Origin: Variovorax sp. PBL-E5
Lineage (GTDB): Bacteria; Pseudomonadota; Gammaproteobacteria; Burkholderiales; Burkholderiaceae_C
Reading direction: 5' to 3'
Length of the DNA: 64,000 nt
Assembly: GCF_901827185.1 (NCBI RefSeq)
Contig: NZ_LR594672.1
Span: 310,001-374,000, forward strand
A model generated the notes under the pieces. That model was not told where the DNA came from. It saw only the letters and a program-made list of their open reading frames with translations, and made no database searches. Positions 1 through 64,000 of this stretch are shown in pieces. The position numbers and the translations under genes are program-made. Each line of letters opens with the position of its first letter. Position 1 is the first letter of the stretch.

Positions 1-1002
1 CTGGCACATTCTCTTACCGTCACCGCTGTTTCACCGCAAGGCAGCGACGCCATCCTGCTGAGCCTGGGCGTGGACGGCGGGCAGCGGCAGCGTTTTTCCT
101 TCCAGTCTGGCCAGTACCTGACGCTTGCCGTCCCCGTGCAAGGCGATGAACATTGGCGCTGCTATTCGATCACCAGTGCGCCCGAGGATGGGCAGGCGAT
201 CAGCGTGCTGGTGCGCCGCGTGGCGGGTGGGCGCGTCTCCAATTGGCTGTGCGACCACGCGCGAGCGGGCCAACGATTGCAGGTGCTTCCGCCCGCCGGG
301 CGCTTCACACTGGCGCGGCATGGCCAACCAGTGCTGTTGTATGCCGGCGGCAGTGGCATTGCGCCCATCTTCGCGCTGGCGCGCCAAGCGTTGCTGCAAG
401 GCGCGCCCCAGGTACGGCTGTTCTACGCCTGCCGCGACCGAGCCACGGCCATGCTACTGGCTGAGTTGCAGGCGCTACAGGCGGGTAGCGGGCAGCGGCT
501 GGAGATACGCCACTGGTATGACGCCGAACAGGGCCTGCCCACGCAGGCGCTGCTGGAGGCGCAGACCCAGGGCCTTGAGGCTGCTGACGCCTACCTTTGC
601 GGCCCCGAGGCCTTCATGCACTCCGTTCTGGCTGCGCTGGCAGCGGCTGGGATCGAGCCCAGTCGCGTCTACCGCGAGGACTTCGGCGCTGCGCTGGAGG
701 GCGCGGTGGAAACGGGCGCCGAGGGTCCCGACGCCGAGCTGACGGTTCAGCTCAAGGGGCAGACGCATACCGTGTCGGTGCGCGGCGGGCAATTCCTGCT
801 GGGCGCCATGCTCGACGCCGGGCTGGCCGTCCCGCACGCTTGCCGGGTTGGCGAATGCGCCTCCTGCATGTGCCGCCTGGTGGACGGCGAGGTGCTGCGG
901 CTCGACAGCTCGGTGCTGGACGAAGACGATGCTGCAGAAGGCTGGCTGCTGGCCTGCCGCACGCGCGCCGCCAGCGCCCAGGTGCGGCTGCGCTTTTCCT
1001 GA
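1..1002 (+). CDS. dcaB: Ferredoxin-NAD(P)H reductase component of an aromatic-ring dioxygenase (aniline dioxygenase type), 5' partial
   Basis: This is an electron-transfer reductase that would pass electrons from NAD(P)H through FAD and a 2Fe-2S centre to a Rieske dioxygenase. The reading frame is open from base 1, so the start lies outside the window; 333 codons are present. Visible in order are an FAD-binding RCYSITSAP segment (codons about 51-59), a nucleotide-binding AGGSGIAP segment (about 115-122), and a C-terminal plant-type ferredoxin domain with C281-x4-C286-x2-C289-x29-C319. The FAD/NAD/C-terminal ferredoxin order is that of PaaE, TdnB and AtdA5-like reductases. A LysR gene follows directly, matching the B-R order recalled for tdnQTA1A2BR and dcaQTA1A2BR operons. 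The domain call is firm. The aniline-dioxygenase assignment is inferred from gene order and from the chlorocatechol module nearby; a PaaE-like reductase is the alternative. Confidence 0.7.
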   Translation: MAHSLTVTAVSPQGSDAILLSLGVDGGQRQRFSFQSGQYLTLAVPVQGDEHWRCYSITSAPEDGQAISVLVRRVAGGRVSNWLCDHARAGQRLQVLPPAGRFTLARHGQPVLLYAGGSGIAPIFALARQALLQGAPQVRLFYACRDRATAMLLAELQALQAGSGQRLEIRHWYDAEQGLPTQALLEAQTQGLEAADAYLCGPEAFMHSVLAALAAAGIEPSRVYREDFGAALEGAVETGAEGPDAELTVQLKGQTHTVSVRGGQFLLGAMLDAGLAVPHACRVGECASCMCRLVDGEVLRLDSSVLDEDDAAEGWLLACRTRAASAQVRLRFS

Positions 1003-1034
1003 ACCTGCAAGCCCCAGAAAGCCTGAAGCCATCG

Positions 1035-1952
1035 ATGAAAGCATGCACCATGACCCGAGACGGCACCACCACACCTCCATGGGACCTGATCCGCGCCTTC
1101 CTCGCGCTGGAGCGCCACGGGAGCTACGAAGTTGCAGCCGACATGGAAGGCATCGACGACTCCACCCTGCGCCGGCGCATCCGGGTGCTGGAGCAGCGCT
1201 TCGGTCGCACTCTGTTCGTGCGCAGCGAGGCCGGCTGGAAAGCCTCGGCCGACCTGCACGCGCTGGTCAGCGCTGCCCAGCACATGGAAGAGGCGGCGCG
1301 CAGCTTCTCTCAGAATCACCAGGAAGGCGCGGGCGTGGTGCGCATCAGCCTGATGGACGTGTTCGCCAAGCGCTTTGCGCCAGTATTCGTCGCGCTGGGG
1401 GAGAAATTTCCTCGGCTGCTGCTCAACATCACCACCGAGACGCACTTCGTCAATCTGGAGCAAGACCAGGTGGACATCGCCGTGCGGCTAGCACGGCCTG
1501 TGCGCAACAGCAATTCCCTGCGCGTACGCAAGATCGGTGCGGTGGCCGTGGGCGCTTACGCCAGCCGCGCGTACCTGGCGCGCCACGACACGAGTGCGTC
1601 AAATCCCGCGTTTGTCGACGACCACGACCTTCTGGCCATGAACTTGCAGTTCTTCCACCAGGATCACAACTTCACCTACGCCAACCTGGACTGGGCCAAG
1701 TTCGGCCTGACGGGCAAGGTGCGCGTGCAGTCGGACAGCTTCGTGCCCATGGCGCACCTGTGCGCGCTGGGCCACGGCGTGGCGCTGCTGCCCAAGTTCG
1801 TTGCCGCTGACTATCCCGAACTGGTGCCGTACCCCGAAAAGCTCTTCTTCGAAACGGAGCTGTGGCTGGTCAGCCGCTTTGACTTGCTGGCAGCTTGGCA
1901 GCGCGAATTGGCCGACAGGCTGCAGGAAGAAATGGCGACATGGCCTCAATGA
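1035..1952 (+). CDS. dcaR: LysR-family transcriptional regulator, probable regulator of the upstream dioxygenase operon
   Basis: This is a DNA-binding regulator of about 305 residues, normal for the LysR family. The N-terminal winged helix-turn-helix is seen as WDLIRAFLALERHGSYEVAA followed by DDSTLRRRIRVLEQRFGRTLF. The rest matches a periplasmic-binding-like effector domain ending in a GHGVALLPKF segment. The start may be ATG 1035 or ATG 1050; neither has a strong ribosome site. The gene begins 32 bases after the reductase stop on the same strand and is probably co-transcribed with it. The same position is recalled for tdnR/dcaR in aniline and chloroaniline clusters. The HTH lacks the usual TQPALS-type recognition helix (it has DDSTLRR), typical of divergent members. 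The family is certain; the gene name rests on context. Confidence 0.68.
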   Translation: MKACTMTRDGTTTPPWDLIRAFLALERHGSYEVAADMEGIDDSTLRRRIRVLEQRFGRTLFVRSEAGWKASADLHALVSAAQHMEEAARSFSQNHQEGAGVVRISLMDVFAKRFAPVFVALGEKFPRLLLNITTETHFVNLEQDQVDIAVRLARPVRNSNSLRVRKIGAVAVGAYASRAYLARHDTSASNPAFVDDHDLLAMNLQFFHQDHNFTYANLDWAKFGLTGKVRVQSDSFVPMAHLCALGHGVALLPKFVAADYPELVPYPEKLFFETELWLVSRFDLLAAWQRELADRLQEEMATWPQ

Positions 1953-2103
1953 CCTCGCTCCCTGTCCTGACCACCAGCCCGCGCTTGGCGGCGCTGCCGG
2001 TCACTATCGCCAACGTTGGCCTCAGCTTAACCCGGTAATTTCCGTCTAAAACTGATCCACGTAACAACCCTAACCTGCTGATTTTTTCGGCAGGAGCATA
2101 GGA

Positions 2104-3660
2104 GTGATTGACGTGGCAACATTAAGTGTCATCAGACGCTGGGCCCTGCGCGAGCAGTTGTCCATCCGAGAGATCGCCCGGCGCACCGGCCTGTCTCGCA
2201 ACACCATCAAGAAGTACCTGCGCGCGGGTGTGGCGGAGCCGCACTACCCTCGGCGCATCAGTCCGAGCCAGCTCGATCCCTACGCCGAGAAGCTCTCAGG
2301 CTGGCTCAAGAGCGAAGCGGGCAAGTCGCGCAAGCAGCGGCGCACCGTGAAGCAACTCCACGCCGACCTGTCCGCCCTGGGCTACCCAGGCTCATACGGC
2401 CGGGTAGCCGCCTTCGCCCGAGTCTGGCAGCAGCAACGTCAGGAAGCGCAGCAGACCACCGGCCGAGGCACCTTCGTGCCGCTGGCCTTCGGTCCTGGCG
2501 AAGCGTTCCAATTCGACTGGAGCGAAGACTGGGCCGTCATCGGCGGCGAGCGCACCAAGCTGCAGGTAGCCCACTTCAAGCTCAGCCACAGTCGCGCCTT
2601 CACCGTGCGGGCTTATCCGCTGCAAACCCACGAGATGCTGTTCGATGCGCACAACCATGCCTTCGCGGTGTTGGGTGGCATTCCCCGGCGCGGTATCTAC
2701 GACAACATGCGCACCGCCGTGGACAAGGTGCGCCGGGGCAAGGAGCGCGACGTCAACGCCCGTTTCAGCGCCATGGTCAGCCACTACCTGTTCGAGGCCG
2801 AGTTCTGCAATCCGGCCTCGGGCTGGGAGAAAGGGCAGGTGGAGAAGAACGTGCGTGATGCGCGTCACCGGCTGTGGCAACCCGTGCCGGCGTTTCCAAC
2901 CCTGGCCGAACTCAACGAGTGGCTGGAGAACCGCTGCAAGACCTTGTGGCGCGAGATCGTCCACGGCAAGCTGCCAGGCACGGTGGCCGATGTCTGGGAG
3001 CAGGAGCGGCCCACCCTGATGCCGATGCCGCGCCCCTTCGACGGCTTCGTCGAACACACCAAGCGGGTCTCGCCCACCTGCCTGGTGCACTTCGAGCGCA
3101 ACCGCTACAGCGTGCCGGCCTCCTACGCCAACCGGCCGGTGAGTCTGCGGGTCTACGCCGAGCGGCTGGTGGTCGCCGCCGAAGGTCAGATCTTGTGCGA
3201 GCACACGCGCCTCATCGACCGGCGCCACGACGTCGGTGGTCGGACCGTCTACGACTGGCGTCACTACCTGGCGGTGCTGCAGCGCAAGCCCGGTGCCTTG
3301 CGCAACGGTGCTCCGTTCGCCGAACTGCCGCCAGCCTTCAAACGGCTGCAGGCCATGTTGCTGCGCCAATCGGGTGGCGACCGGGAGATGGTGGAGATCC
3401 TGGCCCTGGTTCTGCACCACGATGAACAGGCCGTGCTGGCCGCCGTGGAGCTGGCCTTGGAAGCTGGCGTGCCGACCAAGACCCATGTGCTGAACGTGCT
3501 GCATCGTTTGCTGGAAGGGGAGCCGGCGCCTGCGGCGCCGGTGACGGCACCACAGGCCCTGCGCTTGGTCAACGAACCTCAAGCCAACGTGCTGCGCTAC
3601 GACCAGTTGCGCCGCCCCGCGGCTGCCCGCACAGCCCAGGAGGTGCGTCATGCGTCATGA
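2104..3660 (+). CDS. istA: IS21-family transposase IstA (copy 1)
   Basis: IstA is the DDE integrase-type transposase of IS21 elements and works with the IstB ATPase. The protein is 518 residues, the usual length. An N-terminal helix-turn-helix ([19 protein letters not shown]) binds the element ends. The catalytic core shows the first Asp in FQFDWSED, the second Asp in [11 protein letters not shown] and the Glu in the [13 protein letters not shown] region. The start is GTG 2104 behind a GGCAGGAGCATAGGA ribosome site. The stop overlaps the istB start region by 11 bases, which suggests translational coupling. It is identical to the copy at 15906-17462. Confidence 0.96.
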
Positions 3661-4444
3661 CCCTGCCAGCGGCGCCATCGTGATCATGCTGCGAGAGCTC
3701 AAGATGTATGGCATGGCCCAGGCCGTGGCCGAGCTGACCGCACAAGGGGCACCGGCGTTCGAGGCGGCACAACCCATCCTGGCCCAACTGCTCAAGGCGG
3801 AAACCGCCGAGCGCGAGGTGCGCTCCGTGGCCTACCAATTGAAGGTGGCCCGTTTCCCTGTGTACCGGGACTTGGCCGGTTTCGACTTCGCCCACAGCGA
3901 AGTCAATGAGGCGCTGGCGCGGCAGTTGCACCGTTGCGAGTTTCTGGAGGAGGCCAACAATGTGGTGTTGGTCGGGGGCCCGGGCACTGGTAAGACCCAC
4001 CTGGCCACGGCGCTCGGTGTGCAGGCCATCGAGCATCATCACCGGCGAGTCCGGTTCTTCTCCACGGTCGAACTGGTCAATGCGCTGGAGGTCGAGAAGG
4101 CGCAGGGCAAGTCGGGACAGATCGCCACCCGGCTCATGTACGCCGATCTGGTGATCCTCGACGAACTGGGTTATCTGCCATTCAGCGCGTCCGGTGGGGC
4201 CTTGCTGTTCCACCTGCTGTCCAAGCTTTACGAACGCACCAGCGTCGTGATCACGACCAACCTGAGCTTCAGCGAATGGGCGTCGGTGTTCGGTGATGCG
4301 AAGATGACGACGGCGCTGTTGGACCGGCTTACGCACCACTGCCATATCCTGGAAACTGGCAACGACAGCTTCCGATTCAAGAACAGCTCGGCGCTGCCGG
4401 CACAATCCAAGAAGGAGAAAACCAAGAACTTATCCACACCGTGA
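3650..4444 (+). CDS. istB: IS21-family helper ATPase IstB (copy 1)
   Basis: IstB is an AAA+ ATPase related to DnaA/DnaC that remodels target DNA for IstA. It has 264 residues. The Walker A motif is [14 protein letters not shown] (about residues 104-117) and Walker B is [12 protein letters not shown] conserved [25 protein letters not shown] segment near the C terminus is split here as [13 protein letters not shown] and [12 protein letters not shown]. The gene starts inside the end of istA, in another frame. It is identical to the copy at 17452-18246. Confidence 0.96.
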
Positions 4445-4518
4445 GCCTTCCAGGCTTGCAAAAAGGGTGGATCAAGATTCGATGGAAATGCCGGCTCAGG
4501 GTTGCATGGAAATTAACA

Positions 4519-4982
4519 CGTGCGGTTTGAATGTTCGCGTGGGGGATGTTGTGGAGCGTGTGCACGGTGTGACGGCGTCGCGAGGACTCGCGATGCACGA
4601 GGGGGTGCGTGCGCCGCTGTACGCAAGCTCCTCCGGCAAACTCGTATTAGCGTTTCTCGATGCGAAGGAGCTGGAGGAATACTTGGCGCGCGTCGAGTTG
4701 CGACCGATTGCAAGGCGGTCGGTGAGATCGGTGGGAGAGCTGCATCGGCAGGTGCTGAGTGTGAGGGCGGAGGGGGTGGCGTACTCGCAGGACGAGTTTA
4801 CGAATGGTGTTGTCGGTTTCTCTGCACCGGTATTCAATGTCCATCTCAAAATGATCGCCTGTCTCGGCCTAGCTGTTCCGACAAGCATCTTCGAGCCCAA
4901 GAAGCTAGCGCTGACAAAATTGTTGAAAGCGACGGCGCAAGCGGTGACGGGGCGCATCTCTTCGAGCACCCGCGTTCCTTAG
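4519..4982 (+). pseudogene. IclR-family regulator, C-terminal effector domain only, 5' end removed at the IS21 border
   Basis: Reading in frame from the IS21 right end gives about 154 residues of an IclR effector-binding domain: an HEGVRAPLYASSSGKLVLAF segment, an EGVAYSQDEF segment and a GFSAPVFN segment. The N-terminal winged-helix domain that binds DNA is missing, so this is not a working regulator. The break coincides with the last base of IS copy 1. The gene probably once regulated the neighbouring Bug/DapA genes; this is inference from similar gene sets. Confidence 0.82.
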
Positions 4983-5110
4983 CCTACGTCACCGCGTGTC
5001 TCACGCTTGCATGTCGCAACGCAACTTCAGTGACCTTGCCCCCGAAAAACGTATCCCTTGCTGAGTGTTTGAATACAAGCAAGTGACGTCTCCCCCTTAT
5101 CCGGTCACTT

Positions 5111-5929
5111 CTAAACTGGAATCGGGCGGCTTCCGGCTTGTTGATCTGACCTCTTTTTGACGAACTCACTCGGGGTCAGGTGGCCGAGAGAGCCATGCGG
5201 CCGGTGATGGTTGTAGTCATGCTGCCAAGCCTTCAACTTCTCACGCGCATCCTGCATCGTAATGAACTCGTTGACGTTCAGGAACTCGTCGCGCAAGCGA
5301 CCGTTGAATGACTCGATCAGCCCATTGTCCGTGGGCTTTCCGGGTCTCGTGTAGTCGAGTTTCACGCCTCTGCGCCATGCCCATTCATCGAGCGCCTTGG
5401 AGGTGAACTCCGTGCCGTTGTCCACCGTGATCGCCTTGGGCCATCCACGCTGCAGCGCAGCCTCGTCCAGGACCTTCCCGACGCATCGACCTGTGAGCCG
5501 GAAGTCGGCCTCTAGAGACACGCTCTCGCGACTCCACTGATCGATCACCGTGAGCACACGGAATGCCCGGCCATCGAGCATCTGGTCGTGTACAAAGTCC
5601 ATGCTCCAGTGCTGGTTCGGTCCTGTGGCTGGCGTCGCTCGACCGCGCTGCAGGCTGATGCGCTTGCGGCGTTTGACCTTCATGCGAAGCTGCAAGCCTT
5701 CCAGCCGGTACAGGCGATAGACGCGCTTCTTGCCGACCGACCAACCCTCGCGCTTGAGCATCACCAGCACGCGCAAATACCCGAAACGTGGACGATCCAT
5801 CGCAATCTCCCGAATGCGCAGGCGCAGCGCGCTTTGATCGCGTGCCTCGCTCTTCTGATACCAAACCGACGGGCGCAGCAACGCCAGACGGCACGACCGC
5901 CGCACACTCACCTCGTAGCGCTCCTGCAT
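5111..5929 (-). CDS. IS3-family transposase OrfB (DDE integrase core)
   Basis: OrfB is the catalytic half of the IS3 transposase and is made as an OrfAB fusion by -1 frameshift at the A6G run next to the OrfA stop. After slippage the frame continues as ALKAAKRRELAAWMQERYEV into this region, so the coding frame extends upstream of 5929. The DDE triad is visible as WSMDFVHD, ITVDNGTEFTSK and NGLIESFNGRLRDEF. The C-terminal HRPHGSLGHLTPSEF is typical. The protein is intact. Confidence 0.94.
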   Translation of the reverse strand: MQERYEVSVRRSCRLALLRPSVWYQKSEARDQSALRLRIREIAMDRPRFGYLRVLVMLKREGWSVGKKRVYRLYRLEGLQLRMKVKRRKRISLQRGRATPATGPNQHWSMDFVHDQMLDGRAFRVLTVIDQWSRESVSLEADFRLTGRCVGKVLDEAALQRGWPKAITVDNGTEFTSKALDEWAWRRGVKLDYTRPGKPTDNGLIESFNGRLRDEFLNVNEFITMQDAREKLKAWQHDYNHHRPHGSLGHLTPSEFVKKRSDQQAGSRPIPV

Positions 5930-5961
5930 CCAGGCTGCCAGCTCGCGCCGCTTGGCAGCCT

Positions 5962-6267
5962 TCAGAGCTTTTTTCTAACGACCTCCTGCAGGATCTGCTT
6001 GTCCAGCGTCAGGTCAGCCACGATGCGCTTCAAGCGGGCGTTCTCGTCCTCGAGCATCTTGAGCCGCTTGAGCTCGGTGACGCCCAGGTCGCCGAACTTC
6101 TTCTTCCACGTGTAGTACGTCGCTTCGGACACGCCGATCTGGCGACACACATCGATGACGGGTGTGCCCGACTCGGCCAGTCGCAGCGCGTAGGCGATCT
6201 GCTCTTCCGAAAATCTCGACCTCTTCATTGCTTCTCCTTGCACCCCTTCGGGGCTGCCGGAAAGCAA
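5962..6267 (-). CDS. IS3-family transposase OrfA
   Basis: OrfA is the DNA-binding part of the OrfAB transposase, 101 residues as listed. The likely true start is ATG 6228 (MKRSRFSEEQIAYAL), preceded by GCAAGGAGAAGCA, giving 88 residues. It has a helix-turn-helix (VCRQIGVSEATYYTWKKKFG) and a C-terminal leucine-zipper-like helix (LKRLKMLEDENARLKRIVAD). The final codons AGA AAA AAG contain an A6G slippery run (plus strand 5968-5975), the known signal for -1 frameshifting into OrfB. Confidence 0.93.
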   Translation of the reverse strand: MLSGSPEGVQGEAMKRSRFSEEQIAYALRLAESGTPVIDVCRQIGVSEATYYTWKKKFGDLGVTELKRLKMLEDENARLKRIVADLTLDKQILQEVVRKKL

Positions 6268-6339
6268 CCGTACCTCTAGTTTTAAAAAGTCCGGAAATCG
6301 GGGGGAACGTCACTGGGCCTCCGTTCCGCCCGACTGGGG

Positions 6340-7302
6340 TCACTCGGGTCTCGCTCCGGAGAGCCTCACAGCCTCCGCCCACTTAACGCGTTCGGCGCGC
6401 ATAAACGCTCCGAAATCCGATCCTTCCAACAAGCGCACCTCGTGTCCCGAATCCACCAGCGCGCTTAGCACACGCGGGGTTTGCAGTGCGCTCTTGACTG
6501 CAGAGCGGAGCTTCGTCTGGGCTTCTGCTGGCGTCGCGCGTGGGGCGACCAGCCCGTACCAAGCCGTCCCACTGATGTCGATTCCCTTCATTTCGAGCAA
6601 CGTTGGAACGTCTGGTGCGACGGCAAGCCGGCTCGCGGAGGTAACCGCCAATGCCTTCAGTCGCCCCGACCGAAGGTGTGGAAGGACTGAAGCAGTGGTG
6701 AAAATTGTCATCGGGGCGTGGCCGCCGAGAACCAGCGTAATCGGGTCCTTGTCGGGCACATGTATCAGCCTGATTCCGGCGCGGGCAGCTAGTAGCTCAC
6801 CAAGCAGGTGTCCCGTGCTACCGACTGTGGCTGAGGTGTATGCAAGCCCACCAGGGGCCCTGCGGGCCGCAACGACCAGATCCCCCATGGACGTGATGCC
6901 TGTAGAGGGGTTTACCGCAATCACGTTGGGCGCTTCGGCCATCAGAGAGATCGGGCTGAAGTCAGCGTCGACGTCGAAGGGGAGTTGGCGATAGAGTGCC
7001 GTGTTGATGGCGAAGTTGGGAGTCGAAGCAACAACAAGGGTGTAGCCGTCAGGCTCCGCCTTAGCAGCTACTCCCGTACCCAGATTGCCCGTAGCGCCGG
7101 GGCGGTTTTCTACGATCACGGCTTGCCCGAGTGAGGTCGCCATAGCCTCTGCGACGCGGCGCGTTATGAGGTCAGCTGATGCGCCGGCTCCAAACGGGAC
7201 GATGATTTTGATGGATCGGCTCGGATAGGAGGCCTGCGCCCATGAGGCGCCGTTGGCCATGCAGGCGAAAGAAAGACCTGCGAGCACGGAACGGCGGCGC
7301 AT
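6340..7302 (-). CDS. Bug/TctC-family periplasmic solute-binding protein
   Basis: This is a tripartite-tricarboxylate-transporter receptor of about 320 residues, a family greatly expanded in Burkholderiales that binds carboxylates in the periplasm. The signal peptide is MRRRSVLAGLSFACMANGASW, with an RR pair that could suit Tat export. Family motifs follow: YPSRSIKIIVPFGAGASADL, VENRPGATGNLG and KAEPDGYTLVVASTP. ATG 7302 places the signal peptide at the N terminus; GTG 7344 is an alternative start. No TctA/TctB membrane partners are seen, which is normal for orphan Bug genes. The context suggests a ligand from the aromatic pathway; the actual ligand cannot be read from the sequence. Confidence 0.87.
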   Translation of the reverse strand: MRRRSVLAGLSFACMANGASWAQASYPSRSIKIIVPFGAGASADLITRRVAEAMATSLGQAVIVENRPGATGNLGTGVAAKAEPDGYTLVVASTPNFAINTALYRQLPFDVDADFSPISLMAEAPNVIAVNPSTGITSMGDLVVAARRAPGGLAYTSATVGSTGHLLGELLAARAGIRLIHVPDKDPITLVLGGHAPMTIFTTASVLPHLRSGRLKALAVTSASRLAVAPDVPTLLEMKGIDISGTAWYGLVAPRATPAEAQTKLRSAVKSALQTPRVLSALVDSGHEVRLLEGSDFGAFMRAERVKWAEAVRLSGARPE

Positions 7303-7810
7303 TGAGCTGGGTGGATTCAAGACGTTCTCCAAACAACGATCCACCCGACTTTAGGCTCTCCGCAATGCGCAGGCCAATACCTTTTCAGGCACGGCGCCAT
7401 ACCGGAGGCCGGCACCCACGGGGACAGTCGTTCCGCCGGAACTACTGAGGTACGCAGGTCTACGTGGCGGACTGAAATCGCTCGACGGCGGCAGCTGGAA
7501 CGGCAGCGGTCGAATGCATCTCGAGACGTGCAGAGCCCCACAGGTTCGAAGATCGGATGACGCCACTGGCTTCGATCCAAGCGCATCCGACCGGGGCGCG
7601 CAGCTGGACTTCACTGCGTCCGGCTGCCTTGAGATTCGGCGCTCAGAGTGGGCTCTCGTGGCGAGAGGGTCGCTCGCCCTCTAAAACAGCGACGCGACCC
7701 ATGCCCTGCCACGCGTGCAGCCCTTCGGGTCCGACGCTCTAGCAGTCGGCCGGCATTGAAAATCTACATTCAATACCGGCGAATGGGGCGTTGAACATAC
7801 GCCGCAGAGG
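7303..7810. other. Intergenic region with a strong inverted repeat
   Basis: About 0.5 kb lies between the Bug gene and the 3' end of ccdR, and no convincing gene was found in either strand. Its main feature is an inverted repeat at 7749-7760 and 7769-7780 (GCCGGCATTGAA / TTCAATACCGGC, one mismatch, 8-base loop). It lies about 30 bases past the ccdR stop and may act as that gene's terminator, although no T run follows. Confidence 0.5.
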
Positions 7811-8779
7811 TCAAATGTTGGCCTTACGACGGCCTCGACTGTCGTGACCGAGCTCGACCAATCGACTTTGCTCCTCGAACGCGTTGTTATTCAGTGCGTT
7901 CAGATTCAAGGCGCGCACCACAGCTAGAAAACCGGAGAGAAGTGGCCTCTGGTCGTTCCTTCGGTAGACGCAGCACAGGCTACTTGTGGGCTCAGGATCA
8001 GTGACTTTGAGAAAAGCAACCCGCGGTAGACGGATATTGACTGTGGATATTGGGACTAGTGCGATGCCTACTCCGCCGGATACTAGAGCGAGGCAAGCCA
8101 TGGGATCTTCCGTTTCCTGAACGATGCGAGGTGTGAACCCCGCCTGATCGCAAAAGAGCATGACCTCATCGGCAAAGCTTGGACGAGACGCCGCAGGGTA
8201 GACGATCATGCACTCATCTCGCAGGGCCGACATGGGCACGACGGTGCGGTTGGCCAATGGGTGCGTCGACGGCACCGCAAGTACCACCGGCTCGCTCACC
8301 ACCACCTCTGATGCGATGTCCGGTTCGTCTCGATAATAGCGGGCAAACCCGATGTCAAGCCACCCATCGCGCAGAGCTCGGATTTGCCGATCCTTCGTCA
8401 TATGGGATAGACGAACTGTGACGCGGGGCTGCGCGTCACGATAAGCACCGATCAGATGAGGGATGGTACCGAAGATCACGGAGCCGTAATAGGCGACTTC
8501 GAGGTGGCCAAAGTCGCCCTTTGCAGCACGACGCGATCTTTCGACAGCGTCACTTGTTATCCGCAGAGCCTTGTTTGCACCCTCCAAAAAGACCTCCCCC
8601 GCTGCGGTCAGCTCGACGCCGGTCGTGGTTCGATCAAATAGCTGAGCACCGACCTGTTCCTCGAGCTGCTTGATGAGGCGCGACAGCGGCGGCTGAGAGA
8701 TATGAAGTCTGAGCGAGGCGCGACGGAAGCTGCGCTCCTCCGCGACGGTCACAAAATAACGAAGGTGGCGTAGCTCCAT
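7811..8779 (-). CDS. ccdR: LysR-family activator of the chlorocatechol operon (ClcR/TfdR/CatR type)
   Basis: This regulator is 322 residues. The N-terminal HTH is clear (MELRHLRYFVTVAEERSFRRAS, then LHISQPPLSRLIKQLEEQVGAQLF, each typical of ClcR, TfdR and CbnR). The effector domain includes a VVLAVPSTHPLA segment and GGVGIALVPIS. Relatives use cis,cis-muconate or chloromuconate as inducer and bind between the divergent genes. It is divergent from the dioxygenase gene with 132 bases between starts. The C terminus (about 30 residues after VVRALN) is longer and more polar than in ClcR. The family and pathway are well supported; the name follows the ccdRCFDE order recalled from chloroaniline plasmids. 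Confidence 0.83.
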   Translation of the reverse strand: MELRHLRYFVTVAEERSFRRASLRLHISQPPLSRLIKQLEEQVGAQLFDRTTTGVELTAAGEVFLEGANKALRITSDAVERSRRAAKGDFGHLEVAYYGSVIFGTIPHLIGAYRDAQPRVTVRLSHMTKDRQIRALRDGWLDIGFARYYRDEPDIASEVVVSEPVVLAVPSTHPLANRTVVPMSALRDECMIVYPAASRPSFADEVMLFCDQAGFTPRIVQETEDPMACLALVSGGVGIALVPISTVNIRLPRVAFLKVTDPEPTSSLCCVYRRNDQRPLLSGFLAVVRALNLNALNNNAFEEQSRLVELGHDSRGRRKANI

Positions 8780-8911
8780 ACCTAATTATGACTTAGTGCT
8801 GCCCTCGCGATACCTTTCTGGTCATCGCGATGACAAAGATGGTATTGGATTGAATCGCCCCTGCCCGGTAGATTCTGCATTCGTTCACCCACTACGACAG
8901 GAGACAAGAAT
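8780..8911. promoter_or_regulatory. Divergent ccdR-ccdC promoter and LysR operator region
   Basis: The region contains a long interrupted palindrome: ATACC at 8810-8814, the perfect 12-base palindrome TCATCGCGATGA at 8822-8833, and GGTAT at 8841-8845. ATAC/GTAT half-sites with T-N11-A spacing are the binding signature of LysR activators of chlorocatechol operons. A ccdC promoter candidate is TTGGAT (from about 8845), 18-base spacer, TAGATT. A GGAGA ribosome site precedes ATG 8912. Confidence 0.6.
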
Positions 8912-9658
8912 ATGGCAAACCGGGCAGAGACAGTGATCGGCGAGATCGTCAAGGCGGTCCGCGAAGTTCTGAAGCGCCACGATGTAACCTTTGAAGAATA
9001 CCGCGCTGGCGTGGGCTTCCTCATGCAGTACGCAAAAGCTCCGGAATACGAAATCCCCTTGGTGTGCGATCTCTGGTTCAACGCAACCATTACGGACAAC
9101 GAGATGAACCACCGGAGGGGCTCCGTGACAAACGTGGAGGGCCCCTATTTTCTAGAGTCCATTCCAACGATCACAGATCGGATCAAGTCACGTGGGGATG
9201 GCGGCGAGGAGTTGATCATTGAGGGGAAGGTCGTTGACTTGGCGGGCAAGCCAATCGAAGGTGCCGAGCTGTTTATCTGGCACTCCGACCACGAAGGGTA
9301 CTACAGCGGATATAGCGAAGAGTTTCCGCCGGATTTCTATCGCGGCAAGAAGATCATCGACTCGACCGGGGCTTTCAACATTCGTACCGTGCTGCCAGTG
9401 CCTTACATGATTCCCCACGAGGGCCCCAGCGGCAAGATGCTGGAGCTGATGGGTCGCCATCCATGGCGACCCGCGCACGTGCACTTCAAGATCCGCGCGC
9501 AGGGCTTTTTGGAGCATACAACGCAGGCCTACTTCGCGGATGAGAAGTGGGTCGACAGTGACTGCGTCGAGGCTGTGCGCCCCGCCTTGATTCACAAGCT
9601 GCAAGAACGGGGGGGCGTCAAGGTCCTCAAGAAGGATTTCGTTCTCGATCCGGTCTGA
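8912..9658 (+). CDS. ccdC: Chlorocatechol 1,2-dioxygenase (intradiol ring cleavage)
   Basis: The enzyme opens catechol or chlorocatechol between the hydroxyls to give a cis,cis-muconate, using non-haem Fe(III). The 248-residue length fits TfdC/ClcA rather than the longer CatA. The N-terminal helical dimer domain (about 1-75) is followed by the intradiol core. Iron ligands are visible as the Tyr in NVEGPYFLES-like and DHEGYYSGY-type segments and the two His in RPAHVHFKIRAQGF. ELFIWHSDHEGYYSGY is the family signature. The start has a GGAGA site. It is the first gene of the divergent operon. Distinguishing chlorocatechol from hydroxyquinol or catechol preference is inference from length and gene set. 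Confidence 0.87.
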   Translation: MANRAETVIGEIVKAVREVLKRHDVTFEEYRAGVGFLMQYAKAPEYEIPLVCDLWFNATITDNEMNHRRGSVTNVEGPYFLESIPTITDRIKSRGDGGEELIIEGKVVDLAGKPIEGAELFIWHSDHEGYYSGYSEEFPPDFYRGKKIIDSTGAFNIRTVLPVPYMIPHEGPSGKMLELMGRHPWRPAHVHFKIRAQGFLEHTTQAYFADEKWVDSDCVEAVRPALIHKLQERGGVKVLKKDFVLDPV

Positions 9659-9777
9659 ACTTTTGCGCATCACTGAATCCCGACGCGCAAGACTGGCAGC
9701 AGGCTTGCCGCGTTTGCAAAAAGCTCTGGTGACGCGATCTGGCCCTTGGCCTGATCGCCTAATTGAGGAACGTAGAG

Positions 9778-10061
9778 ATGGATATCAAGCCCGTGACCTT
9801 CCCAACACATGATGGGACCCGTGTGCCTTTGGACGTATACCGTTCCCAAGAGGTTTACGAACTCGAACTACAACGCATCTATCGCGGGCCAACCTGGAGT
9901 TTCGTGGCCTTGGAGGCCGAGATCCCGCAGCCCGGAGATTTCAAGTCCACGTTCGTGGGCGACACGCCGGTAGTTGTAACGCGCACAAAAGAGGGAAAGC
10001 TCAGCGTCTGGGTCAACCGCTGCGCGCACCGCGGCGCGGCGGTCTGTCGCAAGGCGCGTGG
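9778..10061 (+). pseudogene. Rieske dioxygenase large subunit, N-terminal fragment
   Basis: About 94 codons of a ring-hydroxylating oxygenase alpha subunit remain: EVYELELQRIYRGPTWSFVA, DTPVVVTRTKEGKLSVWVNR and the first half of the Rieske cluster motif CAHRGAAVCRKARGTKG (C-x-H). The second half (C-x2-H) and the whole catalytic domain are absent. Around base 10060 the sequence changes to the end of a ferredoxin reductase gene in a different frame. The start ATG 9778 has only a weak site. The fragment cannot work; it marks a deleted dioxygenase operon. Confidence 0.8.
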
Positions 10062-10379
10062 AACCAAGGGATTGCGGCGGCCAGCGCGGCCTTGGGCTTT
10101 CCCGTTTGCTATGACCCGTTGCCATGGTTTTGGTCCGATCAGTTCACGGTCAACATCCAGATTTATGGTGTGCCCAAGTCGCATCACCGTGTCGCCATTC
10201 GCCGACTTCTCGCGACGCAGACGTCGCTGTATTTCTACCTTGAACAAGACCGGCTGAAGGCCGTTGTTGGGGTGAACGCACCGAGAGAGCTTGCAATGGC
10301 GCGCCGCCTCATTGAGAAGCAGACGGCGGTCATGGCCGAAGTGCTGGAGGATCCAGATCAATCGATTCCACGCGCGTGA
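10062..10379 (+). pseudogene. Dioxygenase ferredoxin reductase (BphA4-like), C-terminal fragment
   Basis: In frame with the stop at 10379 one reads about 105 residues of the C-terminal domain of a Rieske-type ferredoxin-NAD reductase: NQGIAAASAALG, then PVCYDPLPWFWSDQF, a hallmark of BphA4/ThcD-type reductases, and AVVGVNAPRELAMARRLI. The FAD and NAD domains are missing. It is joined out of frame to the oxygenase fragment, so an internal deletion removed the end of the oxygenase gene, everything between, and most of the reductase gene. Confidence 0.78.
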
Positions 10380-10431
10380 TTCCGGTCTACAAGTTATCAG
10401 CGATGCAGCCGTTTTTTAAGGAGATATCTCA

Positions 10432-10767
10432 ATGTATGTAGCGATTTTTTTTCAAGACTTGCCGGGCACAGTTGCGAAACGCCAAGCGGTCGTGTCCGAG
10501 CACCGCAAATACATGGAAGGCCATGCAGCCAAAGTGCTGGCGGCGGGCGCGACCTTTACTGACGACGGAAAATCCGTTAGAGGTGGGAGCTACATCGTCG
10601 AGGTGAGCGACCTAGAGGAGGCTCGTCAGTTCGTAGAGAACGATCCGTTCACGCGAGCCGGGCTGCGTTCCTTCGTAACCATACAACCCTGGATCAAAGC
10701 CGTGTTCGCCGGGAAGTTCAACATACCAACCGACGACAGCCCGCTTTATGCGAATTCTGTCGCCTGA
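10432..10767 (+). CDS. YciI-like / muconolactone isomerase-like small protein
   Basis: A 111-residue protein with a ferredoxin-like alpha/beta fold expected from its N terminus MYVAIFFQDLPGTVAKRQAV, a SEHRKYMEGHAAKVLAAGATF segment with the His typical of YciI proteins, and SYIVEVSDLEEARQFVENDPF. It has a strong AAGGAGATATCTCA ribosome site. It lies between the dioxygenase and maleylacetate reductase genes, 8 bases before the latter. YciI and muconolactone isomerase share a fold, and ClcF of Rhodococcus is a muconolactone-isomerase relative that dehalogenates 5-chloromuconolactone. A similar role here is possible but unproven; most ccd/tfd/clc operons lack this gene. Confidence 0.72.
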   Translation: MYVAIFFQDLPGTVAKRQAVVSEHRKYMEGHAAKVLAAGATFTDDGKSVRGGSYIVEVSDLEEARQFVENDPFTRAGLRSFVTIQPWIKAVFAGKFNIPTDDSPLYANSVA

Positions 10768-10775
10768 GCGAGTTG

Positions 10776-11846
10776 ATGATGAAAGACTTTCTCTACCAGG
10801 GCATGCCAAGTCGCGTCAGATTTGGCCGAGGTACTGTCTCCGAGGTCGGCGACGAAGTCGAACGGCTGGGGTGCAAACGGATCTTGATTGTGGCAAGCGC
10901 TCCGGAACAGGCCGAACAGATCCGATCCCTCGTCGGCCCTGTTTGCGTCGGCGTCTTCGCTGGGGCCGTAATGCACACGCCCGTCGAAGTGACGGAGACC
11001 GCTCTTGCACAGGTGCGGAGCTTGCGTGTGGATGGAGTAGTGGCATTGGGCGGGGGATCGGCGATCGGGCTTTCCAAAGCTATCGCGCTTCGTACTGATC
11101 TGCCACAGCTAGTGATTCCAACCACCTATGCCGGATCCGAGATGACTCCCATTCTTGGTCAAAGCGAGCGCGGCATCAAGACTACACAGAGGACGCCCAA
11201 AGTACTGCCGGAAACAGTTATCTACGACGTAGAACTGACGTTCACACTCCCTCGAATGCTGTCTGTGTCGAGCGGCATCAACGCCATGGCTCACGCAGTA
11301 GAGGCGCTTTACGCGAGTGACGCTAACCCGATAACCGACACGTTCGCTGAACTAGGGATTGCTGCCCTATACAGAAGCCTCCCGAAACTCTGCGAGGACC
11401 TGGCTGCTCCCGAGGTGCGGACCGAGGCACTGTATGGCTCATGGTTGAGCGCCATTTGCTTGGCCTCGACGTCGATGGGTCTTCACCACAAGCTTTGCCA
11501 CACGCTTGGAGGCGCTCTAAACCTACCCCACGCCGAGACTCACGCTGTAGTGCTATCGCACGCCATCGCATACAACGCTCCCAAGATTCCTGAGGCAATG
11601 GTCGTAGTGGGGCGAGCGATGGGTGGAGGAGATCCCGCTGGGCTGATCTATGACATTGCAAAGGACAGCGGCGTGCCGGTGACTTTGCGAGACCTGGGGA
11701 TGAAAGAGAAGGACATCGACGTCGTAACCGCCGCAGTGATGGCTAAGCCCTACCCGAATCCCAAGCCCCTCGAGTCCCAACTCGTTAGGCGCTTGATTGC
11801 GAATGCATGGGCTGGGATCAGGCCAGATCATTCGACGTACCTGTAG
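10776..11846 (+). CDS. ccdF: Maleylacetate reductase
   Basis: It reduces maleylacetate to 3-oxoadipate with NAD(P)H, the last step of the modified ortho pathway. The protein is about 356 residues, an iron-type alcohol dehydrogenase family member. Seen are the nucleotide-binding VVALGGGSAIGLSKAIALRT, the PTTYAGSEMTPI substrate/cofactor segment, NAMAHAVEALYA, and the HHKLCHTLGGALNLPHAETH region with the metal-site histidines of the family. Start at ATG 10776 or 10779; the site is weak. It follows the YciI gene closely and is 25 bases ahead of ccdD. Confidence 0.9.
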   Translation: MMKDFLYQGMPSRVRFGRGTVSEVGDEVERLGCKRILIVASAPEQAEQIRSLVGPVCVGVFAGAVMHTPVEVTETALAQVRSLRVDGVVALGGGSAIGLSKAIALRTDLPQLVIPTTYAGSEMTPILGQSERGIKTTQRTPKVLPETVIYDVELTFTLPRMLSVSSGINAMAHAVEALYASDANPITDTFAELGIAALYRSLPKLCEDLAAPEVRTEALYGSWLSAICLASTSMGLHHKLCHTLGGALNLPHAETHAVVLSHAIAYNAPKIPEAMVVVGRAMGGGDPAGLIYDIAKDSGVPVTLRDLGMKEKDIDVVTAAVMAKPYPNPKPLESQLVRRLIANAWAGIRPDHSTYL

Positions 11847-11871
11847 TGGTTTTCGTCGACAGGAGGACAAG

Positions 11872-13017
11872 ATGAACGCGCAAACTATCGAAACCATCGA
11901 GAGCATCGACACTCGCATAGTCGATCTGCCTCTCAAGAAGGTACACAACCATTCCAACTCGTCGCATTCGCATCAGTCGCTCCTCTTTTTGACGTTGCGC
12001 ACCTCCAGCGGAGTAGTCGCGTACGGGGAAGGGGGCACGCCCGCGGGAACGCCGTTTTGGGGGGGCGAGTCTATCGAAACCATGAAGCAGGTCGTCGATC
12101 GATACTTGGCCCCCGCGCTTATAGGTGAAAATCTCTTTGGACACGAGACACTGCTCCTGCTGATGGATCGGGTGGCGTCCGCCAACTTCTTCGCCAAAGC
12201 AGCCGTCGACGTCGTACTGCACGATGCGGTGGGTCGGATCTTGGGGCTGCCAGTAAGTGCCTTTTACGGAGGACGCGTTCGGGAATCGATGCCAGTCCTC
12301 TGGGTGCTCGTTTCAGGTAACGCAGGCGTCGACATCGAGGATGCTGAGAATCAGCTTGAAAACCGCCGCCACCGAACGTTCAAGATAAAGATGGGTCTTA
12401 GCGATCCCCGATCTGAGACGGAACGGGTCGTCCAAACTGTCAAGGCGATTCACGCGATGGAAACTCGGGCAATCGTCACCGTGGATCTGAACCAGGCATG
12501 GGACTTTCCGACATGCATGCAGTATTTGCCTCGGCTGCAGGACGCGGGCGTCGCCATGGTTGAGCAGCCTTTGCCCAAGTGGCAGCTAGAAGGTCTTTCG
12601 AACCTATCGGCGAGGTTGAACATACCCATTGCAGCGGATGAGAGTCTCTGGGACTTCCGTGATGCCTTTACATGCTTCAAGGCCGGCGTCACGGGGCTAT
12701 ACGGCGTCAAAGTGGGTAAGGGCGGCGGGATTCGGCGCGCGTACAAAGCCGCGGCCATAGCAGAGGCCGCGGGGATTCCAATATACGGGGGAATGGCGCT
12801 GGAAAGTTCGATTGGCACGGCCGCAGCGCTTCAGTTGTTCAGTGCGCTTCCCACTCTGGCCTGGGATTGCGAGCTGGTTGGGCCGCTGCTTCTAGCTGAC
12901 GACCTGGCAACGACGGCCACACAGTACAGGGAATACGAGATTGTGGTTCCTCAGGGCGTAGGGCTTGGTGTCGAGCCCGATTTGGACAAGATCATCTTTT
13001 ACTCGCGAGAAAAATGA
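11872..13017 (+). CDS. ccdD: Chloromuconate cycloisomerase (muconate lactonizing enzyme family)
   Basis: It cyclises (chloro)muconate to a lactone; chloro enzymes then lose chloride to give dienelactone. The protein is 381 residues, enolase superfamily. Catalytic and metal residues are visible: the KxK base in HRTFKIKMGL, metal ligands in VTVDLNQAW, MVEQPLPKW and AADESLWD, and the second Lys in GVKVGKGGGIRRA. A strong AGGAGG site precedes ATG 11872. The stop overlaps the ccdE start. Assignment to the chloro rather than plain muconate type is by operon context. Confidence 0.9.
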   Translation: MNAQTIETIESIDTRIVDLPLKKVHNHSNSSHSHQSLLFLTLRTSSGVVAYGEGGTPAGTPFWGGESIETMKQVVDRYLAPALIGENLFGHETLLLLMDRVASANFFAKAAVDVVLHDAVGRILGLPVSAFYGGRVRESMPVLWVLVSGNAGVDIEDAENQLENRRHRTFKIKMGLSDPRSETERVVQTVKAIHAMETRAIVTVDLNQAWDFPTCMQYLPRLQDAGVAMVEQPLPKWQLEGLSNLSARLNIPIAADESLWDFRDAFTCFKAGVTGLYGVKVGKGGGIRRAYKAAAIAEAAGIPIYGGMALESSIGTAAALQLFSALPTLAWDCELVGPLLLADDLATTATQYREYEIVVPQGVGLGVEPDLDKIIFYSREK

Positions 13018-13736
13018 AAAACTTCAACTTCGAATTGCAAACGACTCATGGTGCCATGGGTGGCTACATTTCGTCCGACTCACGGGAGCGGAAACAGGGC
13101 ATTGTTCTGCTGCCGGAGATTTTTGGGATTAACAATGCGATGAGATTGGCGGCCGACCAGTTCGCTCGTGAAGGGTTCGTCGTGCTGGCACCGGATCTTT
13201 ATAGCCAGATCGAACCTGGCGTCGAATTGACGTATTCTGACTCGGACCGGGAGATTGCCATATCATTTTGGCAACGAATGGACAATCAAGTCGCGCTCGA
13301 TGACGCGAGGGCAGCGGTCAATTCGCTCGCGAGCGACCCACGCTGCGATGGAAGCGTCAGCGTCGTCGGATTCTGCTTGGGAGGCAAGTACGCCCTTCAG
13401 CTTGCGGCGATCGGAGGCATCGACAGCAGCGTGTCGTTTTATCCTGTCAAAGCGCAGGACTATCAAGCGGAGCTTTCGGCCCTGAAGCGCCCGACGCAAG
13501 TCCACATCGGAGATTCGGATGCGCACATTCCTGTGGAGGTGCAGGAAATTTTGAAGCGGGCCCTAGGCACCCCTAACGCTTTGCATGAGTTCTTTATCTA
13601 TGAAGGTGCCGGGCACGGCTTCTTCAACTCTGTTCGCTCATTTGGTTTCGCACCCAAAGCCGCCGAGCTGGCACTCTCGCGATCGGTCGAGTTCCTCACG
13701 CGACACCATTCCAATGGGCTCCAGAAGTCGCCGTAG
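13014..13736 (+). CDS. ccdE: Dienelactone hydrolase
   Basis: It hydrolyses (chloro)dienelactone to maleylacetate, supplying the substrate of ccdF. At 240 residues it has the usual length. The catalytic triad is Cys in VVGFCLGGKYA, Asp in IGDSDAHIP and His in EGAGHGFFN; an acidic loop LLPEIFGIN is also present. ATG 13014 overlaps the ccdD stop (ATGA), indicating translational coupling. It is the last gene of the ccd operon and meets the minus-strand Bug gene end-on; the gap is 37 bases. Confidence 0.92.
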   Translation: MKNFNFELQTTHGAMGGYISSDSRERKQGIVLLPEIFGINNAMRLAADQFAREGFVVLAPDLYSQIEPGVELTYSDSDREIAISFWQRMDNQVALDDARAAVNSLASDPRCDGSVSVVGFCLGGKYALQLAAIGGIDSSVSFYPVKAQDYQAELSALKRPTQVHIGDSDAHIPVEVQEILKRALGTPNALHEFFIYEGAGHGFFNSVRSFGFAPKAAELALSRSVEFLTRHHSNGLQKSP

Positions 13737-13773
13737 CCTGCGCCTTTTTTGGAGTGGATTGTTGGCCTGGATA

Positions 13774-14733
13774 CTAGTCGAGCTTCACGCCAAGCGATTT
13801 CACAAGTGGCAACCAACGCGCACGCTCGGCCGCCATGAAGTTGCCAAGGTCTTCGGGTGTCCCTGCCATCGGTTGTTCTCCAATCGAGTGAAATTTCTGC
13901 GCTACTTCTGGTTTGAGCAACGCATCATTCACAGCCTTGTTAATTTCCAATACAGCAGAACGCGGCGTCTGCGCCGGCGCCACGATCGCAATCCACGCGC
14001 TGGTCTCGCCATTGGCGTATCCCGATTCTTTTAGTGTGGGCACGTCCGGCAAAAGCGGAAACCGTCGGTCATCAAGAATGGCCAAGGGGCGGATTTTTCC
14101 AGCTTTGGCTTGATGCATTGAAGACGGCAGCGCGTCGAACATGACGTCAACGTTATCGCCGATCAGGCCCAAGATAGCTGGTGCGCTTCCGCTAAACGGT
14201 ACGTGCGTGACCTTGTACCCCATCAGAGCCGCCACATACTCGCCGGCAAGATGGGTCACATTGCCGATTCCGGCTGAGGCCATAGACAGTTGCCGGGTCT
14301 TCATCACCGACACCAACTCCGCGACGCTGTCGACGCCAAGGCCATTACGGGTGACCAAGAGAAGCGGTGATTTTCCCAACCCAGCTACTGGCGCAAAGGA
14401 CTTCGCGGGATCATATGGCATCTTGTCATAGATAGCCGCGTTCAGAACTAGTGGGCCATTGCCACCGACGAAGAATGTCTTCCCATCAGGCTTCGCGCGC
14501 GCCACTAGATCGCCAGCAATCATGCCACCGGCACCGGGCTTATTTTCAACCACGACAGGAGTGCCGAGGCTTCTTGCGACCTCATTCGCCACAATTCGTG
14601 CCATCTGGTCGCCAGCGCCCCCAGGCGGGTACGCGACGACAAAACGAATGGGGGTCGGTTGCTGCGCATGAACTTGGAGAGCGCAGATCGTCAGAATAAT
14701 TGCCGAGCATGCGGCGCGGAAATACATGAACAT
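13774..14733 (-). CDS. Bug/TctC-family periplasmic solute-binding protein
   Basis: A second tripartite-tricarboxylate receptor of about 319 residues. Start ATG 14733 follows an AAGGATC site by 6 bases and opens a Sec signal peptide (MFMYFRAACSAIILTICALQ ending in VHA). Family motifs are PIRFVVAYPPGGAGDQMARI, VVENKPGAGGM and AKPDGKTFFVGGNGP. It is convergent with ccdE and only distantly like the Bug protein at 6340. Transport partners are not in the window. Its ligand is unknown. Confidence 0.88.
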   Translation of the reverse strand: MFMYFRAACSAIILTICALQVHAQQPTPIRFVVAYPPGGAGDQMARIVANEVARSLGTPVVVENKPGAGGMIAGDLVARAKPDGKTFFVGGNGPLVLNAAIYDKMPYDPAKSFAPVAGLGKSPLLLVTRNGLGVDSVAELVSVMKTRQLSMASAGIGNVTHLAGEYVAALMGYKVTHVPFSGSAPAILGLIGDNVDVMFDALPSSMHQAKAGKIRPLAILDDRRFPLLPDVPTLKESGYANGETSAWIAIVAPAQTPRSAVLEINKAVNDALLKPEVAQKFHSIGEQPMAGTPEDLGNFMAAERARWLPLVKSLGVKLD

Positions 14734-14942
14734 GGGAAGATCCTTTAGACAAGCAGGAGAAAAAGTCAATTTGATTTCACATGGATCCGGCACCTTAAAC
14801 AGGCACTGACTAACGTGAGTTGATCTCGGAAAAGAAAGGAATCAGAGCTTGCGCATGATGTCGATCATTGAGCGGTTTACAAGACAGGCATGCCGAGCGC
14901 TTTACGAGTCCGGAAGCGAATTCCATGGTCATACTGGTCTCC

Positions 14943-15800
14943 TTAGTGATTCAACATGACGGCCTTGGCCAAGGCCGCCCGGATGCCGTCGATCTCCGCT
15001 GTCGATAGCTTCATCAACGGCGGCCTCACCACGGCATGGGGAAAGCGTCCCATGAGGACTTGAGCCTCTTTCATCCGGTTGTGCTGGTCGGCCATCGGGG
15101 CGTGGTAGAAGGCCTTGTTCGGAATGTCCAGCCGCTCATTAATTTCCCGAGCACGTGGCAGGTCGCTGTCTTTCATCGCCTCGAACAGCTCGGCCTGAAG
15201 CGCGGCGACAGTGCTGCCTGCACCCGACAAGATGCCTTCGCACCCGAGCGCAAGTGATTGCAGAAGCCACGAGCTGTGGGCGGTCAGCACGTTCACCTTC
15301 CTGTGGCTATTCTGGAGCTGTCTGACCGTCTCTTCGTGCGCAACGGGGTCACCGCAGTAGTCTTTGATCGCCTTGATGCTGGGGATGGTGTCAGCCAGAT
15401 TGGTGAGCGTCTGGATCGCCATCATTTGCGCGCCCGCATATTGAAAGATGATCAGTGGCAGGTCGCATGCATCGGCGATCCGCTGGTAATGCTCCATGAC
15501 CATCTCAGGCCGAAGCTGGGCACCCTTGCCGAAAGCAGCCGGTGGCACCACCAAGAGCGCGTTGGCGCCGAGCTGCTGCCATTGCTTGGCATGCTGGGCT
15601 GCGACGATGCTGCTTTCCGAATAGACGCCGCCGATCACCGGCAGCGCGTTGCCTACTTCTTCCAGAGCCACCGTTAAGATCCGGGCCTGTTCCTGCTCCG
15701 TGCAAGACATGACTTCCGACGCGTGTCCGTTGACGCAGATTCCCGTGACTCCCTTGACGGAGGCGAGATCACGCAAGTGAGACCTGAACGTGGTCAGGTC
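14943..15800 (-). pseudogene. DapA-family (dihydrodipicolinate synthase-like) aldolase/hydratase, 5' end replaced by IS21
   Basis: About 285 codons of a TIM-barrel class I lyase. The N terminus is cut at base 15800, the left end of IS copy 2; upstream codons in the open frame come from the IS. The Schiff-base Lys lies in SIKAIKDYCGD and the active-site Tyr in PLIIFQYAG. The usual N-terminal strand with its LTPF motif is missing (about 20 residues), so activity is doubtful. Its reaction is not evident; relatives cleave or dehydrate 2-oxo acids. Confidence 0.8.
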
Positions 15801-15905
15801 TGTTGATTTCCATCCAGAACTGATCCACTTAACCCGGTAATTTCCGTCTAAAACTGATCCACGTAACAACCCTAACCTGCTGATTTTTTCGGCAGGAGCA
15901 TAGGA

Positions 15906-17462
15906 GTGATTGACGTGGCAACATTAAGTGTCATCAGACGCTGGGCCCTGCGCGAGCAGTTGTCCATCCGAGAGATCGCCCGGCGCACCGGCCTGTCTCG
16001 CAACACCATCAAGAAGTACCTGCGCGCGGGTGTGGCGGAGCCGCACTACCCTCGGCGCATCAGTCCGAGCCAGCTCGATCCCTACGCCGAGAAGCTCTCA
16101 GGCTGGCTCAAGAGCGAAGCGGGCAAGTCGCGCAAGCAGCGGCGCACCGTGAAGCAACTCCACGCCGACCTGTCCGCCCTGGGCTACCCAGGCTCATACG
16201 GCCGGGTAGCCGCCTTCGCCCGAGTCTGGCAGCAGCAACGTCAGGAAGCGCAGCAGACCACCGGCCGAGGCACCTTCGTGCCGCTGGCCTTCGGTCCTGG
16301 CGAAGCGTTCCAATTCGACTGGAGCGAAGACTGGGCCGTCATCGGCGGCGAGCGCACCAAGCTGCAGGTAGCCCACTTCAAGCTCAGCCACAGTCGCGCC
16401 TTCACCGTGCGGGCTTATCCGCTGCAAACCCACGAGATGCTGTTCGATGCGCACAACCATGCCTTCGCGGTGTTGGGTGGCATTCCCCGGCGCGGTATCT
16501 ACGACAACATGCGCACCGCCGTGGACAAGGTGCGCCGGGGCAAGGAGCGCGACGTCAACGCCCGTTTCAGCGCCATGGTCAGCCACTACCTGTTCGAGGC
16601 CGAGTTCTGCAATCCGGCCTCGGGCTGGGAGAAAGGGCAGGTGGAGAAGAACGTGCGTGATGCGCGTCACCGGCTGTGGCAACCCGTGCCGGCGTTTCCA
16701 ACCCTGGCCGAACTCAACGAGTGGCTGGAGAACCGCTGCAAGACCTTGTGGCGCGAGATCGTCCACGGCAAGCTGCCAGGCACGGTGGCCGATGTCTGGG
16801 AGCAGGAGCGGCCCACCCTGATGCCGATGCCGCGCCCCTTCGACGGCTTCGTCGAACACACCAAGCGGGTCTCGCCCACCTGCCTGGTGCACTTCGAGCG
16901 CAACCGCTACAGCGTGCCGGCCTCCTACGCCAACCGGCCGGTGAGTCTGCGGGTCTACGCCGAGCGGCTGGTGGTCGCCGCCGAAGGTCAGATCTTGTGC
17001 GAGCACACGCGCCTCATCGACCGGCGCCACGACGTCGGTGGTCGGACCGTCTACGACTGGCGTCACTACCTGGCGGTGCTGCAGCGCAAGCCCGGTGCCT
17101 TGCGCAACGGTGCTCCGTTCGCCGAACTGCCGCCAGCCTTCAAACGGCTGCAGGCCATGTTGCTGCGCCAATCGGGTGGCGACCGGGAGATGGTGGAGAT
17201 CCTGGCCCTGGTTCTGCACCACGATGAACAGGCCGTGCTGGCCGCCGTGGAGCTGGCCTTGGAAGCTGGCGTGCCGACCAAGACCCATGTGCTGAACGTG
17301 CTGCATCGTTTGCTGGAAGGGGAGCCGGCGCCTGCGGCGCCGGTGACGGCACCACAGGCCCTGCGCTTGGTCAACGAACCTCAAGCCAACGTGCTGCGCT
17401 ACGACCAGTTGCGCCGCCCCGCGGCTGCCCGCACAGCCCAGGAGGTGCGTCATGCGTCATGA
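15906..17462 (+). CDS. istA: IS21-family transposase IstA (copy 2)
   Basis: A 518-residue DDE transposase identical in sequence to the protein from 2104-3660: N-terminal HTH ([19 protein letters not shown]), first Asp in FQFDWSED, second in [11 protein letters not shown], Glu in [10 protein letters not shown]. Both terminal repeats are present around this copy, so it is the one most likely to be active. Confidence 0.96.
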
Positions 17463-18246
17463 CCCTGCCAGCGGCGCCATCGTGATCATGCTGCGAGAGC
17501 TCAAGATGTATGGCATGGCCCAGGCCGTGGCCGAGCTGACCGCACAAGGGGCACCGGCGTTCGAGGCGGCACAACCCATCCTGGCCCAACTGCTCAAGGC
17601 GGAAACCGCCGAGCGCGAGGTGCGCTCCGTGGCCTACCAATTGAAGGTGGCCCGTTTCCCTGTGTACCGGGACTTGGCCGGTTTCGACTTCGCCCACAGC
17701 GAAGTCAATGAGGCGCTGGCGCGGCAGTTGCACCGTTGCGAGTTTCTGGAGGAGGCCAACAATGTGGTGTTGGTCGGGGGCCCGGGCACTGGTAAGACCC
17801 ACCTGGCCACGGCGCTCGGTGTGCAGGCCATCGAGCATCATCACCGGCGAGTCCGGTTCTTCTCCACGGTCGAACTGGTCAATGCGCTGGAGGTCGAGAA
17901 GGCGCAGGGCAAGTCGGGACAGATCGCCACCCGGCTCATGTACGCCGATCTGGTGATCCTCGACGAACTGGGTTATCTGCCATTCAGCGCGTCCGGTGGG
18001 GCCTTGCTGTTCCACCTGCTGTCCAAGCTTTACGAACGCACCAGCGTCGTGATCACGACCAACCTGAGCTTCAGCGAATGGGCGTCGGTGTTCGGTGATG
18101 CGAAGATGACGACGGCGCTGTTGGACCGGCTTACGCACCACTGCCATATCCTGGAAACTGGCAACGACAGCTTCCGATTCAAGAACAGCTCGGCGCTGCC
18201 GGCACAATCCAAGAAGGAGAAAACCAAGAACTTATCCACACCGTGA
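17452..18246 (+). CDS. istB: IS21-family helper ATPase IstB (copy 2)
   Basis: A 264-residue AAA+ helper identical to the protein from 3650-4444, with Walker [11 protein letters not shown] and Walker [12 protein letters not shown]. It overlaps istA by 11 bases. The stop is followed after 74 bases by the right end of the element. Confidence 0.96.
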
Positions 18247-18320
18247 GCCTTCCAGGCTTGCAAAAAGGGTGGATCAAGATTCGATGGAAATGCCGGCTCA
18301 GGGTTGCATGGAAATTAACA

Positions 18321-19190
18321 TATGGCAGCAGCCCAGGCAGGACGTTCTACACCCACATCTCTGACCAGTACGCGCCGTTCCACAACAAGGTGGTCAATGT
18401 CGGCGTGCGCGATTCCACCTACGTGCTTGACGGCCTGCTGTACCACGAGTCCGACCTGCGCATCGAGGAACATTACACGGACACGGCGGGCTTCACCGAT
18501 CACGTCTTTGCCTTGATGCACCTGCTGGGCTTCCGCTTCGCACCGCGCATCCGAGACCTGGGCGACACCAAGCTCTACACCCCGAAAGGCGAAGCCGCCT
18601 ATGACGCGCTGAAACCGATGATCGGCGGCACTCTCAACATCAAGCACGTCCGCGCCCATTGGGACGAAATTCTGCGCCTGGCCACCTCGATCAAGCAAGG
18701 CACGGTGACGGCCTCGCTGATGCTTAGGAAACTCGGCAGCTATCCGCGCCAAAACGGCCTGGCTGTCGCCCTGCGTGAGCTGGGGCGCATCGAGCGGACG
18801 TTGTTCATCCTGGGCTGGTTGCAAAGCGTTGAGCTGCGCCGCCGCGTCCATGCCGGGCTGAATAAAGGCGAAGCACGCAATGCACTGGCCCGCGCCGTGT
18901 TCTTCAACCGGCTGGGCGAAATCCGCGACAGCAGCTTTGAGCAGCAGCGCTACCGGGCCAGCGGCCTCAATCTGGTGACGGCGGCTGTCGTGCTGTGGAA
19001 CACGGTCTACCTGGAGCGCGCAGCGCATGCGTTGCGTAGCAACGGCCATGCCGTCGATGAAACGCTATTGCAGTACCTGTCGCCGTTGGGCTGGGAACAC
19101 ATCAATCTGACCGGCGATTACCTCTGGCGCAGCAGCGCCAAGATCGGCGCGGGCAAGTTCAGGCCGTTGCGACCTCTGCAATCGGCTTAA
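18321..19190 (+). pseudogene. tnpA: Tn3-family (Tn21/Tn501 subgroup) transposase TnpA, C-terminal fragment
   Basis: From the IS21 right end an open frame gives about 289 residues of the C-terminal part of a Tn21-subgroup Tnp[55 protein letters not shown] and the final [13 protein letters not shown]. About two thirds of the normal protein (around 990 residues) is missing, including the first Asp of the DDE site. The stop codon lies just inside the transposon's 38-bp terminal repeat, the normal layout. It was truncated by IS21 copy 2 or an associated deletion. Confidence 0.9.
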
Positions 19191-19223
19191 CGTGCTTTAT
19201 TCTCCGTTTTCTGAGACGACCCC
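19186..19223 (-). repeat. 38-bp terminal inverted repeat of a Tn21-subgroup transposon
   Basis: On the minus strand it begins GGGGTCGTCTCAGAAAACGG and ends with GTTAAG, matching the known Tn21-family terminal repeat layout. It starts next to the tnpA stop as in Tn21 and Tn501. The base after it (19224) is IS1071 tnpA sequence, so the transposon had inserted in IS1071. Confidence 0.85.
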
Positions 19224-22041
19224 TGGTGGGCGCAATCTTCCCGATCAGTTCCGGTGGAATGACCTGGCGGCGGTTCGACCAGCGATCCAGGACCGCCTGC
19301 ATCTGTGAGGTATTCCACGCCATCACGATGTTGGCCATCAGGCTCAACGCATCGGCCACAGCCTGCATTTCATCGACACGTTTGGCCTGCGCCGGGCTGA
19401 TCCGGCCGGTATAAATGGCGCGCTTGAGGGCGTTAACAGCCTCGCCCCGATTGAGCACCCGGCGCAACTCGTTCCTGAAAGCGTCCTTGACAAAGTAGTC
19501 AGCCAAAAACGCCGTACGCAGCAACCGCCCCAATTGCACGCCAGCCTCATAGATTGGATCGCCCTGGGCGGCAGAACCGAACCGCGCAAGAGCTGCCACC
19601 GCACTGGCATGTCCGCTCATGACCGAGGCTGCCAGGTGCACCAGACTATCCCAATGCTTTTCGATCAAAGCGACGTCGACATTGGCTTCGCACACCGCAG
19701 CGATTTCTGCGGGCACTTTGGTGCCGCGTGGCACAAAGAGGTGGCGCTGTTTGAGTTCCTTCAACCGCGGGCAAAGATCAAAACCAAGCAAACGGGCATG
19801 TGACATGGCAAAGTCGGTGTAGCCATGGGTATCCACAGCAAGCTGGCTGGTCTCCAGCTTTTCTTGGCGGATGACACCTTCAATGGCCACGCCCGCCTGG
19901 CGCTCATTGAGCACAAAGGGCTGCGCATGGAAGATGCCCCACCGGTCTTTTACATGGGAGTAGATTCCAATGGAAGGTGTGTTGCGCCGAGGATCAAGCC
20001 GGGCTTGCCACACCCGTTTGGTGGTCTCCATGGTCATCATGTCAGAAGATGCCAAATCGGACCGCCCCCAGGTGGCGGCAATCGGGTGTCGCTGCATGAA
20101 TTCCAGCACAGCCTGGCAGGCCTGGCTCAGACGCCGTTCGTCCCGCGCCCAGCGCATGGCCTGGCGAATGCTGGTGGCAGACAATTGCGGAATCATGCGC
20201 GCGCATTCGACCGCAGTCAGACTGGTGCCGTGGGCCATGATGCCGGCATAGACCATCAGCAGCTCGTCGGTAGAGCGCGGCTCACGTCCGAGCATGATCC
20301 AGCTAAAGCGCACCTGGGCGTCAACGGCCAGAATCACTTCCGGCAATTGAACCTCACCGATGCGGTGATCCAAAGCCGCGCGCAGCTTGGTCACTTCTGG
20401 GTCTTCGTCCTCTGCGGGCAATGGCGACAAATGGAGTTCATCATCCACGCGCAGTACGCCACTGCGGGCTGCAGCGGCCACCGCATCGACACCGGCAGTT
20501 ACTCTGGCCAGCAAAGGCTTCAAGAAAGTGGCAGCCTTGCTGGGTAACGATAGACGGGCATAGTGTTTCTTGGACTCTGCCTGCCAACGCTCGTCCGTGA
20601 AGAACAAGCGCGCACGACCCCGAAAGCTCAGGCTGTGCTCAATCCAGACCGAGCCATTGCGCACCGCGCGGCGCAGGGCAAACAGGGTGGCCACCTCCAA
20701 CGCCTGAAACGCCCGTTCCCGGTCTGGGCTGGAGATCGAAACCTGCCAGATCATTCCCAGACTTGGTGCCACCACTTCAACTGGCAGCTTTCTGGATCCT
20801 TTGAGATATAAAGCTTGCAGCTTGGCAAGGTACTCGATGGCAGGATGCTCGCCGGTGGCCTGCCAGGGCAGCTTTGCAATGGCGACGAGCAACGACCGCA
20901 CGGGGCGAATTCCATCAATCAATCCCTCGCGGACCAGGGAGGCCCTGCTCGGTGGTTTGCGTTTCTGGGTTTCGGTGATCAAGGCTTCAAGACGGGCACG
21001 CAACTCAGCATCTGGCACCGCACCTTGCGCGCTCAAGGCAACAAGTTCGCCGAGCAGCGTTTTGTACATTGCGGCCCAATTGACGGTAGCGGGGACATCG
21101 GCGGCAGCCTGACGCCACAGATCGGCGATCCGGCGCTGCACCATAAGGATCAACTGGTCTGTGGTGGTGAACAGGCAATACCGAAGAAAGCATGCGACCT
21201 CCACGGTGCGCGCTGGCTCTTTGATCTTGGCTCCGGCTGAGGGCGGCCTGGAGACAAGTCGGCGCGCGTAGCGGCGCAAGATGAGATCGGGGATGTCTGC
21301 CAGGTGCTTATGAACGTCCAGCGTGTAAAGCAGGTCGATGCGCTCCAGTACCTCGCTGATTTGGCGGGTTGAGTGTTTCGCCGGTGCAGCCCATAGCCAA
21401 CTCTGCTGGGTTTGTCCATCTGGGCGCAGCTCTGAAACTGAGGCTCGCCAGCGATCAAGTGTTGCTGGATCAACGCTGGCGGCGATGGCGGTGCCTGTTT
21501 CAACTTCAAGCTGGGCAAGTGCCGCCGCAATCAGTGTCCGAATTGCCCGCTCGTGCACGATCACCAGCTTGTTCTTGTACAGCCATTGACGCGCCCGCAC
21601 GAGTAGCTGATCGCGGTCGGCGCAGCGCGCCACTTCGTCGCGCAGTTCACGTACCAGTGAGCGGCGCTGGTGCTCGCTCATCCACTGGAATCCAAGGACC
21701 GTGCAGGCTACTTGTTGGTGATCGAATAGCGTGCGCCCGCGTTCATACATGGCTCTCAGCGAGGCGACTTCTGGTGCTGCAATGCCAAGCTCGTTGCCAA
21801 GGTGGCGCCACAAGGCTACTGGAATTACCCGAAAGGCACCGAGCAAACGCCCACTCATGCGCAGGAAACCAATATGGAGCGCCAGACCAAGCTTGTGGGA
21901 ATCACCTCGGCGTGCATTGATTGCGTCGCGCTCGGCACCATCGAAGGTGAAAAATGCCTTCATCTCGAAGTCGCTGATATCGCGGGGGAGCCCACGCATC
22001 CCCAAAAACGTTGTGTGCCAACCCTGCATCGTGAACCTCAA
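19224..22041 (-). pseudogene. tnpA: IS1071 transposase TnpA, C terminus replaced
   Basis: The frame opens with MQGWHTTFLGMRGLPRDISD when read from ATG 22029 (GTG/other starts upstream add four residues) and matches the IS1071 Tn3-family transposase for about 939 residues. Normal TnpA is about 970. After GKIAPTR the family's conserved C-terminal segment is lost and the frame runs through the Tn21 terminal repeat to a stop at 19159, adding about 20 foreign basic residues. The DDE core is present (e.g. DTHGYTDFAMSHARLLGFDL), but the missing tail and missing terminal repeat argue against transposition. Confidence 0.88.
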
Positions 22042-22174
22042 AAGTGGGAGGCCACCATACCCGTTTACAAAGCGAACAGGAAAGTCAATGAAATCAACGG
22101 TCTACCCAGACCACCCCCGCGCCAGTGCTAGCTTTGCGTACCGTCACTTATTGCACTGAAAACGAGGAGACCCC
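19224..22174 (-). mobile_element. IS1071, one end lost (interrupted by the Tn21-like transposon)
   Basis: Most of IS1071 is present: the tnpA gene on the minus strand and, at 22065-22174, the outer terminal inverted repeat, whose extremity reads GGGGTCTCCTCGTTTTCA on the minus strand. The complete element is about 3.2 kb. Here 2951 bp remain because the tnpA 3' end and the second terminal repeat are missing at the junction with the Tn21-type end at 19223. IS1071 is a common carrier of catabolic genes in Comamonadaceae. Confidence 0.9.
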
Positions 22175-22228
22175 GACTACAGGCCTGGCCCGAGTTGACC
22201 GGCTCCCGGCTGCTGCGTGAGATCCGGG
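22175..22228 (+). pseudogene. Short istA-like remnant between IS1071 and the second IS21 element
   Basis: These 54 bases encode QAWPELTGSRLLREIR in frame, resembling the PELSAxRLxxEIR segment of IS21-family IstA proteins. The fragment abuts IS1071 at 22174 and is cut by the next IS at 22229. It suggests an earlier IS21-type element was destroyed here. The match is short, so confidence is low. Confidence 0.4.
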
Positions 22229-22331
22229 TGTTGACGCCGACCGAAAACTGACCATCTAGAGGTCGAAGTGCCTACTGAAAATTGACCAGGGTGTTCCACT
22301 GACCTGCTGAAACTTTCAGCAGGGAAATTAG

Positions 22332-23864
22332 GTGATCACCATGGACATGATTGGCAAGGTCAGGCGCATGAAGCTGCGCGACCAACTCTCCCTGAGCGAG
22401 ATTTCCAAGCGAACCGGCTTGGCCCGAAACACGGTCAAGAAATGGCTCAAGGCCCCCGGCCATGAGCCTCCGAAGTACGAGCGACGCGTCGTTGAGCGCA
22501 AGCTCACGGCGTTCGAGGGCACGCTGCACCAGGCGCTGGCGGCCGATGCGCACCGGCCCAAGCAAAGCCGGCGTTCTGCAAGGGCACTGTTCTCCCAGAT
22601 CCAGGCGCAGGGTTACCGCGGTGGCTACAGCGCGGTCACGGACTTCATCCGGGCGTGGCGCACGCGCTCTGACAGCAGTCCGGCCAAGGCGTTCGTGCCC
22701 TTGAGCTTTGAGTTGGGCGAGGCGTTCCAGTTTGACTGGAGCGATGAGGCGATGGTGGTGGGCGGCGTGTTCTACAACGTGCAGGTCGCGCATTTGAAGC
22801 TGTGTGCCAGCCGAGCGTTCTGGCTGGTGGCGTATCCCAGCCAGGGGCACGAGATGCTGTTTGACGCGCACACGCGCTCGTTCCAGGCGCTTGGCGGGGT
22901 GGCGCGGCGGGGCATCTACGACAACATGAAGACCGCGGTGGACAAGGTCAAGCGGGGCAAGGGGCGCATCGTCAACGCGCGCTTTGCGGCCATGTGCAGC
23001 CACTACCTGTTCGACCCGGACTTCTGCAACGTGGCCTCGGGTTGGGAGAAAGGGGTGGTGGAGAAGAACGTGCAGGACAGCCGCCGGCGTATCTGGATCG
23101 AGGCGAGCACCCGGCGCTTCGGCTCATTCATCGAACTCAATGCCTGGCTGGCAGAGCGTTGCCGCTCGGTGTGGGCCGACACGTCGCACCCGATCCATCG
23201 ACAGTTCACCGTGGGTGAGATGCTGGAGTTGGAGAGGGGCCACCTCATGTCCATGCCGACGCTCTTTGATGGTTATGTGGAGCGCCTGGCCCGGGTAAGC
23301 AGCACCTGCCTGGTGGTGGCCGCCCGCAACCGTTACTCGGTGCCGTGTGAATGGGCGGGTCACATCGTGAGCACCCGGGTGTATCCGGAGCGGGTGGAGG
23401 TGGCTGCCATGGATGCGGTGGTGGCCAGCCACGCCCGGCTCTCGGGCAGTGGACAGACCGTCTTTGACTGGCAGCACTACATCGACCTGGTGCAGCGCAA
23501 GCCGGGTGCGCTTCGCAATGGAACACCCTTCCTGGATCTGCCGCCTGCGCTGCTGCGGCTGCGGCAGTCTTTGTTGCGCCACGCCGGAGGTGACCGGGTC
23601 ATGGCGCAGGTGCTGGCGGTGGTTCCGCAGGCGGGTTTGGAGGCGGTGCTGGTGGCTGTAGAGCTGGTGCTCGAAGGCATGGCCCCCAGCGGCAGCATCA
23701 GCGTGGAGCACGTTCGCAATGTGCTGGCGCGGTTGAACAACCCGGTGACCCCAATGCAGGCCGAGACCGCGCTGCAATTGACCTTGGCGCCCAAGGCCGA
23801 CACAGCGCGGTACGACCGGCTGCGTCCCACCCACCTGGATGATCAGGAGGTGCGTCATGCGTGA
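22332..23864 (+). CDS. istA: IS21-family transposase IstA (second element)
   Basis: A 510-residue DDE transposase. The N-terminal HTH is [20 protein letters not shown]. Catalytic positions are in [25 protein letters not shown] and [20 protein letters not shown] 22332 follows an AGCAGGGAAATTAG site; ATG 22341 is an in-frame alternative. The 3' end overlaps istB. The gene appears intact. Confidence 0.95.
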
Positions 23865-24696
23865 TACGACACGGGATGTTCACGCGCAGCTCAAGGCATT
23901 GAGGTTGAACGGCATGGCCGTGGCCTGGGCGGATCTGGTCGAGCAAGGTGGGGACTCGACGCTGGATGCCTCACGCTGGCTGGTGGAGCATCTGCTGCAA
24001 GCCGAAGATGCGGACCGGGCGATGCGCTCGATTGCGCACCAGATGAAGTCGGCCCGCTTCCCCATGCACCGCGACTTGGCCGGGTTCAACTTCGAGGTGT
24101 CGCAGGTGGACAAGGCGCTGATCCAGAAACTCTCAGACCTGTCCTTCACCGACGATGCGCAGAACGCTGTGCTGATCGGTGGGCCTGGCACGGGCAAGAC
24201 GCACCTGGCCACCGCACTGGGCATTGCCGGGTTGAGCCGGCACGCCAAGCGGGTGCGGTTCTACTCCACGGTGGATCTGGTCAACGCGCTGGAGCAGGAG
24301 AAAGCCCAAGGTCGCGCAGGCCGCATTGCCATGAGTTTGGTGCGCATGGACCTGGTGGTTCTGGACGAACTGGGCTACTTGCCGTTCAGCCAGTCCGGTG
24401 GTGCCTTGCTGTTCCACCTGCTGTCCAAGCTCTACGAGCACACCAGCGTGATGATCACGACCAACCTGACCTTCGCGGAATGGTCCAGCGTGTTCGGGGA
24501 CGCCAAGATGACCACCGCGCTGCTCGATCGGTTGACGCACCACTGCCACATCATCGAGACCGGAAACGAGTCCTACCGCTTCCGCCACAGCTCCAAGGAG
24601 GCCAAGGGCCGCATCAAGTCCAGGGAGCAGGAGCGCAAGACTTCAGCCAGTCAACCCTTGAATGAAGGGAGCGAGAAACCAGGAACGTCTCTATAG
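23839..24696 (+). CDS. istB: IS21-family helper ATPase IstB (second element)
   Basis: An AAA+ helper of about 278-285 residues. Walker A is [16 protein letters not shown] and Walker B is [13 protein letters not shown]. The better start is ATG 23857 ([15 protein letters not shown]), behind GGAGGTGCGTC, overlapping the istA stop. The C-terminal tail is Lys/Arg/Glu-rich. The stop at 24696 lies 90 bases before the element end. Confidence 0.94.
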
Positions 24697-24786
24697 TTAT
24701 CCACAGCTGACCTCCTGCGGAGGCAGCCTTAGCCCCTGGTCAAAATTCAACCGGCACAGCTGGTCAATATTCCATCGGCGCCAACA

Positions 24787-25438
24787 GCTAGGCGGCAATG
24801 CGCATGATGTGGTGCTGACCGACGGCAGTGGCCTGCTGACCGCAATTCGCCATTCCGTTCTTAGAGACCCAGTGGCGGCTGCGCAGCAGTCGCCCCGTGC
24901 CAATCCGGCAAACCTGAAGGCCATCCAGGATGAGCTGGTCCGCTGGGCAGACGCCAACGAGCCCGCCCCGGACGAGGTGAACGCACTCCAACTGCTTTTG
25001 CGTCGGCTAGGCGACCTGCGCTCCCGCTCGACCTCGTGCTTCGACAGCACGAACGTGCTCGCGGCGATGCTGACCGGCGTCGCACCTTCCCTTTCGACGG
25101 CACCACTTCATTACGCGATGTGGTTTCTTGTCGAAGCGTCGCTCCAGCATGGCCGCACCAACGCCTTCGACAGGACGGATGAGCTTGTACGCCAAGCGCG
25201 GTCCGGCGATTTTTTGCTGTCAGAGCAGGACCTGCCGGGCGGGTCCGGCGCCCCTGCGATTCCCGGCTGGGCACGCAAGTCGACGTTGCGGCTTGGCCGC
25301 AAGTACAGCGCTGGCTTCTCGCAGGCCCCCTGGGAGGGCGTAATGCGGTGCCTGCAGATGGACGATGCTGAAACCGAGCGCATGCGCGAGATGTACCTCA
25401 CCTGCCTTCAGCACCCCAGCCCGACTGCTTGCGGTTAG
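24787..25438 (+). pseudogene. Hypothetical protein, 5' end removed by IS21
   Basis: An open frame of about 216 codons runs out of the IS end and ends at TAG 25438. Codon use is like the genes further right. It is soluble, with a segment LVRWADANEPAPDEVNALQL and a Trp/Tyr-rich C-terminal part. No family was recognised. The native start is missing; in-frame codons upstream of 24787 belong to the IS. It marks where resident DNA resumes. Confidence 0.5.
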
Positions 25439-25528
25439 GCAGAGCGCGGCGTTCGGTCGGTGGCGCGAGCACAAGCAACAGCACGGTCCGCACCGGCCGC
25501 GCCGCCAGCGGCCCAGGCGTTAAATGCG

Positions 25529-25717
25529 CTACTCGCCGGGAGCTCGGTCGCCCTCGGTTTCGAAGTTCTGACGCGCCGCTGCCCGGAGCACCTCGTCGGA
25601 TTCGTGGTCGTATGTCTGGAAACCCCAGGCCTCCAGGTAGCCGACCAGCTCAGGTCGGGAAGCGCGTTCGATAGCCTCAAGGCTGCGGAGGAGCGGCAGA
25701 ATCGTCATTCCCGACAT
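25529..25717 (-). CDS. Small hypothetical protein (62 residues)
   Basis: ATG 25717 is preceded by GGGAG three bases away. The product MSGMTILPLLRSLEAIERAS continues into an acidic helical protein with an LVGYLEAWGFQTYDHESDEV segment. No family is recognised. The distribution of charged residues and the ribosome site support coding, but the gene is short and isolated. Confidence 0.5.
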   Translation of the reverse strand: MSGMTILPLLRSLEAIERASRPELVGYLEAWGFQTYDHESDEVLRAAARQNFETEGDRAPGE

Positions 25718-25885
25718 TGTCTCCCAGGTCGCCACCTGTCCTCTGAGCGAGGTGCTTTGCCTGGAGAAGTGCCCTGCCTGCGTAGATTCCCGGCCGCAAC
25801 CGAATTGCCTTCGCGCGTCGTGCCAGGAGCTGAGGTGCTTCTGGCACAGGCAAAGCGGGGCCCGTCGCGAGCACACCCAAGGGAG

Positions 25886-26155
25886 CTAGTCGTCCAGGTG
25901 CCGCGGACGGACCACCGGCTTCGAGTCCTTCAAGTCCTCGGGGGCCGACAGGTCCCAGACGAGATTGCAAGGGAAGACGACCTGGCACGCGGCCTTGATG
26001 AGGTTCGGCTGGCTTTTGTCGACCTTTCCGAAGAACGAGAAGACGTCCCTGCCGGAAATTTGCTTAAAAAGTGCGAGCAGGACCATCACCACAAAGAGCC
26101 AGAACCACCAGTGGCGGTGAAGTGGCTTGTCGTCTGGCCGTTCGTCTTCCGACAT
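25886..26155 (-). CDS. Small single-span membrane protein
   Basis: An 89-residue protein from ATG 26155 (MSEDERPDDKPLHRHWWFWL). One membrane helix, WWFWLFVVMVLLALF, is followed by a segment with two Cys (KAACQVVFPCNLVWDLSAP) that may lie outside the cytoplasm. The gene starts 7 bases after the stop of the membrane protein at 26163-26501 on the same strand, so the two probably form an operon. Function unknown. Confidence 0.65.
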   Translation of the reverse strand: MSEDERPDDKPLHRHWWFWLFVVMVLLALFKQISGRDVFSFFGKVDKSQPNLIKAACQVVFPCNLVWDLSAPEDLKDSKPVVRPRHLDD

Positions 26156-26162
26156 CAGCGCT

Positions 26163-26501
26163 TCAGGCGTTGGCCGCAATTGGCATGGCCATGCCGAGCG
26201 CCGACGCGGCGAGGGCGTTCTCGCCTTCGCTACCTGCGAGCGAATAGCCGCGCTCGAGCAGCCGCCGGGTGTAGTACTTGTTGTACATAAACGCCCAGAT
26301 GATGCCGATGGCGAGCGCGCCGATGCCGAAGGTCATCAAGCCGATGATGACGGCGATGACGAAGCCGCCGATGAAGGTGAGGAAGTCGCCCCGGAAGAGC
26401 GCTGGGAAGAATCCGAAGAAGAGCGTCGTCCATGAGAAGCCGTAAAAGCCATTCTTCATGAGCCCGGTGTCCTTGTGCCGGAGAGCGATTCGAGTTGCCA
26501 T
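26163..26501 (-). CDS. DUF2628-like membrane protein
   Basis: A 112-residue protein with a SWTTLFFGFFPALFRGDFL segment typical of the DUF2628/HrgC-like group, then two hydrophobic spans (FIGGFVIAVIIGLMTFGIGA and LAIGIIWAFMYN), ending in a YYTRRLLERGYSL motif. An AAGAGGAAC site lies 6 bases before ATG 26501. It is the first gene of a two-gene minus-strand operon and is divergent from ileS. The family's role is not known. A much longer relative of the same core is seen at 50868-51845. Confidence 0.7.
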   Translation of the reverse strand: MATRIALRHKDTGLMKNGFYGFSWTTLFFGFFPALFRGDFLTFIGGFVIAVIIGLMTFGIGALAIGIIWAFMYNKYYTRRLLERGYSLAGSEGENALAASALGMAMPIAANA

Positions 26502-26973
26502 GGCTGAGTTCCTCTTAGTGTTGTTAGTGTGCTGCCGGCCGTTCGACCCAATTTCTCACGTCGTGCACCAGGGGCAGTCTACGAGCGAGTTCCCGTACCG
26601 CCGGCTCGAGGGAGTGGTTTGTGTGCAGCATTGCGCACTTCGCTTCCTTGGATGGCGAGCGGTGGTATGGAAACTACGGGCCCCGCGCAGACCGGTTGCC
26701 CGCTGGCGGTTGCTCCGTGCAGCTATTCTTGGCCAATGGCCCTAAAACGTGAAAGAATAGATGCAGTTCGTTTAAAATGTGAGTGCCTATACAAGGCGTC
26801 ACACTCAATCAAGCACATCGTGTCCAAGCACTGGTCCTTCTCGATTATTCGCACCTCCGCTGCCGCAGAGCACCGGGGGCGAATTACGTTGGGCGATTAG
26901 CCCCACCTTCGACCTCGACCTCCCAAGGCAGCGACTCACCCTCGCTGCCTTTTTGCTTTTCTGGACCCGAATC
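26502..26973 (+). promoter_or_regulatory. ileS leader region with a candidate leader peptide and attenuator-like terminator
   Basis: The 472-base gap has no protein gene. A perfect 10-bp hairpin, AAGGCAGCGA (26925-26934) and TCGCTGCCTT (26942-26951), is followed by TTTTGCTTTT and ends 14 bases before ATG 26974, so it would stop ileS transcription. Upstream are promoter-like elements (CCTAAAAC near 26741, TAAAAT at 26773, GCCTATACA at 26785). A possible short reading frame ending at TAG 26900 has an Ile-Ile pair (ATT ATT, 26844-26849) and further Ile codons, as expected for attenuation by isoleucine supply. Its start codon is not clear, so the leader-peptide idea is tentative. Confidence 0.5.
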
Positions 26974-29517
26974 ATGTACCACCTCAATCTCTTCAAGTCC
27001 TCGTTCGAACTCCCGCAACTGCATGCGGACAAAGCACCCTACCTCGCCCTCTGGGGCGCGCCGGCGACCGTGGACGCCTTGCATCGCAATCCTGTTGGCA
27101 AACCGCTCTTCCTGCTGCACGACGGACCTCCGTACGCCAACGGCGGCTTGCACCTCGGCCACTTTGTGAACAAGACCCTCAAGGACGCGCTCGTCAAGTT
27201 CAAGCGCCTGGACGGCTACTTCGCGCCCTTCGTTCCTGGCTTCGACTGCCACGGCCTGCCCGTGGAGCTCGAGGTCGAGAAGCTTGGCGTCTCAAAGGAC
27301 GACCCCCGAGCCTTCGTCGAGGCCTGCCGAGCCTACGCGGAAGGCCAGGTCGCCAACCAGACCGCGGAGTTCCGCACCTTCGGGGTCGCTGCCGACTGGG
27401 AGCAGCCGTATCGCACGCTCGACCCGGAGTTCGAGGCCGGCGCAGCGCGCCTCTTCAGCGAGCTCCCCAACGTCGCCAAGCGGCTGCGGCCGGTGCACTG
27501 GTGCCCCGACTGCGCGTCGCCCCTGGCTGAAGCAGAGGTGGAGTACAAGGAGCGGGCTTCCGACAGCCTGGTCGTGCTGTTCCCCGTCGAGGGGCTGGAG
27601 AACACGTTCTTGCAGGTCTGGACCACGACGCCCTACACCCTGCCTGCCAACAAAGGCGTTGCCTACAGCCCGGCGCTCGACTACGTGGCGGTGGCGGACG
27701 GCGCGCGCACCCTGGTGCGAGCCCGGGCTCCGGAAGACGCCGCTGATACGCCTACGTTCGACCTGGCTGGCCGCCGCGCCTACAGCCCCTACACCGGAGA
27801 ACTGGTTCCCTTGCTGCCTGCGGACTACGTGACGAGCAGCGGCACCGGCCTGGTGCACCTGGCGCCGGCGTTCGGAATGGACGACTTCCGGGTGGGAGAG
27901 GCACACGGCCTGGCGGTCGAGCACTACGTCGACGAGCGCGGCCGCTTCCTCCACGGCGAGATGGCCGGGATGAGCCTGCGGGAAGGCACGGCCCACGTGC
28001 TTGAGCGCGTCGCACCGCTCGTTTTCTCGCACGAGAACGTTCAGCACGAGTACCCGCATTGCTGGCGTCACAAGCGCCCCGTCTTCTTCCGCGCGTCGTC
28101 CGAGTTCTTCATGGAGTTAGCGGACGTCGGTCCCCGCGCGCTCGATGCGCTGCAGCACGTTCATTTCGTGCCGGAGGGGTCGCGGGAGCGGCTCAGCAGC
28201 ATGCTGCGCTCGCGCACGTCCTGGTGCCTCTCCCGCTCCAGGCTTTGGGGGACACCCCTGGTCGACGCCTCCGACCCCGAGGACCGCGCCCTGGCGGCCC
28301 GAGTTGCAGGGGAGGGCGTCGAGGCATGGCATTCTGCAGGTCCACGTCGTACCCTCGATGTGTGGTTCGACAGCGGCGCCACGCATGAGCTCGTCATGAA
28401 GAAGCGCTTCGGGCGGACAGCGGACGTCTACCTGGAAGGTACTGACCAGCACCGAGGCTGGTTTCAATCTTCGTTGTTGACAGCGGTGGCCGCCGGCGGC
28501 CCGGCGCCGTACAAGGCCTTGCTCACCCACGGCATGGTGGTCGACGAGCATGGCCGCAAGTACTCGAAATCCAGCAAGAACTACCTGCCGCTGGACGAGC
28601 TCTTCAAGCGTTACAGCCCCGACGTGCTACGCCTCTGGGCCCTACAGCAGGATTTCACCAAGGAGCTCAAGCTGTCGCCAAAATCGCTGGACCAGACGGT
28701 GGAGCGCTACCGCAAGGTGCGCAACACACTCCGGTTCTGCTTGCAAAACCTGGTCGACTTCGATTTCGACTTCGCGCTGGCGGAACTCACCCACTCGCAG
28801 AACCGCCTGCAGGTCCTCGAGCTCCGGGAGCTGGTGACCGGCGTGCAGGAGGCCGCCGGCTTGTACGACTTCGCAGCGGCGACCGCGCTGCTCTTGAAGT
28901 ATGCGGATGCGGTCTCCAGCGACTACTTCACTGCTGTCAAGGATGCGCTTTACTGCGAAGCTGCAGGCTCGGAGCGCCGGCGCGAGGTCCAGTACGTCCT
29001 GGCCTGCGTGCTCAACACCCTTCTGCGCCTGCTGGCCCCCGTTTTGCCGTTCACCGCAGAAGAGGTCTTCCAGTCGGTTCGTGATGCGCTGCGTCGTGAG
29101 GAGGCATCTGTGCTCCTGCTGACGCTGGGAGACCTGGCGCTTCCCTCTGTCGACACCCCGGACGAGCTTCTGGCCACCTACGACCAGCTGAAAGCGCTCA
29201 AGCGCGAGGTCAACCAGTACGTCGACGCGCACCGGCAGGATGGCCTGAAGTCGGCAAGCTCGCTTGAGCTGGCGGTGGTCGTGCCCGACACCCCTGCGGC
29301 ACTCCTGGTCAGCGAGGCGGAGATGGTCGACTTCTTCGGCTGTGCCGAGGTGCGGCTCGGCCGCGGAAATGGGTACGGCGTACGCGTAGTCAGCTCCGAA
29401 CGCGGGCTGTGTCCCCGGTGTCGCAGGCACAGTCGCACGGGGCTGTTTCTGGACCTGTGTGCACGCTGTGATGACGTGGAGGGCACGGCAGCGGCGCTGG
29501 GGGCCGCTGCGGCCTGA
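26974..29517 (+). CDS. ileS: Isoleucyl-tRNA synthetase (accessory copy)
   Basis: A class Ia synthetase that charges tRNA-Ile. From ATG 26974 it has 847 residues, shorter than E. coli IleRS (938). Visible: the HIGH-type motif in YANGGLHLGHFVNKTLKD, the CP1 editing domain (VWTTTPYTLPAN and GTGLVHLAPAFGMDD), the zinc-like pair CPDCASPLAEAEVEY, the WCLSRSRLWGTPL segment, a KMSKS loop reading KYSKS, and a C-terminal zinc site (CPRCRR, CARCDD). The frame is open upstream to 26779, but those residues cover the hairpin and do not fit IleRS. A complete second synthetase on mobile DNA often confers resistance to an IleRS inhibitor such as mupirocin. The motif is HxGH, not the swapped form reported for hyper-resistant enzymes, so resistance is only a hypothesis. 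Confidence 0.93.
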   Translation: MYHLNLFKSSFELPQLHADKAPYLALWGAPATVDALHRNPVGKPLFLLHDGPPYANGGLHLGHFVNKTLKDALVKFKRLDGYFAPFVPGFDCHGLPVELEVEKLGVSKDDPRAFVEACRAYAEGQVANQTAEFRTFGVAADWEQPYRTLDPEFEAGAARLFSELPNVAKRLRPVHWCPDCASPLAEAEVEYKERASDSLVVLFPVEGLENTFLQVWTTTPYTLPANKGVAYSPALDYVAVADGARTLVRARAPEDAADTPTFDLAGRRAYSPYTGELVPLLPADYVTSSGTGLVHLAPAFGMDDFRVGEAHGLAVEHYVDERGRFLHGEMAGMSLREGTAHVLERVAPLVFSHENVQHEYPHCWRHKRPVFFRASSEFFMELADVGPRALDALQHVHFVPEGSRERLSSMLRSRTSWCLSRSRLWGTPLVDASDPEDRALAARVAGEGVEAWHSAGPRRTLDVWFDSGATHELVMKKRFGRTADVYLEGTDQHRGWFQSSLLTAVAAGGPAPYKALLTHGMVVDEHGRKYSKSSKNYLPLDELFKRYSPDVLRLWALQQDFTKELKLSPKSLDQTVERYRKVRNTLRFCLQNLVDFDFDFALAELTHSQNRLQVLELRELVTGVQEAAGLYDFAAATALLLKYADAVSSDYFTAVKDALYCEAAGSERRREVQYVLACVLNTLLRLLAPVLPFTAEEVFQSVRDALRREEASVLLLTLGDLALPSVDTPDELLATYDQLKALKREVNQYVDAHRQDGLKSASSLELAVVVPDTPAALLVSEAEMVDFFGCAEVRLGRGNGYGVRVVSSERGLCPRCRRHSRTGLFLDLCARCDDVEGTAAALGAAAA

Positions 29518-29532
29518 ACGGAGCACCCGGCC

Positions 29533-29922
29533 TCAGGCCAGGCCGTGCCATTCGCCAAGCAGTTCGACCAGGCGGCGGTCCGAGAGCTGCCTGCTTGCGC
29601 AGGCCGCGACCAGCGCCTGTACCGCGGCTTGTTGCAACGGAGACAGCGAGGACAATGGGGTGCCAGCAGCAGACGCTTCAGGAGCCTGTCTGCGGTGCCC
29701 CACCTTGCTCGGCGCTCCTTCGGGCTGCCTGAGGTCCTCAATGGTCACGCCCAGAATACTGGCGAGCTTCTCGAGCGTGGAAAGCCTGTCGAGCCCTTCC
29801 CCCGCTCGCTCCATCTGAGACACCCGGGCCTTGCCGACGCCTAACTCCTTGCCGAGCGCAGTCTGCGTCAGGCCTGCGGCGATACGCAGTTCCCTTAATC
29901 TTGAAGGTGCAATGATTGTCAT
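29533..29922 (-). CDS. XRE-family transcriptional regulator
   Basis: A 129-residue protein from ATG 29922. The N-terminal lambda-repressor-type HTH is clear: SRLRELRIAAGLTQTALGKE then LGVGKARVSQMERAGEGLDR, followed by a linker rich in Pro/Ala/Ser and a short helical C-terminal domain. It is convergent with ileS (15 bases between stops). A perfect palindrome TGTACTTTGGTACA lies between its -10 box and ATG, so it probably represses itself. Whether it also acts on ileS is unknown. Confidence 0.88.
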   Translation of the reverse strand: MTIIAPSRLRELRIAAGLTQTALGKELGVGKARVSQMERAGEGLDRLSTLEKLASILGVTIEDLRQPEGAPSKVGHRRQAPEASAAGTPLSSLSPLQQAAVQALVAACASRQLSDRRLVELLGEWHGLA

Positions 29923-29937
29923 CAGGGAAAGAATACC

Positions 29938-29960
29938 TGTACTTTGGTACACCTATTCTA
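29938..29960 (-). promoter_or_regulatory. Promoter -10 box and palindromic operator of the XRE gene
   Basis: The minus strand has TAGAAT (29960-29955), directly followed by the perfect 14-base palindrome TGTACCAAAGTACA (29951-29938), then ATG at 29922. An operator covering the transcription start is typical for XRE self-repression. Confidence 0.65.
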
Positions 29961-30089
29961 AACTACTCGGGCCAGGGCCGGAGGGCCCTTCTGGACATTT
30001 TCTTGAGCGGCGGAGAGATTTCCAGGTCGTACGCCGAAATCTGAAGGAACTCTTGCCATGGCGCAGGCCGCAAGCGTCGGCTCCGCACG

Positions 30090-30114
30090 AAAAAAGCCGC
30101 CCGGGAGGGGCGGC
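30090..30114 (-). terminator. Rho-independent terminator for the gene at 30191
   Basis: Read on the minus strand: a 7-bp GC stem (GCCGCCC with GGGCGGC, 5-base loop) followed by six T. It lies 77 bases after the minus-strand gene's stop. A near twin occurs at 39570-39593. Confidence 0.8.
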
Positions 30115-30190
30115 TGAAGAAGGGGGATGCGCTTAATTGCCCGAGTAGGCCTGGGCGGCGCGGCGGCAGAACATGTGACCAACGTCCGGT

Positions 30191-30493
30191 TCAAGCCGAG
30201 GGCGGAAGCACGTAGCCCAGGTTCAGCAGCAAGCCATCGCACCAAGCCTGGGATTCTGCGTCCCAGCCGTCGTCGCCTTTGGAGCCCGGATGCCAGTTGC
30301 GGTAGTCGGTGTGCAGGTCGGTGAAGGGCGCATTGCGCACACGCGGCGTCTTTTCGATGAATGCCACGCGGTTCGCGACCTCGTTGATGTCGGTTCCTTC
30401 GATGCAGCGCATCGAACAGTGATGAGCGCCGGGTACGGCAAGCCAGGCAGTGAGGCGCTGACCGGCCGCGGGAGGCGATTGGAGTTTCCGCAT
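30191..30493 (-). CDS. Hypothetical protein (100 residues)
   Basis: ATG 30493 follows an AAGGA site. The protein begins MRKLQSPPAAGQRLTAWLAV and has a segment HTDYRNWHPGSKGDDGWDAE. No signal peptide, membrane span or known domain is seen. A GGCTACAGG promoter-like element lies 28-37 bases upstream on the same strand and a terminator downstream, so it is likely a single-gene unit. Not recognised. Confidence 0.62.
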   Translation of the reverse strand: MRKLQSPPAAGQRLTAWLAVPGAHHCSMRCIEGTDINEVANRVAFIEKTPRVRNAPFTDLHTDYRNWHPGSKGDDGWDAESQAWCDGLLLNLGYVLPPSA

Positions 30494-30855
30494 ACAGGGT
30501 CCTTGAGAGTTGTCCTTTTACCTGTAGCCACCGCGTCCGCTGCCGCCAGGGGCGTTGGCCTAAAAGCGCCGCGTCGCCTGACTGCGTTCGGCGAGCAGAT
30601 GTCCAGCTTTCTGGACAATTCCGCCCCTTTTGCCCAGCCCGTTGAACAAATGGCCGGAGGTCTTAAGCCTGCGAGACCGCAGGAGTCGCTATAGGCGGTA
30701 CGGGTTCCATTGCCCATCCGCCTGCGCCCTTCGGGGTATGGAAAAGCAATGTTTTCAAGGCACTGTGCCCATCCATCCGATTCACCGGAAGGTTGCGCTC
30801 AGCAAGGCAGGCACTGGCGACAAGACAAGCGACCTTCCAGGTCAAAAGGACAACC
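30494..30855. promoter_or_regulatory. Intergenic region between divergent genes with two promoter-like elements
   Basis: No gene was found in these 362 bases. On the minus strand TGGCTACAGG (30530-30521) points to the gene at 30191. On the plus strand GGCCTAAAAG (about 30558) and GCTATAGG (30688-30695) point to the gene at 30856. An AAAGGA site precedes ATG 30856. Confidence 0.4.
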
Positions 30856-31947
30856 ATGCAGTTTTTTATCGGACGCCTCCGCGTCACTGACGCCAATGAC
30901 AGCCACGCAGTCAACTGCTGCGCCAGCGCAATGGACCGGCACGAAGCCGCGGAGCTCTTCTCTCGTCGCGCTTGTACCTACGGGTGGGGGCCGTTCACCG
31001 TAAGCGCCGACGGCTCTTTCTCCTTCAAGGAGGACCGCGGCCGCAACGTTCGCGTGGAAGAGGTGCTCGAGGTCAGCGCCGTCACGTTCCAAGAGCTCGC
31101 GCAATCGAAGTGGTTCGACGTCTGCGACTCCGGTCCGGCGGCCGTGCTCGAGTGTGAGGAGCCCAGCGAGCGCGTGAGAACGCTGTCGCGGCGCATCGGC
31201 CGGCAGCTGACCAAAATGGACGCCAAGGTTGCTCACAGCAAGCTTTTGCATGCAGTGGCTGCCAGCATCGGCGAGACGGACTGGCAAGTACTCGTGCACC
31301 AAAGGACCCCCACTGTCTGCAGCGCGCCCGACCAGGCGCCGCATTCGCAGACGGAGATTCCGGGAACTGGCTTCTTGTACCGGGTTCCGGTGTCAGTCGA
31401 CACGAGCATGACCGCTATCGTGCTGGCGCGAGGCGATACCCCGGAGGACGCCATCGAGGCCGCCCGGCAGTTTGCAGCTGACGGCAAGGCACACTTCGAG
31501 GTTGACGACGGCAACTACCGCGGATTGGCCGACCACTACTGTCCCGACAAGAGCGAAGACGTGGTCTACCGGGTGGACGAGCCACAGGGCACCTCGGAGG
31601 ACCCGAAGCTCGGCGGCGCCGTCTACGGCCCCTATGCCGTGGAGCTCACCAGCCTTGGCGGCTGCGACGACGAGCTGTTGTGGGCAGACCTGAGGGTCCT
31701 CACGGCAGACCGGTCGGTGGCAGACACCGAATCGTGCTTGTCCGCATGCCTAGTCAGCGCCACCCAGGCTGAGCGGGTGAAGTTCTGTGACAGAGTGGCT
31801 GCGCTCATGTACCGGTGTGCACCAGACCTCAGCAAGGTCAACCCCGACGACGTTCGCGGCCTGTTCGTGCGCGCTGTGCAAGGTGACCAGAGCGACGCTG
31901 CGTTTATCCAGATTGAACAAGAGGGCCTCCCTCCCAAGAAACCATAA
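30856..31947 (+). CDS. Hypothetical protein (363 residues)
   Basis: ATG 30856 follows AAAAGGACAACC. The protein is acidic and soluble. Residues around 120-145 (SKLLHAVAASIGETDWQVLV) resemble the short helical motif ending in W-x-x-L found in several plasmid and phage proteins; a related segment occurs in the gene at 32468 (DCIAILAGASDWAAFK). The middle has a VSVDTSMTAIVLARGDTPED beta-strand stretch. A terminator follows at 31981. Function unknown. Confidence 0.68.
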   Translation: MQFFIGRLRVTDANDSHAVNCCASAMDRHEAAELFSRRACTYGWGPFTVSADGSFSFKEDRGRNVRVEEVLEVSAVTFQELAQSKWFDVCDSGPAAVLECEEPSERVRTLSRRIGRQLTKMDAKVAHSKLLHAVAASIGETDWQVLVHQRTPTVCSAPDQAPHSQTEIPGTGFLYRVPVSVDTSMTAIVLARGDTPEDAIEAARQFAADGKAHFEVDDGNYRGLADHYCPDKSEDVVYRVDEPQGTSEDPKLGGAVYGPYAVELTSLGGCDDELLWADLRVLTADRSVADTESCLSACLVSATQAERVKFCDRVAALMYRCAPDLSKVNPDDVRGLFVRAVQGDQSDAAFIQIEQEGLPPKKP

Positions 31948-31980
31948 CCGGCTGGTCGTGCGATAGCGCACATCATTCCT

Positions 31981-32009
31981 GCGGCTCACCTTGGTGGGCC
32001 GCTTTTTTC
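31981..32009 (+). terminator. Rho-independent terminator after the 30856 gene
   Basis: A 10-bp stem (GCGGCTCACC with GGTGGGCCGC, one G-T-type mismatch), 2-base loop, followed by TTTTTTCTT. It lies 33 bases after the stop. Confidence 0.82.
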
Positions 32010-32048
32010 TTGGTTCGCCGTGGCGGTCCGCTGCTAGCATCGGCTGCC

Positions 32049-32471
32049 ATGCCGCATGCCCACCCTCCGGACCCCACATCGACGAGCGTCGCGCGCGCCG
32101 CAGTCCATACGCGGCTGAGCGACTTGGCGGACGTAGGCCTTAATGTGGCGCTCGCGCCCTGGCGCCTCGTGCGCATCCTTCTGTCGACCGCAGCGCCGCG
32201 GCTGCGAATCCTGGCACTTCTGGCACTGGTTCTTGCTTGTGCTTTGGCAGTCTGGCTCATGTCCCCCAGTGGCATCCTTGCCGCAGCCTTGGCCATCGCG
32301 TTCAAGTGGGACCTGCTGCGTGGTCTCGTCTACGCGGCAGGCATGTTCCTCAGCCCCGCGCTCCGTGCCGCCGTGGGCGCCGCTGCCTTCATGACCCTGT
32401 CCGCCATTTTTCTTCACGCCATCAGGCGGGCTAGCGTCGACCAGACGAAAGAACGCGTTTCGCCTAGATGA
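32049..32471 (+). CDS. Small membrane protein
   Basis: A 140-residue protein from ATG 32049. After a polar N terminus there are two or three hydrophobic spans: LRILALLALVLACALAVWLM, ILAAALAIAF and AAVGAAAFMTLSAIFLHAI. A TAGCAT box about 15 bases before ATG could be a promoter with a very short leader. The stop overlaps the next start (ATGA), so it is coupled with the gene at 32468. Not recognised. Confidence 0.62.
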   Translation: MPHAHPPDPTSTSVARAAVHTRLSDLADVGLNVALAPWRLVRILLSTAAPRLRILALLALVLACALAVWLMSPSGILAAALAIAFKWDLLRGLVYAAGMFLSPALRAAVGAAAFMTLSAIFLHAIRRASVDQTKERVSPR

Positions 32472-32794
32472 CTTCGGAGGTCCGCCTAGCGCTCAAGAAA
32501 CTCGCCATCGAGTTCGGCGAGCTGCTGGACGACCAGGGGTTCCCGTTCGGGCGACTGCAGGAACTCGACTGCATCGCCATCCTGGCCGGCGCGAGTGACT
32601 GGGCGGCTTTCAAGGTCGACCCTTTGCGATACCGAGGCGGCCCGGACTGCAAGCAGTTGCGGGCAGCGGCGGTGTTCGAGCACCTCAACCGACGCCCGAA
32701 CGTCCGGGCTGTGCCGCCGGCAACGTTCCTGGACGTGCTCGGGAAGCTCAACCTCCCAGTAAGGTGGCAGCGGGGGATAAGTGCTGAGACCTAG
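32468..32794 (+). CDS. Hypothetical protein (108 residues)
   Basis: It begins at ATG 32468 overlapping the previous stop. The protein MTSEVRLALKKLAIEFGELL continues into a DCIAILAGASDWAAFK segment, similar in pattern to residues about 120-145 of the 30856 protein. No enzyme motif is seen. It probably forms an operon with the membrane protein before it. Confidence 0.6.
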   Translation: MTSEVRLALKKLAIEFGELLDDQGFPFGRLQELDCIAILAGASDWAAFKVDPLRYRGGPDCKQLRAAAVFEHLNRRPNVRAVPPATFLDVLGKLNLPVRWQRGISAET

Positions 32795-32835
32795 ACGGTG
32801 CATTCCCCTTTCTCAGCCCCTGACCCGCCAGCACC

Positions 32836-33324
32836 ATGAAACCCGAATTCGACCAAGCCCTTTGTGAGAAGTACCCCCTTGTCTTCAAGGACCGACGCGG
32901 TGACCCGAGCCGCACGCTGATGTGCTTCGGCTTCGAGGTGGGAGATGGCTGGTACTCGCTCCTTGACGCTCTCGGCAGCCTCCTGGAGGCGGACCATCGG
33001 GCTGCCGTGCGCGAGTATGAGCACAAGCGGAGTATCGAGGGAACGGTGCCCTACAAGGGAGCAGAGCGAGTGAGCGCGGTCGACGTCGAACGTGCACGCC
33101 TGGCCATGTCCGCCGCGGCCGACCGCGTCCCTGTCGCGGTCCAGGTGAAGGAAAAGTTCGGCACCCTGCGCTTCTACGTCTCCGGCGCCAGCGACGAGCA
33201 GTACGCCTACATCGCATTTGCCGAGGCGATGAGCGCACGCACCTGCGAGGTTTGCGGCGCGCCGGGCGAACTTCGCAATTCCGGATGGATTAGGACGCTC
33301 TGCGACGTGCACGACACTGAGTAG
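32836..33324 (+). CDS. Phage/plasmid-type hypothetical protein with C-terminal Cys pair
   Basis: A 162-residue protein. The core VQVKEKFGTLRFYVSGASDE followed by ARTCEVCGAPGELRNSGWIR and TLCDVH is a pattern known from uncharacterised phage and plasmid proteins; the CxxC...C...H set could bind zinc. ATG 32836 has a weak site. It is 41 bases from the preceding gene on the same strand. Function unknown. Confidence 0.72.
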   Translation: MKPEFDQALCEKYPLVFKDRRGDPSRTLMCFGFEVGDGWYSLLDALGSLLEADHRAAVREYEHKRSIEGTVPYKGAERVSAVDVERARLAMSAAADRVPVAVQVKEKFGTLRFYVSGASDEQYAYIAFAEAMSARTCEVCGAPGELRNSGWIRTLCDVHDTE

Positions 33325-33547
33325 CCTGGCTTCCGGCGCAAGCAATGCATCGCGGCATCGAGCCGTAAGCTCGTAGTGCTCGGCCAAATCAGGTCAGGCC
33401 TCTGATGGCCGGGCTTAGCGCCGGCTGTCCGTCTCGCAACGCCGGCACGCGCTTGCTGTCGGCACAGACCCGCTTCATGGCTATACGCGCTATCAATCGT
33501 TCAACCGTGCCAGCTCACCTCAGTGTGCGGGCCGAACAGGAGGAAAT

Positions 33548-33871
33548 ATGGAAGATTTGGTCACGAAGGTCACTAGGGTCATGCCCAGGCGCGATGGGTC
33601 GGAAGTCAAACTAGTGGCACAGGCGTACTTTGGCGCTGGCCTACACCGCTCGACGGGAGTTGACGTGTATCGCCGAGCGAGCCCCCATCAAAACTGGCAG
33701 TTGTGCAGCGACCAGCCCCACCCCGATTGGCGAACCCTGTCCGTCGATGCGTACTGCAAGCAGGGCCGGTCAGAGAAATTGCAAGCGGCCTCTCTGGGGG
33801 AAATCCTTGCCGTCGCCGCCCTGATTGGAAAACCGCTCCACAGCCTGCCTTCCGGTATCGAGCTTCAGTAA
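33548..33871 (+). CDS. Hypothetical protein (107 residues)
   Basis: A strong AGGAGGAAAT site precedes ATG 33548. The protein is basic at the N terminus (MEDLVTKVTRVMPRRDGSEV) and contains HPDWRTLSVDAYCKQGRSEK. No known domain. A GGCTATACG element lies at 33479-33487 upstream and a terminator follows, so it is a self-contained unit. Confidence 0.66.
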   Translation: MEDLVTKVTRVMPRRDGSEVKLVAQAYFGAGLHRSTGVDVYRRASPHQNWQLCSDQPHPDWRTLSVDAYCKQGRSEKLQAASLGEILAVAALIGKPLHSLPSGIELQ

Positions 33872-33882
33872 CCGTCATTCCC

Positions 33883-33921
33883 GCCCACCGTGCGCTACTG
33901 CGCGCCGTGGGCGTCTTTTTT
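33883..33921 (+). terminator. Rho-independent terminator after the 33548 gene
   Basis: The stem GCCCAC..TGCGC pairs with GCGC..GTGGGC around a 4-base loop and is followed by CTTTTTT. It starts 12 bases after the stop. Confidence 0.78.
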
Positions 33922-33962
33922 CTGCGCACTCCAGCCAGGTGCCGATTTCCCCTGAATGACGG

Positions 33963-33991
33963 AAAAAGCCCCGACCGAGAGTGGTCAGGGC
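33963..33991 (-). terminator. Rho-independent terminator for the 34003 gene
   Basis: Read on the minus strand: GCCCTGACC pairs with GGTCGGGGC (one mismatch) and is followed by five T. It lies 12 bases after the minus-strand stop. Confidence 0.8.
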
Positions 33992-34002
33992 ACTGAAGGA
34001 GG

Positions 34003-34644
34003 TTAGGGGCGGTTGTCCTTACCGCAACGCTGGCACGCGCTACCGTAGTAGTTTCCGACGGTCATGAAGACGCCGCAGCCGTGGCATCGATAGCGCTCAG
34101 GCGCCTGCCGCTCGGGCTTGACCAACAGCGCTCGAAGCCACGGGTCGCTGAGTGCCGTCTTGTGGTCAACCGCACCTGCATCCACCGCTGGGCGACGCTG
34201 GGCTTCGACCAGAGTTCGGGGCCACGCAATGCCGGGGATGCCGTCCAGCTCGTCTGCACGGAACAGGCCTGCCAGGCCCAAGTTGGTCGCCGAGCTACCG
34301 TCACGCGTGCGAAAACAAATATCGTTTCCGATGTAGCGACGGTTGGCGTCCTGCACGTAGAAGAGGCCGCTTGCTTTCATCGCCTCGAAGGGGATTTCCT
34401 CGTGACGCGGCAGGTATTGCATGTCCACAACCGGGCGGGCGTGGTCGCGCAGGTAACCGGTCGGCCATGGGATGTCGGACTCGCGTGACGCGTGCTGCTT
34501 GAATGCGTCGAACTCGGAGAAGGGTTCAGCCTTAGACAAATCCGAGGTGTAGCCGCCACCGATGGCCCACCACATCAGGTTGTCGCCAACGTTGCCGCGG
34601 CTGTCCTGCAGGTGGAACGAAGGTGCTTCTGGGGAATTTCTCAT
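34003..34644 (-). CDS. Hypothetical protein with C-terminal zinc-ribbon-like motif
   Basis: A 213-residue soluble protein from ATG 34644, with a CGGAGCAACA ribosome site. The C terminus has CHGC and, 16 residues on, CQRC, a likely four-Cys zinc site. The N-terminal part (NVGDNLMWWAIGGGYTSDLS) resembles short plasmid-borne proteins that start with a WWxxxGxGYT motif. A CTCGCTATAGG element lies about 25-35 bases upstream. Function unknown. Confidence 0.7.
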   Translation of the reverse strand: MRNSPEAPSFHLQDSRGNVGDNLMWWAIGGGYTSDLSKAEPFSEFDAFKQHASRESDIPWPTGYLRDHARPVVDMQYLPRHEEIPFEAMKASGLFYVQDANRRYIGNDICFRTRDGSSATNLGLAGLFRADELDGIPGIAWPRTLVEAQRRPAVDAGAVDHKTALSDPWLRALLVKPERQAPERYRCHGCGVFMTVGNYYGSACQRCGKDNRP

Positions 34645-34751
34645 TGTTGCTCCGTAGGTTTTCCTGGCTCCTATAGCGAGTGCCGCGGCGTTTGGGAGTG
34701 GGTCCCCCTAAAATAAATCCCTCGCCGCAGTTCTAAAAAGAAGACGCTCCA

Positions 34752-37424
34752 ATGGCAAAGTCGAAATCGCGCAAGTCTCGTAACCCCCGCGCGCAGCCGC
34801 CCGCGTCTGCGCCAACGGCCGCGGCCGCAGCCGCTGCCGAGCATCCATCCCCAGGACGGCGGCCCTTTTCGGAGCTCCAGGCGCGCGCGGAACAGGCTCG
34901 CGCTGCACAGGACTTCGACACGTTGCTTGCGCTGGGTACGTTGCCCCCGGCGGAAATCGACGCAGAGCCGGACAGCAATCTTCAGGCGTGGCTGGCCTTG
35001 CAGGAGGTTCGCGGGCTTGCCGGTGACGAATCTCTGGACGCCTACGACCGTGTCAGGCAATCGGACAAGCCCCGGCTGACGGCGGCGCTGGCTCGCCTGA
35101 GCGAGCACGACCCGGACTTTGCAGTTCGACCCGAATTCGACGTGTACCTGCGGACGCTTGGCTACGACCTCAAGGACGCCTTGGAGGGTATGCGATGGCT
35201 GACCACCGCATGCCGCGCACAGCCAAGCCGCCTCGACCTTCTCGAGAACCTCCGCGGGCGGGTGCTCCGCATCATGCTTCGGGATGACTACCAGGAGCAC
35301 GACGAAACCTGGACGCAGGAGGTGGAGGTCCGCGCGAACGCGGCCGGAGAGGTCGACCTCATCCTGCGCGAAGCACTCGAGCGCGCCTGGACCTCCGAGC
35401 TGGACGACTACGGTCGGTTGCTTGTCACCGCTCTGCGAGCCGACCTGGACATGCGCGTCGCTCAACCGTGGGAGGCTGAAACCGCTCTCGCGTGGGCAGG
35501 GAAGCTGGAGACCCCCGCGACTGCTCCGTATGAGGAAGGTGCGTCCAGGTCGGCTCGGGACGCGCTCACCCCTCAAATCTGGGCCCTTCTGTGGGAGTTC
35601 CAAAACACTCCGGTCAAGCATTTGGATTCCGTTTTCAGCCGGTACCCCGAAGGCCTGGGGCCGCGGTGTGATGGGCTGCGCAAGGTCGTGACGAGCTTGA
35701 CTGCTAATGGCAGCGACCAGGAAAACCTCTTCTTTGAAGGCATGGCGCTCCTTGCGAGCGTGGCGGACCAGGAGGATGGCATGTTCGGCCAGGCCCTCAC
35801 CGTGCAGCACAAGGGCAGCGTAGAGGTGTTGCCCGTGGGCTGGAACTCGTTCCTCGCGCCCAGCCTTAGTGAAAGCCTTGCCCGGCTCATGGACGAGGCC
35901 GAGCGCATTCGCTTTCAATGGCGTGACGAACTGGCTTTGGCAGCTGTGATTTGGACGGCCCTCGCGCAATACGCGGTAATAGACAGGGAACTGCCTGGGG
36001 ATGATTCCAGCTTCGCATGGCTGGGGGACAAGGTGCCGCTCTTCGCATTCCAGGCGGCGCATGTCCATCCCCTGCCAGCGCAACGCCTGTTGTTGATGCT
36101 CCGAGCACTGCACGGCTGGCTGAAGCGGGGGCAGTTGCCGCCGACCACCCACGTCTGGGCTGACTTGGAGGGTATCCAGTTGAGCGCGGAGGAGCGAGCC
36201 GAGGTGCGGGCGCTACTTGGGAAGCTCGCGGTCGCGGACATGGCCGAACCCATATGGGAGGTCTGGCTGCAGGTCGGGGGCCCCGCCTTTGCGGCTCTGT
36301 GCAATGGCTTCGAGACCCAAGAGCATGCTGGCGTGCTCGCTCTCGCGCGGCAGTTCCGAGATGACCTTGAGAAAGGGGAGGGTGGCTTCCGACTTGGATA
36401 TCTCGAGCAGCTGGCAGGCTCGTCCAGCCTGTCCTTGGAGAGCTACCTCTCGGTACTGGCGGATGAGCGGAAGGCACCTTTCGAAAAGTCCACGCTCGGC
36501 AACCTGCGGATATTGCTTGACAAGGAAAAGAGCGAAGCTGCGGCCGCGGCTGCCGTGACGCGCCTTACCGAGGCCGCATTGCCTGAACGCCTCGCTGAGG
36601 CGCGTGGCGAGCTTCTGAAGCTGGCAAAGGCCCGGCTCGCCGCACTGAAGAAGGAGGCCCAGTACGAGAAGACCGCGGTCAATCGTTGGCCCTCCATCGG
36701 AGCTCCCGCCCGAAAGCTCCTGGGCGTCCTCGCCCAAATTCAAACCTACAGCAGCATGGACGAGCTCGCCGACTACGCCCACATGGAGGTGAAGTGGGTT
36801 CGGTTCCACTACGAAAAGCTCGTCGATACCGGCATGATTTTCGAGAGTGCCGGCAAGTATCGAATCAACCCGCACATCGCTCCGCTCGTCGAGCAGGAGG
36901 ACCAGCACAAGCTTGTTGGCCGAATCATCCGCGCGCAGGGGACGAGCACCGTCAAGCAGGTCTTCAACAGCGGGCTCGAGTTCCGCATCTATCAAATCAT
37001 GACACAGCTGTGCCCGAACCACCTGGTGTTCCCGAACTGCGCGTTGCAGAGCTTCATGAAGTACGAGTTGGTGAAGGAACTCGTGACACCCGAGGACTTC
37101 AACTACTACCTGTTGGCAAGCGTGGACCTGCTTGTGGTCAATTCGACAACCTATATGCCGATGCTCGCCATTGAGGTCGACAGCATCTATCACGACACGG
37201 AGCGCCAGCAGAAGAACGACGGGAAGAAGGACCGGTTGTTCGCAACAGCCGGGGTCCCGTTCCTGCGCCTGCGCCCGGTCGGTAGCCCCTCCGAGCAGGT
37301 CGTGCGCGGCCAGGTGGCGGAGCACCTCGACGAACTGGTCCGCACCCTGCGGCCGGAGATTCCAGGCTACGCGCAGGCCCGCATGCTCCTCGAAGACCTG
37401 TCCGGCGGAAAACTCGTTCCTTGA
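34752..37424 (+). CDS. Large protein with helical repeats, winged-helix-like segment and C-terminal DUF2726 (PD-(D/E)XK-like) nuclease domain
   Basis: An 890-residue protein. A Lys/Arg/Ala-rich N terminus (MAKSKSRKSRNPRAQPPASA) precedes about 600 residues of Leu/Ala-rich helices. Residues about 645-710 (APARKLLGVLAQIQTYSSMD, then ELADYAHMEVKWVRFHYEKL) look like a winged helix. The last 150 residues match DUF2726: VDLLVV (Asp near 790), AIEVDSIYHD (E-x-D near 806) and NDGKKDRLF (Lys near 822), the spacing of a PD-(D/E)XK-like nuclease, then AGVPFLRLRP. A CCCCTAAAAT box lies about 30 bases upstream of ATG. It stands alone on the plus strand. It may cut DNA or RNA, possibly in defence or plasmid maintenance; this is inference. 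N-terminal family not recognised. Confidence 0.8.
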   Translation: MAKSKSRKSRNPRAQPPASAPTAAAAAAAEHPSPGRRPFSELQARAEQARAAQDFDTLLALGTLPPAEIDAEPDSNLQAWLALQEVRGLAGDESLDAYDRVRQSDKPRLTAALARLSEHDPDFAVRPEFDVYLRTLGYDLKDALEGMRWLTTACRAQPSRLDLLENLRGRVLRIMLRDDYQEHDETWTQEVEVRANAAGEVDLILREALERAWTSELDDYGRLLVTALRADLDMRVAQPWEAETALAWAGKLETPATAPYEEGASRSARDALTPQIWALLWEFQNTPVKHLDSVFSRYPEGLGPRCDGLRKVVTSLTANGSDQENLFFEGMALLASVADQEDGMFGQALTVQHKGSVEVLPVGWNSFLAPSLSESLARLMDEAERIRFQWRDELALAAVIWTALAQYAVIDRELPGDDSSFAWLGDKVPLFAFQAAHVHPLPAQRLLLMLRALHGWLKRGQLPPTTHVWADLEGIQLSAEERAEVRALLGKLAVADMAEPIWEVWLQVGGPAFAALCNGFETQEHAGVLALARQFRDDLEKGEGGFRLGYLEQLAGSSSLSLESYLSVLADERKAPFEKSTLGNLRILLDKEKSEAAAAAAVTRLTEAALPERLAEARGELLKLAKARLAALKKEAQYEKTAVNRWPSIGAPARKLLGVLAQIQTYSSMDELADYAHMEVKWVRFHYEKLVDTGMIFESAGKYRINPHIAPLVEQEDQHKLVGRIIRAQGTSTVKQVFNSGLEFRIYQIMTQLCPNHLVFPNCALQSFMKYELVKELVTPEDFNYYLLASVDLLVVNSTTYMPMLAIEVDSIYHDTERQQKNDGKKDRLFATAGVPFLRLRPVGSPSEQVVRGQVAEHLDELVRTLRPEIPGYAQARMLLEDLSGGKLVP

Positions 37425-37599
37425 ACGAGTCGCGCCGCGAGTCAACTGGTCAAGGCTTGGTGAGCGCTACGCCCGACTAGGCCGGTTCGACGCCAGGCGG
37501 GCGGCCAGCCCCGCGACGGGCTCACGTTCTTGGCCTCATGGCCGGCCGGATTTAAACGGTCGTTGGCTATACGCGAAAAGCCCGTCTCAATGCGCTTCC

Positions 37600-39078
37600 A
37601 TGCGCTCTCCTTTTCGCTTCTCGATGAACGCCTTTACCATGCGGCGCTCTGGCGCCGCCCTCGTCCTTGCAACAGTGCTGGGCTTCGCCGGCGCCGCAAC
37701 CGCCGCACCAACCCTTGTCTTCAAGGTGCCTGCCACGGGGCTTACTGTTTTGGGAGCGCCTCCGGTCGGCGGTCCGCGGTCCGAGACGCCGAGCGACTCC
37801 GCGTTCAAGGCGGCAAGCGCGAGATTGGTGAATCTCCAAGCATCCGGCGCCCTTACGGTCGGAAGCACTGTCGAGCTGGTGGCCGACGTCGTCGATGCCG
37901 AGGGAGCGAAGGCCCCCGACGGTGTGGAGGTCCGATGGGCCGCAGACGTGGGCTTCCTGTCCGCGCCGACCACCTATACGGCCGGAGGAAAGGCCCGCGT
38001 CACCCTTGAAGCCCCCACGTTGGCCCAAACGATTCGCGTGACTGGAACGACGCCAAGCAGCGCAGCGTCAACGTCTCTCGAGGTGGCGGCCCGGCCCGAC
38101 TACGGGCGCGCCACCGTGCTCTACGTCTTCGCAGCGCCCTCCACGATATCCGCGGGCGGCCAGACCACTCTGCGCGCGCTGGTTGCCGACCCGCACGGGA
38201 ATGGCGTGAGCGACGGAGCAACCGTGCAATGGGAGAGCACGAGTGGAACGCTCAGCGCCGCAACGAGCCGGACCGCCGGCTACGGCGAAGCGACCTCCAT
38301 CTTGACGGCAGGGGGCAGCCCGGGCATTGCCGTGGTGACCGCAAAGGGGTCGGCCTCCGACCCCGGCAAGTCCATCAATGTCACCGTCAACCGACGGCCC
38401 GGGGTCTATTTCGCTCCGCCATTGCCGACCACGGCCGAGGGAGACAACGCCGCCGGCTCAACTTTCAACGTGAACGTGTTTGCGAGCAACACCGCGAGCG
38501 TTCCAATGCCGCGCGCCGACTTTGGCTGGGACGGCCAAGGTCCGATGCCTGACATCAGCAGTGGCTGCGCCGCGATGATTCCGGCCTACAGCAACTGCAT
38601 GGCGACGTACAAGTTCAGCACTGCCCAGCGAGGCACCTACTCCGGCACGCTTCAACTGAAGTTCGATGGCCAGGTCCTCGACGCGGCTCCCCTGACATAC
38701 ACGGTCTACACCAACATCTCACTCACCTCTCCGCAGACCGACGGGCTCATGACCCTGCTCTTCCAGGCACCGTCGCGCACGTCCGGCGACCCGGACGTCT
38801 TCACCTTCAACTCGACGTTGACGAATCCCGCTTCCTCGCATGAAGCGGTGTCGGTCGCCGGCGTGCGCGTCTCGGGCATCACCAACGGGACGAGCGTGGG
38901 CCTCGGCACCTGTGGGGCTGCCCTCGAGCCTGGGCAAAGCTGCGCGATTCAGGTGGCCTTCGTTCGCCCCTCGAGCTTCGTGACTGCGACGAACTTCTCC
39001 GTTTTCGTGGCGAAGCGCAGCCCGGCAGGGCGAGTGGCGGAGCAGCTCTTCATGTTGAGGGTCAGTCCAACCAACTGA
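37600..39078 (+). CDS. Exported protein with two bacterial Ig-like (Big) domains
   Basis: About 492 residues with ATG 37600, 37624 or 37639 all possible. The signal peptide RRSGAALVLATVLGFAGA ends at ATAAP. Two invasin/intimin-type Ig-like domains follow (LVNLQASGALTVGSTVELVA ... VEVRWAADVGFLS; and APSTISAGGQTTLRALVADP ... TVQWESTSGTLSA). The C-terminal half has two copies of a C-x5-8-C beta motif (GCAAMIPAYSNCMATYKF and CGAALEPGQSCAIQVAFV) as in choice-of-anchor/HYDIN-like sheets. GGCTATACG lies at 37565-37573. Likely a secreted or surface protein; the partner is unknown. Confidence 0.8.
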   Translation: MRSPFRFSMNAFTMRRSGAALVLATVLGFAGAATAAPTLVFKVPATGLTVLGAPPVGGPRSETPSDSAFKAASARLVNLQASGALTVGSTVELVADVVDAEGAKAPDGVEVRWAADVGFLSAPTTYTAGGKARVTLEAPTLAQTIRVTGTTPSSAASTSLEVAARPDYGRATVLYVFAAPSTISAGGQTTLRALVADPHGNGVSDGATVQWESTSGTLSAATSRTAGYGEATSILTAGGSPGIAVVTAKGSASDPGKSINVTVNRRPGVYFAPPLPTTAEGDNAAGSTFNVNVFASNTASVPMPRADFGWDGQGPMPDISSGCAAMIPAYSNCMATYKFSTAQRGTYSGTLQLKFDGQVLDAAPLTYTVYTNISLTSPQTDGLMTLLFQAPSRTSGDPDVFTFNSTLTNPASSHEAVSVAGVRVSGITNGTSVGLGTCGAALEPGQSCAIQVAFVRPSSFVTATNFSVFVAKRSPAGRVAEQLFMLRVSPTN

Positions 39079-39309
39079 TAAGGGCTCAAGGCCTGGTCAT
39101 GGGCGGACGGTAGCCCAAAGACAAGCGACGCCGAAGCGCCGCTTGCTGCCTGCAGTCGATATGCATGGTGCTAGATGCTCTCGTCCTGGTCATTGGCACA
39201 CCCGAAGGTGACGCAAACGCCCGGCTATACCGAGCGCGCGAGAACATCATAGGCCCAGTCGCGCCGCGGCGCGATGCCGTCAGTCGGCAATTTCAGCGAC
39301 GGTGCGTGG
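39079..39309. other. Intergenic region without a convincing gene
   Basis: The 231 bases between convergent genes contain GGCTATACC at 39223-39231 on the plus strand, a promoter-like element with no gene behind it. A short untranslated RNA or an unseen small gene is possible but not supported further. Confidence 0.35.
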
Positions 39310-39516
39310 TCATGGGCCGGCGGCGATGCGCTCCATATGCTCCTCGAGCAGCTTGAACCGGTCGTTCAACTTGTCCATGCGCTGCACATTGCAGTGAAAG
39401 CAGAGGAGCGGGCCCCACGCCGTGCCGGCGGGCCGGCCGCAGCGCCACAGGCAGAGCTTGCCCGTGTGGTGTTCTGCGGAATTTCCGGGGTGGTCAGGGT
39501 CTTGGTAGGGGAGCAT
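39310..39516 (-). CDS. Small zinc-ribbon-like protein (68 residues)
   Basis: From ATG 39516 the product MLPYQDPDHPGNSAEHHTGK continues with CLWRCG, then CFHCN, a C-x3-C/C-x2-C set likely to bind zinc, and a helical tail RMDKLNDRFKLLEEHMERIA. The ribosome site is poor and the start could differ. It lies downstream of the 39668 gene beyond that gene's terminator. Not recognised. Confidence 0.55.
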   Translation of the reverse strand: MLPYQDPDHPGNSAEHHTGKLCLWRCGRPAGTAWGPLLCFHCNVQRMDKLNDRFKLLEEHMERIAAGP

Positions 39517-39569
39517 GCGAAGGTATAGGACCGCGATGTCTCTATCGGCAGCGCGCCGCACACGACCAA

Positions 39570-39593
39570 GAAAAAGCCGCCCGGGTGGGCGGC
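39570..39593 (-). terminator. Rho-independent terminator for the 39668 gene
   Basis: On the minus strand GCCGCCC pairs with GGGCGGC (4-base loop) and is followed by five T and a C/T-rich tail. Nearly the same hairpin ends the gene at 30191. Confidence 0.78.
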
Positions 39594-39667
39594 TGGAAGG
39601 AGGTGTAGGGGGCGCCCTGGAGAACCAATGTTCCTGAGGAGGCGCGCGAACGTTGCGCCAGGCTGTC

Positions 39668-40174
39668 CTACTTGGTGGCAGGCGGAAAAATGCTGGCTCG
39701 CAACGCTTTCGACGCTCTTGGGCTGAGTGCCAGGCCGGCCTCGCGCGCATCGCTCAGGATGCATTGCAGGGGCTCTGCTGCGGCGTTGACCGCATCCGCC
39801 AGGGCAAGCTCCAGGAACGCACGCTCTGCGGGCGAGCCCTCCTTGCATTCAAGCGCTTGGCCTGAGACGTTGCAAACCCCCATACCGCTACCAGTCTCGT
39901 AGCGCGTGTAGAACGTCAGGCCGTCCCGGCGCTCGATTCGATACTTGCGGTCATCGTCCATTTCGCCGAACAAGAGGTTCGTCTCGAAGACGGGCTTCTT
40001 GGTGAACCCCTGGAAATCAGGGTTCGGGTCGTCGCTGTAGAACATCACCGCCTTGGGATGGAAGCGGTGCTCGAAGTCGGCTTCGACCACGGCCAGGTCC
40101 GGATGGCGCCCCGTGACATATTTTTCCACGAGGGATTTGACCTTGGAGAGGGTAGATTGGGTTTGCTTTGGCAT
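39668..40174 (-). CDS. Hypothetical protein (168 residues)
   Basis: A soluble, charged protein beginning MPKQTQSTLSKVKSLVEKYV. It has an SDDPNPDFQGFTKKPVFETN loop and a Lys/Arg-rich region, then a helical C terminus. GCGCTACAC (minus strand, about 40213-40205) sits 30 bases upstream as a promoter-like element. The terminator at 39570 follows. No known domain was recognised. Confidence 0.68.
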   Translation of the reverse strand: MPKQTQSTLSKVKSLVEKYVTGRHPDLAVVEADFEHRFHPKAVMFYSDDPNPDFQGFTKKPVFETNLLFGEMDDDRKYRIERRDGLTFYTRYETGSGMGVCNVSGQALECKEGSPAERAFLELALADAVNAAAEPLQCILSDAREAGLALSPRASKALRASIFPPATK

Positions 40175-40414
40175 GGATGGCCTTTGATGTAGTGGTCCTC
40201 TCGTGTGTAGCGCTTGGCTCCCCCGCGCCCTAAAACACCAAAGACACCCGGGTCGACGTTGACGCAGGGCTCGGAAGTGACTGGGGCCGAAGGAGCCTTA
40301 GCTGGCTGGGGCTAAGTTCAGGCGTCCAAAGAAAAACCACACCGGTGAGGGTGTGGTTTCGAAGCAGAACAGAAGTTCGACTTGGGCGTCTTGCAGTTGC
40401 CTGCAATGGCCAGG
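40175..40414. other. Intergenic region with promoter-like element and terminator
   Basis: It contains the GCGCTACAC element for the 39668 gene (minus), a CCTAAAAC box at about 40228 (plus) with no gene after it, and the terminator at 40332-40358 for the 40415 gene. No protein gene seen. Confidence 0.4.
40332..40358 (-). terminator. Rho-independent terminator for the 40415 gene
   Basis: On the minus strand AACCACACC pairs perfectly with GGTGTGGTT (6-base loop) and is followed by TTTCTT. It lies 57 bases after the stop. Confidence 0.78.
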
Positions 40415-40777
40415 TTACCAGCCGGCCGGAATTCGGAGGGTTTCGACGGACGGGCGGCGTTGGGAGACGCGCTTGCGAACGACGGTGACCTCCTTGAACC
40501 GGGTCGGAGCAGGGACGTTTTCCAGCAGGAACTGCGGAATTTTCAGCTCGAGGAACGTGCGCGCCTTGGGGGCAGGCATCTTCAGGAGCTGGAAGTCCTC
40601 ACGGATGTCGTCCAAGCTACGACTTGCGAGTTCGGCGTTCAAAGCGTGGCGGGACTTCCGACGCTCGTTGCGCTTCAGCATTCCCGTGAGGGCAGCACCA
40701 TCGAACATCGAGCGGCGACCGCTCAGTTCGTAGCTTGCCCAGCTGTTGGGGACGATGGCAGCGTTGACAGTTTTCAT
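40415..40777 (-). CDS. Hypothetical basic protein (120 residues)
   Basis: From ATG 40777 (MKTVNAAIVPNSWASYELSG), behind a GAGGTAACTCTCTCC leader. The protein is Arg/Lys-rich, especially MLKRNERRKSRHALNAELAS and EVTVVRKRVSQRRPSVETLR, and may bind nucleic acid. GTCGCTACACGG on the minus strand (40823-40812) is a promoter-like element about 40 bases upstream. Not recognised. Confidence 0.64.
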   Translation of the reverse strand: MKTVNAAIVPNSWASYELSGRRSMFDGAALTGMLKRNERRKSRHALNAELASRSLDDIREDFQLLKMPAPKARTFLELKIPQFLLENVPAPTRFKEVTVVRKRVSQRRPSVETLRIPAGW

Positions 40778-40893
40778 GGAGAGAGTTACCTCGTAAAAAA
40801 GTTGACCTACTCCGTGTAGCGACGTCGGCGACGCCGCCCCTTGGCACGGCCAGGCGGCGGCGGGACGCTCCGGACCTAATCGCGCCGCGTGGG

Positions 40894-41379
40894 TCAGGCC
40901 TCCGCGACCTCTTCCAGCGAGATGAGCGCTTCCAGCTGAAGTCGGTTTGCCTTTATGATGCCGCCGACTGCGCCTTGCTCCGCCCCAAACTCCAAGCCGT
41001 TGCACGGCAGGCATCGCACGAAGCTGTCGCGCAGCGCCAGCTCGAACTCCTCCTGGCTGAGAGCCCCGCCAATGACTTCGTGCACCGACTTGCCGCTTCC
41101 CTTGCCAACAAGCTGGAGCTGTGAAGTTCCTCCGCACTTGGAACAGGTGCAGCCTGCCAGGTAGGCGTCCCGCTGGGCGACAAAGCTGGCGCGGACGACC
41201 TTCTTGCGAACAGCGGAGCGGTCGACGTAGTCCTGCTTGTTGCCGGCGTAGCGGCTCTTCGAGTAGCTGCGCGTGCATTCCTTGCACTTGGACTGCAGCA
41301 GCCCGGTTTGGCGGTTCTTCACCGAGAAATCAGTTTTTGGCTTGCACACTTTGCAGCAGCCGCATGTTTTCATCTCCAT
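40894..41379 (-). CDS. HNH/endonuclease VII-like zinc protein
   Basis: About 161 residues from ATG 41379 (AGGA site 8 bases upstream). Three Cys pairs are visible: CGCCKVCK, then CKECTRSYSKSRY, a pattern at the start of many phage HNH-type nucleases, then CTCSKCGG and CLPCNGLEFG. The VHEVIGGALSQEEFELAL segment replaces the usual DHCH/H catalytic motif, so activity is uncertain. It is a single-gene unit with a terminator-like hairpin in its leader (41391-41418). Confidence 0.65.
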   Translation of the reverse strand: MEMKTCGCCKVCKPKTDFSVKNRQTGLLQSKCKECTRSYSKSRYAGNKQDYVDRSAVRKKVVRASFVAQRDAYLAGCTCSKCGGTSQLQLVGKGSGKSVHEVIGGALSQEEFELALRDSFVRCLPCNGLEFGAEQGAVGGIIKANRLQLEALISLEEVAEA

Positions 41380-41390
41380 CACATGATGTC

Positions 41391-41418
41391 CTAAAGAGAA
41401 AGCCGGCTAGGCGCCGGC
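41391..41418 (-). promoter_or_regulatory. Terminator-like hairpin in the leader of the 40894 gene
   Basis: On the minus strand GCCGGC, 5-base loop, GCCGGC is followed by TTTCTCTTTAG and then, about 10 bases on, the start codon. Its place before the gene rather than after it suggests attenuation, or the end of an unseen short transcript. Confidence 0.45.
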
Positions 41419-41644
41419 GAGTGAGTTCTTCAGGGTGTAACAAGCTGCGGCGGGAAATGTCCCCACCTAAAACGGATGGCCCGCCGGGTTGCATTTAGTA
41501 GATGACGTCCGAGCCGACGATGGCAATGCACCCACGAACGGAAATTGGTCGCATGCGGCGCTCCCTCCTCAAATTGGTGTAGCCAAAAGTTAACGTTTCT
41601 GGTCCACTTGGGCGCCATTGTTGGCAAGGCTGGAGGAGCGTTCG

Positions 41645-42502
41645 ATGCAGAAGTTTGTGAATGTCCAAACCGTGAACCTTCGCAGTGCGCCCAGCACCGA
41701 GGGGAACGAGCCCATCGGCCAGCTCTCGCTCGGCCAGTCGGTCGAGCTGCTGGACGGCGGTCAGCCAGGCTGGCATCGGGTCAAGACTCAGGTTGACGGC
41801 AAGGACGTCGAGGGCTTCTGCGTCGAAGGCCTGGCGGACGCCCGAATCTCCTGGACCACGGCCAAACAGCCTACCTTGAGGGACCCCGCGTCGCCGGCGC
41901 GCGAAGCCCTGGCCGCGACGGCCGCGGAGCAGTGGCTGCTCTTCAGGAAAGGCGAAGGCAAGGAGAACGTCGAGCCGTTCAGCACCATGGTGGGCAAGAT
42001 GTGGAAGGCGTTCAACAAGAATTTGACGGGCAAGGACCAGGGCATGCCCTGGTCCGCCGTGGCCATCTCCCTGATGGTGCGAAACGCCGCGAAGTCCGTT
42101 CCGGGGTACAAGGCCTTCCCTGAATCTATCGGGCACTCGAAGTACATGTGGGATTCCATCCGGAAGGCTGCCAGCGGCGACACCGCGGCCCCCTTCTGGG
42201 GCGTTGCCCTCGACAAGGCCAAGCCCCAGGTGGGCGACATCATCGGCAGCTGGCGCAACACGCCGTTCAGCTTCCAGCAGTTCCAGGCTGCGACCAAGAA
42301 CCCTGAGACCCCTTGCCACTCGGACATCGTGGTCGCGGTCGGCCCGGACCTGGTGCTCGCCATTGGCGGCAACATCAAGCATTCGGTCTACGCCACCGGC
42401 TACCAGGTGACCTCGGACGGATTTTTGACTCCAAACCGTCGCATCGACGTCGGCGGCAAAGTCGTCGGAGAGGCCGTCGTTTTGATGGCCAACCGGGTCT
42501 AG
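41645..42502 (+). CDS. SH3b plus DUF2272 protein (NlpC/P60-like fold)
   Basis: A 285-residue protein from ATG 41645, GGAGG site 8 bases upstream. Residues 1-65 form a bacterial SH3 domain (NVQTVNLRSAPSTEGNEPIG, PGWHRVKTQVDGKDVEGFC). Residues about 100-280 match DUF2272: QGMPWSAVAISLMVRNAAKS, then SKYMWDSIRKA, VGDIIGSWRN and CHSDIVVAVGPDLVLAIGGN. The Cys-His/Asp pattern suggests a papain-like or NlpC-type fold acting on cell wall. There is no signal peptide, so it stays cytoplasmic unless exported by another route. Possible lysis or effector role is inference. Confidence 0.78.
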   Translation: MQKFVNVQTVNLRSAPSTEGNEPIGQLSLGQSVELLDGGQPGWHRVKTQVDGKDVEGFCVEGLADARISWTTAKQPTLRDPASPAREALAATAAEQWLLFRKGEGKENVEPFSTMVGKMWKAFNKNLTGKDQGMPWSAVAISLMVRNAAKSVPGYKAFPESIGHSKYMWDSIRKAASGDTAAPFWGVALDKAKPQVGDIIGSWRNTPFSFQQFQAATKNPETPCHSDIVVAVGPDLVLAIGGNIKHSVYATGYQVTSDGFLTPNRRIDVGGKVVGEAVVLMANRV

Positions 42503-42519
42503 CCCAATCTTCGAGGCGT

Positions 42520-42550
42520 GCAGCCTATCCGGCTGCGGCCCCCCTTTTTC
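42520..42550 (+). terminator. Probable terminator after the SH3/DUF2272 gene
   Basis: GCAGCC, 5-base loop, GGCTGC, then GGCCCCCCTTTTTC. It starts 18 bases after the stop; the stem is short. Confidence 0.6.
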
Positions 42551-42575
42551 CTAAACTGACCTGAAAACGAATCCC

Positions 42576-42887
42576 ATGGTGAAACTAGTCGACCGGCAAA
42601 CGTTTGAGCGCACCTGCGGAAGGGTAATGCCCGTGCGACGAAATATGGCAACATTCAACGGAGACAGCTTTAAGTGCGGCTGCGGCGGCGAGCACACCTT
42701 TGACACCGCGTATGTCCCCGTGCTGCTCGAAGGATTCAATGGCCGCTTCGTGGTCGCCTGCCCAAGGAACAATGAACTCATCAGCCTTATCAAGACGAAG
42801 ATGAAGTTCGGCATTCTGTACAAAGAGTTGGAGCTTCTCGCCGCCCATGACACGGGAGCTGAGCCGGGGCAGCGCCGCGTCGCCTAG
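42576..42887 (+). CDS. Hypothetical protein with a CxCGGxH motif (103 residues)
   Basis: It begins MVKLVDRQTFERTCGRVMPV and contains FKCGCGGEHTFDTAYVPVLL and a later Cys in FVVACPRNN, which could form a small metal site. A TAAACT box at about 42553 lies 20 bases before ATG. Function unknown. Another reading frame on the minus strand partly overlaps it but is less protein-like in this part. Confidence 0.62.
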   Translation: MVKLVDRQTFERTCGRVMPVRRNMATFNGDSFKCGCGGEHTFDTAYVPVLLEGFNGRFVVACPRNNELISLIKTKMKFGILYKELELLAAHDTGAEPGQRRVA

Positions 42888-43395
42888 AGGGCCAGGCTGA
42901 CACGCCGAAAGCGTACGGAGCTGGGCCAACAGTTCCGACAGCAAGAGCTCGGCAGCTCCATGGAGAACAATCGTTGCGACCTCGTCGAGCTCGATGGGCT
43001 CCAGGTTCACCGCGATGATGCTCGCACCGCGCTCGCCGCCAAGGTATGGCCGGAAGGCGCTGGATGCGCACCTGCTGTCAGCGGCGCGCGATGCCGCCGT
43101 GGCTTGCGACGCCTTCCTGGCTGTCGGCAGCACGGCTGCGGTCTTCCTGGCCAACGCATTGCCGCTCGGACATCCGGTCGCGCCGGTTCGCCGCATGGCT
43201 CGGGCCTTCGACAACGCCGCTGCTGGCCTCCATCGAGCTAGAACCTTGACAAGCCTATTCGGCTTATCGACACTGCGCCCTGGACGCTGAAATCGACAAC
43301 TCCAACAAACGGGTCCCGCGGAAGCGCATGTCGAAAATGGCCGGGACTGGTCAAAGCTTGCGCGCCTTCGCCCGTCGACCTGACTGGAGGCTCGA
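42888..43395. other. 508-bp region with no secure gene
   Basis: Two overlapping open frames compete. On the plus strand about 43050-43290 encodes SAARDAAVACDAFLAVGSTA, which faintly recalls the end of Sir2 proteins but lacks the rest. On the minus strand about 43040-42890 encodes VNLEPIELDEVATIVLHGAA, protein-like, but running into the gene at 42576. Neither has a clear start or ribosome site. It may be decayed coding DNA. Confidence 0.3.
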
Positions 43396-44313
43396 ATGAA
43401 CGGCTTGGCAAAAACGAACGAAGTCACCTTGCGTTTCCCGGAACAGGGAAAACCGGTTAAAAGGGAGCACCTCTACGAGTTGTACAGTGATGTCATGGGG
43501 GTTCTGCAAAAGGACCATGACTGGTACATCCCGAGGAAGCGCGCTTACTACTTGCTCTCGCGGGTCACGCTAATTGGGTCGACCGCATTGCTGGGCTTTG
43601 CAGCCTTTCTTGCTTTCACCGACCAAAACTGGGCCCCGAGCTTCCTCGGCCTGAAGTTCGCCAATCCGGCTCAATTCGCCTTGGCACTTGCGGCTTTAGC
43701 GGCCTTCCTTCTGGCTGCGAACCAAGTCCTGATGTTTACGGGTACGTGGGTGCGGTATACGGAGGCCGCCATGAAGCTGAACTCACAGATGCTCGCTGCC
43801 CAATTCGACTGGCAACTATGCAGGATTGGCTGGGAGGACAAGGAAGGCGAGGCCTCCCCCGACCAGCAGGTTAAGGCGCTCACTCTGCTCAAGACTATGG
43901 TGGCAAACTCGCGCGCGGTCATGGAGTCCGAAACGTCGAAATGGAGTAGTGAGCTGGTGAAGGCCGTCGACCAGCTGAAAGCGCTCACTACTAGTCAGAC
44001 GACCGCTACCCAAAGCCTCATCACCGCAGCAGGGAAGGCAGCAGTAGCCGCCTCCCCCGCAACCCTAAAGGTTAATTTCTCGGGCGCGCCGGACCGTCTA
44101 AAGGGACGCGAGGTTGTCGTCACCGTAGGGGACCACACCGAAAAGCGCACTGGTGTCGACTCAAGCGTGGTGTTCCCGAGCGTCGCACCTGGTACTTACA
44201 AGGTCGGGCTTGTAGGCACTGATGAAAAAAATGTCGAGGTCCGGGTGGACGGCATTGTGCAGGTTGAGGGCGGCTCGACGAAGGACATCACGCTTAATGT
44301 GCCGAAGGGTTAG
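43396..44313 (+). CDS. SLATT-like two-helix membrane protein with C-terminal beta domain
   Basis: A 305-residue protein from ATG 43396, GGAGG site 6 bases upstream. Residues about 45-130 fit the SLATT/DUF4231 pattern: a Tyr/Arg-rich lead-in (PRKRAYYLLSRVTLIGSTAL), two membrane helices (to FAAFLAF, and FALALAALAAFLLAANQVLM), then WVRYTEAAMKLNSQMLAAQF. A coiled-coil-like stretch follows (about 165-215), then a PEGA/Ig-like beta domain (KVNFSGAPDRLKGREVVVTV ... VAPGTYKVGLVG). SLATT proteins are predicted pore-forming effectors of nucleotide-signal defence systems, but no cyclase or SLOG gene is next to it. Assignment is by pattern only. Confidence 0.6.
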   Translation: MNGLAKTNEVTLRFPEQGKPVKREHLYELYSDVMGVLQKDHDWYIPRKRAYYLLSRVTLIGSTALLGFAAFLAFTDQNWAPSFLGLKFANPAQFALALAALAAFLLAANQVLMFTGTWVRYTEAAMKLNSQMLAAQFDWQLCRIGWEDKEGEASPDQQVKALTLLKTMVANSRAVMESETSKWSSELVKAVDQLKALTTSQTTATQSLITAAGKAAVAASPATLKVNFSGAPDRLKGREVVVTVGDHTEKRTGVDSSVVFPSVAPGTYKVGLVGTDEKNVEVRVDGIVQVEGGSTKDITLNVPKG

Positions 44314-44338
44314 CGCAGCCCGTTCCCCCGCCAGCTCT

Positions 44339-44665
44339 CTAGTTGCAGTAAGTTTGGTCGCCAATTTGTTGGCACGTCCGACCGTTGGGGCCATAGGTGG
44401 TGTCACCAATCTGCTGCCAGGTCTGCCCGTTCGGCCCGTAGGTAGTGTCTCCAATCTGCTGGTACGTCTGGCCATTGGGCCCGTACGTCGTATCGCCTAT
44501 CTGCTGATAGGTCTGCCCCCGCGGCCCATAAGTTGTGTCGCCGATTCGCTGCCACGTCTGGCCGTTGGGGCCATAGGTCGTGTCGCCGATTTGTTGGTAA
44601 GAGCGGGTCTGGGCCACTGCCGGCAAGGCGAGCAGGCTAAGGACGAGTACGAGTGCAAGTTTCAT
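44339..44665 (-). CDS. Secreted protein made of 15-residue tandem repeats
   Basis: A 108-residue protein. The signal peptide is MKLALVLVLSLLALPAVAQ. The mature part is almost wholly five copies of QIGDTTYGPNGQTYQ-type repeats (consensus positions IGDTTYGPNGQT preceded by an aromatic residue and QQ), with a sixth shortened copy ending IGDQTYCN. Two Cys occur only in the last unit (CQQIGDQTYC), perhaps a disulfide. Similar repeat proteins occur in other bacteria without known function. It is convergent with the SLATT-like gene. Confidence 0.82.
   Translation of the reverse strand: MKLALVLVLSLLALPAVAQTRSYQQIGDTTYGPNGQTWQRIGDTTYGPRGQTYQQIGDTTYGPNGQTYQQIGDTTYGPNGQTWQQIGDTTYGPNGRTCQQIGDQTYCN
44356..44610 (-). 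repeat. 45-bp tandem repeat coding for the 15-residue unit
   Basis: The core TCGCCAAT/TCGCCGAT recurs at 44358, 44403, 44448, 44493, 44538 and 44583, a strict 45-base period. Units differ mostly at silent positions, so they are maintained at protein level. Confidence 0.9.
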
Positions 44666-44803
44666 AGAAATAGTTGTTTAGGGTGGTCGACGGCTTCTGG
44701 GCTTTTCGAGGTTGAGTCTACGGAGAACCGCGACTCAGGAGGAGGAACTCTGTCACGCATCCCTCAAGGCTATATCTTCCCTTTAGGGTAATCCCTAGCG
44801 CGT

Positions 44804-44850
44804 CCGCTACACTACCTGCACTCTCGGGGCCGGACCCTCAGGCCCCTTTT
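44804..44850 (+). promoter_or_regulatory. Promoter-like element and terminator-like hairpin just before the 44854 gene
   Basis: CCGCTACACT (44804-44813) is followed by GGGGCC (44826-44831), a 9-base loop, GGCCCC (44841-44846) and TTTTTCT, then ATG 44854. The leader would be almost only a terminator hairpin, which suggests attenuation or translational control. Confidence 0.5.
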
Positions 44851-44853
44851 TCT

Positions 44854-45378
44854 ATGAACGCCACTTACCTCATCAACGCCACCGGCTTGGTCGCACTTGT
44901 GCTGACTGTTCTCAGCCTGGTCGGCACCAGCGACAAGTTTCTTCGCAAGTCAACGGGCATCGCGTCTGCCATCTGGGCGGTGAACAACCTCCTGCTGGGG
45001 GCTCACACGGCGGCCGCACTGAGCGCGGTCTCGGTCGGCCGCCAAGCTTCCGCAGAAGCCGTGCAGACCCGCAGCGCGAGGACGCGGCTATTTGCATGCC
45101 TCAGCTTTGTCGCCGTTACCGTTGTCGCCAGCGCGCTGACCTGGAAGGGCTGGACCTCGCTGGCAACCGCAGCCGGCTCGCTGCTGGGCACATGGGCAAT
45201 GTTCTATCTGCGCGGCGTCGGCCTTCGCCTTGTGATGGTGCTGGTCGCAGCGCTGTGGATGTACAACGCCTGGGCCTATAACTCGTGGTGGCAGATGGTG
45301 GGCACGTCCGCCTCAGGCGCTGCAGCGCTGTACGGCGCTTGGCGCACCCGCGCGGTGGACGGCGGCGGCGCGGCCTGA
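44854..45378 (+). CDS. YgjV-family inner membrane protein
   Basis: A 174-residue polytopic membrane protein matching the Imp-YgjV family: LINATGLVALVLTVLSLVGT, then KFLRKSTGIASAIWAVNNLL and LLGAHTAAALSAVSVGRQ. About five membrane segments are seen, including a SLLGTWAMFYLRGVGLRLVM stretch. The function of the family is not established. No ribosome site is seen between the hairpin and ATG. Confidence 0.75.
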   Translation: MNATYLINATGLVALVLTVLSLVGTSDKFLRKSTGIASAIWAVNNLLLGAHTAAALSAVSVGRQASAEAVQTRSARTRLFACLSFVAVTVVASALTWKGWTSLATAAGSLLGTWAMFYLRGVGLRLVMVLVAALWMYNAWAYNSWWQMVGTSASGAAALYGAWRTRAVDGGGAA

Positions 45379-45498
45379 GCCCGTACCTGCCGACGAAAAG
45401 CACAAGCGAATAGGCCAGGCGAGCACTACGGCACGCAGCAGGGTTCGGCCCTCAAGCGGAACCGCTCTGGCTGCCGCCAGCCGAGTTAGAGTGCAGGC

Positions 45499-46050
45499 AT
45501 GGCAACAATTCCTTGGCACGAAAGTTTGAGCAAGCAAGCTCAGGCTGACCTTTATCGGCTTTATGAAGTGCTATTCGAGGTACGTGACCTCCCGGCGTCA
45601 AACAAGCAGCGCGCGTTTGAGGCAGCGGCGGTCGGCAAGCACACTTGGCCAATAGTAGGCATCACCATGGACGCGCTGAAGCACCTCTGCACGAAGGGGA
45701 CGTGCGACGGATTGCGTAGGGCCCATCGCGTCAAGCGCATCGACCGCGCGGCCGCCATGTTCGTCCGCGCGGAACGAATGACGCCCGACGAGCTGTTCAA
45801 GCACTTCTTCGAACTCGACGAGGTCGTCCTGGCGACCGTTAAAGAGAACGGCCGCCATGGGATAACGCATTGGGCCGAGGTCATCGACGTGCCCGTCGAG
45901 TACTTCACGCGCACCGGCATGAAAGCCGTCGCAACTGATGAGGACCTCGCTTGGGCCAACGGCGCGCTTCGGTCACGCGGCATCGCCGTCGTGCCGGAGT
46001 TCACCCCGAAGAAGCGCCGGCGCAAGGGGCCGGCGAAGAAATCCCACTAG
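45499..46050 (+). CDS. Hypothetical protein (183 residues)
   Basis: From ATG 45499 (MATIPWHESLSKQAQADLYR). It is mostly helical with a basic C terminus (PKKRRRKGPAKKSH) that suggests nucleic-acid binding. A TTAGAG box lies about 10 bases before ATG, so the leader would be very short. No known domain recognised. It meets the broken XRE-like gene end to end. Confidence 0.64.
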   Translation: MATIPWHESLSKQAQADLYRLYEVLFEVRDLPASNKQRAFEAAAVGKHTWPIVGITMDALKHLCTKGTCDGLRRAHRVKRIDRAAAMFVRAERMTPDELFKHFFELDEVVLATVKENGRHGITHWAEVIDVPVEYFTRTGMKAVATDEDLAWANGALRSRGIAVVPEFTPKKRRRKGPAKKSH

Positions 46051-46720
46051 GCGCCCGAAATCCTGGGTAACCGGCCTGGCGCGCACGTCGTGACCTGAGT
46101 GCCGTGCGGTTCCCGCCCGCGTCCCGCCCTGCAAATGCCCCAGGCGAGAAGCAGACCGCCCAAAGTGGGCGGGTTCGCGGGCGGGACGAATTTACTGACG
46201 AGGTCCGGAAGTCGTGCTCGTTCGTACCCGTGCCACGCCCCCCGCTCGCTAGGCGGGCCCGCCGGTCGGGAAACTCTTCTGCAATCCGAGCTACGCGCTT
46301 CAAGGCCCGAACCTGGCGCAGCACCTCGATTCGGGCGGGGTCGACGCCGTCCAACAAGTCTCGAACGGAGCACTGCAGTGCGGCCGCCAAGAGCATCAGT
46401 TCTGACGGGTCCGGCAAGGCCTCGCCCTTAAATGCACGCAGGAACCGATACTCGCCACGTGCATCATGGACCGTGCCTCCGCTCGCTCACAGACAGCTTC
46501 TACTCACGCTCACGCGGGTGAGCCCCAGTGCAGCTGTGCGCTCGCGCAGTTGCTGCGATACGCCCCATGCAACGCGCTCACCTTCCTTGACGACAGCCAG
46601 CTCGTCGGCTTCACGTAGTCTCTTGCTCGATGTGCGGGCGTAGCCGGACACGGACGACCGAGCTGATGATGGCTTGGAAGCAGGACCGCTTGACCGGTCG
46701 CGGGCGGCAAGGTCGCTCAT
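46001..46720 (-). pseudogene. XRE-type regulator interrupted by an in-frame TGA
   Basis: One minus-strand frame reads VAWGVSQQLRERTAALGLTR up to a TGA (46487-46489), then continues in the same frame with GEYRFLRAFKGEALPDPSEL and MLLAAALQCSVRDLLDGVDP, the usual second half of an HTH_XRE domain. The two halves join into one HTH domain if the stop is ignored. The frame beyond about 46250 no longer looks like a protein. This is either a nonsense mutation or a sequencing error. Confidence 0.5.
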
Positions 46721-46861
46721 GGGCTACTGATGGAGGAGGGCCGCCGGCGCAAGGTCGATGCGCGATGCGGACTGAAGGCCGCGGGGACTGCGCGGTCGAT
46801 TTTACGGGCTAACCCTAACCCGAACCTTTAGGCCGGAATTTGGCCCTGGCCTCAGGTGGGC

Positions 46862-47467
46862 TCAGCACCCCCGGACGGCCCGCAGGACGCCCTCCCAGTA
46901 ACTCTTTAGGTTCCCTTTGGAGAGGTGCGCGGACCGCTGACTCGCGGTGCGCGCGAGCTTGGCGCCGGCGAGCTCCGGTACCAGTTCGAACCAAGCCGCC
47001 ACGCTGCGAACAAGTACGAAATGGCTGCCCGCGGCGAGCTGGTGCAAGGCGAGCTCTCGCGTGTAGGCCCTCGACGGGAGCTTCAGTTTCGGGTCGAAGT
47101 TCTCCGAGGCCCACGGGCACAGCTGCAGCGCCAGCACGTTGTTGCTCACAAGCTCGGGCCCCAGAGCCTCCCGGAGCTCGCGCAGGCGCTGCCAGGTCCA
47201 TTGGCCATACCCGTTGCGGTACGCTGGTGCCAAGCTCTGCAGAGGCCAGCCGTCCACCACGGGGGGAGGGTGGTTGAACCCGTAGCCAGGGGTGGTCACA
47301 TAGCTTGGGTTCGAAAGCAGCCAAGTGACCGGAGCGCCCAGGCGCCCCTCGTACAGCAGCGGAGCCACCTCCGAGCGCAGCCGGTACTCAGACCCCGGCG
47401 CAAGGCGCGCGTTGTAGGCGTCTAGGAAGGGAAGGTCAGCACTGAAGTCGAAGGTTGCACTCGTCAT
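46862..47467 (-). CDS. Hypothetical protein distantly like the 52553 gene product
   Basis: About 201 residues from ATG 47467 (GTG 47476 is an alternative). It has VTWLLSNPSYVTTPGYGFNH near residue 50, VLALQLCPWASENF near 115, LPSRAYT, and HFVLVRSVAAWFELVPEL near 150. The same order of landmarks (L-N-P/A-x-Y, CPW/CPY, LPS, V-x-R...W) occurs in the 52553 protein. They may share a uracil-DNA-glycosylase-like Rossmann fold, but the catalytic residues are not evident. Confidence 0.65.
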   Translation of the reverse strand: MTSATFDFSADLPFLDAYNARLAPGSEYRLRSEVAPLLYEGRLGAPVTWLLSNPSYVTTPGYGFNHPPPVVDGWPLQSLAPAYRNGYGQWTWQRLRELREALGPELVSNNVLALQLCPWASENFDPKLKLPSRAYTRELALHQLAAGSHFVLVRSVAAWFELVPELAGAKLARTASQRSAHLSKGNLKSYWEGVLRAVRGC

Positions 47468-47521
47468 CGTCGGCACACTTTCCGGGCGAGGGAGCTCAAC
47501 GCTCGGCCGCCTTGGCGGAGG

Positions 47522-47920
47522 TTACTTGGCGCAGTCAGCGGCCCGCACTTCGATGTCTGTCATTTTCCGGTCCGGACCGAAGTAAAGGCTCCGAAGCGTG
47601 ATGCCCCGCTTCATGAAAGCAGAAAGGTTAGGCGATGCGCACTGCTGTTTCACAAGCGCAGCGCGCTGGGCCTTCTCGTCCATCGGAAACGTGGTCTCGT
47701 AGCGATACATGTACACCTTGTTGAAGGAGGTGTACGAGACGCTTTGCAAGATGGTTGTCGCGTTTACTCGACTCGGAAGGTCCTTGTTGAAAGCGTCGAC
47801 GCCGGCTTTGGTCTCGGCGGCCAGCTCGCTCTCGGACATTTGAAGGATGCTGGCGGAGTTGTCGGCTGCGCCCGCAACGCCAGCAAGTAGAAGAACGAAA
47901 GGTGCGATGAGGGCGCGCAT
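47522..47920 (-). CDS. Small exported protein
   Basis: A 132-residue protein with the signal peptide MRALIAPFVLLLAGVAGA (cleavage before ADNSA). The mature part contains two Cys (QQCASPN and AADCAK) likely to form a disulfide and a KVYMYRYETTFPMDEKAQRA segment. Its pattern (short, secreted, C-terminal RSLYFGPDRK) resembles many plasmid-borne periplasmic proteins without known role. Confidence 0.68.
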   Translation of the reverse strand: MRALIAPFVLLLAGVAGAADNSASILQMSESELAAETKAGVDAFNKDLPSRVNATTILQSVSYTSFNKVYMYRYETTFPMDEKAQRAALVKQQCASPNLSAFMKRGITLRSLYFGPDRKMTDIEVRAADCAK

Positions 47921-48044
47921 AGATATTTCATTTTGTAAGCAACGAGGTTCAATTGTGCCCGACGACGCTGAGGCTGGGCCAGGCTGTATCGGCAGCGTCG
48001 GGGCCGGGGCCTATACGAAGGAGGTCAACTCAAAACACTAAACC

Positions 48045-48989
48045 ATGAAATCTGCACAAACCATCTCCCGCTTCGCCCTCCGCGACAAGACCACCGGCCA
48101 GCTGGTGCGCTACTACGTTGAGGACAAGAAGGGGGCATACGCATCGGAGCCCGTCGCCCATTTCCTGGCCTGCGGCCAAATGGATTCGGAGCTCCCGGTC
48201 TACGAGCAGCCAACCGCGCGAAAGCTTCACCGAGTGCTCCAGTCCGACACGCCGTCGTACAACGCGACGTACGACAGCCCGGGCCACGGCGAACTCGAGG
48301 CAGCCACCCTGGAAATCGTGCGCCGCACCGTCACGGAAGAGGTGGAGGCCTATGCTTACACGCCCCCGCCTCCTCTGAGGTCGCGCCTTCAACAGGACAA
48401 GCCGCTGCTGGTGCTGAGGCGCTACGCGGGCAATCCGAACCTGGACGCGACCGCTCGGACCTTCGAGGTCTTCAACATGCCCGAGGGCGAAACCCTCGCG
48501 AGCATGCAAGCCCGCGCGCGGAACGCGGAGGCCTTCCTGGTCAACGACTTCCGCTTCGTGGAGATGCTTGCTGTGTTCGAAGTCCCTGAGGACTACGTTC
48601 CGGACTTGCGCGGGAAGGACGGCTTCGCTGCCATCACCCGCGCGGTGGTCGAGCCGACCGAGCAGAAGGTGCCGGAGCCGGTTGAGCTGTGCGCATACGA
48701 CGAGAACTCGCCGATGCCCGTGTCCGCGGCCTGGCCGCTGCGCGAGGAGCTGTGGCGCCCCTTTGTGGACAAGGACGTGCTCGTGACCTTCATCGCGGTC
48801 GTGCCCTTGCAAACATTGGTTTTCCCGTCCCCGCTCGAGGACTACCTGGTCGAGGCCTTTGACCGCCAGGTCGATGTCTCGGACGCCGAGTTCCGTGCGG
48901 TCGGTGCGCAGTACGACGGCTGGGATGACAAATTCGCCGGCGACGTCGAGCTCCAGGTCACCTGTCGGCTCATCAGCGTCGACGCATAG
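48045..48989 (+). CDS. Hypothetical protein (314 residues)
   Basis: It begins MKSAQTISRFALRDKTTGQL. No membrane span or signal peptide. The protein is acidic with regions such as RRYAGNPNLDATARTFEVFN and LCAYDENSPMPVSAAWPLRE. GGCCTATACG lies at 48008-48017. An AAGGAGG sequence is 20 bases before ATG, too far for normal initiation, so the real start or control may be different. A terminator follows at 49009. Not recognised. Confidence 0.66.
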   Translation: MKSAQTISRFALRDKTTGQLVRYYVEDKKGAYASEPVAHFLACGQMDSELPVYEQPTARKLHRVLQSDTPSYNATYDSPGHGELEAATLEIVRRTVTEEVEAYAYTPPPPLRSRLQQDKPLLVLRRYAGNPNLDATARTFEVFNMPEGETLASMQARARNAEAFLVNDFRFVEMLAVFEVPEDYVPDLRGKDGFAAITRAVVEPTEQKVPEPVELCAYDENSPMPVSAAWPLREELWRPFVDKDVLVTFIAVVPLQTLVFPSPLEDYLVEAFDRQVDVSDAEFRAVGAQYDGWDDKFAGDVELQVTCRLISVDA

Positions 48990-49008
48990 CGTGAACGTTT
49001 GATTTTTC

Positions 49009-49038
49009 AAGGCCTCTGAGTTCAACCTCAGGGGCCTT
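49009..49038 (+). terminator. Terminator-like hairpin after the 48045 gene
   Basis: A 12-bp stem (AAGGCCTCTGAG with CTCAGGGGCCTT, one mismatch) and 6-base loop, followed by CCTCTC. It starts 20 bases after the stop. Confidence 0.7.
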
Positions 49039-49092
49039 CCTCTCGCAGGCCTAAGCCGAGCGCCGGGCAAGTTTCCCAGGGCCGAGTAAAAG

Positions 49093-49119
49093 AAAAACGC
49101 CAGACCCGAAGGTCTGGCG
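49093..49119 (-). terminator. Rho-independent terminator for the 49162 gene
   Basis: On the minus strand CGCCAGACC pairs perfectly with GGTCTGGCG (TTCG tetraloop) and is followed by TTTTT. It lies 43 bases after the stop. Confidence 0.85.
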
Positions 49120-49161
49120 AAATCAGCAGGGCGGGCACGGGAGGGAACCGCCCCTGCGATT

Positions 49162-49716
49162 TCAGCGGGGCGGTGCCGGCTGGGCGGGCGGTCTCGGCGT
49201 GGGGCATTCAATGAGCATGACGCCCGAGCAACGACCCCAGTCGCGCCAGAGGCCGAGCCCGCTCGCAAGAATCGTAGCGAGAGCGAACACGCCCCAAGCG
49301 ATGAAGGTGACGCGAGTGCGCCTGCCTTTGCCTAGTCGCTCGAAATAGGACTCCCATCGTCCATGCTGAAGCTCCTCGGCTGACGGCTTGGCTGTTGGCT
49401 TGGCTGGCGCCTCGGCAATCTTCGCGCTATCCATGGGATAGGCCTCCAGTTCGAGGAGACGAAGATAGCCGCCAAGCAGCTTGAGATGGGAGTAGATGGC
49501 GTGCGACTTCCAGATGCCGTAGGCTACGACAAGGAAGGGCGTTATCCAAACCAGCGCTCCAAAGCCGAACCGGTACTCTGCGCTTGCAAGCCACGCAAAG
49601 ATGGCTACGACGCCCAGGACGCAGGCCCTCTCCGTAAGCGCGAGTTCGGCCATGCACCCTTCGACTTCCTTGCGCAGGGCGATGTACTCTTCCTTCGGTA
49701 GCCAAGGTTCCGCCAT
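49162..49716 (-). CDS. Membrane protein with three predicted spans
   Basis: A 184-residue protein from ATG 49716, GGAGGG site 4 bases upstream. An N-terminal amphipathic helix (EEYIALRKEVEGCMAELALT) precedes two close spans (CVLGVVAIFAWLASA and ALVWITPFLVVAYGIW), and a third comes later (VTFIAWGVFALATILASGLG). The C terminus is Pro-rich. The paired N-terminal helices weakly recall SLATT-type proteins. Function unknown. Confidence 0.64.
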   Translation of the reverse strand: MAEPWLPKEEYIALRKEVEGCMAELALTERACVLGVVAIFAWLASAEYRFGFGALVWITPFLVVAYGIWKSHAIYSHLKLLGGYLRLLELEAYPMDSAKIAEAPAKPTAKPSAEELQHGRWESYFERLGKGRRTRVTFIAWGVFALATILASGLGLWRDWGRCSGVMLIECPTPRPPAQPAPPR

Positions 49717-49936
49717 AGTCCCTCCGTCGCAATGGACCGAACTGTGGCAGTGAACGAGCCAGAGGGCAAGCGTCGCACCGAAGCACCTTAGTGGCAGCCG
49801 TCCGCCAGCGCTCGCCGCTGTCGTACGTCCCGGGCATCGGCCGATTGTTTGCGACAATCAGGCTGGGATAGCAGCAGACGGTCGGGGAGCCTGGGGCCTG
49901 GCTACACGAATTGCACCCAACAACGAAAGGCCATTT
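49717..49936. promoter_or_regulatory. Divergent intergenic region
   Basis: No gene in these 220 bases. GGCTACACG at 49900-49908 points to the gene at 49937, about 28 bases on; no -35 box is apparent. Confidence 0.4.
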
Positions 49937-50173
49937 GTGACCACTTCAACCATCCTTTCCGCCTCCATCAGCGCCATGCCTCGTGCGATGCCCGAGGGCA
50001 TGTTCGACCCCATGCCGAAGGTTTCGGCGAAGCTGTCGACTGGCGAGGAAGTTTCCCTTTTCCAGTTCTACCCCGACGAGCTCACCTTCACCGAAGCGGA
50101 GTTTGTGGGCCTGACTGTGGAAGAGGCACGCAAGCTCCATCAGCGCAAGGACGTCGCGTACCTGCGGAGCTGA
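49937..50173 (+). CDS. Small hypothetical protein (78 residues)
   Basis: A GTG start with a GAAAGG site. The protein MTTSTILSASISAMPRAMPE continues into VSAKLSTGEEVSLFQFYPDE and a helix LTVEEARKLHQRKDVAYLRS. No family recognised. Its own promoter-like element and perfect terminator (50193) mark it as an independent unit. Confidence 0.65.
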   Translation: MTTSTILSASISAMPRAMPEGMFDPMPKVSAKLSTGEEVSLFQFYPDELTFTEAEFVGLTVEEARKLHQRKDVAYLRS

Positions 50174-50192
50174 TTGCACAACCACTATTCAA

Positions 50193-50218
50193 AAGGGCCG
50201 GAGACTTTTCCGGCCCTT
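50193..50218 (+). terminator. Rho-independent terminator after the 49937 gene
   Basis: A perfect 10-bp stem AAGGGCCGGA / TCCGGCCCTT with a 6-base loop, followed by CTTTCG. It lies 20 bases after the stop. Confidence 0.82.
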
Positions 50219-50249
50219 CTTTCGTCCATCGCTTTCGTTATCAGCTCCT

Positions 50250-50837
50250 ATGCACACAAGTCAGCTCCTTACGCGCCTCGGGGTCTTAGCCAGCCTGTCG
50301 ACCCTCGGCCTTGCGGTAGTGCTCGCCGGATGTGACCGGAAAGCGGAAGCGCCGCCCATCGCGCCCGTGGCGTCGCGTCCGCTTTCGGACCCGCTGGGCC
50401 TGTTTCAAGAAATTCTGCGACCGTGCCAGGCAGTGCTGGGAGGTTCAGCAGAACGTGTTTGGCAAGCGCCAACGGGGAAGTGGGTTCGCAACAAGTTCAT
50501 CCCGAAATCGCTAAGCTTCGACGTGAAAAGGACCGACTCCTTAGTATCCCCGTACGTGGCATACATGGATGTCAGATACTTTGAGGCGACGGACATTGAC
50601 AACTCCGAGCAGGCCGTCAAAGCCCTGACAGTTCCAAACAAGCTGAGCAGCAACGTCGACCAACATTGGGTGCTGAAGTACGCCTTCAGGGACGGCAAAT
50701 GGCAGCAGGGCGAAGTTGACTACTCCTTCGCGTTTCCCGATTTGAACATCGCCGAATCAGCGCCCAAGTCGCTACGCTTCGAGGACCTGGTCGAAGTCAG
50801 GCCAGACGCCACCGCTTGCGCAGTTCCGGCAACCTGA
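50250..50837 (+). CDS. Lipoprotein of unknown function
   Basis: A 195-residue protein with a lipoprotein signal: LGVLASLSTLGLAVVLAGCD, lipobox LAGC. The mature part has a second Cys pair candidate (RPCQAV and TACAVP) and a beta-rich core (YVAYMDVRYFEATD, HWVLKYAFRDGKWQQGEVDY). Asp follows the lipid Cys, which would favour inner-membrane retention in E. coli. No ribosome site is obvious before ATG 50250. Function unknown. Confidence 0.72.
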   Translation: MHTSQLLTRLGVLASLSTLGLAVVLAGCDRKAEAPPIAPVASRPLSDPLGLFQEILRPCQAVLGGSAERVWQAPTGKWVRNKFIPKSLSFDVKRTDSLVSPYVAYMDVRYFEATDIDNSEQAVKALTVPNKLSSNVDQHWVLKYAFRDGKWQQGEVDYSFAFPDLNIAESAPKSLRFEDLVEVRPDATACAVPAT

Positions 50838-50867
50838 ACACCTGCGGCGCTCTCCCGACCTGCGGGG

Positions 50868-51845
50868 TCAGCGGCGACACTCACTGGGTAGCAAGCTCGG
50901 CCTCATGTCCACAGGCTTGCAGACCCAGGTCACCCGGCCAGCGGCGTCCGCCGACGGGATGAGCTGGAAGGTGCGCCCATTCGCGGGGCCTGACGCAAGG
51001 ACGAACTGCAGGACACCGTTGGACGTGTTCAGCTGCACGTCCTTAAGCCCATATGGCGGGCGCGTGTCGGAGAGCACCTCGGCCAGGCTGCCTGGCAGCC
51101 GCCCCTGTGCTTCGTAGAAGGACCCGACCTCTGCCGCTACCGTTTTGCCGTACATCAAGGCACTCGTCGCCTTGGCGCGCGTCGTGTAGTCCTGGTATGC
51201 CGGCAAGGCAATCGCGGCCAGGATGCCAATACCGGCCACCACGCCCATCACCACGGCGAGGATGAGCGCGATGTTGCTCGTGCCACCCTTGCTTGCGACC
51301 AGCACGACCTGGGCCTGCGGATTGCTGCTCGTGGCCCGTGCCTTCGCGACGAGGCGCTGGCAGTGTCGGTAGTAGCCACCATTTGAGATGAGCGGCGGCA
51401 CGATGAAGATTCCAAGGAGGTACACGACGTAGCCCAGGCCTCCCGCAGTCGGCGAAACCGCGGCAAGCCCGCCGAGCGCAATGGCCAAGAGGTACGGCAG
51501 GAAGAAGTAGAGTGCCGCCTTGCCCCACATCTTGCGGTACAGCAGCCACCAGAACGTACAGAAGAAGGCCGGCCAGTGCCAACCGACCGAGGTTGTGCCC
51601 GCACGGTCGAAGGCCTCGAAACGGCGCAGGTAGTAGTCCCGATTCTTGTGGCCAATGGCCAGGCCGTACAACTCCGCGTCGTTGTCGCGGGCCTGCGCGC
51701 TCGGCGCCGCAGGCGCCTCGGCGGCTTTGCCAAAATCCAGGGAACGCTCTTGCGGGCCACGTGTGGTTGCCGGAACGGGTTTTCCGCAGCCAGCGCAAAA
51801 GTTCGCGTAGCCCGGGTTGAGGGTTCCGCAGTCAGTGCAATTCAT
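50868..51845 (-). CDS. Zinc-ribbon, DUF2628 and pilin-like fusion protein
   Basis: A 325-residue protein in three parts. Residues 1-22 are a zinc ribbon (MNCTDCGTLNPGYANFCAGC). Residues about 60-165 are DUF2628-like (KNRDYYLRRFEAFD, then WHWPAFFCTFWWLLYRKMWG and hydrophobic spans). Residues about 190-325 start like a type IV pilin after its prepilin site (GILAAIALPAYQDYTTRAKA, then YEAQGRLPGS) and end in a Cys-bearing globular part. Such fusions occur in beta-proteobacteria. The pilin-like segment follows a transmembrane helix, as in membrane-anchored minor pilin-like domains. Role unknown. Confidence 0.78.
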   Translation of the reverse strand: MNCTDCGTLNPGYANFCAGCGKPVPATTRGPQERSLDFGKAAEAPAAPSAQARDNDAELYGLAIGHKNRDYYLRRFEAFDRAGTTSVGWHWPAFFCTFWWLLYRKMWGKAALYFFLPYLLAIALGGLAAVSPTAGGLGYVVYLLGIFIVPPLISNGGYYRHCQRLVAKARATSSNPQAQVVLVASKGGTSNIALILAVVMGVVAGIGILAAIALPAYQDYTTRAKATSALMYGKTVAAEVGSFYEAQGRLPGSLAEVLSDTRPPYGLKDVQLNTSNGVLQFVLASGPANGRTFQLIPSADAAGRVTWVCKPVDMRPSLLPSECRR

Positions 51846-51928
51846 GTGCAGGTCGGTCTTTCACAAGGGGTTTGCCTGCGCAGGGCTGCACCCGGCGGCA
51901 GGGGCTCGAACTAAGGGAAGGGGCGGGC

Positions 51929-52426
51929 TCAGGAGGTGACCTGGTACACACGCACCAGCTGCGCCTCGTCGGGGCTGAATACGCACGACCACTGCTTCTT
52001 GCCGGTGTATCCGCCGTAGCTGTTCTTGGCGTTGATTTCGAGCCCATACGAAACGCCTGGATGGGTCTTGCCGGCGTGATAGTCGTAGGCGGGGCCAAAC
52101 CGCTGCGTCTCCGTCATGCGGGCGCTGTCTGGGTCCTTGAGCATGTCGCGCGCGGCCGCGCTGCACTTCGCCTTGTTGGCAGCCAGCAGCTCCGGCGTGG
52201 GCGGATTGGTGTCAGGAATCTTGGTGGCAAGCTTGCGCTTGGTCTCATCCAGGTTGGCCAGGATGTCTGCGTAGCCGCTGTTCGAGTTCACGCCATTGGC
52301 CTTCGAGTAGACCGACGTTTGTCCCTCGCCGCAGGGCACCTGGCTAAAGGTGTTGCCGCATCGATAGACGGTTTGGCCATGCACGGCTCCGCACAGGAGC
52401 AGCGCCAGCGCTGCGATAGTTTTCAT
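51929..52426 (-). CDS. Periplasmic protein with DUF4124-like N terminus
   Basis: A 165-residue protein from ATG 52426, GAGGAGAA site. The signal peptide is MKTIAALALLLCGAVHG, followed by QTVYRCGNTFSQVPCGEGQT, the DUF4124-type motif with two Cys. The C-terminal half has Cys in AKCSAAARDMLKDPDSAR and QWSCVFSPDE, a segment seen in small secreted proteins (KDPDSAR). Function unknown. Confidence 0.74.
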   Translation of the reverse strand: MKTIAALALLLCGAVHGQTVYRCGNTFSQVPCGEGQTSVYSKANGVNSNSGYADILANLDETKRKLATKIPDTNPPTPELLAANKAKCSAAARDMLKDPDSARMTETQRFGPAYDYHAGKTHPGVSYGLEINAKNSYGGYTGKKQWSCVFSPDEAQLVRVYQVTS

Positions 52427-52552
52427 TCGTTCTTCTCCTCGCCCGCGGTTGTACCGGCAAAACGGAGGCAAAGCGAGGGAGCTGTTCCCGAAACGTCGGT
52501 TCCTCACCACCCTTCGCGGACAAACTTCACGCTTCGTGCGACGCGAGGCAAG

Positions 52553-53335
52553 CTAGAGCTTGGGGCCCGCCCGCAACAGTCTCTGGAGAAGCGCTCTTCC
52601 GCCGGCGCTGTTCATGGTCAACGAAGCAGAGGTCCCCTGGGCCTTGTCGTACACCACGAGGTTCTCTCCGCTATCGGCCGAGCCCTGGTAACCCCAGGCG
52701 TCGATGTGCCGGGTCACGATGACCAGCTTCTCGTTTTCGAGCACCAGATTGCGGGCGAGCTCCAGCGCCTCCTGCACGCTTGGCAACCTCTTCAGGCTTG
52801 GCGTCGCGGTGAAATCCTTCGACCGGTAGGGGCACCACTCGAGCACGGCGACCTTGTGAGCAAGTACTCGGTGCACCTCCTCCAGTGGTACCTTCCAGTT
52901 TTGCCCGAGCTCAGTGGCCACACCACGAAGCTTGGCCATCTGCCGCTGCTTTACTGCCAGCTCTGCGCCACCCTTCCAATAGGCGACCCCAGGGTGCGTG
53001 CGAAAGGCCGGATTGAAGTCGTAAAACGGATAGCCGCCTGGCGTGTGCTGCTGCTGGATATTGGCGCTCTGTGCTGCAGTCATCGCCTCGTGTTCTTTCG
53101 GCCAAGCCTTGCGCCAAGCTTCATCGTTGTCGCCATAGCCTGCGTTAAGCGTCAGGATGACGGCCTCCGCCGTCCGCAGGTTCCCCAGCACGGGAATCGG
53201 CAGGACCTGGAGCTGGAACTGCGGATGCTTTGTAGGCTCGAGATGGGGCTCGTCCTTGGGGTGGACATACAAGGACTTTGGTGACATGTCCAGCTCTCGC
53301 CAAAATCGTTCGAAACGCTCAATGCCTTTGCTCAT
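52553..53335 (-). CDS. Hypothetical protein of the LNxGY/YPFYxxxP family (UDG-like fold possible)
   Basis: A 260-residue protein from ATG 53335. Landmarks are VILTLNAGYGDND (about 60), GGYPFYDFNPAFRTHPGVAY (about 100), VAVLEWCPYRSKDF, LKRLPSVQEALELARNLV and LVIVTRHIDAWGYQG. These match a widespread uncharacterised bacterial family that resembles uracil-DNA glycosylase folds; catalysis is unproven. A distant relative is encoded at 46862-47467. The gene starts right after a Leu/Arg-rich unrelated frame; the GAGGATG context gives a fair ribosome site. Confidence 0.7.
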   Translation of the reverse strand: MSKGIERFERFWRELDMSPKSLYVHPKDEPHLEPTKHPQFQLQVLPIPVLGNLRTAEAVILTLNAGYGDNDEAWRKAWPKEHEAMTAAQSANIQQQHTPGGYPFYDFNPAFRTHPGVAYWKGGAELAVKQRQMAKLRGVATELGQNWKVPLEEVHRVLAHKVAVLEWCPYRSKDFTATPSLKRLPSVQEALELARNLVLENEKLVIVTRHIDAWGYQGSADSGENLVVYDKAQGTSASLTMNSAGGRALLQRLLRAGPKL

Positions 53336-53463
53336 CCTCGACTCCGTCTTGCTGCGCCCGCTCGCTGGCGCGATTCGGGGAATGGTACGGAAGGAGCGAT
53401 ATAAAGCGAAGCTCAATTCCGGGTGCGTTGCGCAAGTCTCACGACCGCGGACAGGGGCTTGAC

Positions 53464-53979
53464 TTATATTCGCGAGTTTCGCAGCCGCGCTGCCGCTCCG
53501 AGGTCAGGAGAACCGCTCCGCAGGGCCTGCTCGTCGCCTTCGTCCGCTGCAAGCCACGCTCGGACCGATTCGATATGCCGGTTCAGTTCGGCCTGGTCGC
53601 CAGCCCGGTATCGGTCCCGCAGCGACGTGAGAGGCTCGATGATGATTTCTGGCCAGCCGAACTGGTCAGCTGTGATGTCCGCCACGGTCGGCTCGCCGGC
53701 GATTTCCAGCTCGACCCAGTAGTGTCCTCGCCAGTTGCCGGAGACGTCTCGAACGCCATCGTTGTCGCCACCACCGCCGCGGATGACACTGCGGTGCGGT
53801 GTGAACTTGTGAAAGGCGTCCAGCAGCAAAATGCTCCCGAGCGCGCAGACGCCATCGGTGCGCTGATGCTTCAGCGTCATATCGAGCGTCTGGACGAGAA
53901 GTCGACGCATCGTGGCGGCAATCTCGAGCGGAGGGGGCAGGGCGGACTCCTGTTGGTGCGAACGTTGCAAGTGTGTCAT
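53464..53979 (-). CDS. Transglutaminase/papain-like fold protein
   Basis: A 171-residue protein. A Cys-His-Asp arrangement typical of transglutaminase-like cysteine enzymes is visible: RTDGVCALGSILLLDAFHKF, GHYWVELEIAGEPTVADITA and DQFGWPEI. It is the second gene of a minus-strand pair, 32 bases after the 54012 gene. It might cleave or modify a protein or peptide, perhaps its operon partner; that is inference. Confidence 0.62.
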   Translation of the reverse strand: MTHLQRSHQQESALPPPLEIAATMRRLLVQTLDMTLKHQRTDGVCALGSILLLDAFHKFTPHRSVIRGGGGDNDGVRDVSGNWRGHYWVELEIAGEPTVADITADQFGWPEIIIEPLTSLRDRYRAGDQAELNRHIESVRAWLAADEGDEQALRSGSPDLGAAARLRNSRI

Positions 53980-54011
53980 CGCCGGGGAGCCTGCTGCACC
54001 GGGTTTCGGCG

Positions 54012-55076
54012 CTAGACGGCCCGCCCAGTGTTGGTGATGGCCGCGCGCTGCCAGCCTTGGCCGGGCACCAGGAACGAGTACGGGCCGTCGGTATCGATGG
54101 TGTCGGCAGCGAAGGCATCACCGCAGAGCCGGACCGCTGTGCGCCCCAGAAGCTTGTTGGCAACGAGTACATACTGCTCGGGCTCGTCGATATCCTGCTC
54201 AGAGATGCCAGCAACCAGTCCACGCGAAGGGTGGTGGATGGCAGCTCGAGTAGAGGTCTTGCCAGAAGCCCGGTCGGTTAGCACCGCGACGTAGGCGCTC
54301 AGCTCGGACTCGTCGGTGTACGTCGCGTCCGCCACGCGCTTCATCGCGACCGAGAGGGTGTGCGCCTGCTTGATGTGATAGACGCTGCGCAACACGGGCC
54401 AGGGGCTGCCAACCATCAGGCACGAGTGGGTAACAGACAACGGCGGCCGGCTGGCCACACCGTCAGAGTACTCCGCAGCGAAGCTGAGGGGACTTGCCTG
54501 CAGCTTCTCCAGGTCTTCAGGCGTGCCGTCCTTGACTCGCACCAGCAGCATCGTCTCGTCGTAAAAAGGCGTCTCGTCGATTTCGCGCCAGCAATTGGGC
54601 TCCGCTTCCTGCACGTGGCCGTCCTTCAGCTGCGCGCAAATCTGGAAGGCGAGGGTGGGCGACAAGCCAAACGCTTTGGCGGCATTCAGGTGCCCCGGCA
54701 AGACGTCAAGCCGCTCAGGCGAGATGCCCGACGCCTTCGACAGGTCCGCTGCGACGGCTCGCGGGTCGCTCAAGCGATTGAGCGTGACGCCCCGCGGGCG
54801 CGCAAAGACCGTGGCCAGGGCGGCCAGCGCGTAGCCGCTGGAGTAGTTGTTCCCGCCTCCACGAAGCGGCTGGAACATCGACGAGCTCAGCATCCCGTCG
54901 AGCTCTTCGAGCGCACCGTCGTTGCCCGGCCGGGCCGCCTCTGCGCCCAGCGTCATCATCCGGGTGCTCTCGTTGCGAGCCAAGAGCCGGAAAATCTCTC
55001 GCCCGACAGGCCCTCGAAGGGCCGACGCACCTTGGGCGATTGCGTTGAGGCTCCTGATAAGCTCTTTGTCGTTCAT
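54012..55076 (-). CDS. Hypothetical protein (354 residues), partner of the transglutaminase-like gene
   Basis: It starts at ATG 55076 (MNDKELIRSLNAIAQGASAL). Soluble, with no recognised domain. An early helical part (MMTLGAEAARPGNDGALEEL), a NNYSSGYALAALATVFARPR segment and a beta-rich C-terminal half (VRLCGDAFAADTIDTDGPYS). A TTAAAATAAG box lies 28-35 bases upstream and TATAAT on the minus strand at 55163-55158, so two promoters are possible. It heads the operon with 53464. Confidence 0.66.
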   Translation of the reverse strand: MNDKELIRSLNAIAQGASALRGPVGREIFRLLARNESTRMMTLGAEAARPGNDGALEELDGMLSSSMFQPLRGGGNNYSSGYALAALATVFARPRGVTLNRLSDPRAVAADLSKASGISPERLDVLPGHLNAAKAFGLSPTLAFQICAQLKDGHVQEAEPNCWREIDETPFYDETMLLVRVKDGTPEDLEKLQASPLSFAAEYSDGVASRPPLSVTHSCLMVGSPWPVLRSVYHIKQAHTLSVAMKRVADATYTDESELSAYVAVLTDRASGKTSTRAAIHHPSRGLVAGISEQDIDEPEQYVLVANKLLGRTAVRLCGDAFAADTIDTDGPYSFLVPGQGWQRAAITNTGRAV

Positions 55077-55245
55077 TGGGCGGTCGGCGCGGAATTGGCG
55101 CTTATTTTAAGTAATTTGGGGCGCGGATTTTAGCAAAGATTGTTTTAGGCCACCAGCATTATATTAGACTGGTTTAGGCCCGCGAGAAGCGAAACGCCCT
55201 TCGAAGACCAAGAGGTCCGCGAAGGGCGTGCGAAAAAGGAGTTCT
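55077..55245 (-). promoter_or_regulatory. AT-rich promoter region of the 54012 operon and hairpin after 55246
   Basis: On the minus strand TATAAT (55163-55158) and TTAAAATAA (about 55108) are promoter-like. Two copies of GGCCTAAA(A)C flank the first. At 55194-55203 and 55220-55229 the inverted repeat ACGCCCTTCG / CGAAGGGCGT lies 17 bases after the 55246 gene stop and probably ends that transcript. Confidence 0.55.
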
Positions 55246-55527
55246 CTATGACTCGGCGGCGTCCATGAACTTGGTAGTTGCCCACAAGCCGCGCTTGAAC
55301 TGCTTGATTTCGCCTTTGGCTACCAATTCCCGGCGAACTGCGTCAAACACTCGACTGGCGATGATGGCATGGTTGGCGGGGAGGGGGTTCGTCCGTTGGA
55401 GCCATAGGCCGCCGTGCTTCAGCAGGTGCTGTCGCACTTCATCTGGTGTAGATGTCGCGTTCCCGAGGAGGCGCTCTCGAGCGAGGTCGAAGAGCTGCTC
55501 GGGGATTGGAGTAGTGCCGAATTTCAT
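55246..55527 (-). CDS. Small hypothetical protein with winged-helix-like composition (93 residues)
   Basis: From ATG 55527 (MKFGTTPIPEQLFDLARERL). Segments TPDEVRQHLLKHG and HAIIASRVFDAVRRELVAKG followed by EIKQFKRGLWATTKF look like a small winged helix with a basic wing, so DNA binding is possible. A TTAAACTCC box lies about 25 bases upstream. Not assigned to a family. Confidence 0.6.
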   Translation of the reverse strand: MKFGTTPIPEQLFDLARERLLGNATSTPDEVRQHLLKHGGLWLQRTNPLPANHAIIASRVFDAVRRELVAKGEIKQFKRGLWATTKFMDAAES

Positions 55528-55690
55528 TGGTCGAAGGTATTGGTCCGGAGTTTAAGGGAGGCCTGTACCCGGTATAGGAAACGGTCGCAGGCCCGGGAGC
55601 TCGACCGTGCCGTCAAAGCTTGAATAGGCCGGCCTTGGCCGCGGGGGCCGCGCGCTCACCCTGCATCGGGCGAAGCGCCTCGCGCCAGGC

Positions 55691-56011
55691 CTAAAAGTCC
55701 AATCCGTTCGTCCCGAACACGTTCCCGTGAACGGCGAGCCCAGAGCCATGGTCCATTGGCAAACCGTTTGACGGAGTGACGGAGCCGAACGGGTCGGCGA
55801 CGTACCAATCATCCCGGAGTCGACCGCGGCACGGGAGTTCGCAGAACGACAGCTGCGGCTGACACGAAAAAGCCTGCTCGCATCGCTGCAGCAGGCCTTC
55901 GGTAGTAGGGTGACAGAAATCGCAGCGCCTAAATTTCGAAGTGTGAGTTAGAAGGAAGGCGGCCACATGGCTGTCGAAGATACGACTGGAATTCCGGGGC
56001 CTAAGTTTCAA
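55691..56011 (-). CDS. Hypothetical Cys-rich protein (up to 106 residues)
   Basis: An open frame from TTG 56011 with RCDFCHPTTEGLLQRCEQAF and FCELPCRGRLRDDWYVADPF, giving three Cys pairs and a WYVADPFGS segment. A perfect TATAAT on the minus strand (56063-56058) lies about 45 bases upstream. The start codon is uncertain. Not recognised; coding nature is likely but not sure. Confidence 0.45.
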   Translation of the reverse strand: MKLRPRNSSRIFDSHVAAFLLTHTSKFRRCDFCHPTTEGLLQRCEQAFSCQPQLSFCELPCRGRLRDDWYVADPFGSVTPSNGLPMDHGSGLAVHGNVFGTNGLDF

Positions 56012-56112
56012 CCAAAAGAATTTAGAAGGAAGGCCATCAGATAGCAGTCACACAAACATTATAGCATGAAGTTTTTATACTTTTGAGCCTGTTGCTTGAA
56101 ATAGTTTAAGGC

Positions 56113-56442
56113 TCACCTTGGATAGTCGTGCACAAGGCGACCGATTTCGCCAACCGTCATGGTGCTGAGCCGCTGCATGCTCACGTATTCGCCATGGAGG
56201 ACCTCCTGCTTGGCCGCTTCGATGGCACGGTTGCGCGCATCGCCAATCACTTGGCGACGCTCGTCGTTCGACTGCGATGCGGCCGCGCGTAAGGACCGGT
56301 GGGAGTCGATGAGCTGCTGCAGGGTCAAGGCGCCTGTCAGGTCCATCTCCTCGCCGTAGCGCCGCAGCTGCTCCCAAACTTCTTCGATTAGCACGGTAGT
56401 TCTCTCTTGCTCGAGGGCGGCATGCTTCCACGCCGCCCTCAT
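56113..56442 (-). CDS. Helical protein encoded just after the TerD-domain gene (109 residues)
   Basis: It starts at ATG 56442, 4 bases after the stop of the TerD-domain gene, so they form one operon. The protein is almost all helix with high Glu/Arg/Gln (HAALEQERTTVLIEEVWEQL, ARNRAIEAAKQEVLHGEYVS). It may be a small partner or adaptor of the large protein. No family recognised. Confidence 0.62.
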   Translation of the reverse strand: MRAAWKHAALEQERTTVLIEEVWEQLRRYGEEMDLTGALTLQQLIDSHRSLRAAASQSNDERRQVIGDARNRAIEAAKQEVLHGEYVSMQRLSTMTVGEIGRLVHDYPR

Positions 56443-56446
56443 TTGT

Positions 56447-58675
56447 TTACAGCCAGTCCGCCACGACCTCGTCGAGCTCATTGAGCTTGCGCTCGTCCAG
56501 GACCAGGTCGGCCTCTTCGCGCGTCGAGACAAGCTCCCCGCGCGCCTGACCATGGAGTTCGAAGAGCTCCTTGAGGCTCACCCGCTGGTCCTGCATGGCG
56601 ATGACCGCCTTCAGCTGCTTCACCGCCCGGCCGCCGGCCGACTCCACGGTGTTGTACATGTTGCGTCCCTTGAGGGACAAGTCCGCCCACACCACCTGGC
56701 AGGTCGCCAGGTCAACGACCATCGGCACCATGATGACCATCGCTCCGTTCACGGAAAACTTGTGCTTCACAGTCTTCGGCTCGAAGTTGGCACCCTTGGT
56801 GGCATCCTCACGCTCCATGAACCCGGCGAAGCACGGGAAGGTGTCGAAGCTCTGCCCCGTGTACGAGAACACCGTAACCGCGGCGTAGCGCACGCCTTGC
56901 ACCTTGAGCGCCGCCAGGTCCAGGTCAATGAACTCGCAAGCCCCTTCCGGCCCGGAACCGGAGCGCAGGTCACCGGAGTGGGCGCTACGGCCGTACGACC
57001 GCACGTTGGTCCAGGACAGGTGGTCCTTCTTGTTCCAGTGCTCATCGTAGAGCGCGCAGGACAGGTCGACGTCGATGTGCGGGCCCGCCCAGTGCATGAA
57101 CAGGCGCACGATTCCCTTGGACGACTCCAGTGCGACACGCGAGCCGCGGGTCATCGGGGACATGCCGGACGACGCGCTGCGCTGGGAAAACGGCACCAGC
57201 ACTGCTTCCAGAGCCTCGTCCACGAAAACCTTCCCGAGCGCCTTGCGCTCAGCAAAGCGACGACGCAGCTCCTTGTCGACAAGGTCCAGCACGGCGAAGC
57301 GCGCCTCCGCGGCCAACGGCTTGCGTCCATCCCCATCGACGATGTACATCTTGGCCACGGAGCCCTTCGGCATGAAGGCCCGGAACTCCGACTTGGCCGC
57401 ACGCTGGCGGAAGTGCGCCAGGAGCGTCAACAGGATGGTCGTGCTGACGGACTCCACGCGGAGTGCGCCAAGCACCTCCTCGAACGGCAGGCCGCGGCTG
57501 AGCAGCGCGTCAAGCTTGCGAGCAAGCTCACCCGGGCGCTGCGCCAGCGTTTCGAGCAGGGCGAAGCGCGCCTCCTGCTTGTACAGGTTCGAGTGCACGA
57601 GCAGCTTCTCCACCCGCGACGCGTGAGTCGTGATGTCGTCCTCGCGATTGCGCAGGGCGTCAAAGCACGCCCATGCCTTCGGGAACCGCGCCTTGAACTG
57701 GCCGACGTGCAGCACTTCACCCAGGCGCAGCCAGCGGCCGCGGTAGCCGAGCATCTCCTCGAGCACGTACGCATCGGCTTGCTTGAGCGCATTGAACGCT
57801 GCCATCAAGAACTGGCGCTGACCGTTGTTCAGCTTGAAGCGCGTCACTTCCTTGAGCGACACGTCGCCCCCGCACAGCGCGACCGCCAGGCGGAGCACGT
57901 CCGTCGGGGTCTTCAGAAAGCGCAGCAGGTGGGCACGCTCCACACCCTGCTTCAGCAGGCCCGCGGTCACGAAGGTCGCGGTCTCCTTGAATGCCATTTC
58001 ATCCGGCAACCGGCGTACGACGGCGTCAGCCTGCAGCCCGATGACCGCCGACACGAAGCCTTTGTACGACTCGGAAAGGGACGTGCGCGACCGTACGACG
58101 TTGTCGAACGCCTGGAAAACGTGTTCTTCGGTAGCCAGGCCGAGGAGCTTCAGCGGGGTGAGCTCGTCCAGCGGCACGACGTTCGTCTGCTCGACGTTGA
58201 TTTCCGGCACCTGATGCTGGCAAATCGGGCACGCACCGAACTTCTCCAGGTCGAACAGCCGGTGGTTCACCAGGTGACCGCAAGAGAGCGCCGTGTACTG
58301 GCCACCCAGAATCGGGCCCAGGGCCGACTCGGCGTAGCCCATGAACCGACGGACGAAGTAGTCGAACGTGTCCGGCACGTCATGCGGGAAGTTCTTGAAG
58401 AGCGGGCGGTACTTCACCTGCGCGCCGACTGCCTCGCGGAGGATAGCCACCAGGCGACCATGGAACGCCTTCAGGCCTGCGACATCAAGCTTGCGCAGCA
58501 GTGCGCACAGCTCACCGTCCAGGGTGAAGCCCAGCTGGCCCACATCTGCCAGCACTGCCGGGATGAGCGTAACCGCGCTGCCGTTCAGAGCGGCAGCATC
58601 GACAGACAGGAACACCTTGCGCTTCTCGCGCAGCAGGAAGGATTGGACGACAGTGTTGTTGGCAAAGGAATTCAT
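56447..58675 (-). CDS. Large TerD-domain protein with RING-like Cys/His cluster
   Basis: A 742-residue cytoplasmic protein from ATG 58675 (in-frame starts up to 58705 exist). Residues 132-152 hold a RING/U-box-like cluster: C132-x-H134 in ALSCGHLVNHRLFDLEKFG and C149-x2-C152 in ACPICQHQVPE. Residues about 160-500 are a helical region. Residues about 540-700 match a TerD (tellurite-resistance) calcium-binding-type domain: HIDVDLSCALYDEHWNKKDH, SGDLRSGSGPEGACEFIDLD, VRYAAVTVFSYTGQSF. TerD proteins act in membrane-linked stress and phage-related responses together with TerC, TerB and others, but none of these are in the window. The gene is divergent from the DUF6283-rtcR operon. The architecture seems uncommon. 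Confidence 0.75.
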   Translation of the reverse strand: MNSFANNTVVQSFLLREKRKVFLSVDAAALNGSAVTLIPAVLADVGQLGFTLDGELCALLRKLDVAGLKAFHGRLVAILREAVGAQVKYRPLFKNFPHDVPDTFDYFVRRFMGYAESALGPILGGQYTALSCGHLVNHRLFDLEKFGACPICQHQVPEINVEQTNVVPLDELTPLKLLGLATEEHVFQAFDNVVRSRTSLSESYKGFVSAVIGLQADAVVRRLPDEMAFKETATFVTAGLLKQGVERAHLLRFLKTPTDVLRLAVALCGGDVSLKEVTRFKLNNGQRQFLMAAFNALKQADAYVLEEMLGYRGRWLRLGEVLHVGQFKARFPKAWACFDALRNREDDITTHASRVEKLLVHSNLYKQEARFALLETLAQRPGELARKLDALLSRGLPFEEVLGALRVESVSTTILLTLLAHFRQRAAKSEFRAFMPKGSVAKMYIVDGDGRKPLAAEARFAVLDLVDKELRRRFAERKALGKVFVDEALEAVLVPFSQRSASSGMSPMTRGSRVALESSKGIVRLFMHWAGPHIDVDLSCALYDEHWNKKDHLSWTNVRSYGRSAHSGDLRSGSGPEGACEFIDLDLAALKVQGVRYAAVTVFSYTGQSFDTFPCFAGFMEREDATKGANFEPKTVKHKFSVNGAMVIMVPMVVDLATCQVVWADLSLKGRNMYNTVESAGGRAVKQLKAVIAMQDQRVSLKELFELHGQARGELVSTREEADLVLDERKLNELDEVVADWL

Positions 58676-58892
58676 AGCTTGCTCGGTGTGTTGTGAAGGC
58701 TGCACTGAGGGCTGCCCTATATCCGATTCATTGCAATGCCCGTGCCAGCACGCCCAGCGAACGGCCTAAACAACACTAAGCCTTTGATTTCATTGCGCTT
58801 TCCCTATAAAACCTTAAATCTAAAATCCTTGTTGAAAATTATCCACTAGGATATAATCTATTCATCGCAGACTGAACACCTATCCAAAAAAC
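58676..58892. promoter_or_regulatory. Divergent AT-rich control region between the TerD gene and the rtcR operon
   Basis: This is one of the most AT-rich parts of the window. For the plus strand, TTGTTG (58829-58834), a 17-base spacer and TATAAT (58852-58857) form a good sigma-70-type promoter 35 bases before ATG 58893. Other plus-strand boxes are CTATAAAAC at 58804 and GGCCTAAAC at 58764. No sigma-54 (GG-N10-GC) box was found by eye. Confidence 0.6.
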
Positions 58893-59243
58893 ATGGCCTG
58901 GAAGCTAGCTCGGACCCGCCAATGCGCAAAGTGCCCATGGCGCACTGACGTTGACCCGCGCGACATCGCCAACGGCTACTCGGAGGAACGGCACCGCGCC
59001 CTGGCGAGAACCATCGCCAAGCCGGCCGATTTCACGAGCCTGGATGCGCCGCTGCACATGATGGCATGCCATGAGACGGAGAAGGCGCACTGCATCGGGT
59101 GGCTCGCAAACCAGGTCGGCCCTGGCAACAACATCCCGCTGCGCATGCGGCTGCGAGATTGCGAGAACGCCCACCGCATACAGACCGTAGGTGAGCAGCA
59201 CCTCACCTTCGACGACACCCTCCCGAAAGACACGCCCAAGTGA
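58893..59243 (+). CDS. DUF6283-family zinc-binding-type protein
   Basis: A 116-residue protein. It has the family landmarks CAKCPWRTDVDPRDIANGYS, ARTIAKP, MMACHETEKAHCIGWLANQV and GPGNNIPLRMRL. The Cys/His set (C-x2-C, C-H, C) is a likely metal site. Members are found mostly in actinobacterial phages and plasmids; function unknown. It is the first gene of a four-gene operon that ends with rtcR, and its stop overlaps the next start. Confidence 0.75.
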   Translation: MAWKLARTRQCAKCPWRTDVDPRDIANGYSEERHRALARTIAKPADFTSLDAPLHMMACHETEKAHCIGWLANQVGPGNNIPLRMRLRDCENAHRIQTVGEQHLTFDDTLPKDTPK

Positions 59244-59566
59244 AAACGCTCCGGTTCTACGGCCAGTTCGACGACCAGTTCAACCTGGATATCAACGGAC
59301 GCTATGTCGCGCAGGTCAACGCAAGCCAGCGGCTCGCGCACTACCGGATTGAGTCGCCCGAGGGCGAGTTCATTGTGCACGCCACCTTTGCCCCCGAGCA
59401 GCTGCCCAGCGATACATGGGCCATTGGCGTCGCAGCCGGCTCGGCTGGCAAGCGCCTGCCTGCTTGGCCGATGCGATTTGAGCAGGATGCTTCCCTCGTC
59501 ATCGAGGCCCCCGATGAAGCTGTTGTCATCCACGGCGACCACGCGCTCTTCGGGCGCTACGTCTAA
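59240..59566 (+). CDS. Hypothetical protein in the rtcR operon (108 residues)
   Basis: A GTG start overlapping the DUF6283 stop (GTGA). The protein MKTLRFYGQFDDQFNLDING reads as an all-beta small domain (RYVAQVNASQRLAHYRIESP, EFIVHATFAPEQLPSDTWAI). Not recognised. Its coupling to the upstream gene suggests they work together. Confidence 0.66.
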   Translation: MKTLRFYGQFDDQFNLDINGRYVAQVNASQRLAHYRIESPEGEFIVHATFAPEQLPSDTWAIGVAAGSAGKRLPAWPMRFEQDASLVIEAPDEAVVIHGDHALFGRYV

Positions 59567-59583
59567 ACGATTTCTCCGCCCCC

Positions 59584-59997
59584 ATGACCAAGAAGTTCAT
59601 CGTCACCTACCGCCCGCCGGAGCACGCCGGCAAGCTCATCGCCGTCGAGCATGAGTCGGCCGAAACGCTACTTGAAACGCTCCTGCCGGCAGCCGTCTCC
59701 GCCCTCCAAACGGACAACGGTCCGTTCGAACTGTTTGGAAAGCGGTTCGACGTGGAGGCCTTGATGGTCTGGGTGCCTGACGACCCAGTCCGCCACGCCT
59801 ACGACGAGCGCAGGGCGAAGCTGGAAGGGCGGCCGGCACCGGTGCGGTACGAGGACAGCCGCGGCCTGATGCGCCGCTACGTGGCTCCGAAAGTGGAGGC
59901 ACTCGACGACTGGTTCGACCGAATCGCCAAGGCGGGCGGCGCCCGTAGCTACGAGCTCGAGCGGGAAAACTCGGAACTCATGCGGGCGGAGGCCTGA
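59584..59997 (+). CDS. Hypothetical protein in the rtcR operon (137 residues)
   Basis: It starts at ATG 59584, 17 bases after the preceding stop, and ends 3 bases before rtcR. The sequence (MTKKFIVTYRPPEHAGKLIA ... LETLLPAAVSALQTDNGPFE) is alpha/beta with a helical, charged C terminus (DDWFDRIAKAGGARSYELER). No domain recognised. Tight spacing indicates co-expression with rtcR. Confidence 0.66.
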   Translation: MTKKFIVTYRPPEHAGKLIAVEHESAETLLETLLPAAVSALQTDNGPFELFGKRFDVEALMVWVPDDPVRHAYDERRAKLEGRPAPVRYEDSRGLMRRYVAPKVEALDDWFDRIAKAGGARSYELERENSELMRAEA

Positions 59998-60000
59998 GCC

Positions 60001-61653
60001 ATGAGCAGAACCGTTGTCCTTGGCTTTCTCGGCAGTCAGCTCGACTCCGGCCTCACGGCCAAGCGGTGGGAGCGCTGGCGCCCAACCGTGAGCCTGGCCG
60101 CGCAAGGTGAGATTCCCGTCGACCGCATTGAGCTGTTCACGTTCAAGGCCGCTGAATCCGCCTTGGCCGAAGTCGTCAAATCCGACATGGAGACCCTCAG
60201 CCCGGACCTCCAGGTGACCGTGCACGACCTCGCCATCAACGACCCGTGGAACTTCCCGTCCGTCTACGCCGCGCTGCACGAGTTTGCCCGGGGCTATGAG
60301 TTCCAGGAGGACACCAACTACTACGTCCACCTGAGCACAGGCACGCACGTGGCGCAAATCTGCCTCTTCTTGCTGACAGAGGCGCGCTACTTCCCGGGCA
60401 AGCTCCTCGGCACCCGAAAGGGCACCTCTGACGGCAAGCCGTGGGAAGGCCGGGCGGAGGTCATCGACCTCGACCTGTCGACCTACGACCAGCTCTCCTC
60501 GCGCTTCCGACGAGAGCAGGACGACGACCTGTCCCTTCTCAAAGGCGGCATCGTCACGCGCAACGCTGCTTTCAACCAACTGATTGCTCGCATCGAGAAG
60601 GTGAGCCTGCGGTCGACCGCGCCCATTCTGCTGACAGGGCCGACCGGTGCCGGCAAGAGCCAGCTGGCAGCTCGCATCCACGCGCTGCGTGCCCGCAAGC
60701 GCATGGCCCAGGGTGCCTTCGTGGAGGTGAACTGCGCGACCCTGCGTGGCGAGAACGCGATGAGCACGCTCTTTGGCCACAAGAAGGGGGCTTACACCGG
60801 AGCGACGTCCGACCGCGCTGGCCTTTTGCGCTCGGCCGACGGGGGCATCCTCTTCCTCGACGAGATTGGGGAGCTGGCGCTCGATGAGCAAGCCATGCTG
60901 CTGCGCGCGCTCGAGCACAAGCGATTCATGCCCCTGGGCGCCGACACGGAGGTCGAGAGCCGGTTTCAGCTGCTCGCAGGTACCAACAAGGACCTGGCCG
61001 TCGAGGTGTCGAAGGGCACGTTCCGCGCCGACCTGCTTGCTCGCATCAACATGTGGACGTTTGAGCTTCCGGGCCTTGCTGCACGGCCGGAGGATATCGA
61101 GCCGAACCTGGACTTCGAGCTTGAGTGCGCAACCGAAGAGCTTGGCACCAAGGTCTCCATGAACAGCGAGGCGCGCGAGGCCTATCTCGACTTTGCCGGC
61201 AAGGCACCCTGGCCTGGTAACTTCCGGGACTTCAAGGCTTCAATCGCCCGGATGGCCACCCTTTGCACCGGCGGCCGGATTCGTCTGAGCGACGTCACGG
61301 ACGAATGCGCCGTCCTCGCTCGGCAGAACCGGTTTTCCGAACCTGCGCGAACCCGGCCGCACCCGGCGGGCGACTTGGGCGATAGCCTCACCGGCGCGGT
61401 GGACCGGGTGCTGGGGTCGCGCGCGAGCCAATACGACCCCTTCGACCTGGCACAGCTCGAGACAGTGCTGCGGGCGGTTGCCACCGCCCGCAGTCTTGCC
61501 GAAGCGGGCCGTCATCTGTTCTCGGTCTCTCGACAAGGCAAGGCGAAGAGCAACGACTCGGACCGGCTTAAAAAGTACCTGGCCCGGTTTGCCCTTGAGT
61601 TTCTTGAAATCAAGCAGCAGCTGGGCGGTAGTCCGGGGGCGCTGACGGCGTAA
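60001..61653 (+). CDS. rtcR: RtcR-family sigma-54-dependent activator with N-terminal CARF domain
   Basis: RtcR activates sigma-54 promoters of rtcBA RNA-repair genes in E. coli. This protein has 550 residues, near the usual length. The N-terminal 180 residues are the RtcR/CARF sensor (VVLGFLGSQLDSGLTAKRWE RWRP pattern, NDPWNFPSVYAALHEFARGY, YYVHLSTGTHVAQICLFLLT). The AAA+ domain has Walker A TGPTGAGKSQL, the sigma-54 contact loop as KKGAYTGA, Walker B GGILFLDEIGEL and an Arg-rich sensor region. The C terminus carries a short helical DNA-binding part. CARF domains sense oligonucleotide or RNA-end ligands. No rtcA/rtcB lies in the window; it is the last gene of an operon of small unknown genes. 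Confidence 0.9.
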   Translation: MSRTVVLGFLGSQLDSGLTAKRWERWRPTVSLAAQGEIPVDRIELFTFKAAESALAEVVKSDMETLSPDLQVTVHDLAINDPWNFPSVYAALHEFARGYEFQEDTNYYVHLSTGTHVAQICLFLLTEARYFPGKLLGTRKGTSDGKPWEGRAEVIDLDLSTYDQLSSRFRREQDDDLSLLKGGIVTRNAAFNQLIARIEKVSLRSTAPILLTGPTGAGKSQLAARIHALRARKRMAQGAFVEVNCATLRGENAMSTLFGHKKGAYTGATSDRAGLLRSADGGILFLDEIGELALDEQAMLLRALEHKRFMPLGADTEVESRFQLLAGTNKDLAVEVSKGTFRADLLARINMWTFELPGLAARPEDIEPNLDFELECATEELGTKVSMNSEAREAYLDFAGKAPWPGNFRDFKASIARMATLCTGGRIRLSDVTDECAVLARQNRFSEPARTRPHPAGDLGDSLTGAVDRVLGSRASQYDPFDLAQLETVLRAVATARSLAEAGRHLFSVSRQGKAKSNDSDRLKKYLARFALEFLEIKQQLGGSPGALTA

Positions 61654-61810
61654 CCAAATCCCGCGCCGCTCGCAACGCGGCTCCCTCAGTTCGACGGTGC
61701 CCTGGGGGGCGCAAGGCGACGGCGAACGCACATGCACGGCGCAACCGTGCCATTGTTCGCAAAGTCCCAACAAATGTGTCGACATGCAACAGCATTTAAA
61801 ATAGACTGGC

Positions 61811-61842
61811 GTTCTCCCTTCGTCCTAAAACGAAGGGAGAAC
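61811..61842 (+). promoter_or_regulatory. Perfect 13-bp inverted repeat upstream of the 61876 gene
   Basis: GTTCTCCCTTCGT (61811-61823) and ACGAAGGGAGAAC (61830-61842) pair perfectly with a 6-base loop and no T run. TAAAAT at about 61797 could be a -10 box, putting the repeat at the very start of the transcript. It could be an RNA stabiliser, a protein-binding site or the end of the rtcR transcript. Confidence 0.5.
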
Positions 61843-61875
61843 ATAAACACAAATGATTCGAAGGACAGTCATCTA

Positions 61876-62748
61876 ATGCGTTTCCGTATCGCGCTCTGCG
61901 CAGGATTTCTGATGGCCTTGGCTGGGTGCCAAGCGAAGCTGGACGCATCCAGCCCCGAGGCGCTCGATGCCTCCATCCCGAAAGTCGTGGACTCTGTGCC
62001 GGAATCCCAGCGGGCTGAACTCTCCGGGTACATCAAGAATTTGGTTCGTCCCGTCGGTGCCGCCCTGATAGTGGGCACTGCCGACAAGAACGTCGGAAAT
62101 GCGATGTTCAATGAGGCCGCAAAGCATCTGGACGGACTCACGGCTGAGCAGATTTTCACAATGGCGCGCGAGTCCGAGGTTGCTGCCAAGAAGGCGCAGC
62201 AGGAGCGCGCGAGGTCCGATGCAGCAAGGCTGGTGAAGGAGGCTCAGGACAAGGTCGACCTTTTGCTTGCGGGCCAGGCTGCCTTCACCAAGGTGACCGT
62301 CACGCACGCAAAGCAGCCCGTTCAACAAGCCGGTGCCGGAATGGGCTCCTTCGTGGTTTTTGACGTGCTCAACGGGAGCGACTCGGCGGTGGAACGCGCC
62401 ACCTGGGAAGTGACGTACGTCCGGACCACCGCCCAGCGTGTAGCCGGGGGCAAGTTCGTGCGGCAGTCCGCCCTCAACGAAGCGGGCTTTGCTGGAGTAC
62501 CTGCAGGCCAAACGGTTCAGGTCCGACTGCCGGAATCCGCCGGGGCCTTCGGTGGCGAGGCCAAGGACTACCTGGAGACCGAAATCACATCGGTGAAGCT
62601 GATGAACTTCCAATCGGCAAATGGCGCCTTCGCGTCGGCCGACAATGAGCAACTCATCGGGCCAGCTCAGGCACGGCTGAAGGAAGCGCAGGAGACACAG
62701 GCCCGCGTCCTGCGCGACATCGACGAAGAGAACTCCATCAAGGGCTGA
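61876..62748 (+). CDS. DUF6694-like lipoprotein
   Basis: A 290-residue protein. Signal peptide MRFRIALCAGFLMALAGCQA with lipobox LAGC. The next segment KLDASSPEALDASIPKVVDS is the hallmark of DUF6694 lipoproteins (known from Enterobacteria to Burkholderia). A helical region (AKKAQQERARSDAARLVKEA) and a beta-sandwich-like C-terminal part (FVVFDVLNGSDSAVERATWE) follow. Function unknown. The start has no obvious SD sequence. Confidence 0.74.
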   Translation: MRFRIALCAGFLMALAGCQAKLDASSPEALDASIPKVVDSVPESQRAELSGYIKNLVRPVGAALIVGTADKNVGNAMFNEAAKHLDGLTAEQIFTMARESEVAAKKAQQERARSDAARLVKEAQDKVDLLLAGQAAFTKVTVTHAKQPVQQAGAGMGSFVVFDVLNGSDSAVERATWEVTYVRTTAQRVAGGKFVRQSALNEAGFAGVPAGQTVQVRLPESAGAFGGEAKDYLETEITSVKLMNFQSANGAFASADNEQLIGPAQARLKEAQETQARVLRDIDEENSIKG

Positions 62749-62847
62749 AAGAGCGACCGGGCGCTCACCGCGCGACGTCTCGTGCGTCGCACCGGCCGCG
62801 CGAGAGCCCCTGCGCCTGCAGTCGCGACCACGCACACTCCAAGAGCT

Positions 62848-63105
62848 ATGAACCTCGTATCCCTCTCCGAAGCCAAGCCAGAAATCAAATGCGCAGAGCT
62901 GGAGCTTGCCCCCGACACCAAAGTGATGTTCTCGTACGGGCGTCCGGCGGCGGCACTGCTCCCAGACCGTGGCTACGTCCGTGTCGACCAGGTCATCTCC
63001 AAGACGACCGAGCGGCATATCGCCGAATGGGTCGGCGCCGAGGCATCCGAGCAGGTCTCACAGGACTTCTTGGATGGTCTCCTTGCCGGTACGGCGAGGT
63101 GCTGA
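62848..63105 (+). CDS. Small phage/plasmid-type protein (85 residues)
   Basis: From ATG 62848. The core VMFSYGRPAAALLPDRGYVR followed by VDQVISKTTERHIAEWVG resembles a small domain found in phage and plasmid hypothetical proteins (the SYxTPVAAxxPGRGYxR...TSxHIxxW pattern, probably DUF8033-like). No enzymatic motif. It overlaps nothing and is followed 4 bases later by the next gene, so the two are likely co-transcribed. Confidence 0.62.
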   Translation: MNLVSLSEAKPEIKCAELELAPDTKVMFSYGRPAAALLPDRGYVRVDQVISKTTERHIAEWVGAEASEQVSQDFLDGLLAGTARC

Positions 63106-63109
63106 CCAA

Positions 63110-63451
63110 GTGTTGAGGGTGAAGACTATTGCAGCAGCATCTGCGCTCGCGCTGTGCTGCGCGAGTGCTTTCGCAGACAAGCCAACGGTTATCGTCCCAG
63201 GGGACTGTGGGCTCTGGGTCAAAACCAAGTCGCCTGCCTACCGTGACACGATGTCCGGATGGCTGCTGGGGTACCTGTCCGGGCTGAGCATGAGGCACGA
63301 GCCTCCGAACGACCCACTCGCGGACCTATCGCCCGAGCAGGCGAACCTTTGGATGGACAAGTTCTGCCGAGAAAACCCGCTGAGTAATCTGCAGATTGGC
63401 GGAAGTCGACTTTTCAGCGAACTCGACCGGCTAGGGCCCCGCACAAAATAG
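63110..63451 (+). CDS. Small exported protein, possibly Rap1a/Tai-like
   Basis: About 113 residues from GTG 63110 (GAGGTG site); TTG 63113 and GTG 63119 are alternatives. Signal peptide KTIAAASALALCCASAFADK. The mature part has a Cys early (PGDCGLWVKTKS), GWLLGYLSGLSMRH in the middle and a second Cys in DKFCRENPLSNLQIGGSRLF. This C...GY-x-G...C...P-x-x-x-L layout resembles the Rap1a/Tai immunity-protein fold. The call is tentative. Confidence 0.6.
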   Translation: MLRVKTIAAASALALCCASAFADKPTVIVPGDCGLWVKTKSPAYRDTMSGWLLGYLSGLSMRHEPPNDPLADLSPEQANLWMDKFCRENPLSNLQIGGSRLFSELDRLGPRTK

Positions 63452-63475
63452 GGGACTGTCCCTTCCTGCTCAGCT

Positions 63476-64000
63476 TCAGTACCGCGAGGGGAGGACGATG
63501 CTGTTGGCAACTTGCTGGCAGAGGGGCTTCACGCCGGTGTAACCGCTCGCCGCCTTTCTTGCGTCGCCCTTCGTCGCACCGGCCATGCACTGCAGGCTGA
63601 TGAAGTAGTCCCCGTAGAAGATGCCGTACATCTCAGCCCGCATGGCCAAGTCGATGCCCGCTCGGTCCTGAGCCGAGTCGTACTCGACAACGAATGCCGG
63701 CTGGCCTTCGACGGTGACAGCCTTCGCGGCGATGAACGTCCCGCCCTCGGGAATCATGGCCTTGACCTCACCGTTGCGCAGCGACTCCGCGACGTCTGCC
63801 TTGGTCACGCGTTCGCCGCCAATCGTTTTCACCAGCAGGAGGATGGTCTCCATGCCGGTGCCGTTGGCACTCGTCCATTTCCGAACGATGTTCGGCCGAT
63901 AGCCCTCCTCGCCCTTCCATGACTTCGGCATCTGCATGTCCAGGCGCAACCCTTTAGCCTTTGGGTGGCCGGTTGCGCTGTAGGACTGCCTGAAGCCGTT
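63476..64000 (-). CDS. Hypothetical protein, N terminus beyond the window
   Basis: The frame is open to the window end, reading NGFRQSYSATGHPKAKGLRL DMQMPKSW in two parts; a TTG at 63949 is an internal start candidate only. 174 codons are visible. It has VRKWTSANGTGMETILLLVK, a KAVTVEGQPAFVVEYDSAQD strand pair and a Cys pair (SLQCMAGA, KPLCQQVA). The composition suits a periplasmic protein, but the signal region is not in view. Not recognised. Confidence 0.6.
   Translation of the reverse strand, partial: NGFRQSYSATGHPKAKGLRLDMQMPKSWKGEEGYRPNIVRKWTSANGTGMETILLLVKTIGGERVTKADVAESLRNGEVKAMIPEGGTFIAAKAVTVEGQPAFVVEYDSAQDRAGIDLAMRAEMYGIFYGDYFISLQCMAGATKGDARKAASGYTGVKPLCQQVANSIVLPSRY

Follow-up and report, generated by a model that had tools for sequence, protein, structure and literature searches.

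Which gene does an RtcR regulator control when its host codes neither RtcB nor RtcA? RtcR is chiefly familiar as the regulator that turns on RtcBA. In Variovorax sp. PBL-E5 an operon ending in rtcR diverges from a gene coding a 742-residue protein with a TerD domain, an arrangement that a first-pass annotation had described as a six-gene locus with TerD/RING-like and RtcR halves. The locus was confirmed as real. Our reading, to which we give a probability of roughly 0.58, is that it codes a response module for RNA damage, controlled by RtcR, in which the large TerD protein takes the effector role instead of RtcBA. An apparently intact RtcR without RtcBA, pointed at a TerD protein, would mean that the sensor has been separated from its usual repair enzymes and that an unexplained TerD family is tied to RNA damage rather than to tellurite.

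Gene organization and replicon

The window analysed here (64,000 nucleotides, G000:C2:310001-374000) belongs to an 801,539-base contig of a 7.09-Mb genome that is stated to be 100% complete. The locus (Table 1) is carried by a Variovorax plasmid of ~0.8 Mb. The genes of its rightward unit, coding DUF6283, the 108-residue protein, the 137-residue protein and RtcR, are spaced by a 4-base overlap and then by gaps of 17 and 3 nt, while the 742- and 93-residue proteins are coded on the opposite strand. Over window positions 56000-63000 the plasmids of Variovorax sp. SRS16 and PBL-H6 match at 100% identity and that of WDL1 at 98.3%; all three strains originate from linuron-contaminated soil. Among 72,556 plasmid records most of the six-gene block is found only in these three near-identical plasmids, and a scan of genome contigs, which reaches close relatives, returned WDL1 again. 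Conservation of the block in other genomes was a check proposed in the first-pass annotation; in these scans the whole block was seen only on near-identical Variovorax plasmids.

Table 1. Features of the six-gene locus (window coordinates) and of the second rtcR-TerD locus, in genome G427 (coordinates of L050).
Feature	Position	Strand	Remarks
Small partner, 93 aa, no family assigned	56113..56394	-	start as annotated
Half-RING / helical body / TerD protein, 742 aa, proposed effector	56447..58675	-	
TerD domain, residues 505-687	56615..57163	-	
Helical body, residues 160-500	57176..58198	-	Ro60/TROVE-like by predicted fold
Half-RING zinc-site candidate, C132, H134, C149, C152	58220..58282	-	Prok-RING_4, 28.3 bits
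Sigma54 -24/-12 promoter TGGCACGGGCATTGCA	58732..58747	-	56 nt to TerD-protein ATG
IHF-type site AATCAAAGGCTTA	58777..58789	-	begins 42 nt ahead of the -24 element
Candidate RtcR enhancer palindrome TATCC-N4-GGATA	58840..58853		
DUF6283 protein, 116 aa	58893..59243	+	PF19800, 39 bits
108-aa protein, no family assigned	59240..59566	+	phrog_10666, E 1.5e-4
137-aa protein, near-orphan	59584..59997	+	
RtcR, CARF - AAA+ (sigma54 activator) - HTH, 550 aa	60001..61653	+	
G427 rtcR	1712..3319	-	divergent from five-gene operon
G427 TROVE/Ro60-vWA protein	3519..5093	+	
G427 256-aa protein, no family assigned		+	
G427 RtcB	6535..7752	+	
G427 RtcA ORF	7753..8868	+	
G427 TerD-family protein	9002..11080	+	operon end

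The small genes differ in how widely they occur. DUF6283 has matches in 46 plasmid records, the 108-residue protein has two weak matches outside Variovorax, and the 137-residue protein, compared with ~5.8 billion proteins at E<=0.001, has a single homologue (57%) other than itself. The 93-residue partner has matches in the three Variovorax plasmids only, among the same 72,556 records. Its gene differs from the WDL1 allele by 13% of DNA positions over 56001-56500, against ~1% on either side, with 19 non-synonymous, 14 synonymous and 1 gapped codon among 94; this divergence would reflect either an allele swap or fast evolution.

Downstream of rtcR, by ~220 nt and on the same strand, lies a DUF6694 lipoprotein gene (window 61876-62748) that is probably a separate unit from the rtcR operon. 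Elsewhere in the window, two ORF pairs of equal lengths (518 and 264 residues; 2104-4444 and 15906-18246) appear to be duplicates of a single insertion element. On the SRS16 plasmid, outside the stretch corresponding to the window, an smpB gene (L002:30668-31001) is found ~13 kb from rtcR; tmRNA is reported as a target of rtc-inducing stress in the accessible text of PMC9650030.

The control region between the two halves

The two units are separated by a gap of 217 bp with 44% GC, versus 62%. The motif TGGCACGNNNNTTGCW, which we take to be the sigma54 promoter consensus, occurs exactly 5 times in the 7,086,410 bases of the genome, while a reversed control pattern occurs 2 times. The replicon scan suggested in the first-pass annotation returned one exact site on the contig, and it faces the TerD gene. 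This is also the sole exact site of the window, where three sites lie within one mismatch of the consensus (1.17 expected; at least three in 15 of 100 shuffles).

The gap was compared with other rtcR promoter regions, twelve in all: those of the window, G427, G188, G676, G934, Xanthomonas sacchari, Citrobacter freundii, Bosea, Shinella, Rhizobium rhizogenes, E. coli K-12 and Burkholderia multivorans. With what we presume to be the IHF consensus, an exact site starting between -44 and -38 is present in four of them (window, G427, G676, Citrobacter), and allowing one mismatch adds G188 and E. coli, for six of twelve; the Xanthomonas region has an exact site at -31. Shuffling of the window region gives an exact site in 0.04% and a one-mismatch site in 0.8% of cases. 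TATCC half-sites near the rtcR end are found in 8/12 regions, being absent from G427, G188, G676 and Xanthomonas, and the full palindrome only in the window and upstream of rtcB in G934. The WDL1 allele of the gap differs at 13 of 217 positions, among them the first base of the IHF site and an outer TATCC at 58881-58885; positions 58676-58755 and the palindrome arms are unchanged. For the rightward operon no sigma70 promoter was called by the rule of the tool used, and a TATAAT (58852-58857) whose -35 element is poor was noticed only on visual inspection.

The gap has the sequence layout of an RtcR-type sigma54 promoter: a -24/-12 element, an IHF-type site near -40 and an upstream candidate enhancer, divergent from the rtcR unit. 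On this layout it has the appearance of a promoter targeted by RtcR and directed towards the TerD gene. RtcR would bind there, as far as the motifs tell, and the TerD gene is very probably under its control.

RtcR in a host without RtcB and RtcA

The regulator matches NF038308 over residues 2-539 with 710.4 bits, above the equivalog cut-off of 650, and also PF06956 (224 bits) and the PADLOC RtcR model (738 bits), the latter being the sole strong PADLOC match at the locus. RtcB (PF01139) and RtcA (PF01137) have zero matches in the whole host genome, which is consequently not assigned an Rtc RNA repair system; the claim of the first-pass annotation that rtcBA is missing holds genome-wide. The same searches were positive in 9/14 and 5/14 control genomes, respectively, E. 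coli included. RpoN is present in one copy. Aligned with 11 other RtcRs, the window protein has nucleotide-binding and HTH regions that look intact, with gap-free motifs, and carries GAYTGA for GAFTGA, as do two of the 11 others (Xanthomonas and Bosea). Of the 192 columns without variation among the 11 others, it deviates at 19; the Citrobacter RtcR, which lies beside slipin and nucleotidyltransferase genes, deviates at 11 of 184, and the remaining ten at 0-6. These substitutions suggest that the sensor may be changed.

In E. coli the CARF domain is bound by RtcA and RtcB and both are required for activation, according to the accessible text of PMC9650030. In Salmonella the truA signal needs RtcA and the ruvA signal does not, and the proposed ligand is tRNA halves with a 2',3'-cyclic phosphate end (PMC7790460, in the sections accessible). 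By analogy, an RtcR working without RtcAB would fit a signal of the ruvA type. The cyclic-oligonucleotide signal entertained in the first-pass annotation found no support here.

A second linkage and the distribution of the TerD family

G427, a genome of the same family as the host, has an rtcR divergent from a five-gene operon that ends in a TerD-family gene (Table 1), with a sigma54 site (score 18.4) ahead of the TROVE gene. The TerD-family protein shares 32% identity over 693 residues with that of the window and has no Pfam match, RING included; within the genus of G427 the gene is found in only 1/20 genomes. Together with the exact sigma54 promoter and rtc layout of the window, this operon supports the earlier claim that both halves belong to a single regulated unit.

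The family survey covered 399 genomes of the order, 399 of the family, 398 of the phylum and 369 of the class, in samples that overlap. Eight genomes (G000, G188, G427, G656, G676, G934, G1010, G1076) have full-length members whose flanks are usable, a count that leaves out G1166, where the gene is at a contig edge, and does not treat short TerD-only matches as family members; the flank survey listing omits the window's own or near-identical copies (L001-L004, L015, L021) as well as every TerD query. An rtcR gene adjoins the TerD-family gene in two of the eight and is present anywhere in five. Where the gene stands alone, in six loci, the top sigma54 score on the sense strand in the 700 nt upstream is 4.0-10.6, versus 19.6 in the window. 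Relatives are also coded by 83 viral loci, of which 80 were kept (L059-L138, IMG/VR; contigs up to 578 kb), and RtcR, RtcB, RtcA and TROVE are absent from the available flanks of these 80 (tblastn, 1e-5). Among non-Variovorax plasmid records 27 have a match, with rtcR in 0 of 4 loci examined. From these three surveys the family is seen to have several settings, RtcR control being one of them.

The first-pass annotation had staked the RtcR-TerD link on homologous TerD genes not lying mostly apart from an rtcR operon. Taken literally, they do: rtcR is absent beside the gene in 6/8 genomes, 80/80 kept viral loci and 4/4 plasmid loci examined. The link at this locus is not overturned, since the evidence from the promoter concerns this locus itself and the family evidently serves in other settings too. 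The least likely of the readings considered is that the halves are chance neighbours, RtcR being an orphan relic and the TerD gene having its own RtcR-independent control. The rarity of adjacency, the absence of rtcBA and a promoter that could serve another sigma54 activator would suit it, but the TerD gene is what the exact sigma54 element, with its IHF site and palindrome, faces, G427 is a second linkage in a different arrangement, and the RtcR ATPase and HTH regions align with gap-free motifs.

Phage neighbours were considered as evidence of RNA repair and rejected. In 71 distinct loci, reduced from 91 (80 viral, 11 cellular or plasmid; Pfam check of 1-2 members per group), tRNA CCA-adding enzyme, Thg1 and Rnl1-type ligase groups occur in the flanks of 7/71, 7/71 and 6/71. 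Only the CCA group lies closer than random genes among the RNA-repair groups (median 1.2 kb, 0.024), which is not significant after correction since it is one of 11 groups tested, and two nuclease-like groups are closer to the TerD gene. A cREC_REC (cyclic-phosphate receiver) gene is found directly 3' of the TerD-family gene in L069 and L075. On a Vibrio vulnificus plasmid (L017) the TerD-family gene has a potassium channel gene at a distance of 2 kb and a gene of the RNA ligase family at ~3 kb.

The 742-residue TerD protein

The proposed effector matches NF041916, the MXAN_6230/SCO0854 RING family, with 477.5 bits over residues 11-725, below the cut-off of 600, and is, judged from this alignment, a distant relative of that family. 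It has at least 205 relatives at E<=0.001, itself included; the closest among the matches listed (P0002-P0024) share 46-69% identity. Its predicted structure (pLDDT 88.6) contains the TerD fold, in which the acidic residues D535, D537, D569 and E581 are invariant in 46 sequences, and R, K or H account for 11 of the 26 invariant residues of the helical body. The Pfam TerD profile PF02342 finds nothing in the protein at E<=0.1 and nothing in the genome above its cut-off of 25.3, the best score of 12.2 bits falling elsewhere. No PDB chain matches the family profile by sequence.

A Ter-type membrane response had been proposed for the locus. RtcR might drive the TerD protein as a Ter-type component for sensing of metals or nucleotide derivatives and for membrane or phage exclusion. 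The predicted TerD fold and its invariant acidic residues agree with this, as do the occurrence of the family in many large viral contigs and the discussion of Ter systems as phage exclusion in the accessible part of PMC7824862. Such a role is nonetheless unlikely: the ten genes scanned around the locus match no TerC-, TerB- or TelA-type family that would indicate a Ter system (terZABCDEF), the genome has no TerD match above cut-off, and the long structural matches of the helical body are RNA-binding proteins. The model resembles Ro60 over 304-330 residues, a range that begins in the body, crosses the beta domain and ends in the C-terminal helices, and Ro60 proteins are the only structural matches of more than 300 residues among those listed. 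With Foldseek alone the window protein had no match at E<=0.001. For P0055 it gave six, all TerD or TerD-like chains if 9a6r SCP2 and 2qng are counted as TerD-like, which we assume, in part from their rank.

Proof of Ro60 homology by sequence was sought and failed (no PF05731 match; hhalign 0.2%). The TROVE profile models are insensitive, as the TROVE protein of G427 itself scores only 32 bits. Nor did a Y-RNA or tRNA-like RNA come forward: the window has no tRNA and no Rfam family at gathering score, the one match in 55200-59000 (E 3.8) is at chance level, and the predicted folding of the 573-nt stretch past the 93-residue partner does not exceed that of shuffled sequences (z -1.14). We put a Ro60-like RNA role of the effector at about even odds.

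An abortive or toxic effector under RtcR, by comparison with the RtcR-linked CoCoNuT defence operons, is rather less likely than a Ter-type component. RtcR homologues adjoining CoCoNuT RNases are described in the accessible text of PMC11090510, and a plasmid location with a variable small partner would be in keeping with defence, whereas neither the TerD protein nor any of the small proteins matched a nuclease or toxin family in the family-profile scans, and PADLOC is strong for RtcR only.

Proposed mechanism

In the RNA-damage module that we favour, the CARF domain of RtcR would bind broken RNA and thereby release the AAA+ domain. RtcR seated on the palindrome near the DUF6283 start would then be brought by an IHF-induced bend into contact with RNA polymerase-sigma54 at the leftward promoter, inducing the TerD protein and perhaps its 93-residue partner. 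The TerD protein would act like Ro60/Rsr, as a helical ring gripping damaged or misfolded RNA, with a putatively metal-binding TerD domain in the place of the Ro60 vWA domain and the candidate zinc site as an extra. Extended to the family, this would make the MXAN_6230/SCO0854-type TerD proteins a second class of Ro60: RNA-binding rings with TerD replacing vWA, wired in bacteria through RtcR and sigma54 to RNA damage, with or without RtcBA, and borne widely by large phages to keep or repair RNA. We hold this extension tentatively, at somewhat less than even odds. If true, it would give an unexplained branch of the Ter families its first concrete job, and, because many large viral contigs carry the TerD family, a role in RNA would be of consequence for phages as well.

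Comparison with known systems

Among the papers that searches of a mainly open-access literature listed, none links TerD proteins to RtcR or Ro60 in its title, the opening of its abstract or the accessible passages (PMC7159879, PMC7824862, PMC11090510, PMC4012209 and PMC12363816). CoCoNuT loci with RtcR homologues likewise combine an RtcR-type activator with non-repair effectors (accessible text of PMC11090510), but the window genes scanned have no McrBC-type or HEPN family match. The MXAN_6230/SCO0854 family (NF041916) is matched nearly end to end, yet the window protein scores under its 600-bit cut-off, and around the Streptomyces halstedii member, the only annotated one considered, 17 features are annotated and none is rtcR. 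On the Citrobacter freundii plasmid L145 RtcR also diverges from effectors other than RtcBA, which are slipin and a nucleotidyltransferase rather than TerD; rtcB and rtcA are not annotated there within 15.5 kb. On a Bosea plasmid a DarT-type ADP-ribosyltransferase gene (L146:8610-9134) lies directly 3' of rtcR.

Ro60/Rsr resembles the window protein at the level of the predicted fold and, in G427, shares with the TerD family the setting of an RtcR operon, but has vWA where the window protein has TerD, and sequence similarity is undetectable. Going by the model, a TerD-type protein shaped like RNA-binding Ro60 hints at an RNA-damage response of a new kind. Also among the closest counterparts are the rtcR/rsr-yrlBA-rtcBA operon of Salmonella and rtcBA of E. 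coli. They have the same regulator family and a divergent effector gene whose sigma54 promoter is accompanied by an IHF-type site in matching register, and G427 places a TerD-family gene in the rtc operon itself. They differ in that the window host lacks RtcB and RtcA and has the TerD protein as proposed effector, and in that rtcR, directly divergent in those operons, is here the last gene of the DUF6283-108-137 operon. The locus, with its proposed TerD effector, would be a new variant of the known RtcR-controlled RNA-damage module.
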